Shown in pieces: positions 1 through 64,000 of a stretch of DNA of 64,000 nt. A model generated the notes under the pieces. It was not told the DNA's origin and searched no databases. It saw nothing but the letters and a program-made list of their open reading frames with translations. The position numbers and the translations under genes are program-made. The DNA is from Bolinopsis microptera. Lineage: Eukaryota > Ctenophora > Tentaculata > Lobata > Bolinopsidae. The stretch is from the NCBI RefSeq assembly GCF_026151205.1, contig NC_087080.1, positions 567,812 to 631,811 on the forward strand. The letters run 5' to 3'. How positions within the stretch are numbered: the first letter of the stretch is position 1; every line of letters starts with the position of its first letter.

Positions 1-94
1 TCCTCTCTATTTGATAGTCAATCTTTACAATCACATTAAGAGATTAAGTATCACTCACTCACATTGTATTATAATTTGTCATAAAAGAGTGTCA

Positions 95-2928
95 CCCTCA
101 CCTCTAAACCCCCCTCACCTCTAAACCCCCCTCACATCTAAACCCCCTCACCTCTAAACCCCCCTCACCTCTAAACCCCCCTCACATCTAAACCCCCTCA
201 CCTCTAAACCCCCCTCACCTCTAAACCCCCCTCACCTCTAAACCCCCCTCACCTCTAAACCCCCCTCACATCTAAACCCCCTCACCTCTAAACCCCCTCA
301 CCTCTTAACCCCCCTCACCTCTAAACCCCCTCACCTCTAAACCCCCCTCACCTCTAAACCCCCCTCACCTCTAAACCCCCTCACCTCTAAACCCCCCTCA
401 CCTCTAAACCCCCCTCAACTCTAAACCCCCCTCACCTCTAAACCCCCTCACCTCTAAACCCCCCTCACCTCTAAACCCCCCTCACCTCTAAACCCCCTCA
501 CCTCTAAACCCCCCTCACCTCTAAACCCCCCTCACCTCTAAACCCCCTCACCTCTAAACCCCCCTCACCTCTAAACCCCCCTCACCTCTAAACCCCCCTC
601 ACCTCTAAACCCCCCTCACCTCTAAACCCCCCTCACCTCTAAACCCCCCTCACCTCTAAACCCCCCTCACCTCTAAACCCACTCACCTCTAAACCCCCTC
701 ACCTCTAAACCCCCTCACCTCTAAACCCCCCTCACCTCTAAACCCCCCTCACCTCTAAACCCCCCTCACCTCTAAACCCCCCTCACATCTAAACCCCCCT
801 CACCTCTAAACCCCCCTCACCTCTAAACCCCCCTCACCTCTAAACCCCCCTCACCTCTAAACCCCCCTCACATCTAAACCCCCCTCACCTCTAAACCCCC
901 CTCACCTCTAAACCCCCCTCACCTCTAAACCCCCTCACCTCTAAACCCCCCTCACCTCTAAACCCCCCTCACCTCTAAACCCCCCTCACCTCTAAACCCC
1001 CCCTCACCTCTAAACCCCCCTCACCTCTAAACCCCCCTCACCTCTAAACCCCCCTCACCTCTAAACCCCCCTCACCTCTAAACCCCCCTCACCTCTAAAC
1101 CCCCCTCACCTCTAAACCCCCCTCACCTCTAAACCCCCCTCACCTCTAAACCCCCTCACCTCTAAACCCCCTCACCTCTAAACCCCCCTCACCTCTAAAC
1201 CCCCCTCACCTCTAAACCCCCCTCACCTCTAAACCCCCCTCACCTCTAAACCCCCCTCACCTCTAAACCCCACTCACCTCTAAACCCCCCTCACCTCTAA
1301 ACCCCCCTCACCTCTAAACCCCCCTCACCTCTAAACCCCCCTCACCTCTAAACCCCCCTCACCTCTAAACCCCCCTCACCTCTAAACCCCCCTCACCTCT
1401 AAACCCCCCTCACCTCTAAACCCCCCTCACCTCTAAACCCCCCTCACCTCTAAACCCCCCTCACCTCTAAACCCCCCTCACCTCTAAACCCCCCTCACCT
1501 CTAAACCCCCTCACCTCTAAAGCCCCCTCACCTCTAAACCCCCCTCACCTCTAAACCCCCCTCACCTCTAAACCCCCCTCACATCTAAACCCCCCTCACC
1601 TCTAAACCCCCCTCACCTCTAAACCCCCCTCACCTCTAAACCCCCTCACCTCTAAACCCCCCTCACCTCTAAACCCCCCTCACCTCTAAACCCCCCTCAC
1701 CTCTAAACCCCCCTCACCTCTAAACCCCCCTCACCTCTAAACCCCCCTCACCTCTAAACCCTCCTCACCTCTAAACCCCCCTCACCTCTAAACCCCCCTC
1801 ACATCTAAACCCCCCTCACCTCTAAACCCCCCTCACCTCTAAACCCCCCTCACCTCTAAACCCCCTCACCTCTAAACCCCCCTCACCTCTAAACCCCCTC
1901 ACCTCTAAACCCCCCTCACCTCTAAACCCCCTCACCTCTAAACCCCCCTCAACTCTAAACCCCCCTCACCTCTAAACCCCCCTCACATCTAAACCCCCCT
2001 CACCTCTAAACCCCCCTCACCTCTAAACCCCCCTCACCTCTAAACCCCCCTCACCTCTAAACCCCACTCACCTCTAAACCCCCCTCACATCTAAACCCCC
2101 CTCACCTCTAAACCCCCCTCACCTCTAAACCCCCCTCACCTCTAAACCCCCCTCACCTCTAAACCCCCCTCACCTCTAAACCCCCCTCACGTCTAAACCC
2201 CCCTCACCTCTAAACCCCCCTCACCTCTAAACCCCCCACCTCTAAACCCCCCTCACCTCTAAACCCCCCTCACCTCTAAACCCCCCTCACATCTAAACCC
2301 CCCTCACCTCTAAACCCCCCTCACCTCAAAACCTTCCTCACCTCTAAACCCCCCTCACCTCTAAACCCCCCTCACATCTAAACCCCCCTCACCTCTAAAC
2401 CCCCCTCACCTCTAAACCCCCCTCACCTCTAAACCCCCTCACCTCTAAACCCCCCTCACCTCTAAACCCCCTCACCTCTAAACCCCCCTCACCTCTAAAC
2501 CCCCCTCACCTCTAAACCCCCCTCAACTCTAAACCCCCCTCACCTCTAAACCCCCCTCACATCTAAACCCCCCTCACCTCTAAACCCCCCTCACCTCTAA
2601 ACCCCCCTCACCTCTAAACCCCCCTCACCTCTAAACCCCCCTCACCTCTAAACCCCCCTCACATCTAAACCCCCCTCACCTCTAAACCCCCCTCACCTCT
2701 AAACCCCCCTCACCTCTAAACCCCCCTCACATCTAAACCCCCCTCACCTCTAAACCCCCCTCACCTCTAAACCCCCCTCACCTCTAAACCCCCCTCACCT
2801 CTAAACCCTCCTCACCTCTAAACCCCCCTCACTTCTAAACCCCCCTCACCTCTAAACCCCCCTCACCTCTAAACCCCCCTCACCTCTAAACCCCCACCCC
2901 CCCCCCCTCACCTCTAAACCCTCCTCTA
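95..2928 (+). repeat. 16-17-bp minisatellite CTCACCTCTAAACCCCC
   Basis: About 170 copies, nearly uniform, differing mostly in C-run length and A/C swaps (CACATCTAAA). The complement is G-rich with runs of 4-6 G per unit and may form G-quadruplexes. It looks telomere-like (CTAAACCCC) but has the wrong unit size. Confidence 0.97.
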
Positions 2929-3040
2929 AAAGCACATTTAAAGCATTTAGCCGTCTTCTCCTTTCACTTTTCAAGAGTGAGTTACTAATGCAAATGGTTA
3001 CTAGCTCTCTAAAGGACCAACTATTTCCTAATATCATACA

Positions 3041-3455
3041 TATTACTACATATTACTACATATTACTACATATTACTACATATTACTACATATTACTACA
3101 TATTACTACATATTACTGCATATTACTACATATTACTACATATTACTACATATTACTACATATTACTGCATATTACTGCATATTACTACATATTACTGCA
3201 TAGTACTGCATATTACTACATATTACTACATATTACTGCATATTACTACATATTACTACATATTACTACATATTACTACATATTACTGCATATTACTGCA
3301 TATTTCTACATATTACTGCATATTACTGCATATTACTACATATTACTACATATTACTGCATATTACTAAATATTACTACATATTACTACATATTACTACA
3401 TATTACTACATATTACTACACATTACTACACATTACTACATATTACTACATATCA
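3041..3455 (+). repeat. 10-bp repeat TATTACTACA / TATTACTGCA
   Basis: About 41 tandem copies, the A/G variant at unit position 8 scattered through the array. Gives short artificial frames only. Confidence 0.97.
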
Positions 3456-4072
3456 CAGTAAGTAAGTCACTATTAAACTTTATAAACCTCAACACATCCC
3501 ATACAACTCCATATTATGTGATTATCGTGGTATCTCGTCCAGTTTCTCTACCATTATCTCCTTATCATTCTTAGAAGACGTTAAAATTAAAACAGCAAAA
3601 AGAGCACTAGCATTAAATAAAGTTTGGTGACTGGTGCCAGTCACCATGGTAACAAAGTGTATCTCAGCTGATCAGTGGTCATTTACTGCCGACAACATTC
3701 TCTCTTTTGCTTTTCTTGACTACATGGTTTAAAGTAGCGACCTTAACGTGGTTATCTTTTAGTGTAAACATAATCTTCAACCTTATCTAATTCGTTCTCT
3801 TAGTGCAGCCTACTCAGTTCTCTGGACCATTGTGCAGCGGTAGTTTCTAGTTTCTAGGTTCTTAATCTAGACACCGGTTAGTTTGATTGAAGCATTTTCT
3901 CTCTGTCTCTCTCTGCGTGGGAAGTACTGATTCTTGCTGCACGTGCGAGCCGCGCACTGTACGTGCGAGTAGTGTACTGCACGTGCTAGTAACGCATTGC
4001 ACGTGCAAGCCGCGCACTGCATGGGACAGATAAGCACTATTGTGTAACAGTAATTATCTTGTGGTGATACAG
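3456..4072. promoter_or_regulatory. Non-coding stretch with CACGTG (E-box) cluster
   Basis: No gene seen. From about 3938 to 4020 a degenerate ~22-bp repeat brings CACGTG repeatedly (GCACGTGC context); three more CACGTG lie at about 4180-4250 around the candidate exon. Could be regulatory or chance amplification of a palindrome. Confidence 0.35.
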
Positions 4073-20502
<16,430 letters not shown>

Positions 20503-22020
20503 GAAACCCCTTCTCGCTGGGGAGCTCTTCTACTGACCAGATTTTTACGTTTTCTAGACCTCCTGTCATCCTGATATTATCCTGATACTATCTTGTTGTC
20601 CGTTACCATGGTGACTGAAGTTCACCCCATGATCAAATCAGTCTCCGTGATCCGAATCAAGTGATCATCATCACTTACTGGTTGTTATGGTTTCAGCGTG
20701 CTGGAAACTTGTAAAGTCCGACTTACTTATCAAGAGTTGCCTTAGTTACCGATTACCAGTGATTAGTTGTCATGGTTGCCATGGCTTCTGGTTACTTGTT
20801 GCCATGGTTACCAGTTACTTGAATGAGACGAGTTAAGAGTTGTTTAGAGTTTGTGTTACTGGTTCCTGGTTCCCATGGTGATGTTAGCAGTTGTTTTAGT
20901 AAGTCTGTGATGTGTGTTTTGTAAATTGATTCAGAAATATAAAATGAAATCGGTGATTTTTTATATGCGATATTTCAAGACTGTAATATCAAAAACTGTA
21001 CATTAAATTTTTAATTCTATGTTGATAGACACTGTTAGATTCCTCGACAATTGTATAGTAATGTTACCATAGTTACTAATTTTACTAGTTACTAGTAAAT
21101 CCTTACCTGCATAGTGCATAGTAACCTTAACTTAGTTTACTTTATTTAAATTCTAAGTCTAATTCCCCGATTTTGTGTAAGCGGGTTACGATCGCTAAAT
21201 GCTCTTCCTGTTCACATTCAAATCAAACTTAAAAGAGAGAATTGCAAATAATTATAAACGCTAAATAATTGCAATATCTCAACTTACCAGCTCTACCTAA
21301 CGTACACTACATAAAGTGGCTATGACCAGGAATTTGACGCTAGAATTTGTTGTAAAAACTGACCTTTGAGCTGTGCAGGTCGAAACATTTTATTTTAGTT
21401 GTGTATGTCGCTCATTTCACCATTAACTTAATAATCAACTGATGATACTAGTTCCATATTTATTGATATTTTTGACATTACTTTTTTGATTGTTAGAAAT
21501 CGAAAGTACACTTCAAGCGACGATTATACATTTGTTGTGTATATAGTAACTTTTTAGCCCTTACTACGACTGTTAGTAATGTATTTAGCACAGGGCTGAG
21601 ATACTAATAAGAATAAAATTTATTATAAAGGAGTATCATTTATACGAAACATGTTATCTATTTGAATTTAAAATTGCGAAATCTTATATAAGTAACGCTT
21701 TTCAATTAGTTTGAGTTGCCTAATCCTAACAAAATGATTATTTTGCTGCTAGCAAGAGCTTTGATTTAAACGACACGGTTATAAATGAGCCCTCAATACT
21801 GTAGCTGTACTTGTGACCTAGATATTTAAAATAGAGGAGACGCTTCCTGACGTGCCCTCGTCAACCTCCCATATCCGTGAGAGAAGCTGGGTGTATAGTA
21901 GTAGTAGGTAGTACTAGTAGTAGTACTAGTAAGTATAATTACCGGATGGGGTGTTGTGTTCCGAGTTTATAGGTTTATTTGCACGTGCAGGGCTATACTG
22001 GTTTAGCTATAATAGCTCTA
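20503..22020 (+). other. Probable 3' UTR and intergenic DNA after the guanylate cyclase
   Basis: No coding frame seen. Contains GTTRCC-type motifs at about 20600-20880, a candidate poly(A) signal ATTAAA at 21002-21007 and an AATAAA at 21612-21617. Near 21356-21390 is a short CTGA(C)-stem-GGTCGAAAC motif resembling the end of a decayed Penelope-like element. Confidence 0.4.
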
Positions 22021-22423
22021 GGTTAGGGGGGGGGGGGGTTGACGGATGTTACTCGTCTAAATTTCTTCGAAGTAGCGCGCGCCGCTTTCTTCTCGAAAGA
22101 GCTACGAAGTAGCGCGCGCCGGGTCAGATCATTAACAATGGTCAAGGGGGGGGGGGGGGGGGGGGCCATTGGTTTTTTTTGTGAAACTTGATTTCGAGAT
22201 AGCAGTTGACCGAACTTTTGAGGGGGTCCCGGACCCGAACCGCCAAACGGAGCCTGCGGGGCAGCCACGCCCATATTTGGTCCAAATTAGGCCCAATTTA
22301 GCCAAAATATTGAGACCGTCGACGAGACTAACTTTGACATACGTTGCATGCCACTTTTCGCGCGCAAAGCGCGCGCCGCCGATATTGGGATACGAAACAT
22401 GTATCAAGACTAACTTTGACGCG
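22021..22423. mobile_element. Fragment of a dispersed repeat (also at 61100-61250)
   Basis: Holds G13 (22026-22038) and G20 (22146-22165) runs and two copies of GAAGTAGCGCGCGCCG. 22180-22310 matches about 61110-61250 in the same orientation (GTGAAACTTG...TTTTCGAGATA, then GCCCATATTTGGTCC). No coding frame recognised. Confidence 0.55.
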
Positions 22424-23929
22424 CATCTTGGGGACCTTTACAGATAGTTGAAATTCGACATATGACGTCATCTAGCGTGAAATATCGCCAGATGACGATA
22501 GATGACGCCAATTAGCGACATTGTCGCTAATTGCACGGCACCTGTCGAATGTCGCTATCTGACGCTTTCTAATTCTGGCGCTATCTAGCGCTACATGACG
22601 CTAGACACGCAGCACAGGCGACAGATAGCGCTATTTTCATAAAATTTCCGGCTTTTTTTGCGACATCTAGCGGTGTCTAGCGCTATATGTCGCAACGACA
22701 TCTGACGCAGCGCTATCTGGCGCTATCTACTTCTAGCGCTATCTAGCGGAGAATGTCGGTTTGTGACAGTTTACGCTAGATAGTGCTATCTAGCGCTTGA
22801 TATCTCGGCGACAACTAGCGCTATCTAATGAAGAATGTCGGTTTGCGACAGTTCACGCAGTACGCGTAGACACATGGCTATGTGAAAGAAGATGATATAA
22901 AGATTTAAATGTTAAATTAGCATTTGCAAATAATTAATAGCATTGAAATCTCGCACAGCAAATTATTAAAAGAATGTAATGAGAGTCGAGCCGAATTTAT
23001 TGTAGTCAGTGTAATAAGCGCCAAGCGCGAGCACAAAACTTTTTTTCTCCGATTTCGATCAATTTGGTACCAAAAGTTGTCTAAAAATTTGAATAAAATA
23101 AATCCACCGTGTAGCAATTTTCGCTAAAAATGCTACACGGCGCTTGTTTGCCGCGCGTGCTTTTTTCGCGCAAATTTTTCGTTTTTGGCCTATAACTTTC
23201 ACATTTTCAGTTATTATCACATAATTAATATTATTATGGCATTGTAATCAGCTTATCGAGACGAAACTTTTAGTACTAATATTTTAAGATTTAAAGGAAA
23301 CTTATTTTCAAAAATTTTTAATCTGAACACAAGGACCCTTGTGTGAAATTTTGAACAAATTTTTGAAAAATTTGGTGCTTCAAAAATTATAATTTTGGTA
23401 CTAAAAGTTGCGTCTGACTAAGTTCATTACGATCCTGTAAGAATTATTTCAAAAATTCAATATTTTAGGAGTTATAGGCATTTTAAGCAATAAATTGCCT
23501 ATTTTTCGTCCTTTGTACACTCTTGCGATGCACAGAAGGCCCACATACAGCTCGACGTTATCGTGCTACACGGCCACGGTGAATTTTCATTATTCACACT
23601 TAGAGGCAACTTTTGATACCAAATTTATCAAAATCTGAAATCAGAGACAAAAAATTCTGTGCCAGCTCATGGCGCTTATTACATAAACTATTGTTCAGTA
23701 ATCACATTTACAATGGGTTTACACATTACATAATAGTTTAAATTTCAAATTAATGTTCCTGCACGAATGAAAATGCCTCATAATCATATATCGTACCCAC
23801 GAGTTTTCAGTTTACGAACTACGCGCAAGTGTGAAGTGCAAGGGATGATGATTAATCACTCTACACTCGACTGTCACGTGACTTTTTTAACCCATTCTCT
23901 AGCTGGTTCTGAACAACTTTTCGAAACCC

Positions 23930-24006
23930 TAACCCTCTAATCTGATCCCAACCCTAACCCTAACCCAATCCTTAACAAAAACATATGCTGAAACCCTAAC
24001 CCTAAC
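23930..24006 (+). repeat. Telomere-like AACCCTAACCCT tracts inside the transposon
   Basis: Several CCCTAA units broken by other bases; a short AGGGTTAGGGTTA occurs at 25299-25312. Interstitial, so not a chromosome end. Confidence 0.6.
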
Positions 24007-24429
24007 GAGAAATTAGACTAACTTCCTTATACGGTCATATCACGTGATCGATACAGTTTTTCGCCAATATCTCGTCAGGAGAGCATTTTAACCCTATGTC
24101 ATGGGGGGTGATTCGGAATCAGCGTCCGAAAATACATCGATTGAAGTTGGTTACAACCATCGGGGGCCCTTTTAGAACGATCTGGAAGATCGACTGTAGA
24201 GTGATTTAGCACGCTCGAAGTGCAAGCGCGAAAGCTTTAGACTTAGTGCAATTTAGCTACGAAAATACCAAAACCCTTAAAGTTAAAGTTAAGGCTGGGG
24301 ACCTCAGGCTATCATGTTCATAAACATTAAGATTTGGCGGAATGACAGGCTGAGCGCGGCCCAGTAACAATCCTTGGGATCGGAGTTATTTTGGATAAAT
24401 ACTTTACAGCTTCGAGTAATCTATTTGAC

Positions 24430-24680
24430 GATGTTTTTTGTAGCGCGATGCACTACTGGGCCGCGCCGCACAGCCAATGATGCTTCTCGCAACCAATAGT
24501 GCTTTACTAAATCGGCGAGATGCACCATGACTGGGCCTCGCCGAGCTGTGAAGGATTGACATCGTGAATCAACGCGATGCGTTACTGTGTCGCGCCGCGC
24601 ATCCAAAAATGCTTCTCGGCATCCAATAATGCTTCTTGGCGAATGCACCACTGAGCTGTGAAACATTGGCATCACGAATC
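24430..24680. repeat. Degenerate ~80-bp GC-rich repeat
   Basis: About three diverged copies sharing GCGCGATGC, AATGATGCTTCTCG and GAGCTGTGAA. No coding sense. Confidence 0.55.
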
Positions 24681-24764
24681 AACGATGTTAGTTACTTGTA
24701 TAAATTTAGTCGAAATAGTATGTAGTACGTGCCGCTTTCTTCCGATCCCGAAATGTTAAGGGTC

Positions 24765-25037
24765 GACGGTCGTTTACATATTAGTAATCAGCTGAGGAGG
24801 TTGGGGTTTCCAAATGATTATTGATTACGCTAGTGTAATATTGACATAATAGCTATGGTAAAACTGATTACGGAGTATGTGAACGACCCCTCATTGTTAG
24901 TAATCAGTTCCATACATAGCTATTAAGCTATTAGTATTATGTCACAATCACACTAGCGAGCGTAATAATTTGGAAAACCCCGGCCGGCGGCATCAGGCCC
25001 CTTATAGTTATATAATTATAATATGTAAACGACCCCT
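24765..25037. repeat. Large imperfect palindrome (nested MITE-like foldback)
   Basis: GGTCGTTTACATATTA at the left is the complement of TAATATGTAAACGACC at the right. Inner arms also pair (GGTTTCCAAATGATTA...ACGCTAGTGT against ACACTAGCG...TAATTTGGAAAACC). About 270 bp, inside the long-TIR transposon. Confidence 0.75.
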
Positions 25038-25257
25038 TGATTAAGTGATATTTAATATTTTGTTCCACTCAGCCGAATATTTGATAAATCGAGTGTAATA
25101 GTTGGGTGACTTCGACGCGCCACGCAAGCTTATAGTTATATCATTCTCACTTAAATTATAATTAATTTTCATACACAGTAAAAATTAATTTTCATACAAA
25201 ATAAAAATAACAAAAAAGATTAGGTGGGAAAAGACAGGCTGCGCTTACGGTCCCAGT

Positions 25258-25259
<2 letters not shown>

Positions 25260-25298
<39 letters not shown>
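25260..25298 (+). repeat. AC dinucleotide microsatellite
   Basis: About 19 AC units, followed by AGGGTTAGGGTTA. Confidence 0.95.
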
Positions 25299-25299
<1 letters not shown>

Positions 25300-25655
25300 G
25301 TTAGGGTTAATGTTACTGTGATAGGCCGGATATGATATCTTGTGCTATCTAGCGCTATATGACGCAACGACATCTGACGCAGCGACATATAGCGCTAGAT
25401 AGCGACATCTAGCGCTAAATAGCCTGGACTGTCACGACCCGAAATTCTTCGCTATTTAGCGCTTTCTAACGCTATATGTCGCAACGACATCTGACGCTAT
25501 ATAGCGCCAGATAGCGACATTCGACAGGTGCCGTGCAATTAGCGACAATGTCGCTAATTGGCGTCATCTAGCGTCATCTATCATCATCTGGCGATATTTT
25601 ACGCTAGATGACGTCATATGTCGAATTTCAACTATCAGTAAAGGTCCCATCTTGG

Positions 25656-26455
25656 TAGGTTACCATGGTTACTTGGTAGGTTATTAACCTACAAGTAGAA
25701 GGCACTAGTATAGATATTAGATGGTAGTGGTAGACGTGTGGTGCGACATACCAGCCACACGCAATTAACCTTTCTTCCCCCTTCAAATAATATCTTTCTT
25801 TTAGCTGAAAATCCGGATATAAAACTGTTTAAGATAATATTAATCATTTGTAAAAATACAGAAATAAATTTGTAAAAATTTCGAAAGTTCGCTCAACTAA
25901 AAATAAATCCTAAATATTCAGCAATTTCCCCCTTGCTACGTCATCAACAAGACAGCAAATCAATATTTTAAATGTTGAAACTGAGTAAACAGATTCAATT
26001 TTATAGTGACAGTAAACTGCAGTTTACTGTAATTATAGAAAAGTTTACTACAATAAGTGTTACCATGGTTACACTTATTGTAGTAAACTGAACAGTTTAA
26101 CTTTACTTACTGTGAAGAAACGGAGCTCCCAAGCTCGAAATATCGTTTACTTTAAGACAATGACCAAGAGATATACTCAAAGATAAGAATTATACTCAAT
26201 ACTAGAAAGCTAGAAGATAAGAATTATACTAGACAATATTGAATAAAAGTGCGCAAATTATTCTAGGAAAGATTGACAAAAATTAAATATATAAGCTACA
26301 TTGATTATCCCAACATGACATATTCGATAACGCCGGATAATGCATAATTACATTTTTATAGAAAAGATTCAAAGGTATACTGGCCTTATTTAGAGAAATA
26401 AACCAAAGTCATGACAACTATAAAAGTATAAAGATCGCATTGCCATGACAACATG
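25656..26455. other. Intergenic, no gene seen
   Basis: AT-rich unique DNA between the transposon and the end of the INPP4-like gene. Contains an inverted repeat around GTTACCATGGTTAC at about 26035-26095 (AGTTTACTACAATAAGTGT against ACACTTATTGTAGTAAACT). This should include the INPP4 3' UTR. Confidence 0.45.
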
Positions 26456-26594
26456 TCACGTTTGCTGAGCTCCGTCACCGAATGTTCCAGGGGGAGGCTT
26501 GTAAATAGGAGGTAACATTTTACACTGCAGTTTATTGAAGCAGTACTTGTAGGATCCTATATTCTTAAATGTGTTGTGATATCGCGTACCGTCC
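26456..26594 (-). CDS. INPP4: INPP4 last exon, YKPPPGTFGDG...stop
   Basis: DGTRYHNTFKNIGSYKY...PPIYKPPPGTFGDGAQQT*. Matches the INPP4 C-terminus in position and pattern (YRPPEGTYG-like). Stop TGA at 26458-26456. Confidence 0.92.
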
Positions 26595-29500
26595 CTGTGA
26601 GAATACACTTCATTATACACTTATACAGCTGTGTTGTTGTTGGTCATGTGTTACCATATTTACATGTGATACTCAATGTCATATGTTACCATAGTTACAT
26701 GTGATACTCAATGTCATAATGTGTTACCATGGTTACATGTGATACTCAATGTCATGTGTTACCATAGTTACATGTGATACTCAATGTCATATTGTGTTAC
26801 CATATTTACATGTGATACTCAATGTCATATTGTGTTACCATATTTACATGTGATACTCAATGTCATATGTTACCATAGTTACATGTGATACTCAATGTCA
26901 TATTGTGTTACCATATTTACATGTGATACTCAATGTCATGTGTTACCATAGTTACATGTGATACTCAATGTCATATTGTGTTACCATGGTTACATGTGAT
27001 ACTCAATGTCATGTGTTACCATGGTTACATGTGATACTCAATGTCATGTGTTACCATAGTTACATGTGATACTCAATGTCATGTGTTACCATAGTTACAT
27101 GTGATACTCAATGTCATGTGTTACCATGGTTACATGTGATACTCAATGTCATGTGTTACCATGGTTACATGTGATACTCAATGTCATATTGTGTTACCAT
27201 GGTTATATGTGATACTCAATGTCATGTGTTACCATGGTTACATGCGATACTCAATGTCATGTGTTACCATGGTTACATGTGATACTCAATGTCATGTGTT
27301 ACCATGGTTACATGTGATACTCAATGTCATATTGTGTTACCATGGTTACATGTGATACTCAATGTCATATTGTGTTACCATGGTTACATGCGATACTCAA
27401 TGTCATATTGTGTTACCATGGTTACATGTGATACTCAATGTCATATTGTGTTACCATGGTTACATGTGATACTCAATGTCATATTGTGTTACCATGGTTA
27501 CATGCGATACTCAATGTCATATTGTGTTACCATGGTTAGATGTGATACTCAATGTCATATTGTGTTACCATAGTTACATGTGATACTCAATGTCATGTGT
27601 TACCATAGTTACATGTGATACTCAATGTTATATTGTGTTACCATGGTTACGTGACGTGATACTCAATGTCATATTGTGTTACCATGGTTACATGACGTGA
27701 TACTAACCTTCTGAATTGCTCCAACACAGGGGGGATATCTTCCTTGTGGAAGTCGTGCTGTTGGCACAGTATGTTGCAATACTCGTATGTTATACTCATA
27801 CTAGTCCGGTCTTTAGCACTCTTGCACGATGTGAACCGCACACATCCTATATCCCGCCCTATCTGGTCATATTATCACGTTTAAAATCGGATGTTAACAA
27901 ATGTAAAAGAATAAAAATAAGAATAAAACAAGCTTAATATAATATAAATGTTTAAAATGAGTGCAGAAGTTTGTGTTACCATGTGTTACCATGTGTTACC
28001 ATGTGTTACCATGTGTTACCATGTGTTACCATGTGTTACCATAGTTACATGTGAAGTTTGTTACCTGCTCTGCGAGGACGATGAAGTCGGAGCACTTTCC
28101 CCGCTTAGTAGCTTTGAAAAGATACTTCAGTTTCTCAACATTACTCGTCAGACCATTCTCAACCTGACAAATTAGTCTTCACAGAGGAAACCAATAATTC
28201 ACTTTGATAAAATATTGGTAAATGCAAAACTACAAATGTCACATACGTTGTAAAATGAGTTTTAAAAGCTACCTTAAAATCAAATACACAGATGTTGGGA
28301 GTGATGTGTTTATCAATGTAAAACTGTAAGTCCTCCAGAAACTGTTCGCATATCTTGTCTTGCTGTCCTGTCTCGTTAATTCTGCAAAGTTGTCAGGGTT
28401 TAAAGATCTGCCCCCTTAAAGGGGAGTCACTGCAGCGTGTCTGCCCCCTTAAAGGGGAGTCACTGCAGCTTGTCTGCCCCCTTAAAGGGGAGTCACTGCA
28501 GCTTGTCTGCCCCCTTAAAGGGGAGTCACTGCAGCGTGTCTGCCCCCCTTAAAGGGGAGTCACTGCAGCGTGTCTGCCCCCCTTAAAGGGGAGTCACTGC
28601 AGCGTGTCTGCCCCCTTAAATGGGAGTCGCTGCAGCGTGTCTGCCCCCTTAAAGGGGAGTCACTGCAGCGTGTCTGCCCCCTTAAAAGGGAGTCACTGCA
28701 GCGTGTCTGCCCCTTAAAAGGGGAGTCACTGCAGCGTGTCTGCCCCCTTAAAGGGGAGTCACTGCAGCGTGTCTGCCCCCTTAAAGGGGAGTCACTGCAG
28801 CGTGTCTGCCCCCTTAAAGGGGAGTCACTGCAGCGTGTCTGCCCCTTAACGGGGAGTCACTGCAGCGTGTCTGCCCCCTTAAAGGGGCTTCACTGCAGCG
28901 TGTCTGCCCCTTTAAAGGGGCGTCACTGCAGCGTGTCTGCCCCATTAAAGGGGAGTCACTGCAGCGTGTCTGCCCCCTTAAAGGGGAGTCACTGCAGCGT
29001 GTCTGCCCCCTTAAAGAGGAGTCACTGCAGCTTGTCTGCCCCCTTAAAGGGGAGTCACTGCAGCGTGTCTGCCCCTTTAAAGGGGCGTCACTGCAGCGTG
29101 TCTGCCCATTAAAGGGGAGTCACTGCAGCGTGTCTGCCCCTTTAAAGGGGAGTCACTGCAGCGTGTCTGCCCCTTTAAAAAAACGTAAAAGATATACAAA
29201 AACCGTAAAAGATATACAACTTGACTTTTTTGACTGGTTCAAATGCTTTAATGGCCTTCAAATCAGCATGAAAAAATAAAAAATTGGCCAATGAATAAGA
29301 ATATTAGTGCCCAAAATTTGGACCCCCAAGTGGTGTCAAAAATGCGAAACTAATTATTTTAGTCTCTCGAGTCTTGACACCACTTTAGGGTTAGACGGGT
29401 TCCTGTTAGTGATTATAAACAACTAGCAGAGCCTTTTTTACAAGATATTAAACTAATTTCTTTAAAAACTAACTTGTAGGCGATGGTTTGTTGCTCGTTA

Positions 29501-32500
29501 ATTCCATGGTTAAAGAAGAGGGGGAAGAAAGTGATAGAGCCTCCTTGCTGTACGGAGGCTGGTAATTGTTCCAGTACCGCGCTGGGAACTGATATGGTGA
29601 CTACCACAGCGAACTGTGTACCCGTTATACTAGACACGCTCACTTGATCTGAATCTGTACTTCTTTCTAGCTGAGGGAGAAATAAATCATTTCATTTCTG
29701 GTAAAGTTATGTGAAATAAAATTATAAAAAGTTACCTGTATTATACTTGAGCTGTAATATTTTATCTAGTGTTACCATCAACCATGGTTACCTGGACTAT
29801 ATTATGTTATCTAGTGTTACCATGGTTACCTGAACTGTAATATCTTATCTAGTGTTGCCATGGTTACCTGGACTGTAATATCTTATCTAGTGTTGCCATG
29901 GTTACCTGAACTGTAATATCTTATCTAGTGTTGCCATGGTTAATTGTATAATTTAACTGTAATATCTTATCTAGTGTTTAGTGTTACCATGGTTACCTGA
30001 CCTGTAATATCGTATCTAGTGTTACCATGGTTAACTGTATACTTGAACTGTAATATCTTATCTAGTGTTTAGTGTTACCATATTTACCTGGACTGTAATA
30101 TCTTATCTAGTGTTGCCATGGTTAACTGTATAATTTAACTGTAATATCTTATCTAGTGTTACCATGGTTACCTGGACTGTAATATCTTATCTAGTGTTGC
30201 CATGGTTACCTGAACTGTAATATCTTATCTAGTGTTGCCATGGTTACCTGAACTGTAATATCTTATCTAGTGTTGCCATGGTTAACTGTATAATTTAACT
30301 GTAATATCTTATCTAGTGTTTCGTGTTACCATGGTTACCTGGACTGTAATATCTTATCTAGTGTTGCCATGGTTACCTGAACTGTAATATCTTATCTAGT
30401 GTTGCCATGGTTAATTGTATAATTTAACTGTAATATCTTATCTAGTGTTTAGTGTTACCATGGTTACCTGGACTGTAATATCTTATCTAGTGTTACCATG
30501 GTTACCTGAACTGTAATATCTTATCTAGTGTTGCCATGGTTACCTGAACTGTAATATCTTATCTAGTGTTACCATGGTTACCTGGACTGTAATATCTTAT
30601 CTAGTGTTGCCATGGTTACCTGAACTGTAATATCTTATCTAGTGTTGCCATGGTTAATTGTATAATTTAACTGTAATATCTTATCTAGTGTTTAGTGTTA
30701 CCATGGTTACCTGACCTGTAATATCGTATCTAGTGTTACCATGGTTAACTGTATACTTGAACTGTAATATCTTATCTAGTGTTTAGTGTTACCATATTTA
30801 CCTGGACTGTAATATCTTATCTAGTGTTGCCATGGTTAACTGTATAATTTAACTGTAATATCTTATCTAGTGTTACCATGGTTACCTGGACTGTAATATC
30901 TTATCTAGTGTTGCCATGGTTACCTGAACTGTAATATCTTATCTAGTGTTGCCATGGTTACCTGAACTGTAATATCTTATCTAGTGTTGCCATGGTTAAC
31001 TGTATAATTTAACTGTAATATCTTATCTAGTGTTTCGTGTTACCATGGTTACCTGGACTGTATTATCTTATCTAGTGTTGCCATGGTTACCTGAACTGTA
31101 ATATCTTATCTAGTGTTGCCATGGTTAATTGTATAATTTAACTGTAATATCTTATCTAGTGTTTAGTGTTACCATGGTTACCTGGACTGTAATATCTTAT
31201 CTAGTGTTACCATGGTTACCTGAACTGTAATATCTTATCTAGTGTTGCCATGGTTACCTGAACTGTAATATCTTATCTAGTGTTTCGTGTTACCATGGTT
31301 ACCTGGACTGTAATATCTTATCTAGTGTTGCCATGGTTACCTGAACTGTAATATCTTATCTAGTGTTGCCATGGTTAATTGTATAATTTAACTGTAATAT
31401 CTTATCTAGTGTTTAGTGTTACCATGGTTACCTGGACTGTAATATCTTATCTAGTGTTACCATGGTTACCTGAACTGTAATATCTTATCTAGTGTTGCCA
31501 TGGTTACCTGGACTGTAATATCTTATCTAGTGTTGCCATGGTTACCTGAACTGTAATATCTTATCTAGTGTTGCCATGGTTAATTGTATAATTTAACTGT
31601 AATATCTTATCTAGTGTTTAGTGTTACCATGGTTACCTGACCTGTAATATCGTATCTAGTGTTACCATGGTTAACTGTATACTTGAACTGTAATATCTTA
31701 TCTAGTGTTTAGTGTTACCATATTTACCTGGACTGTAATATCTTATCTAGTGTTGCCATGGTTAACTGTATAATTTAACTGTAATATCTTATCTAGTGTT
31801 ACCATGGTTACCTGGACTGTAATATCTTATCTAGTGTTGCCATGGTTACCTGAACTGTAATATCTTATCTAGTGTTGCCATGGTTACCTGAACTGTAATA
31901 TCTTATCTAGTGTTGCCATGGTTAACTGTATAATTTAACTGTAATATCTTATCTAGTGTTTCGTGTTACCATGGTTACCTGGACTGTAATATCTTATCTA
32001 GTGTTGCCATGGTTACCTGAACTGTAATATCTTATCTAGTGTTGCCATGGTTAATTGTATAATTTAACTGTAATATCTTATCTAGTGTTTAGTGTTACCA
32101 TATTTACCTGGACTGTAATATCTTATCTAGTGTTGCCATGGTTAACTGTATAATTTAACTGTAATATCTTATCTAGTGTTACCATGGTTACCTGGACTGT
32201 AATATCTTATCTAGTGTTGCCATGGTTACCTGAACTGTAATATCTTATCTAGTGTTGCCATGGTTACCTGAACTGTAATATCTTATCTAGTGTTGCCATG
32301 GTTACCTGAACTGTAATATCGTATCTAGTGTTGCCATGGTTACCTGAACTGTAATATCTTATCTAGTGTTACCATGGTTAACTGTATAATTTAACTGTAA
32401 TATCGTATCTAGTGTTTAGTGTTGCCATGGTTAACTGTATAATTGAACTGTAATATCTTATCTAGTGTTACCATGGTTACCTGAACTGTAATATCTTATC

Positions 32501-35500
32501 TAGTGTTACCATGGTTACCTGAACTGTAATATCTTATCTAGTGTTGCCATGGTTACCTGGACTGTAATATCTTATCTAGTGTTGCCATGGTTAATTGTAT
32601 AATTTAACTGTAATATCTTATCTAGTGTTTAGTGTTACCATGGTTACCTGGACTGTAATATCTTATCTAGTGTTGCCATGGTTAACTGTATAATTTAACT
32701 GTAATATCGTATCTAGTGTTTAGTGTTGCCATGGTTAACTGTATAATTGAACTGTAATATTTTATCTAGTGTTACCATGGTTACCTGAACTGTAATATCT
32801 TATCTAGTGTTACCATGGTTACCTGAACTGTAATATCTTATCTAGTGTTGCCATGGTTACCTGGACTGTAATATCTTATCTAGTGTTGCCATGGTTAATT
32901 GTATAATTTAACTGTAATATCTTATCTAGTGTTTAGTGTTGCCATGGTTACCTGGACTGTAATATCTAATCTAGTGTTGCCATGGTTAACTGTATAATTT
33001 AACTGTAATATCTTATCTAGTGTTTAGTGTTACCATGGTTACCTGAACTGTAATATCTTATCTAGTGTTGCCATGGTTACCTGGACTGTAATATCTTATC
33101 TAGTGTTACCATGGTTACCTGGACTGTAATATCTTATCTAGTGTTGCCATGGTTAACTGTATAATTTAACTGTAATATCTTATCTAGTGTTTCGTGTTAC
33201 CATGGTTACCTGGACTGTAATATCTTATCTAGTAATGCCATGGTTACCTGGACTGTAATATCTTATCTAGTGTTGCCATGGTTACCTGGACTGTAATATC
33301 TTATCTAGTGTTGCCATGGTTAACTGTATAATTTAACTGTAATATCTTATCTAGTGTTTCGTGTTACCATGGTTACCTGGACTGTAATATCTTATCTAGT
33401 AATGCCATGGTTACCTGGACTGTAATATCTTATCTAGTAATGCCATGGTTACCTGGACTGTAATATCTTATCTAGTGTTGCCATGGTTACCTGGACTGTA
33501 ATATCTTATCTAGTGTTACCATGGTTACCTGGACTGTAATATCTTATCTAGTGTTGCCATGGTTACCTGGACTGTTATATCTTATCTAGTGTTGCCATGG
33601 TTACCTGGACTGCAATATCTTATCTAGTGTTGCCATGGTTACCTGGACTGTAATATCTTATCTAGTGTTGCCATGGTTACCTGAACTGTAATATCTTATC
33701 TAGTGTTACCATGGTTACCTGAACTTAATATCTTATCTAGTGTTTAGTGTTACCATGGTTACCTGGACTTAATATCTTATCTAGTGTTGCCATGGTTACC
33801 TGGACTGTAATATCTTATCTAGTAATGCCATGGTTACCTGGACTGTAATATTTTATCTAGTGTTGCCATGGTTACCTGGACTGTAATATCTTATCTAGTG
33901 TTGCCATGGTTAACTGTATACTTGAACTGTAATATCTTATCTAGTGTTTAGTGTTACCATGGTTACCTGACCTGTAATATCGTATCTAGTGTTGCCATGG
34001 TTAACTGTATAATTTAACTATAATATCTTATCTAGTGTTTAGGGTTACCATGGTTACCTGGACTGTAATATCTAATCTAGTGTTTAGTGTTACCATGGTT
34101 ACCTGGACTGTAATATATTTTATAGAGTGTTACCATGGTTACCTGGACTGTAATATCTTATCTAGTGTTTAGTGTTACCATGGTTACGTCCTGGACTGTA
34201 ATATCTTATCTAGTGTTACCATGGTTACCTGAACTGTAATATCATATCTAGTGTTACCATGGTTACCTGGACTGTAATATCATATCTAGTGTTACCATGG
34301 TTACCTGGACTGTAATATCAGAGATATGTTTGATTACAAACTGCATGTCTTCCAACATTCCAGACTCGTCACCGTGCGTACTGAGCAGACTTTCAAACAT
34401 AACTGGGATAACCAGGTCACTTAGCTGCAGCTGAAATATCTGAAAATAAAAACAGTTAACTACTGCGTTATCATTCAGTTATAATATCAATGCACTAGTA
34501 GTTATATAAAGTCAACAAACGAACATATTCTAAGTCTAATTACTGTACTAATTACTTACTAAGTTCCGTGTCCTAAAGCAGAGGGACACAATGAAGCCAG
34601 AAACTACAGCAGAGAGCAGCTGACTGAAACACGCTTCAAATCTGTTCAGCAAGTTTAGGAAGTGTTCCCTGTTATCCAGCTCTACCTGTTGGGAAGGTTA
34701 TTTAGTTATTTAATTATTTAGTTATTTAGTTCTTCTTTTGATTGGTCGGCGTCGACTGTAAGCCTTCCTTGCGGTGGCTTTCACAACGCGTCCCCATTCT
34801 CCAACTCCTGCTGCTAGAGAGAGAGACTCCCAAGTTATATACCATAATTATATTATACATAGATAATATATCGACAACAGACTCCGAGAGTCTTGAAGTT
34901 CTGTTACCACCGCTCCTGGTGCAACCCCTTACGGGTTAACGATGAGGAGACAGGGACTACAGGAACTTCCAGGGACTAATTATTTAGTTATTCAGTTATT
35001 TAGTAAATTTAATGATTTAGGTATTTAGTTATTTAGTTTATTTAGTTGCTTAGTTATTTAGTTGCTTAGTTATTTAGTTGATTAGTTATTTAGTTATTTA
35101 AACTAAAAAAAGTTCAGTAACACTAATATATAACGTGTTGTTGCTATTACAGGTAACCTGAGTTATGGACCACACAAGAGCCCGTTGTACGTGAACACAG
35201 TAACTCCTGCACACTTCTGATAACGTTTCTTTAGAAGTTACTTTTATATTTGCAACAATCTTCTCCAGATCTGCCGATAACGTCATCTGAAAATCGGTAA
35301 TGTGTTACCATGGTTACATGTGATGTCATGTGTTACCATGGTTCCAGATAATGTCATGTGTTACCATGGTTACATGCGATGTCATGTGTTACCATGGTTC
35401 CAGATAATGTCATGCTTTGCCATGTTACATGTGATGTCATGTGTTACCATGGTTACATGTGATTTCATGTGTTACCATGGTTACATGTGATTTCATGTGT

Positions 35501-38500
35501 TACCATGGTTACATGTGATGTCATGTGTTACCATGGTTCCAGATAATGTCATGTGTTACCATGGTTACATGCGATGTCATGTGTTACCATGGTTCCAGGT
35601 AATGTCATGTTTCACCATGGTTACAGATCATGTCATGTGTTACCATGGTTACATGTGATGTCATGTGTTACCATGGTTACATGTGATTTCATGTGTTACC
35701 ATGGTTACATGTGATTTCATGTGTTACCATGGTTACATGTGATGTCATGTGTTACCATGGTTACAGGTAATGTCATGTGTTACCATGGTTACAGATGATG
35801 TCATGTGTTACCATGGTTACATGTGATGTCATGTGTTACCATGGTTCCAGATAATGTCATGTGTTACCATGGTTACATGCGATGTCATGTGTTACCATGG
35901 TTCCAGGTAATGTCATGTTTCACCATGGTTACAGATCATGTCATGTGTTACCATGGTTACATGTGATGTCATGTGTTACCATGGTTCCAGATAATGTCAT
36001 GTGTTACCATGGTTACATGCGATGTCATGTGTTACCATGGTTCCAGGTAATGTCATGTTTCACCATGGTTACAGATCATGTCATATGTTACCATGGTTAC
36101 ATGTGATGTCATGTGTTACCATGGTTACATGTGATTTCATGTGTTACCATGGTTACATGTGATGTCATGTGTTACCGTGGTTACATGTGATGTCATGTGT
36201 TACCATGGTTACATGTGATGTCATGTGTTACCATGGTTACATGTGATGTCATGTGTTACCATGGTTACAGGTCATGTCATGTTTCACAATGGATACAGGT
36301 AATGTCACATGTTTCAGCAAGCTAAGGTTTGTTATTTTCACGTAAAGTACGGAGATTAGCTCACAATTTCCAGCTGTTTATCCGAGTCTAAAGTTCGCTG
36401 TAATCCCTCAAGTGCTGTTCTCGTTACTTTTTCTTTAGATAACAATATCAGATCACTTACCTGCAAAGTGCAAACGTATGTTACCATGGTTACAGATGTT
36501 TATTCTTATTTTTTTATAATTTTCTTATTAACACTTAATTTCACCCGTATTGCTCCTGAAGTAGAGACTAGAAGTGGAATGATGGACAACTCCACAAGTA
36601 TCTAACTAACTTACAATATCTTTGACAAGTAGTTTGTCGGAGTCAACACTAGCTTCAATAGCGTCATCTGATAAAGTGTGCGAGTTCATCAGGGCCTCTA
36701 CTTTCTTTAAAACACGGTACTTTTCCCTCCTTTCGGAGAACTTATCACCATCTGAAATCACACAAAATAATCTTCAATATATATTATTTAAGATATCAGT
36801 TACCACATTGCAGTGTAGCGTTATCGGTTATTTAAATACCCATAAAATACTCACCTTTACTGTGTTACTATGGTTACAATGTCAAGCGTAACCATGGTTA
36901 CTCACCTTTACTTTTACCTAGTAGAAACAAAGACTTACCTTTACTGTGTTACTATGGTTACAATGTCAAGCGTAACCATGGTTACTCACCTTTACTTTAA
37001 CCTAGTAGAAACAAAGACTTACCTTTACTGTGTTACTGTGGTTACAATGTCAAGCGTAACCATGGTTACTTACCTTTACTTTCACCTAGTAGAGATAAAG
37101 ACTTACCTTTACTGTGTTACTATGGTTACAATGTCAAGCGTAACCATGGTTACTCACCTTTACTTTTACCCAGTAGAAATAAAGACTTACCTTTACTGTG
37201 TTACTATGGTTACAATGTCAAGCGTAACCATGGTTACTCACCTTTACTTTTACCCAGTAGAGATAAAGACTTACCTTTACTGTGTTACTATGGTTACAAT
37301 GTCAAGCGTAACCATGATTACTCACCTTTACTTCTACCTAGTAGAGATAAAGACTTACCTTTACTGTGTTACTACGGTTACAATGTCAAGCGTAACCATG
37401 GTTACTCACCTTTACTTTTACCTAGTAGAAATAAAGACTTACCTTTACTGTGTTACTACGGTTACAATGTCAAGCGTAACCATGATTACTCACCTTTACT
37501 TTTACCTAGTAGAGATAAAGACTTACCTTTACCGTGTTACTATGGTTACAATGTCAAGCGTAACCATGGTTACTCACCTTTACTTTTACCCAGTAAAGAT
37601 AAAAGACCCCCGTTCTTGAACTTGTCCCAATGTCCGCACCACGCCCCCACAGTGAGAAGACAATAGTGATCTCTGCTACCTGAAAAAAATAAAGTTTTAT
37701 ACGATAGTATCACTTCAACATTTTATACGGGATCGCTTAGACATTATACGTTATTAAGTCTAGGGAAGGGGCTTTTTTCTACACAATAGCTGTGTTTAAA
37801 ATTTGTTACGGAGGGATAGGGGGAGCTAAAGGGGGAGCTGAAGGAGGAGCTGAAGGGGGAGGTGAAGGGGGAGCTGAAGGGGGAGATGAAGGGGGAGCTG
37901 AAGGGGGAGCTGAAGGGGGAGCTGAAGGGGGAGCTGAAGGGGGAGCTGAAGGGGGAGCTGAAGGGGGAGCTGAAGAGGGAGCTGAAGGGGGAGCTGAAGG
38001 GGGAGCTGAAGGGGGAGCTGAAGGGGGAGCTGAAGGGGGAGCTGAAGAGGGAGCTGAAGGGGGAGCTGAAGGGGGAGCTGAAGGGGGAGCTGAAGGGGGA
38101 GCTGAAGGGGGAGCTGAAGGGGGAGCTGAAGAGGGAGCTGAAGGGGGAGCTGAAGGGGGAGCTGAAGGGGGAGCTGAAGGGGGAGCTGAAGGGGGAGCTG
38201 AAGGGGGAGCTGAAGGGGGAGCTGAAGGGGGAGCTGAAGGGGGAGCTGAAGAGGGAGCTGAAGGGGGAGCTGAAGAGGGAGCTGAAGAGGGAGCTGAAGG
38301 GGGAGCTGAAGGGGGAGCTGAAGGGGGAGCTGAAGGGGGAGCTGAAGAGGGAGCTGAAGGGGGAGCTGAAGGGGGAGCTGAAGAGGGAGCTGAAGGGGGA
38401 GCTGAAGGGGGAGCTGAAGGGGAAGCTGAAGGGGGAGCTGAAGGGGGAGCTGAAGGGGGAGCTGAAGGGGGAGCTGATGGGGGAGCTGAAGAGGGAGCTG

Positions 38501-39136
38501 AAGGGGGAGCTGAAGGGGGAGCTGAAGGGGGAGCTGAAGGGGGAGCTGAAGGGGGAGCTGATGGGGGAGCTGAAGAGGGAGCTGAAGAGGGAGCTGAAGG
38601 GGGAGCTGAAGGGGGAGCTGAAGGGGGAGCTGAAGGGGGAGCTGAAGGGGGAGCTGAAGGGGGAGCTGAAGGGGGAGCTGAAGGGGGAGCTGAAGGGGGA
38701 GCTGAAGGGGGAGCTGAAGGGGAAGCTGAAGGGGGAGCTGAAGGGGGAGCTGAAGGGGGAGCTGAAGGGGGAGCTGAAGGGGGAGCTGAAGGGGGAGCTG
38801 AAGGGGGAGCTGAAGGGGGAGCTGAAGGGGGAGCTGAAGGGGAAACTGAAGAGGGAGCTGAAGGGGGAGCTGAAGAGGGAGCTGAAGGGGGAGCTGAAGG
38901 GGTAGGGGGACTTGGGGAGCTGAAGTACTCACAAGAAATGTTAGTTTTCTGGTCCACAGTGCTAACCTCCAGTACTTGTGCGTGTAGGTTGACTGGGGCC
39001 CACTTGTACTCGCTCTGTGCTTTACACTCGCTCCTCTTAAAGCTGTGCTTGCTGCAGTGCCCCAGCTGGGCCAGCTCGTCCCGGTACTGGGATATCTTAG
39101 TGGCCCGGGACACGGCCGCTATCGAGCTTACTTCTT
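26456..39136 (-). CDS. INPP4: Inositol polyphosphate 4-phosphatase (INPP4A/B-like), 3' twelve exons
   Basis: Removes the 4-phosphate of PI(3,4)P2. Exons 5' to 3' on the minus strand: 39136-38933, 37679-37578, 36751-36615, 36460-36365, 35286-35158, 34685-34560, 34439-34305, 29670-29474, 28381-28273, 28163-28065, 27862-27708, 26594-26456; all phases join, giving 541 residues and a stop. Recognition marks: YKWAPVNLH, LLTVGAW...FKNGGL, FFPLFFNHGINEQQTIA, the CX5R(T/S) site CKSAKDRT, and the C-terminal YKPPPGTFGDG. Human INPP4A is about 970 residues, so roughly 400 N-terminal residues (C2 domain) lie upstream. Those exons are not between 39137 and the channel gene, so they should lie beyond it. 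Nearly every intron is a tandem array. Confidence 0.95.
26640..27706 (-). repeat. 35/38-bp repeat, GTTACCATGGTTAC core, filling INPP4 last intron
   Basis: About 29 units of TGTGATACTCAATGTCAT(ATT)GTGTTACCATGGTTACA, with TTACCATATTTAC and TTACCATAGTTAC variants. In the gene sense it begins at about intron base 4 (GTTAGTATCACG). Confidence 0.97.
27708..27862 (-). CDS. INPP4: INPP4 catalytic exon, CKSAKDRT
   Basis: IGRDIGCVRFTSCKSAKDRT then SMSITYEYCNILCQQ. Cys is the phosphocysteine nucleophile and Arg the phosphate-binding residue of the CX5R loop; Lys at positions 2 and 5 is as in INPP4. Acceptor GACCAG| at 27863 is chosen because it keeps phase 0 with the previous exon; the AG nearer the motif would break the frame. 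Confidence 0.96.
27972..28045 (-). repeat. 10-bp repeat GTGTTACCAT
   Basis: About seven copies in INPP4 intron 27863-28064, starting about 20 bases after the donor of exon 28163-28065. Confidence 0.93.
28065..28163 (-). CDS. INPP4: INPP4 exon: VENGLTSNVEKLKYL
   Basis: Thirty-three codons ending FIVLAEQ|, just before the catalytic exon. Donor CAG|GTAACA. Confidence 0.87.
28273..28381 (-). CDS. INPP4: INPP4 exon: INETGQQDKICEQF
   Basis: INETGQQDKICEQFLEDLQF...CVFDFK. Acceptor CTTTGCAG|, donor AAG|GTAGCT. Confidence 0.85.
28408..29180 (-). repeat. 33-bp repeat with CCCCTTTAAGGGG palindrome
   Basis: About 23 copies of CTGCCCCCTTAAAGGGGAG TCACTGCAGCGTGT in INPP4 intron 28382-29473, starting 27 bases from the acceptor. 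Long open frames across it are artefacts of a unit divisible by three. Confidence 0.97.
29181..29473. other. Intron remainder, no gene seen
   Basis: Unique AT-rich intron sequence after the 33-bp array and before the donor at 29473. A short duplication of AAACGTAAAAGATATACAA occurs at about 29181-29219. Confidence 0.5.
29474..29670 (-). CDS. INPP4: INPP4 exon: FFPLFFNHGINEQQT
   Basis: SVSSITGTQFAVVVTIS...LPASVQQGG...FFNHGINEQQTIAYK. FNxGINEQQT is the most diagnostic INPP4 block outside the active site. Donor ACAA|GTTAGT. Confidence 0.95.
29757..34319 (-). repeat. 38-bp array made of a splice donor and exon end
   Basis: About 100 or more units; in the gene sense each is ATTACAGT(C/T)CAG|GTAACC ATGG(T/C)AACACTAGATAAGAT. 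A longer variant with TTAATTGTATAATTTAACTG recurs in blocks, giving higher-order repeats. The unit matches the last 15 bases of exon 34439-34305 and its donor. Confidence 0.96.
34305..34439 (-). CDS. INPP4: INPP4 exon: IFQLQLSDLVIPVMFE
   Basis: Forty-five codons ending HISDITVQ|. Its 3' edge, ATTACAGTCCAG|GTAACC, is repeated about 100 times through the next intron. Confidence 0.88.
34560..34685 (-). CDS. INPP4: INPP4 exon: VELDNREHFLNLL
   Basis: Forty-two codons (VELDNREHFLNLLNRFEACF...), phase 0 at both ends, acceptor CCCAACAG|, donor |GTAAGT. Confidence 0.82.
34690..35100. repeat. ATTTAGTT repeats split by a ~240-bp insertion
   Basis: TTATTTAGTTATTTAGTT at both ends (34695-34735; 34975-35100) with unrelated sequence between, beginning TTGATTGGTCGGCGTCG and ending near GGAACTTCCAGGG. 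The insert may be a short retroposon, but I see no clear tRNA boxes. Confidence 0.55.
35158..35286 (-). CDS. INPP4: INPP4 exon: MTLSADLEKI
   Basis: Forty-three codons ending ...RALVWSITQ|. Donor CTCAG|GTTACC is unusual and matches the GTTACC motif of the local arrays. Confidence 0.82.
35300..36310 (-). repeat. 28-bp repeat TTACATGTGATGTCATGTGT TACCATGG
   Basis: About 36 units filling INPP4 intron 35287-36364, ending 13-17 bp from the acceptor of exon 35286-35158. Variants: TTCCAGATAATG, TTTCACCATGG. Confidence 0.97.
36365..36460 (-). CDS. INPP4: INPP4 exon: VSDLILLSKEK
   Basis: Thirty-two codons, VSDLILLSKEKVTRTALEGL..., between CTTTGCAG| and |GTGAGC. No motif of its own; placed by phase and position. 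Confidence 0.78.
36615..36751 (-). CDS. INPP4: INPP4 exon: GDKFSERREKY
   Basis: DGDKFSERREKYRVLKKVEA...SVDSDKLLVKDI, helical and charged. Acceptor TGATTTCAG|, donor |GTAAGT. Phase fits both neighbours. Confidence 0.85.
36855..37610 (-). repeat. 84-bp array containing exon end plus two donors
   Basis: About nine units. Gene-sense unit: CTCTACTGGGTAAAAGTAAA G|GTGAGTAACCATGGTTACG ... ACAGTAAAG|GTAAGTCTTTAT. It includes ~29 bases of the end of exon 37679-37578. A unit divisible by three gives a long false frame on the other strand. Confidence 0.96.
37578..37679 (-). CDS. INPP4: INPP4 exon: LLTVGAW / FKNGGL
   Basis: CSRDHYCLLTVGAWCGHW then DKFKNGGLLSLLGKSK. Donor AAAG|GTGAGT. The last ~29 bases of this exon plus the donor recur in every 84-bp unit of the following intron. 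Confidence 0.92.
37815..38905 (-). repeat. 12-bp array CTTCAGCTCCCC, ~90 copies
   Basis: Fills INPP4 intron 37680-38932 starting next to the donor (TACTTCAGCTCCCC). In the gene sense each unit is a pyrimidine run plus TTCAG, an acceptor-like motif. Open in several frames on both strands only because 12 is divisible by three and the unit lacks stops. Confidence 0.98.
38933..39136 (-). CDS. INPP4: INPP4 exon: YKWAPVNLH
   Basis: EVSSIAAVSRATKISQYRDE...SEYKWAPVNLHAQ...QKTNIS; the WxPxNLH block is typical of INPP4. Acceptor GCTTCTCAG|, donor TCTT|GTGAGT. A 12-bp CTTCAGCTCCCC array starts at intron base 8. Confidence 0.92.
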
Positions 39137-39879
39137 CTGAGAAGCCCTGTTGTAGTGGGGTTAACGAACATATTGGTTACAAACTTACTTTTTCTTATTT
39201 AACATGATATTTTCTGCAACTTCATCATAATACCTTACATTTCATGCTCAGTACCACGTGTGTTACCATGGTTACCGCGCCAATGTGGTACCGTAAGATC
39301 AGGATATGAATTGATCCGGTCTATTGAAATTTTGCCAATAATTGCAGTTTTTTACAATGAGTCGGGTCGGAAAATCCATGACCGATTTTGTTCATTTTGT
39401 GCCATTTTAACCAAAAATATTGTATTATTTGTTATCCAATAATAGGGAGAGTGATTTAAAGCCAGATAATTATGGACTTTGTAAAGCAAAATTGAACAAA
39501 CGATTGCAGATGTGATATACAACACGTGTGTTACCATGGTTACAAATGATAAAACTCTAAAAACTGAATAAATTAGTAACTGCCCCATGCTATAAGTCTC
39601 ATTAGTCTGCATCTAGACTATTAGTCTGCATCTAGACTATTAGTCTGCATTTGTGATAAACACAATAAAATACCAGTAACACACCCTCTTAAACACATCG
39701 CTAGTATTTTACATTCAGTGCTTCCACAAGTAGCAATATCTTAATACTGAGATATATAATAATTATTATTATAAGGTGGATAAAATCCACTGGTAACTAC
39801 TGGTAACTACTGGTAAATACTGGTAAATACTGGTAACTACTGGTTACTACTGGTAACTATACACGTTATACATTGAGTG
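39137..39879. other. Spacer between INPP4 exon and K+ channel gene
   Basis: No exon found on either strand. Contains TGTTACCATGGTTAC twice, a triple TTAGTCTGCATCTAGACTA at 39600-39648 and a ten-base TACTGGTAAC repeat at 39791-39855. Probably channel 3' UTR or intron. Confidence 0.5.
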
Positions 39880-41286
39880 TTAAAATCGTGAAGACTTTGA
39901 CCTAGATGTGTCGTTGATTTTAGCCCATGAGTTATTATTGAGACTTGGTATTCCGTCCGACACGGACCAGGACGATGTTTTGAGCGGAGCAGTTCCGAAC
40001 AACTTAACATCCGTCTTCAATCTCTCTACCTTCTCGTACGAATCTGAGAATCTTCTGATAATGATTGTCATGGGAACGGTCATGAAAATCATGGAACAGA
40101 AAATGATGGCGGTAGTGAGGAAGAGTCCGACAGCGGTGACGGGGCGGATATTGCCGTAACCTATAGTTCCTATAGTGGTAATAGCCCACCAGCAGGACTC
40201 CAGGATTGAGTAGAACCTGGCGCTGTTAGCTCTCTCCTCCACGTAGAACATTATAGAACCTGAAATAAGAGTGCCAGTAGCCCACACCAGCAGCAACAAC
40301 GACAGCTCCTCCTTACACTCCCGTAGGATCTGGAATATGAGTATGAGTTTCTTGGAGCGTCTGATGAGCTTCAAGCACCGGGCCACTCTGGCCATCCTGA
40401 ACAGTTTCAGGATGTTCAGTAGGTCTCCCCTGAGATCCAGGTACCTCTCGAATATCTCCACGTAAAGGGGGATTATAGCGATTATATCCAACCAGGGCAT
40501 CATCTCCAGGAAGAAGCGGTACTTGTTCTTACAAAACACCAACCTGCCCCCCAGATCCACTGTGAAGAATACGGCGCAGAAGATAGTGGTAACCCAGAAG
40601 AAGAGGTGCAGTTCGTAGTGCTGTTCCTCGTACAACTGGATCACATCCTCCGTTTTCAGAACGAATGTTATTACTGATATAATGATGAAGAAAATGTCCA
40701 ACGCCATCCAACTCTTAGCAAACACATTAAAACCGGGGTCATTAAAGAACCTGCGTCCCTTGTCCCACACAGTGAGTACCGGCTCCTCCTCACTCTCCTC
40801 AGTTCTCTTGATGGACCTGTGTCCGATCTTGTAGAAATCTAACTCTATCTCCAACAGCTGGCAGGGAATGTCGTCGGGAAACTCCATGTAACCGTCGCTT
40901 GTCTGGTAGAACTGCATGATGTGCTCGAACACGTACCTGTTCCTGTCGAAGAAGAACATGCCTAAAGCGGGGAGGTAATACTCTGCCATTTTATCAGGGT
41001 CAGCTAGCAAAGAGTCCGGGTACCTCTTAACCTGGTCCAGAGTGAGTTCAAACACTCTGCCGGACACGCAGATCTTCAAGCAGCCGTTAGAGGACAGGGG
41101 AGAGGGCACACTGAGGGGCTGTAACCCTGGATACAGGAAGTTGTAGTCCCGGTTACCATGGTTACCTAGCATCGGGGAGTTGTCACGTGACATGTCCAGC
41201 ATCTTGTCGCTAGCACGTGACCTGCAGTGCTGCTGCTCCGTTGTCATGGTAGCGATTATCGTGGTGCTCATGTTATTACTCGCCAT
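39880..41286 (-). CDS. Voltage-gated K+ channel, Shaker-superfamily type, intronless
   Basis: 468 residues from the ATG at 41286 (A at -3, G at +4); an in-frame ATG at 41328 or 41484 would add 14 or 66 residues, and I doubt the latter. Order: T1 tetramerisation domain (~70-158), S1 189-211, S2 225-246, S3 260-279, S4 288-313 with K/R every third residue (LKLFRMARVARCLKLIRR), S5, pore helix SCWWAITTIGTIGYGN, S6. Odd points: the filter is TIGYGN rather than TVGYGD, and the S6 PVP hinge is replaced by TVP. T1 lacks the HxxxC...CC zinc site, as in Shaker/Kv1. It probably gates K+ in the plasma membrane as a tetramer. Subfamily unsure. Confidence 0.95.
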   Translation of the reverse strand: MASNNMSTTIIATMTTEQQHCRSRASDKMLDMSRDNSPMLGNHGNRDYNFLYPGLQPLSVPSPLSSNGCLKICVSGRVFELTLDQVKRYPDSLLADPDKMAEYYLPALGMFFFDRNRYVFEHIMQFYQTSDGYMEFPDDIPCQLLEIELDFYKIGHRSIKRTEESEEEPVLTVWDKGRRFFNDPGFNVFAKSWMALDIFFIIISVITFVLKTEDVIQLYEEQHYELHLFFWVTTIFCAVFFTVDLGGRLVFCKNKYRFFLEMMPWLDIIAIIPLYVEIFERYLDLRGDLLNILKLFRMARVARCLKLIRRSKKLILIFQILRECKEELSLLLLVWATGTLISGSIMFYVEERANSARFYSILESCWWAITTIGTIGYGNIRPVTAVGLFLTTAIIFCSMIFMTVPMTIIIRRFSDSYEKVERLKTDVKLFGTAPLKTSSWSVSDGIPSLNNNSWAKINDTSRSKSSRF

Positions 41287-43549
41287 ATTGCCTGACTTTC
41301 TTCTTACTGCAACGGATAACGCTTTCATAGTGTACAAGAAACAAAAAACTGCATAAAATAGCATAATGTATTCAAAATACGAACCAGTATCTGATATGTC
41401 AGAAAACAGCACTGCTGAGTACAGGAAACAATTTAAATTACAGTAACTCCAGGGGGAACATGTTGTCATGACATCACATATCACACGTTGTCATGACATC
41501 ACACAAAATGCAGTACTAACAAACATGAAGCTAATGAGAGTAACTCGCGGCAGAGCCCTCGATACAAATAATATTACTATGGTTACTGTGGTTACTATGG
41601 TTACAAATACGAATAAAGCAAACGGTAAAGGAAAATACCAAACAACTAGTATAGGGGGAGTAATAATATGAAAATATTTAAGTGTGAAATCGCTTAACTA
41701 CCTATGAAGTATCCATTGAAACAGTCAATTAAAAGATTAAACATGACCCCCGGCCCCCCCGCCCCATAATTCCCAACCTCGTTCTTATTTTCGCACGGTA
41801 TTTTACGCCTTTTTAAAAACTATTCATTTCTCAATAAGTAACACGGACAAAATACGTTTCAATCTATTACATTGGTTGGTTCTTGCAAACATGTTATTAT
41901 TTTTCTTCCTAATAGTAAGGGACAATAAGCATAAATATAAAACCCCTGGGAACTAATTTGCCACCAGCATTTTCGGACAGGAATGTGTTATCCATAAGCA
42001 GGGAGGTTACCATAGTTACTATTGTCCCAGGCACTAACCCAAATACTCGCAATTCTCATATCATGGCTGGCAGATGATGATTTGAAAGTGCTAATATTTT
42101 TAGAGTTGTGGTCGATGCAATAATTATAAAGGCGAAAGTGCCATTTTTGCGGGAAAATGCGTAAGTCTTTCGACGACGACTAGAAAAAGAATTATTTTAG
42201 GGCATATGTTGGGTGTTGTTCTTCATAAGTTGTATATAAATATGGCCTCTGCGAACATTTCGCACTTATTTGGAAGTCTCTGTGGAGCAGGGAGGTTACC
42301 ATAGTTATTATTTGTAAGCAGGGAGGTTACCATAGTTACTATTTGTAAGCAGGGAGGTTACCATAGTTACTATTTATAAGCAGGGAGGTTACCATAGTTA
42401 CTATTTGTAAGCAGGGAGGTTACCATAGTTACTATTTGTAAGCAGGGAGGTTACCATAGTTACTATTTGTAAGCAGGGAGGTTAACATAGTTACTTTTTG
42501 CTCTATATAGATTTCAGCATACTCATTGAGTATCTTGCGTTACTCGATACAGTTGTTACTAATACTCAATAACCTTACTATATTAAGACAACATACTATT
42601 ATGGTAAGGTTCTTATGGGTATTCTGAAATTGTGTTAATCAAATTACAGCTATCAAGATTCAGATTAAATATTTTACGACGAATTTTATTCCAAACAAAA
42701 TATATAACCGTAAAATAGTTTAATGCGTTAATGAAACCGGAGAAAATATGAACGAGTTCCAGGAAATCCCAGTATAGACAGGTTACTGTGGTTACTATGG
42801 TTACTGTGGTTACTATGGTTACTACAGTATATAGATGTTAACACTATAATGAAATGTAACTATGTTAAAAGGACCGGGCGCTTGCCAGCGCTGTTAAGGG
42901 TAATGTCCTAGAATTGCTTTAATACTATCTTACTATGGCCACACAAGGTCTGAACGTTATCAAATTGCTTGTTCACACGGACAATAGAGAGACAAATGTA
43001 AATCAGTAACTTGTTCTGATAATACAAGATACGACAATACAAAGCAGCAAATAAGTAACTAATAATACTATATATATAATACGCTAAAACTAACTGTATA
43101 AAGCAAGCGCCAGCTAGTTACAGGGAAGTACATATAAAAATGAGTCTAGGAAAATATTTTGAAACGTACTGTGAAGAATTGCTACGTTGTAAACACTAAA
43201 AAATCACGATAGACTGATACAGCAACTACGTAACAGTGTGACTCACAGGACAGCGGCCTTGCATCCTACACTTCATGTAGGATGCAGGATTACTGTAGAT
43301 AGACTTGCGTCCTACATGTAGGGTTGCATGTAGAAAGACACTACCTACCCCCAGCAGATGTGAAGATTCACAAACAAGTGGCAAATTATGTATATCGCTG
43401 AAACAGTGGCCTATTTTAGAAGTTTTGTCACACTTATAAAGTTATAACAAGTTAAAATAATATGCCTACTCAACTCAGCTGACTACTCAAGCGAAACCGA
43501 GATATCTTTTAAACAAGGCGCGCTGACAACAGACCAACCCGCTAATGTT
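41287..43549. other. Intergenic or intronic DNA, no gene seen
   Basis: Upstream of the channel gene. Holds GTTACTATGGTTAC tracts (41578-41612, 42781-42828), a poly-C stretch at about 41745-41765, and at about 43262-43290 a perfect hairpin TGCATCCTACA-cttca-TGTAGGATGCA. A promoter for the channel is expected here but I cannot point to one. Confidence 0.45.
42286..42500 (+). repeat. 31-bp repeat GCAGGGAGGTTACCATAGTT ACTATTTGTAA
   Basis: Seven copies in tandem plus a single separated copy at about 41998-42028, suggesting amplification of a dispersed unit. Confidence 0.95.
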
Positions 43550-46500
43550 GCGGGGGACAACACACCAACCTGCTAGTAGTCTGACACGTTTAGAGGGGGA
43601 CAACACACCAACCTGCTAGTAGTCTGACACGTTTAGAGGGGGACAACACACCAACCTGCTAGTAGTCTGACACGTTTAGAGGGGGACAACACACCAACCT
43701 GCTAGTAGTCTGACACGTTTAGAGGGGGACAACACACCAACCTGCTAGTAGTCTGACACGTTTAGAGGGGGACAACACACCAACCTGCTAGTAGTCTGAC
43801 ACGTTTAGAGGGGGACAACACACCAACCTGCTAGTAGTCTGACACGTTTAGAGGGGGACAACACACCAACCTGCTAGTAGTCTGACACGTTTAGAGGGGG
43901 ACAACACACCAACCTGCTAGTAGTCTGACACGTTTAGAGGGGGACAACACACCAACCTGCTAGTAGTCTGACACGTTTAGAGGGGGACAACACACCAACC
44001 TGCTAGTAGTCTGACACGTTTAGCGGGGGACAACACACCAACCTGCTAGTAGTCTGACACGTTTAGAGGGGGACAACACACCAACCTGCTAGTAGTCTGA
44101 CACGTTTAGCGGGGGACAACACATCAACCTGCTAGTAGTCTGACACGTTTAGAGGGGGACAACACACCAACCTGCTAGTAGTCTGACACGTTTAGCGGGG
44201 GACAACACACCAACCTGCTAGTAGTCTGACACGTTTAGAGGGGGACAACACACCAACCTGCTAGTAGTCTGACACGTTTAGCGGGGGACAACACACCAAC
44301 CTGCTAGTAGTCTGACACGTTTAGAGGGGGACAACACACCAACCTGCTAGTAGTCTGACACGTTTAGCGGGGGACAACACACCAACCTGCTAGTAGTCTG
44401 ACACGTTTAGAGGGGGACAACACACCAACCTGCTAGTAGTCTGACACGTTTAGAGGGGGACAACACACCAACCTGCTAGTAGTCTGACACGTTTAGAGGG
44501 GGACAACACACCAACCTGCTAGTAGTCTGACACGTTTAGAGGGGGACAACACACCAACCTGCTAGTAGTCTGACACGTTTAGAGGGGGACAACACACCAA
44601 CCTGCTAGTAGTCTGACACGTTTAGAGGGGGACAACACACCAACCTGCTAGTAGTCTGACACGTTTAGCGGGGGACAACACACCAACTGCTAGTAGTCTG
44701 ACACGTTTAGAGGGGGACAACACACCAACCTGCTAGTAGTCTGACACGTTTAGCGGGGGACAACACACCAACCTGCTAGTAGTCTGACACGTTTAGAGGG
44801 GGACAACACACCAACCTGCTAGTAGTCTGACACGTTTAGAGGGGGACAACACACCAACCTGCTAGTAGTCTGACACGTTTAGAGGGGGACAACACACCAA
44901 CCTGCTAGTAGTCTGACACGTTTAGAGGGGGACAACACACCAACCTGCTAGTAGTCTGACACGTTTAGAGGGGGACAACACACCAACCTGCTAGTAGTCT
45001 GACACGTTTAGAGGGGGACAACACACCAACCTGCTAGTAGTCTGACACGTTTAGCGGGGGACAACACACCAACCTGCTAGTAGTCTGACACGTTTAGAGG
45101 GGGACAACACACCAACCTGCTAGTAGTCTGACACGTTTAGAGGGGGACAACACACCAACCTGCTAGTAGTCTGACACGTTTAGAGGGGGACAACACACCA
45201 ACCTGCTAGTAGTCTGACACGTTTAGCGGGGGACAACACACCAACCTGCTAGTAGTCTGACACGTTTAGAGGGGGACAACACACCAACCTGCTAGTAGTC
45301 TGACACGTTTAGAGGGGGACAACACACCAACCTGCTAGTAGTCTGACACGTTTAGCGGGGGACAACACACCAACCTGCTAGTAGTCTGACACGTTTAGAG
45401 GGGGACAACACACCAACCTGCTAGTAGTCTGACACGTTTAGAGGGGGACAACACACCAACCTGCTAGTAGTCTGACACGTTTAGAGGGGGACAACACACC
45501 AACCTGCTAGTAGTCTGACACGTTTAGAGGGGGACAACACACCAACCTGCTAGTAGTCTGACACGTTTAGAGGGGGACAACACACCAACCTGCTAGTAGT
45601 CTGACACGTTTAGAGGGGGACAACACACCAACCTGCTAGTAGTCTGACACGTTTAGAGGGGGACAACACACCAACCTGCTAGTAGTCTGACACGTTTAGC
45701 GGGGGACAACACACCAACCTGCTAGTAGTCTGACACGTTTAGAGGGGGACAACACACCAACCTGCTAGTAGTCTGACACGTTTAGCGGGGGACAACACAC
45801 CAACCTGCTAGTAGTCTGACACGTTTAGAGGGGGACAACACACCAACCTGCTAGTAGTCTGACACGTTTAGCGGGGGACAACACACCAACCTGCTAGTAG
45901 TCTGACACGTTTAGAGGGGGACAACACACCAACCTGCTAGTAGTCTGACACGTTTAGAGGGGGACAACACACCAACCTGCTAGTAGTCTGACACGTTTAG
46001 AGGGGGACAACACACCAACCTGCTAGTAGTCTGACACGTTTAGAGGGGGACAACACACCAACCTGCTAGTAGTCTGACACGTTTAGAGGGGGACAACACA
46101 CCAACCTGCTGGTAGTCTGACACGTTTAGAGGGGGACAACACACCAACCTGCTAGTAGTCTGACACGTTTAGCGGGGGACAACACACCAACCTGCTAGTA
46201 GTCTGACACGTTTAGCGGGGGACAACACACCAACCTGCTAGTAGTCTGACACGTTTAGCGGGGGACAACACACCAACCTGCTAGTAGTCTGACACGTTTA
46301 GAGGGGGACAACACACCAACCTGCTGGTAGTCTGACACGTTTAGAGGGGGACAACACACCAACCTGCTAGTAGTCTGACACGTTTAGAGGGGGACAACAC
46401 ACCAACCTGCTAGTAGTCTGACACGTTTAGAGGGGGACAACACACCAACCTGCTAGTAGTCTGACACGTTTAGAGGGGGACAACACACCAACCTGCTAGT

Positions 46501-49500
46501 AGTCTGACACGTTTAGAGGGGGACAACACACCAACCTGCTAGTAGTCTGACACGTTTAGAGGGGGACAACACACCAACCTGCTAGTAGTCTGACACGTTT
46601 AGCGGGGGACAACACACCAACCTGCTAGTAGTCTGACACGTTTAGAGGGGGACAACACACCAACCTGCTAGTAGTCTGACACGTTTAGAGGGGGACAACA
46701 CACCAACCTGCTAGTAGTCTGACACGTTTAGCGGGGGACAACACACCAACCTGCTAGTAGTCTGACACGTTTAGAGGGGGACAACACACCAACCTGCTAG
46801 TAGTCTGACACGTTTAGAGGGGGACAACACACCAACCTGCTAGTAGTCTGACACGTTTAGCGGGGGACAACACACCAACCTGCTAGTAGTCTGACACGTT
46901 TAGAGGGGGACAACACACCAACCTGCTAGTAGTCTGACACGTTTAGAGGGGGACAACACACCAACCTGCTAGTAGTCTGACACGTTTAGCGGGGGACAAC
47001 ACACCAACCTGCTAGTAGTCTGACACGTTTAGAGGGGGACAACACACCAACCTGCTAGTAGTCTGACACGTTTAGAGGGGGACAACACACCAACCTGCTG
47101 GTAGTCTGACACGTTTAGAGGGGGACAACACACCAACCTGCTAGTAGTCTGACACGTTTAGAGGGGGACAACACACCAACCTGCTAGTAGTCTGACACGT
47201 TTAGAGGGGGACAACACACCAACCTGCTAGTAGTCTGACACGTTTAGAGGGGGACAACACACCAACCTGCTAGTAGTCTGACACGTTTAGAGGGGGACAA
47301 CACACCAACCTGCTAGTAGTCTGACACGTTTAGAGGGGGACAACACACCAACCTGCTAGTAGTCTGACACGTTTAGAGGGGGACAACACACCAACCTGCT
47401 AGTAGTCTGACACGTTTAGAGGGGGACAACACACCAACCTGCTAGTAGTCTGACACGTTTAGAGGGGGACAACACACCAACCTGCTAGTAGTCTGACACG
47501 TTTAGATGGGGACAACACACCAACCTGCTAGTAGTCTGACACGTTTAGAGGGGGACAACACACCAACCTGCTAGTAGTCTGACACGTTTAGATGGGGACA
47601 ACACACCAACCTGCTAGTAGTCTGACACGTTTAGATGGGGACAACACACCAACCTGCTAGTAGTCTGACACGTTTAGAGGGGGACAACACACCAACCTGC
47701 TAGTAGTCTGACACGTTTAGAGGGGGACAACACACCAACCTGCTGGTAGTCTGACACGTTTAGCGGGGGACAACACACCAACCTGCTAGTAGTCTGACAC
47801 GTTTAGCGGGGGACAACACACCAACCTGCTAGTAGTCTGACACGTTTAGAGGGGGACAACACACCAACCTGCTAGTAGTCTGACACGTTTAGAGGGGGAC
47901 AACACACCAACCTGCTAGTAGTCTGACACGTTTAGCGGGGGACAACACACCAACCTGCTAGTAGTCTGACACGTTTAGAGGGGGACAACACACCAACCTG
48001 CTAGTAGTCTGACACGTTTAGAGGGGGACAACACACCAACCTGCTGGTAGTCTGACACGTTTAGCGGGGGACAACACACCAACCTGCTAGTAGTCTGACA
48101 CGTTTAGAGGGGGACAACACACCAACCTGCTAGTAGTCTGACACGTTTAGAGGGGGACAACACACCAACCTGCTGGTAGTCTGACACGTTTAGAGGGGGA
48201 CAACACACCAACCTGCTAGTAGTCTGACACGTTTAGAGGGGGACAACACACCAACCTGCTGGTAGTCTGACACGTTTAGAGGGGGACAACACACCAACCT
48301 GCTAGTAGTCTGACACGTTTAGAGGGGGACAACACACCAACCTGCTAGTAGTCTGACACGTTTAGAGGGGGACAACACACCAACCTGCTAGTAGTCTGAC
48401 ACGTTTAGAGGGGGACAACACACCAACCTGCTGGTAGTCTGACACGTTTAGAGGGGGACAACACACCAACCTGCTGGTAGTCTGACACGTTTAGAGGGGG
48501 ACAACACACCAACCTGCTAGTAGTCTGACACGTTTAGCGGGGGACAACACACCAACCTGCTAGTAGTCTGACACGTTTAGAGGGGGACAACACACCAACC
48601 TGCTGGTAGTCTGACACGTTTAGAGGGGGACAACACACCAACCTGCTAGTAGTCTGACACGTTTAGCGGGGGACAACACACCAACCTGCTAGTAGTCTGA
48701 CACGTTTAGAGGGGGACAACACACCAACCTGCTAGTAGTCTGACACGTTTAGAGGGGGACAACACACCAACCTGCTAGTAGTCTGACACGTTTAGAGGGG
48801 GACAACACACCAACCTGCTAGTAGTCTGACACGTTTAGAGGGGGACAACACACCAACCTGCTAGTAGTCTGACACGTTTAGAGGGGGACAACACACCAAC
48901 CTGCTAGTAGTCTGACACGTTTAGAGGGGGACAACACACCAACCTGCTAGTAGTCTGACACGTTTAGAGGGGGACAACACACCAACCTGCTAGTAGTCTG
49001 ACACGTTTAGCGGGGGACAACACACCAACCTGCTAGTAGTCTGACACGTTTAGAGGGGGACAACACACCAACCTGCTAGTAGTCTGACACGTTTAGAGGG
49101 GGACAACACACCAACCTGCTAGTAGTCTGACACGTTTAGAGGGGGACAACACACCAACCTGCTAGTAGTCTGACACGTTTAGAGGGGGACAACACACCAA
49201 CCTGCTAGTAGTCTGACACGTTTAGAGGGGGACAACACACCAACCTGCTAGTAGTCTGACACGTTTAGCGGGGGACAACACACCAACCTGCTAGTAGTCT
49301 GACACGTTTAGAGGGGGACAACACACCAACCTGCTAGTAGTCTGACACGTTTAGAGGGGGACAACACACCAACCTGCTAGTAGTCTGACACGTTTAGCGG
49401 GGGACAACACACCAACCTGCTAGTAGTCTGACACGTTTAGAGGGGGACAACACACCAACCTGCTAGTAGTCTGACACGTTTAGAGGGGGACAACACACCA

Positions 49501-50107
49501 ACCTGCTAGTAGTCTGACACGTTTAGAGGGGGACAACACACCAACCTGCTAGTAGTCTGACACGTTTAGCGGGGGACAACACACCAACCTGCTAGTAGTC
49601 TGACACGTTTAGAGGGGGACAACACACCAACCTGCTAGTAGTCTGACACGTTTAGAGGGGGACAACACACCAACCTGCTAGTAGTCTGACACGTTTAGAG
49701 GGGGACAACACACCAACCTGCTAGTAGTCTGACACGTTTAGCGGGGGACAACACACCAACCTGCTAGTAGTCTGACACGTTTAGAGGGGGACAACACACC
49801 AACCTGCTAGTAGTCTGACACGTTTAGAGGGGGACAACACACCAACCTGCTAGTAGTCTGACACGTTTAGAGGGGGACAACACACCAACCTGCTAGTAGT
49901 CTGACACGTTTAGAGGGGGACAACACACCAACCTGCTAGTAGTCTGACACGTTTAGAGGGGGACAACACACCAACCTGCTAGTAGTCTGACACGTTTAGA
50001 GGGGGACAACACATCAACCTGCTAGTAGTCTGACACGTTTAGAGGGGGACAACACACCAACCTGCTAGTAGTCTGACACGTTTAGCGGGGGACAACACAC
50101 CAACCTG
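43550..50107 (+). repeat. 43-bp satellite, left block, ~152 copies
   Basis: Unit: GTAGTCTGACACGTTTAG(A/C)G then GGGGACAACACACCAACCTGCTA. Almost only three variable sites: AG(A/C/T)G, CTGCT(A/G)GTAG and rare CATCAACC. Strong homogenisation and local variant patterns suggest recent block duplication. Confidence 0.98.
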
Positions 50108-50210
50108 TGTGTGCAATCAATCTTTGGAGTGTGCAATCAATCTTTCAGTGTGCAATCAATCTTTTCAGTGTGCAATCAATCTTTTCAGTGTGCAATCAAT
50201 CTTTTCGCTT
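50108..50210 (+). repeat. Five ~20-bp monomers at the 5' end of the half-LINE
   Basis: AGTGTGCAATCAATCTTTTC-type monomers of slightly varying length, possibly promoter monomers as in some L1 5' UTRs. Confidence 0.85.
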
Positions 50211-50300
50211 GTGAGTTGATATCAGTTGTCTCTTATCAGTAAATAGGTAATTGCACTGCCTTTTACTGTGCAGCTTTGCTATACACGAAGTATACACAAT

Positions 50301-51143
50301 ATGGAATTTTCGGTCAGTACACTTCACGAACTGGAGAAACAGATTGAGGACTTATCAGACTCGGTTTTAGCGAATCTTAATTGCAGGAAACTAGAGGACC
50401 TCACTCATGACTTGTTCAAGCCAAAAGGCGTTACAAAGGATGTAATAACCGAAATAGTTTTGAAGATGGGGTCTATGATATGTAAATCGAGAAATGTTTT
50501 GAGATCAGCAGCAGAGACGCTTGACCAACAGAAATCAGAACAGATAAAAACTCAGAACGAGCTCATCCAATGCAAATCTGGTAAACTAGCTTCAGTGAAG
50601 GAGACAGTGAAAACAGAAATGAAACTGTTTACAGATGTTGTGAAGAATAACAGCGTAGCTTCTGATATCTCTCCAGCTAAAATCAAAATGGCTGTGAAAT
50701 CGGCGATTACAGAAGATGATCGGTCGAAAAACTTTATCATTTTCGGGGCCCCAGAACAGCTCGAATGTGAAGAGCAAGAAATGAACGAACGGGATCTCGT
50801 GGGTGATATTTGGGGTTTTATGAAGTTCATTGGAAGGCCGACTATAACAAACATTGAGAGAGTGGGAGTAAAGAAGTCTGACAGCCCTCGATCACGGCCG
50901 ATAAAAGTTACTTTGCGAGATCCTGAAATTGTACGTGAATTTCTGAGCAGAGCAAAAGTCTTGAAATCGGTTGATGTGGCAGACTACAATTTCAACTACA
51001 ACAAACTCTACTTATCTCCAGACAGGTCGCAGGATGAGCGAATCTCTCGCCAAAAGCTCGTACAGGAAATGAAAGAGGGAATCAAGAAGGACCCGAGCAA
51101 GAAATATTACATAAAAAACAACAAAGTTTGTGTCGCTGAGTGA
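50301..51143 (+). CDS. LINE ORF1-like RNA-binding protein (coiled coil + RRM-like)
   Basis: 280 residues from ATG 50301 (an upstream in-frame ATG at 50268 would add 11). The N-terminal half is helical and charged (HELEKQIEDLSDSV; SAAETLDQQKSEQIKTQNE), fit for a coiled coil. The C-terminal half carries KNFIIFGAPE (RNP2-like strand), RPIKVTLRD (RNP1-like strand), then LYLSPDRSQDER and YYIKNNKVC, the usual order of invertebrate LINE ORF1 RRM/C-terminal domains. No CCHC knuckle. Likely binds element RNA as a chaperone. Frame intact inside a satellite, so recent or under selection. Confidence 0.8.
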   Translation: MEFSVSTLHELEKQIEDLSDSVLANLNCRKLEDLTHDLFKPKGVTKDVITEIVLKMGSMICKSRNVLRSAAETLDQQKSEQIKTQNELIQCKSGKLASVKETVKTEMKLFTDVVKNNSVASDISPAKIKMAVKSAITEDDRSKNFIIFGAPEQLECEEQEMNERDLVGDIWGFMKFIGRPTITNIERVGVKKSDSPRSRPIKVTLRDPEIVREFLSRAKVLKSVDVADYNFNYNKLYLSPDRSQDERISRQKLVQEMKEGIKKDPSKKYYIKNNKVCVAE

Positions 51144-51611
51144 CTAATTATTTGAGAAAGTCAAGCATTTGTGTATGTGTGTGACGTTAATTTCATGGAG
51201 TTAAAACTTTTTGTATAACTGAGAACAGAGGTTAGAGGAACTACTGATAAGAGTATGATTAGACTGTGTTGCGTTATCAGTTGACTTTTTGCATCACTCT
51301 TCTAGATTATACTTAATAGGGTAACTTAGTTATAGAATAGGATTTTAGTTGTTGCAAGCATTGCACTAAGGTTTTAAGTTAGGTAAGTAGGCCACGAACT
51401 GTTGAGCAAACTGGGCTGGAAGCCCAAGCAATATGCAGTTCTGGTGTTGAGGCTATTTTACAATGTTTTATAACATGTGCTTGCAACTAGATCTTGAATG
51501 TCGCGTGCCCCACGGGGATTTGATTTATTCATACAATTTATTATATATTGGTTCCAAAGCCCTTATGGGTACCAGCAAAAACTGGTTTTCAAACAAACAA
51601 AAAACAAACAA

Positions 51612-54132
51612 GTAGTCTGACACGTTTAGAGGGGGACAACACACCAACCTGCTAGTAGTCTGACACGTTTAGCGGGGGACAACACACCAACCTGCTAGTA
51701 GTCTGACACGTTTAGAGGGGGACAACACACCAACCTGCTAGTAGTCTGACACGTTTAGCGGGGGACAACACACCAACCTGCTAGTAGTCTGACACGTTTA
51801 GAGGGGGACAACACACCAACCTGCTAGTAGTCTGACACGTTTAGAGGGGGACAACACACCAACCTGCTAGTAGTCTGACACGTTTAGAGGGGGACAACAC
51901 ACCAACCTGCTAGTAGTCTGACACGTTTAGAGGGGGACAACACACCAACCTGCTAGTAGTCTGACACGTTTAGAGGGGGACAACACACCAACCTGCTAGT
52001 AGTCTGACACGTTTAGAGGGGGACAACACACCAACCTGCTAGTAGTCTGACACGTTTAGCGGGGGACAACACACCAACCTGCTAGTAGTCTGACACGTTT
52101 AGATGGGGACAACACACCAACCTGCTAGTAGTCTGACACGTTTAGAGGGGGACAACACACCAACCTGCTAGTAGTCTGACACGTTTAGAGGGGGACAACA
52201 CACCAACCTGCTAGTAGTCTGACACGTTTAGAGGGGGACAACACACCAACCTGCTAGTAGTCTGACACGTTTAGAGGGGGACAACACACCAACCTGCTAG
52301 TAGTCTGACACGTTTAGATGGGGACAACACACCAACCTGCTAGTAGTCTGACACGTTTAGAGGGGGACAACACACCAACCTGCTAGTAGTCTGACACGTT
52401 TAGAGGGGGACAACACACCAACCTGCTAGTAGTCTGACACGTTTAGAGGGGGACAACACACCAACCTGCTAGTAGTCTGACACGTTTAGAGGGGGACAAC
52501 ACACCAACCTGCTAGTAGTCTGACACGTTTAGCGGGGGACAACACACCAACCTGCTAGTAGTCTGACACGTTTAGAGGGGGACAACACACCAACCTGCTG
52601 GTAGTCTGACACGTTTAGAGGGGGACAACACACCAACCTGCTGGTAGTCTGACACGTTTAGCGGGGGACAACACACCAACCTGCTAGTAGTCTGACACGT
52701 TTAGAGGGGGACAACACACCAACCTGCTGGTAGTCTGACACGTTTAGAGGGGGACAACACACCAACCTGCTGGTAGTCTGACACGTTTAGCGGGGGACAA
52801 CACACCAACCTGCTAGTAGTCTGACACGTTTAGAGGGGGACAACACACCAACCTGCTGGTAGTCTGACACGTTTAGCGGGGGACAACACACCAACCTGCT
52901 AGTAGTCTGACACGTTTAGAGGGGGACAACACACCAACCTGCTGGTAGTCTGACACGTTTAGAGGGGGACAACACACCAACCTGCTAGTAGTCTGACACG
53001 TTTAGAGGGGGACAACACACCAACCTGCTAGTAGTCTGACACGTTTAGAGGGGGACAACACACCAACCTGCTAGTAGTCTGACACGTTTAGAGGGGGACA
53101 ACACACCAACCTGCTAGTAGTCTGACACGTTTAGCGGGGGACAACACACCAACCTGCTAGTAGTCTGACACGTTTAGAGGGGGACAACACACCAACCTGC
53201 TAGTAGTCTGACACGTTTAGAGGGGGACAACACACCAACCTGCTAGTAGTCTGACACGTTTAGAGGGGGACAACACACCAACCTGCTAGTAGTCTGACAC
53301 GTTTAGAGGGGGACAACACACCAACCTGCTAGTAGTCTGACACGTTTAGAGGGGGACAACACACCAACCTGCTAGTAGTCTGACACGTTTAGCGGGGGAC
53401 AACACACCAACCTGCTAGTAGTCTGACACGTTTAGAGGGGGACAACACACCAACCTGCTAGTAGTCTGACACGTTTAGAGGGGGACAACACACCAACCTG
53501 CTAGTAGTCTGACACGTTTAGAGGGGGACAACACACCAACCTGCTAGTAGTCTGACACGTTTAGCGGGGGACAACACACCAACCTGCTAGTAGTCTGACA
53601 CGTTTAGAGGGGGACAACACACCAACCTGCTAGTAGTCTGACACGTTTAGAGGGGGACAACACACCAACCTGCTAGTAGTCTGACACGTTTAGAGGGGGA
53701 CAACACACCAACCTGCTAGTAGTCTGACACGTTTAGAGGGGGACAACACACCAACCTGCTAGTAGTCTGACACGTTTAGAGGGGGACAACACACCAACCT
53801 GCTAGTAGTCTGACACGTTTAGAGGGGGACAACACACCAACCTGCTAGTAGTCTGACACGTTTAGCGGGGGACAACACACCAACCTGCTAGTAGTCTGAC
53901 ACGTTTAGAGGGGGACAACACATCAACCTGCTAGTAGTCTGACACGTTTAGAGGGGGACAACACACCAACCTGCTAGTAGTCTGACACGTTTAGCGGGGG
54001 ACAACACACCAACCTGCTAGTAGTCTGACACGTTTAGAGGGGGACAACACACCAACCTGCTAGTAGTCTGACACGTTTAGAGGGGGACAACACACCAACC
54101 TGCTAGTAGTCTGACACGTTTAGCGGGGGACA
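51612..54132 (+). repeat. 43-bp satellite, right block, ~58 copies
   Basis: Same unit and variants as the left block. Ends in GGGGGACAGAAAAC. Confidence 0.98.
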
Positions 54133-54254
54133 GAAAACTTATCAAACCTAAAACAAGAACGTATCTATAACATAATCAAATGGAACTGAAGACATATTAA
54201 CCATAACATAAAACACTAATGGTTAAAAGGAAAGAAGGAAGGAAGGGTATGGCT

Positions 54255-54760
54255 ACAGCACTTGTGTATATTCGCTACAGCACCTGTGTATATTCGTTAC
54301 AGCACGTGTGTATATTCGCTACAGCACGTGTGTAGCTATGGTAACGTGTGTATATTCGCCACAGCACGTGTGTAGCTATGGTAACGTGTGTATATTCGCC
54401 ACAGCACGTGTGTAGCTATGTTAACGTGTGTATATTCGCTACAGCACGTGTGTAGCTATGGTAACGTGTGTATATTCGCTACAGCACGTGTGTAGCTATG
54501 GTAATGTGTATATTCGCCACAGCACGTGTGTAGCTATGGTAACGTGTGTATATTCGCTACAGCACGTGTGTAGCTATGGTAATGTGTATATTCGCTACAG
54601 CACGTGTGTAGCTATGGTAACGTGTGTATATTCGCCACAGCACGTGTGTAGCTATGGTAACGTGTGTATATTCGCTACAGCACGTGTGTAGCTATGGTAA
54701 CGTGTGTATATTCGCCACAGCACGTGTGTAGCCATGGTGACGTGTGTATATTCGCTACCT
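54255..54760 (+). repeat. 40-bp repeat GTGTATATTCGCTACAGCAC GTGTGTAGCTATGGTAAC
   Basis: About 13 copies with CTACAG/CCACAG variants. Contains CACGTG and GTAGCTATGGTAAC (X-box-like). Confidence 0.96.
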
Positions 54761-54837
54761 GGAGGAGATAATATCTCTGATAGTGATCACACATTTGTTT
54801 AGACTGGGAAACATAAATGTGCGAGGTTATAAATATA

Positions 54838-55243
54838 GCAGGGGGGGGGGGCGTCAATCTCATAAACATACATAAATACCTTATACATATACCTATTTTG
54901 AAATCGGAGGGAATAATAGGTATTTATAGGCATTTATACCAAATATCGTCTAGGGCAGCTAAAAGTTACTTATTGAAATTTTAGGTGAAAATATCATGAC
55001 AAGATTTTTACTTAAAAATGTTTGATAAAAATTGGTTTTAAAACTTGATATCAACCCCCTCATGCAGTCAAAACACTTTTAAACACTTAGAATTGAATAT
55101 AGTGTGTTAAAAGTGGGAAAAATACTGAAAAAACAACAAAACCTTTAAATAACCATAAATTTATACATAAATACCTATATACCTATTTTGAAATCGGAGG
55201 GAATTACAGGTATTTATGAGGTTGATGCCCCCCCCCCCCCCCT
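54838..55243. mobile_element. Foldback element with poly-G / poly-C ends
   Basis: Left end G11 then CGTCAATCTCATAAACATAC; right end ...GGTATTTATGAGGTTGATGC plus poly-C, its inverse. CCTATTTTGAAATCGGAGGGAA occurs inside twice (54893, 55185), with AGGTATTTAT following. About 400 bp, no coding. The right end has been amplified into the adjoining array. Confidence 0.6.
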
Positions 55244-56020
55244 ATACTTATAGCTACTAATTATAGGTATTTATGAGGTTGATGCCCCCCCCCCCCTATA
55301 CTTATAGCTACTAATTATAGGTATTTATGAGGTTGATGCCCCCCCCCCTATACTTATAGCTACTAATTATAGGTATTTATGAGGTTGATGCCCCCCCCCC
55401 TATACTTATAGCTACTAATTATAGGTATTTATGAGGTTGATGCCCCCCCCCCCCTATACTTATAGCTACTAATTATAGGTATTTATGAGGTTGATGCCCC
55501 CCCCCCCTATACTTATAGCTACTAATTATAGGTATTTATGAGGTTGATGCCCCCCCCCCCCCCTATACTTATAGCTACTAATTATAGGTATTTATGAGGT
55601 TGATGCCCCCCCCCCTATACTTATAGCTACTAATTATAGGTATTTATGAGGTTGATGCCCCCCCCCCCCCTATACTTATAGCTACTAATTATAGGTATTT
55701 ATGAGGTTGATGCCCCCCCTATACTTATAGCTACTAATTATAGGTATTTATGAGGTTGATGCCCCCCCCCCCCTATACTTATAGCTACTAATTATAGGTA
55801 TTTATGAGGTTGATGCCCCCCCCCCCCCCTATACTTATAGCTACTAATTATAGGTATTTATGAGGTTGATGCCCCCCCCCCCCCCCTATACTTATAGCTA
55901 CTAATTAATAATTATAGGTATTTATGAGGTTGATGCCCCCCCCCCCCCCCCTATACTTATAGCTACTAATTATAGGTATTTATGAGGTTGATGCCCCCCC
56001 CCCCCCCTATAGCTACTGTT
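55203..56020 (+). repeat. ~52-bp repeat with poly-C of varying length
   Basis: Fifteen or so units of TATACTTATAGCTACTAATT ATAGGTATTTATGAGGTTGATG plus C(7-17). Only the C-run length varies much, so units are young and slippage-prone. Confidence 0.97.
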
Positions 56021-57100
56021 TTCCTTAGGTACTGATTGGGTGTCAGTTACTTGATGGTGACGAGTAGCTATGGTGACGAGTAGCTATGGTAACCTAAATT
56101 GCTCCAATACTGAGGCTGCTCTTATCGGTGTTTGGACTTGACCGATGTTAACACTTAATGAATTGGTATTGACGAAGATTAGTTAGATCAACTACCACAC
56201 CAAGAATGTACTTTTACAGGGTGATTGATATCCTCGACACAGACACCCTCTACCACCTCCAACCTCAACCTCCTCCACCCTCAACCTCCTCCAACCACCC
56301 TCCACCCCTCCCCTCCCTCCCTCCACCTCCTCCCCTCCAACTCCAACAATGTGAGAAAGCGAAACGAAAAGAAGAACAGGCTGTTACTGAGAAATATAAT
56401 ATAATGTGCACAGATGTCCAGGTAGCAGTATTTGAGCAGGTAGCAGCTTATTAAACTATTAACTATCAGAAGGTAGTTGCGAGTCTTGGTATGATAGTAA
56501 GCAATGACTAATATATATAATATATATGACAATAGCGACTCTAGAGTGTAGACCCAACGTACAGGACATGCGGACAAGCACACTTGTTTAACGCACTTCA
56601 ATTTACTATTGTTTTTAGCCCACGCTTAAAATCTTAAAATCTCATTTACACGACAGTAAAAGTAATTCATGTTAACTTTAAACAGAAAGGCTTCTAACAC
56701 TGGGTCAGATCGCCGAGATCTCACCGTCTAGTAGACTTATCAGACGGTAAACTGCTTGTCTTGTATATAATATTACGTCACTCACATAATATTATTAAAT
56801 CAAATTTGCAAAACCACTCAGGTGTGATGTGATGCCCAGATAGTATTCGTATATATACAGTATAATATAGTATATAGTACAGTTTCCCAGATATTTAGAG
56901 CCTTATTACTTAATGAATTACACAGTTGTAGAATCTAATGAGTTGCCTAATTGGTTACTAGCAAAGTGACAACTTTTTACCAGAAACAGAGTCTCACTAC
57001 AAATAAATATGGGCTCTAAATAATTGACCCCTCCCTACATCTTGTACAAAATACTGGATGATCTTGACACTAAAACTAAAATACAATAAAAAGAAGAGGC
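56021..57100. other. No gene seen
   Basis: Unique DNA with a pyrimidine-rich stretch (56235-56345) that makes a poly-proline frame of no recognisable family. Confidence 0.45.
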
Positions 57101-57104
57101 AACC

Positions 57105-57295
57105 TGTTATCATAGCAACTCGTAAACATAGCAACATGTCACCATGACAACACGTCACCATGGCAACACGTCACCATGGCTACCCGTCACCATAACAACC
57201 CGTTGCCATAGCAACACGTTACCATACCAACACGTTACCATAGCTACACGTTACCATAGAAACACGTTACCATAGCAACACGTTACCATGGTAGA
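57105..57295 (+). promoter_or_regulatory. 16-bp array of RFX X-box-like sites
   Basis: About twelve units of ACGTTACCATAGCAAC. At least two are perfect matches to GTTRCCATRGYAAC (57202-57215, 57266-57279), others are one base off. RFX/DAF-19 factors bind this consensus in ciliary genes. Function here is unproven and the array may be only a satellite. Confidence 0.5.
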
Positions 57296-57544
57296 GATTT
57301 CAGCAAACAGGTCGCAACACTGCCACTCAACACTGTACAGCTAATAAAAAGTTATACACTTTATATTAAGTTATACACCAGCCAGTCTACAGACCTATGT
57401 AGTATGTAGTTCTATAGGTATTGAACTTTCTGCAGGTATTAAATTTACGACCGGAGCTGAATTCCTAGCGTGCCGGGGATATGTTACCATAGTTACAAGG
57501 AAATAACCATGGTAACAAGGGATATGTTTTTACTTGCAGCGACA

Positions 57545-58200
57545 CGACTCATTGATGCACTCGTTGAAGCACTCAACTGAAGCACTCACTGAAGCACTCA
57601 CTGAAGCACTCACTGAAGCAGTCAACTGAAGCACTCATTGATGCACTCGTTGAAGCAGTCAACTGAAGCACTCATTGATGCACTCGTTGAAGCACTTAAC
57701 TGAAGCACTCAACTGAAGCACTCATTGATGCATTCGTTGAAGCACTCAACTGAAGCAATCAACTAAAGCACTCAACTGAAGCACTCAACTGAAGCACTCA
57801 TTGATGCACTCGTTCAAGCACTTAACTGAAGCACTCACCGAAGCACTCACTGAAGCACTCAACTGAAGCACTCATCCAAGCACTCACTGAAGCACTCACT
57901 GAAGCACTCAACTGAAGCACTCACTGAAGCAGTCAACTGAAGCACTCAACTGAAGCACTCATTGAAGCACTCACTGAAGCACTCAACTGAAGCACTCAAC
58001 TGAAGCACTCAACTGAAGCAGTCAACTGAAGCACTTAACTGAAGCACTCAACTGAAGCACTCATTGATGCACTCGTTGAAGCACTCAACTGAAGCACTCA
58101 TTGATGCACTCGTTGAAGCACTCAACTGAAGCACTCATTGATGCACTCGTTGAAGCACTCAACTTAAGCACTCACTGAAGCACTCACTGAAGCACTCACT
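57545..58200 (+). repeat. 12-14-bp repeat ACTGAAGCACTCA
   Basis: About 50 irregular units with ATTGATGCACTCGTTGAAGC variants recurring as a ~50-bp higher-order block. Confidence 0.95.
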
Positions 58201-59832
58201 GACGGGTCTGTACTTTATGGACCCTTTCTAGATACTAGTAATATCTTATTCCATTAACTTAATTATAGAGGATAATTTATTAACTTAATAAGTTATAGTA
58301 TAAATTATATCACACTACTAATGTAGTTTACAGTTTAGTTCACTAATTTCTGGTTCCATCTCCGGTAAGTAACGTCAAAATGTTTAACAAAATGAGAAAC
58401 AGTGTAAAGTTATAGACTGATGCGAAACAATATAGTGTAAAATTATAAACTGATGCGAAAGAATACAGCGAATGAATATAAATGTAATGCAAGAAAAGTT
58501 TAATTTTGCCAACAAAGAAGAATTTATCATACTAGTAACCACATATTATAAAGTACTTAAGTACAAAGAAACTTTAAAAACAAACACTCAGAAGCAGGGA
58601 GCCAACAAAAAGCGGTGGAATTGTTTTGAGAGGGACTTAAACATTACCTTATAAAGTAATGTTACCATGGTAACACTACCATATAAGGTAATGTTCTTGA
58701 CTTGAGTCCCCTCTCTGATAACGTGACCGATAGTCCCTTCTGTTGTGTGAAGTAACAAAAAGTATCGCTAGCAGACATGTGGCGATAACAAGCAGTCAAT
58801 ATCCACAACTCTTCCTTCTCAAACAATCCTCATCTTTATATTAGAAAATATTCATACTGATCAGGAATTTAACCGCACAATGCTATCTATTCTTATTGGT
58901 TAAAATATAGAGTTGGTTTGCGGTTATTATGTTTTCATTTGAGGTCAGGTGAATACTGTCGACAGTGTCTCGGAGTAAATGTTTACTCGCGCGGCATTAC
59001 GAAAACCTATAGAATAACGTGTACTCCTTCATAAATATTCCCTTATAAAAAGGGAGAAATTTCCATAAAACTGTAGGCCAAACCACGAAAGTATTTGAAG
59101 TCTCTCTAATTATTCCTCAGTTATAACAAAAGTGTTGTAGAGTGAAGTTGTAATGTAGTTACCGTGATTATTCAAGAAATATTTTCACAGGACGGTGTCG
59201 CGGTGTGCTTAGTGTGCTACTCACCTCACAACAACAGGTCAGAGACAGACGGGACTGTTACCATGGTTACTTATGTTGGGATTATTCAAATTAGCAGTAA
59301 TTTATTCAGACACAAAACCATTTAATATTCAGAAAGGGACCCGGTTGTTTGCGTATACCGAGGGAATATCTGTTACCATGGTAACGCCCTGTATTATAAC
59401 AGAACGATATTTGTACTATTTTCGTCTGGCATAATCCGGAGTGAACTTTGAATATTTTATATAAGTTGTATCTTACTTAACATGTTCAGATAACTACTAT
59501 ATAGGTATCAAATCTCAACAAGCCTTCTAAAATATGTGGGGAAAAGGACAAGGTCAGCTTCTTTGATTTCATATTATATGAAATTCCTATTTCCCTAAAT
59601 CCCACTTCTCGAAGTTTTTAATTTTCCAATTTTTCGCTCTCGCTATAATGCAGTACATATCGTTACCATAGTAACCATATCGTCAATCTTTCACAAGCTG
59701 ATAAGCATGAAATGTAGATAATATCTATATTATATAGAATGTTAGATCCTCTAACAAAACACATTTCACTTCTAAATATACAGGATAAAGAAGTAATTAC
59801 AATAAAAATCGCAGTTTATAGGGATCCTATAC
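58201..59832. other. No confident gene
   Basis: AT-rich unique DNA with perfect GTTACCATGGTAAC at 58661-58674 and 59372-59385. A possible 30-nt minus exon near 59206-59235 (before GTGAGTAGC) is too short to call. Confidence 0.4.
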
Positions 59833-59989
59833 AATTATAAAGTAACCACGGTTGCCGCGTTGCTATGGTAACTAACCTGTACCATGGACTGAAGTATGAT
59901 CATGTTATTATAGTTAATTATAAAGTAACCACGGTTGCCGCGTTGCTATGGTAACTAACCTGTACCATGGACTGAAGTATGATCATGTT
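59833..59989 (-). repeat. 83-bp tandem duplication of an exon end and its splice donor
   Basis: 59833-59906 and 59916-59989 are essentially identical. In the gene sense both read ATGATCATACTTCAGTCCAT GGTACAG|GTTAGTTACCATAGC. Two copies only. Confidence 0.93.
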
Positions 59990-60098
59990 TTTATGCTCCC
60001 TCTCGCACAGTAGTCGGATATAAAGAGCAGGTATGTTAAAGGAGGTAGCTAGCTCAAACATCTCCTCACTAACACGCAGGCTACGTGATAGTTGTTGT
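59960..60098 (-). CDS. Exon of unrecognised gene (EEMFELATSFNIPALY)
   Basis: Acceptor GCTTTTTCAG|, donor GGTACAG|GTTAGT. 139 nt. Its last ~28 bases plus donor are duplicated once downstream (59833-59906). Confidence 0.8.
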
Positions 60099-63000
60099 CT
60101 GAAAAAGCGTTTAGCAACAGGGAGTAACCATAGTAACAAGGGAGTAACCATAGTAACAAGGAGTATTTATCAAAGTAACAAGGGAATAACCATAGTAACA
60201 AGGGAATCACCATGCTAACAAGGGGCTACCTAATGTTTGCGCAATTAAAGGGGTAAAAGTGACAAAATTTCAAAATATAGTATATGTATGGAATGCAAAA
60301 GGAGAGTTGCCATGGAAACAATAAGTAAAAATATATCTATTCGGTTAAACTTACCTTAAATTGAAGTGATACCTCTGTCTATTGATATTTCCCAACACAT
60401 CCCTGAAAGATACTATTAAACGAAGGGCCGATGATTTGCCAACTTTAATCATAGTATATATGTAGTATAGTAGTATAGTAGTAGTATATAGTATAGTAGG
60501 GTATAGTAGTATAGTACTTATACTATATAATAAGAAAACACTATGTTTTTTGTTGTGAGCGTTGAAATATACAAGTCAGTAGTGATGTCGCCCAAAGGTA
60601 ATTATATAATTAGTCTAACGATTGAAAGTAGTCATGAAAACGATGTTTCAATTTTCACAACTACAATTAATTACATTTATTGAGGTGATAATCCCTGGTG
60701 GATGGCCGTAAAAAGGGATTATCACCTCAATAAATGTAATTAATTGTAGCTGTGAAAATTGAAACATCGCTTTCATGACTACTTTCAATAATACTATGTT
60801 TACAGTACAATCTTCACTTTTCTAAATCTGAAATACGCTGTATATAGTAATAATTGTAGTAACCATGGCAACCATAATAACCATAGTAACCATAGTAACA
60901 ACTCACTTGAAGTGTGTGTTCTTGTAATCGTCCTCGTTGTAACTCATCTGAGGAGTTAATTTTGACAGCATGTTCCTCAACATAGCTCTACAACAGAAGC
61001 AACATACACAGTGCGGTACAGTGCGGCGAGGGTGCGGATTTTCATTGATTAAGCTGCTTTAAGGTTATCACATTAGATTAGGCAGGCAGTGGTCCATCCC
61101 TAATTTTTAGTGAAACTTGTTTTCGAGATAACAACTTAACAACAAACTAGACCCCGTGACTTTTGAGAGGGTCCCAGACCCCACCGGTGCTCACGGTGCA
61201 GCCATGCCCATATTTGGTCCTTTTTGGCTTTTTCGGCCCAATTATTTCAAATCACCTTGACATGACCGAAACCCAAAATGTACCAACTAGTACCAAAATG
61301 TACCAACTAGTACCAAAATGTACCAATTCTAATGAATTATAAAATTGTGCAGAAGGTTTTGAACTGTGCGCAAGAGTGGAAAAACAACTGATACCTTGAA
61401 TATGTGCGGAAAACAGCCAATAGTGCGAATACGCAGCCAATACTACTATGTACAATACAGTATATACGACAGTGTATATTACAGTGTATTTACAGTATAT
61501 ACTACAGTGTATTTACAGTATATACTACAGTGTATTTACAGTATATACTACAATGTATACTACAGTGTATAATACAGTGTATAATACAGTGTATGCTACA
61601 GTGTATACTACAATGTATACTACAATGTACAATACAGTGTATACTATAGTGTATACTACTATGTACAATACAGTGTATGCTACTATGTACAATACAGTGT
61701 ATATTACTATGTACAATACAGTGTATATTACTTTGTACAATACAGTGTATATTACTATGTACAATACAGTGTATACTACAATGTACACTACTATGTATAC
61801 TACAGTGTATACTACTATGTATACTACAGTGTATACTAAAAGTTGAAAATAGGGGACTCCTAGTGTTCACTATACGAAATAGCTGAGACTAGAGACGATT
61901 CAGTGTATAAAACAAGCTAGCTGTAAAAGTAACACTCGCTGACAAGATGAAGTGTACTATTAAGTACAGTGAACATAGTAACCATAGCAACACATACCAT
62001 ACATACTATTACAACATACCATACATACATACGTACCACTACTAAAAATATAAAGTACATACCACTACTAACACTGCAAAGTACATACCACTACTAAAAG
62101 TACAAAGTACATATCACTACTAAAAGTACAAAGTACATACCACTACTAAAACTACAAAGTACATACCACTACTAAAACTACAAAGTACATACCACTACTA
62201 AAACTACAAAGTACATACCACTACTAAAACTACAAAGTACATACCACTACTAAAACTACAAAGTACATACCACTACTAACACTACAAAGTACATACCACT
62301 ACTAACACTACAAAGTACATACCACTACTAACACTACAAAGTACATACCACTACTAAACCTACAAAGTGCATACCACTACTAACACTACAAAGTACATAC
62401 CACTACTAACACTGCAAAGTACATACCACTACTAACACTACAAAGTACATACCACTACTAAAACTACAAAGTACATACCACTACTAAACCTACAAAGTAC
62501 ATACCACTACTAACACTACAAAGTACATACCACTACTAAAACTACAAAGTACATACCACTACTAAACCTACAAAGTACATACCACTACTAACACTACAAA
62601 GTACATACCACTAATAAAACTACAAAGTACATACCACTACTAACACTACAAAGTACATACCACTACTAACACTACAAAGTACATACCACTACTAACACTA
62701 CAAAGTACATACCACTACTAAAACTACAAAGTACATACCACTACTAAAACTACAAAGTACATACCACTACTAACACTACAAAGTACATACCACTACTAAA
62801 ACTACAAAGTACATACCACTACTAAAACTACAAAGTACATACCACTACTAAACCTACAAAGTGCATACCACTACTAACACTACAAAGTACATACCACTAC
62901 TAAAAGTACAAAGTACATACCACTTCTAAAACTACAAAGTACATACCACTACTAAAACTACAAAGTACATACCACTACTAACACTGCAAAGTACATACCA

Positions 63001-63280
63001 CTACTAAAACTACAAAGTACATACCACTACTAACACTACAAAGTACATACCACTACTAAAAGTACAAAGTACATACCACTACTAAAACTACAAAGTACAT
63101 ACCACTACTAACACTACAAAGTACATACCACTACTAAAACTACAAAGTACATACCACTACTAAAATTACAAATTACATACCACTACTAACACTACACTAT
63201 TAATCACTAGCTGATGCCGGTATTATTATATATAGATAGATTTACCAACCTCTTATCTTCAACTGTCAAGTTACTTTGAG
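59960..63280 (-). CDS. Unrecognised gene, four minus-strand exons
   Basis: Exons 63280-63250 (tentative), 60987-60907, 60402-60355, 60098-59960 join in phase: QSNLTVEDKRAMLRNMLSKL..., YNEDDYKNTHFK, DVLGNINRQRYHFNL, then RQQLSRSLRVSEEMFELATS...YIRLLCEREHKN...SMVQ. Composition and splice sites are convincing, but I do not recognise the family. It could be an upstream part of the INPP4 gene, same strand, which would nest the K+ channel in an intron. Phases require at least one unseen exon for that. No stop codon is reached, so it continues below 59960. Confidence 0.7.
60118..60215 (+). repeat. 18-bp repeat GGGAGTAACCATAGTAACAA
   Basis: About five copies, ending some 20 bases upstream of the acceptor of exon 60098-59960 in the gene sense. 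Confidence 0.9.
60355..60402 (-). CDS. Exon of unrecognised gene (DVLGNINRQRYHFNL)
   Basis: Forty-eight nt between TATCTTTCAG| and |GTAAGT; both phases match neighbours. Confidence 0.75.
60456..60535 (+). repeat. TATAGTAG simple repeat
   Basis: Short AT-rich low-complexity tract. Confidence 0.85.
60621..60789. mobile_element. Near-perfect hairpin, 75-bp arms, 19-bp spacer (MITE-like)
   Basis: Left arm 60621-60695 and right arm 60715-60789 pair with about two mismatches. Ends ATTGAAAGTAGTCATGAAA / TTTCATGACTACTTTCAAT. No target duplication seen. Lies in the intron between exons 60987-60907 and 60402-60355, so it could fold in the transcript. Confidence 0.85.
60907..60987 (-). CDS. Exon of unrecognised gene (AMLRNMLSKLTPQMSYNEDD)
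   Basis: Eighty-one nt between CTGTTGTAG| and |GTGAGT. The intron then starts with GTTACTATG repeats six bases in. Confidence 0.78.
61100..61250. mobile_element. Second copy of the dispersed repeat at 22180-22310
   Basis: Shares GTGAAACTTG, TTTTCGAGATAAC, ACTTTTGAG, GGGTCCC(A/G)GACCC and GCCCATATTTGGTCC in the same order, diverged between. Family unknown. Confidence 0.6.
61440..61842 (+). repeat. TATACTACAGTGTA / TACAATACAGTGTA repeat
   Basis: About 30 irregular ~10-15-bp units, with a 21-bp subfamily (TTTACAGTATATACTACAG). Open in several frames by chance. Confidence 0.93.
62020..63195 (+). repeat. 26-bp repeat ACTAAAACTACAAAGTACAT ACCACT
   Basis: About 45 copies with AAAACT, ACACTA and AAAGTA variants mixed. 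In intron 60988-63249 of the unrecognised gene if the tentative exon is real. Confidence 0.97.
63250..63280 (-). CDS. Tentative 31-nt exon (QSNLTVEDKR)
   Basis: AACAG| ... AAGAG|GTTGGT; phase fits the exon at 60987. The donor is weak and the exon very short, so this is a guess. Confidence 0.4.
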
Positions 63281-63329
63281 CTGTTATTTACCATCATAAC
63301 TACACAGTTACTCCATATACATTATACAT

Positions 63330-63885
63330 TACTGAGGTAACGCATTGCCAGGTATTGTACAACCAGGTAACGTATTGCCAAGTAACGTATTGCCAGGTAA
63401 CGTATTGCCAGGTAACGTATTGCCAGGTAACGTATTGCCAGGTAACGTATTGCCAGGTAAAGTATTGCCAGGTAACGTATTGCCAGGTAACTTGTTCCCA
63501 GGTAACGTATTGCCAGGTAACGTATTGCCAGGTAACGTATTGCCAGGTAACGTATTACCAGGTAACCTATTGCCAGGTAACGTATTGCCAGGTAAAGTAT
63601 TGCCAGGTAACGTATTGCCAGGTAACGTATTGCCAGGTAACGTATTACCAGGTAACGTATTGCCAGGTAACGTATTGCCAGGTAACGTATTGCCAGGTAA
63701 CGTATTGCCAGGTAACGTATTGCCAGGTAACGTATTGCCAGGTAACTTATTGCCAGGTAACGTATTGCCAGGTAACGTATTGCCAGGTAACGTATTGCCA
63801 GGTAGCGTATTGCCAGGTAACGTATTGCCAGGTAACGTATTGCCAGGTAACGTATTGCCAGGTAACGTATTGCCAGGTATCTTAC
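63330..63885 (+). repeat. 15-bp repeat TATTGCCAGGTAACG
   Basis: About 37 copies with few variants. A 15-bp unit without stops keeps long frames open on both strands. Each unit holds CCAGGTAACG on + and GTTACCTGG on -. Confidence 0.98.
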
Positions 63886-64000
63886 CATGGTAATTCTGTA
63901 TATGGCAACGCTATAATCTGACTGCTCTTTCTTACAACACAGTTCATGACTTTACACACTACAAAAAATTGCCGCCTAATTCTGGAAAAAACCCTTTTTT
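63886..64000. other. Window end, nothing identified
   Basis: Short unique sequence ending in a T run at the window edge. Confidence 0.4.

Follow-up and report, generated by a model that had tools for sequence, protein, structure and literature searches.

Intron 6 of an INPP4-like gene of the ctenophore Bolinopsis microptera probably owes its length to tandem amplification of a stretch that spans its own 5' exon-intron edge, with the resulting growth tolerated by way of the outermost donor. The gene is found in what is here described as the window, that is, the whole 64,000-nucleotide stretch of DNA that was analysed, and its features are collected in Table 1.

The exon edge and its intronic copies

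The host gene has a PREX2 match (E 2.3e-8), with no Pfam family above cut-off on its protein. It possesses as well, as an INPP4-type phosphatase should, the sequence CKSAKDRT, which we take to be the CX5R signature of such phosphatases. Exon 6 of this gene, with acceptor TTTTATTTTCAG, is preceded by an intron of only 120 bp. It ends in ATTACAGTCCAG, followed by donor CAG|GTAACC and adjoined by array A. This arrangement, i.e., an exon ending at GTAACC with a repeat array beside it, had been proposed in a sequence-only reading of the window and is borne out, with the exon's frame open throughout and the array flush with the exon, its first unit containing the exon's own donor. The array A unit consists of exon tail, donor and an X-box-like core, with the exonic share being the last 15 bases of exon 6, GATATTACAGTCCAG.

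Table 1. Positions in the window of the exons, introns, donor and arrays discussed
Feature	Position	Strand	Description
Exon 1	37578..37672	(-)	First exon of gene recognised in window; 5' edge approximate; ends GGTAAAAGTAAAG, donor GTGAGT
Array C, intron 1	36845..37607	(-)	84-bp unit x 9
Exon 6	34305..34439	(-)	INPP4-like gene (exons counted from first one in window); 135 bp, open frame of 45 codons
Array A	29757..34319	(-)	110 units of ~38 bp, exon edge included
Presumed true donor, GTAACC	34299..34304	(-)	Outermost (5'-most) copy; putatively the one used
Intron 6	29671..34304	(-)	4634 bp, array for nearly its whole length
Exon 7	29474..29670	(-)	Acceptor TTATTTCTCCCTCAG, outside array A
Exon 10	27708..27862	(-)	Encodes CKSAKDRT phosphatase signature
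Array B, intron 10	26646..27694	(-)	Unit resembles intron from inside donor (AGTATCAC...)

TRF places array A at 29782-34319, with a period of 38 and 108.7 copies, while cyclic alignment resolves 110 units, 109 of them intronic and the initial one formed by the exon edge. The earlier suggestion of an edge repeated approximately 100 times thus stands for units but not for the coding sequence which they carry, as the 15 coding bases, counted as a contiguous word, are present in intron 6 only 38 times exactly and 73 times with at most one mismatch. By cyclic alignment these bases are exact in 40/110 units and within one mismatch in 93/110, counts which include the exon's own copy and disregard insertions. 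'Decoy' donors, that is, intronic GT donors which keep the right context and may be usable, are likewise many in sense orientation, but are fewer than the approximately 100 that had been proposed: there are 80 of CAG|GTAA, 75 of these being CAG|GTAACC, as is the presumed true donor.

The resemblance of exon to array is not due to chance. The last 30 bases of exon 6 score 30 against array A minus its first unit, versus a mean of 14.7 and a maximum of 22 for shuffled tails, with none of 500 shuffles reaching the observed score. None of the gene's nine other exon tails exceeds a score of 18 with array A, and with the five further arrays of the gene included in the comparison the exon 6 tail does not exceed 14. 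A query of 251 bases spanning the edge gives 88 matches, 79 at the array A locus and nine at a single site some 81 kb away (82-84% over approximately 50 bases), these counts being lower bounds since the search passes over very common words. The exact 17-mer CAGGTAACCATGGTAAC is present at 91 genomic sites, of which 38 fall within array A. By these counts array A is not an intron sequence scattered over many sites, as an introner or mobile intron would be. Rfam yields no match at gathering scores.

Arrays at other exon edges

Array A is not singular, as array C of the same gene is a second edge-copying array. Its units reproduce the terminal 30 coding bases of exon 1 along with the donor GTGAGT, with eight intronic copies reading AAAG|GTGAGTAA or AAAG|GTAAGTAA, and they also hold a donor-like AAAG|GTAAGTC. 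The exon 1 tail aligns gap-free with a paralogue, C8, to the exon's end, and this alignment, together with the phase of exon 2, rules out GTAAAAGT as exon 1 donor in favor of GTGAGT. Array B, by contrast, has its start inside the donor and is not a third full edge copy: its unit is without exon resemblance (exon 10 match score of 8 versus a shuffle mean of 11.2) and the donor is not reproduced within it.

Beyond this gene, five edge-touching arrays were counted in a survey of 101 exon matches from kinesins and myosins, a denominator which retains HMM matches with stops and for which an HMM match end may fall inside an exon. Kinesin L049, with 53 bp x 2 and an exon edge of AAGCTTACAAG|GTAAGA, is a two-copy version of the array A kind, its copied tail encoding part of SKLTR inside the PF00225 match; we take SKLTR to be a conserved motor motif. 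Kinesin L052 has ATTGAGAG|GT at the exon plus three repeats downstream, but is the weakest coding case because TRF alternatively gives 43 bp x 2.1 with the array starting 11 bp past the HMM match. In kinesin L056 it is an acceptor (CAG|GTATTCACCCCTGACACGCG) that is repeated, as 49 bp x 7. Two further arrays, that of kinesin L065 with 13 bp x 22 and that of myosin L075 with x 2.2, touch the donor and copy at most one coding base. In one genome, and in real genes, splice edges thus are repeated about 2, 2.2, 4, 9, 22 and 110 times.

The first of two samples supplied 13 pairs of array and edge lying no more than 30 bp from where an HMM match ends, of which L049, L052, L056 and L065 were taken as edge-touching. 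Those left out (L054, L059, the second row of L065, L067, L069, two at L073 and two at L074) were near an edge but not across it, or instead were beside matches with stop codons; most, though not all, were inspected letter by letter. The second sample supplied only L075, with neither a 240-copy array there, ending 13 bp before the acceptor, nor an L076 array ending in the stretch before an acceptor being counted. TRF rows with periods of less than 6 were excluded, as in the first sample were those with fewer than two copies, and overlapping rows were merged. Arrays at L010, L013, L017 and L026 were inspected as well for exon edges, with exon evidence found wanting.

Under blind seeding of arrays, 2.4 rather than the five observed edge-touching arrays are expected, an approximately twofold difference that nonetheless is within chance overall, and strong edge targeting therefore is not needed. 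The donor-side arrays (four observed versus 1.2 expected, P 0.03) hint, however, at some bias.

Origin of the array and choice of donor

Array A may be viewed as having arisen in steps. A short tandem duplication across the edge, as exemplified by two-copy kinesin L049, would have put exon tail and donor into the intron. Further duplication would then have followed, including of blocks, copies of which are seen as exact repeats of 655, 491 and 491 bp inside array A. Splicing would persist if, under exon definition, the upstream acceptor is matched to whichever donor lies closest on the far side of the 135-bp exon, which is the outermost copy, and the mRNA presumably is unaltered for that reason. 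Mistaken use of a decoy, on the other hand, would lead to a premature stop: from all 80 decoys the frame runs 13 codons and then stops at the same codon, giving peptide VTMVTLDMILQS followed by R or S, with only one of the 80 differing, at its final residue. The isoform ladder envisaged as one alternative for this locus thus finds no support as a source of protein diversity.

Nothing in the donor's own nine bases favors the presumed true donor, since 75 decoys are identical to it over those bases and all lack a G at +5. Nor would RNA folding seem to mask the decoys, as the true donor is predicted to be less accessible (mean unpaired probability of 0.15) than are the 23 decoys in the folded stretch (0.31). 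Position instead may decide. For exons with short upstream and long downstream introns, the class into which exon 6 falls (120 bp and 4634 bp), it is reported that where two donors are about equally strong the upstream one is preferred to a heightened degree (PMC9225289), and use of the outermost donor thus is the expected outcome. The human ABCA7 VNTR, which is laid out similarly, points the same way, one unit being retained at only 2 +/- 1% (PMC5954066).

Might the decoys instead be used, as a regulated poison extension, with array length tuning phosphatase output? CKSAKDRT would then be removed, as exon 10 lies downstream of array A. The stop codon shared by 80/80 decoys and the nine bases which 75 of them share with the true donor are compatible with this idea, as is human ABCA7, for which one-unit retention of 2 +/- 1% and exon 19 skipping that rises with array length are reported (PMC5954066). 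That length dependence implies that edge arrays need not be neutral. The shared stop, however, follows from the frame of the first intronic units, without need for selection; the donor has been lost in 22 units via one amplified variant, an 8-bp insertion common to them, which is unlike maintenance; and exon definition predicts use of the upstream donor. Regulated use of decoys consequently seems unlikely, if worth weighing.

Turning to direction, a perfect 15-base match does not alone reveal whether exon gave rise to array or array to exon, with repeats expanding into or converting the exon's end. The last codons of exon 6 nevertheless align gap-free with two paralogues and with PREX2, and array A therefore probably derives from the exon 6 end. 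With the exon 1 tail at array C also gap-free against C8, and with the tail copied in kinesin L049 belonging to SKLTR within a PF00225 match, an array-made tail is quite improbable. The same gap-free codons, the exon's T before GATATT being kept in the first two intronic units only, and the two-copy kinesin together uphold the proposal of tandem duplication across the edge.

That duplication, in addition, appears to have enlarged an intron rather than to have made one. Creation of the intron by duplication of an exonic AGGT segment ('Rogers-type' birth) could be suggested by CAG|GT within units and by the exon 6/7 region lying in a single open frame in both of the paralogues found. The duplicate should then supply both GT and AG, yet the acceptor before 29670, with its pyrimidine tract, lies outside array A, and the start of exon 7 differs from unit sequence, making intron birth by this route highly improbable.

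An erroneous gene model, with exon 6 ending elsewhere, can hardly be credited: though this end is predicted from sequence alone and GTAACC is unlike the usual GTAAGT, the frame otherwise reaches a stop 13 codons into array A, and against the paralogues the protein passes from exon 6 to exon 7 with no gap. Recursive splicing would be workable by sequence logic: a decoy junction (...CAG|C) would retain an AG to which the true donor could be joined in a second round, and since the exon's own CAG closes every CAG|GTAA decoy, with AG|GT juxtaposed as at ratchet points, the exact junction and thus the correct mRNA would be recreated. It too is quite improbable. Pyrimidine content averages 0.45 before these AG|GT and 0.42-0.45 before unit AGs, versus 0.45-0.70 at nine real acceptors.

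Known systems and implications

If enlargement of intron 6 occurred as proposed, then edge-blind tandem duplication is able to lengthen introns and, in doing so, to carry copies of coding sequence into them. The locus also is a natural test of splice-site choice among many identical copies, one for which exon definition and intron proximity, taken as rules, point to opposite donors. Iso-Seq and RNA-seq data are reported to have been produced for Bolinopsis microptera (PMC10232365). It is a speculative and improbable generalization that introns of this ctenophore lineage have edge-seeded amplification as a general means of growth, with donor-side arrays serving as copy-number rheostats. Were it true, decoy number would set the productive fraction of mRNA without giving rise to new protein forms, as every decoy ends at the same stop.

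A general literature search for edge-spanning arrays returned no pertinent match, which is weak evidence of absence given thin coverage of subscription journals, and among the matches listed for the unit's core word no paper is relevant, as judged by title and start of abstract. Three systems are nevertheless similar in part. Competition between 5' splice sites of similar strength is described by Carranza et al. 2022 (PMC9225289), with the exon-proximal, upstream donor favored when the downstream intron is long. The comparison there is of major versus alternative site, whereas here 80 decoys compete. With AGGT tandem-duplication intron gain (PMC4974935, which also cites examples from fission yeast carrying several 24-bp copies) an exon-derived segment likewise supplies splice sites. 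Unlike in that system as there described, an existing intron has been enlarged here and the acceptor is independent of the array.

The human ABCA7 intron-18 VNTR (De Roeck et al. 2018, PMC5954066), of approximately 12 to 427 units of 25 bp, is a close precedent. Like array A it is flush with the exon, with the exon's own donor inside its first unit, i.e., as the array's first two bases, and retention of one unit is reported as a minor, frameshifted isoform. The ABCA7 unit begins at the donor GT, with copied coding bases going unmentioned in the accessible text, whereas array A copies 15 such bases and array C copies 30. Also unlike ABCA7, two arrays are found here in one gene, with recurrence in other genes, once at an acceptor. 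It is the copied coding bases and this recurrence that set the present arrays apart.

Copied exon edges in one gene

Exon 6 of the host gene ends GATATTACAGTCCAG|GTAACC, and array A, in the intron that follows, is as the sequence-only reading had it, i.e., a tandem repetition of that coding end together with its splice donor. Counting contiguous words within the intron gives 38 exact copies of the exon's 15 coding bases, or 73 if one mismatch is allowed; CAG|GTAA is present 80 times and CAG|GTAACC 75 times. Cyclic alignment, which ignores insertions, gives at most one mismatch in 93 and GT in 86 of 110 units. The resemblance is better than chance, with the exon 6 tail scoring 30 against array A, a score reached by none of 500 shuffles, versus a maximum of 14 for the five other arrays with which it was compared. 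Other exon tails score no higher than 18 against array A. The match is specific.

Edge-copying is found twice in this gene, that is, also at exon 1, which ends GTCTTTTATCTTTACTGGGTAAAAGTAAAG|GTGAGT in a frame set by alignment with a paralogue on contig C8 plus the phase of exon 2. Its last 30 bases are found again in array C (one gap and one mismatch as displayed), scoring 48 versus at most 26 for shuffles and 14 for other exons, and array C units contain an additional donor-like site, AAAG|GTAAGT. Array B starts inside the exon 10 donor; its copies consist of intron sequence alone and lack a working donor.

The gene itself we call INPP4-like, a putative family label based on its motif. Its product carries CKSAKDRT and resembles PREX2 over the latter's C-terminal part (E 2.3e-8), as well as the C8 paralogue, likewise INPP4-like (E 2.4e-8, 33% identity), and a second, more distant paralogue candidate on contig C2 (E 0.11, 27% identity); no Pfam model passed the cut-off. 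The C8 paralogue, 710 codons in one uninterrupted open frame, may be a retrocopy. Elsewhere in the genome, part of an ionotropic glutamate receptor has its best match in the solved receptor ML032222a (E 8e-35 to 3e-34 over that molecule's three distinct sequences, versus 2e-22 for the next different molecule); ML denotes Mnemiopsis leidyi, and the host is taken to be a lobate ctenophore, probably Bolinopsis microptera.

The five codons that end exon 6 fall in a stretch that aligns gap-free with both paralogues and PREX2, an alignment continuing into exon 7. In the exon, and at the first two units of the intron, GATATT is preceded by T; in the remaining units that base is mostly A, otherwise C. 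The simplest account would be exon first and array second, which upholds the tandem duplication across the exon-intron edge that had been proposed. At least some of the later growth proceeded in blocks, since array A holds exact repeats of 655, 491 and 491 bp at offsets of 1640, 714 and 926. Differences from the exon-side unit average 4.95 in the array's first, closest fifth and 6.3-7.4 in the other fifths.

Features by location (window coordinates unless a locus or contig is named)
Feature	Location	Unit and copies	Detail
INPP4-like gene	~37.7 to 26.4 kb, minus strand
Array A	34319-29742	~38 bp, 110 units	unit 1 is the exon edge itself
Array C	intron after exon 1	84 bp x 9
Edge array	L049	53 bp x 2	kinesin exon ending in SKLTR, AAGCTTACAAG|GTAAGA
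Edge array	L052	degenerate	exon end ATTGAGAG|GT, three further copies within following 110 bases
Edge array	L056	49 bp x 7	acceptor edge, CAG|GTATTCACCCCTGACACGCG
Edge array	L065	13 bp x 22	starts at donor, none or one coding base
Edge array	L075	2.2 copies	starts at donor, none or one coding base
Myosin-intron array	L075, C3 11064150-11066040	8 bp x 240 (1.9 kb)	ends 13 bp upstream of acceptor
C8 paralogue	L041 160-2292
Penelope-like frame (by eye)	12716-15514		932 codons; GIY-YIG-like start, reverse-transcriptase-like part
Guanylate-cyclase-like intron (family by eye)	16613-16908, plus strand
Repeat in open frame	20341-20436	36 bp	12 protein letters repeated
Potassium-channel frame	39880-41490		TIGYG
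Large array	43552-54132	43 bp x 246 (10.6 kb)
RING-like exon (by eye)	L013 1500-1620		CPVCMDRF; flanked by two ACAGGTAACCATGGTAAC copies

Predicted consequences for splicing

A ladder of isoforms, with different donors in use, had also been suggested. As protein diversity this is not supported, as translation of the predicted junctions gives a stop after 13 codons for 80 of 80 array A decoys, the peptide being VTMVTLDMILQSR from 79 of these and VTMVTLDMILQSS from the first, whose stop is formed across the exon 7 junction. The downstream CKSAKDRT is predicted to be lost, so decoy use would represent loss of function instead of a protein ladder. Array C decoys encounter a stop after two codons in the three whose translations were examined.

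The nine donor bases of the outermost site, at 34305, give it no edge over 75 decoys, nor does predicted local folding favour it (unpaired 0.15 versus 0.31 for the 23 decoys compared). Exon 6 is preceded by a 120-bp intron and followed by one of 4634 bp, an architecture which by analogy favours the outermost donor, since it fits the short-upstream/long-downstream class for which PMC9225289 describes an increased bias toward the upstream site where donors are comparable in strength. For the human ABCA7 intron-18 array, of up to ~427 units, PMC5954066 gives one-unit retention of 2 +/- 1% and exon 19 skipping that increases with array length. By that analogy most messages would be expected to use 34305, possibly with some exon 7 skipping.

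Arrays across the window and genome

TRF arrays of period at least 6 cover 53% of the window versus ~6% of the first kinesin/myosin sample, and the window is thus unusually array-rich. GTNACCATGGNAAC, the core common to arrays A, B and D, occurs 128 times in the window versus 0.03 expected, over 25659-36493 and scattered elsewhere, including singly; we take it to resemble the RFX X-box palindrome. Both ends of the guanylate-cyclase-like intron abut arrays, as its GTAAG donor passes directly into (GACA)n and its acceptor comes after an array of ATAACCTGTTT. Given the repeat inside an open frame, arrays may occupy coding sequence too. The second ACAGGTAACCATGGTAAC copy possibly forms the donor of the RING-like exon. 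The potassium-channel frame is presumably Shaker-like, the usual motif of such channels being TVGYG.

Kinesin (PF00225, 30 loci) and myosin (PF00063, four stretches) samples, picked without regard to arrays, supplied 86 + 15 HMM matches and 57 + 15 TRF arrays. Five arrays touch exon edges, three of them (L049, L052, L056) copying coding bases plus a splice site. Blind seeding, i.e., one-unit-length seeds placed randomly, predicts 2.4 edge matches versus the 5 found (P 0.10 for at least 5) and, at donor edges alone, 1.2 versus 4 (P 0.03), with denominators that are rough because HMM matches can end inside exons. Exon edges are therefore at most weakly favoured as array sites, and not purged.

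Comparison with a known array

The exon-edge array is a real and striking structure, with a mechanism that is probably ordinary, namely tandem duplication that runs blindly across exon edges in a genome rich in minisatellites. The ABCA7 VNTR is close in kind to array A; the ctenophore case differs in its copied coding bases and in its recurrence within one genome.
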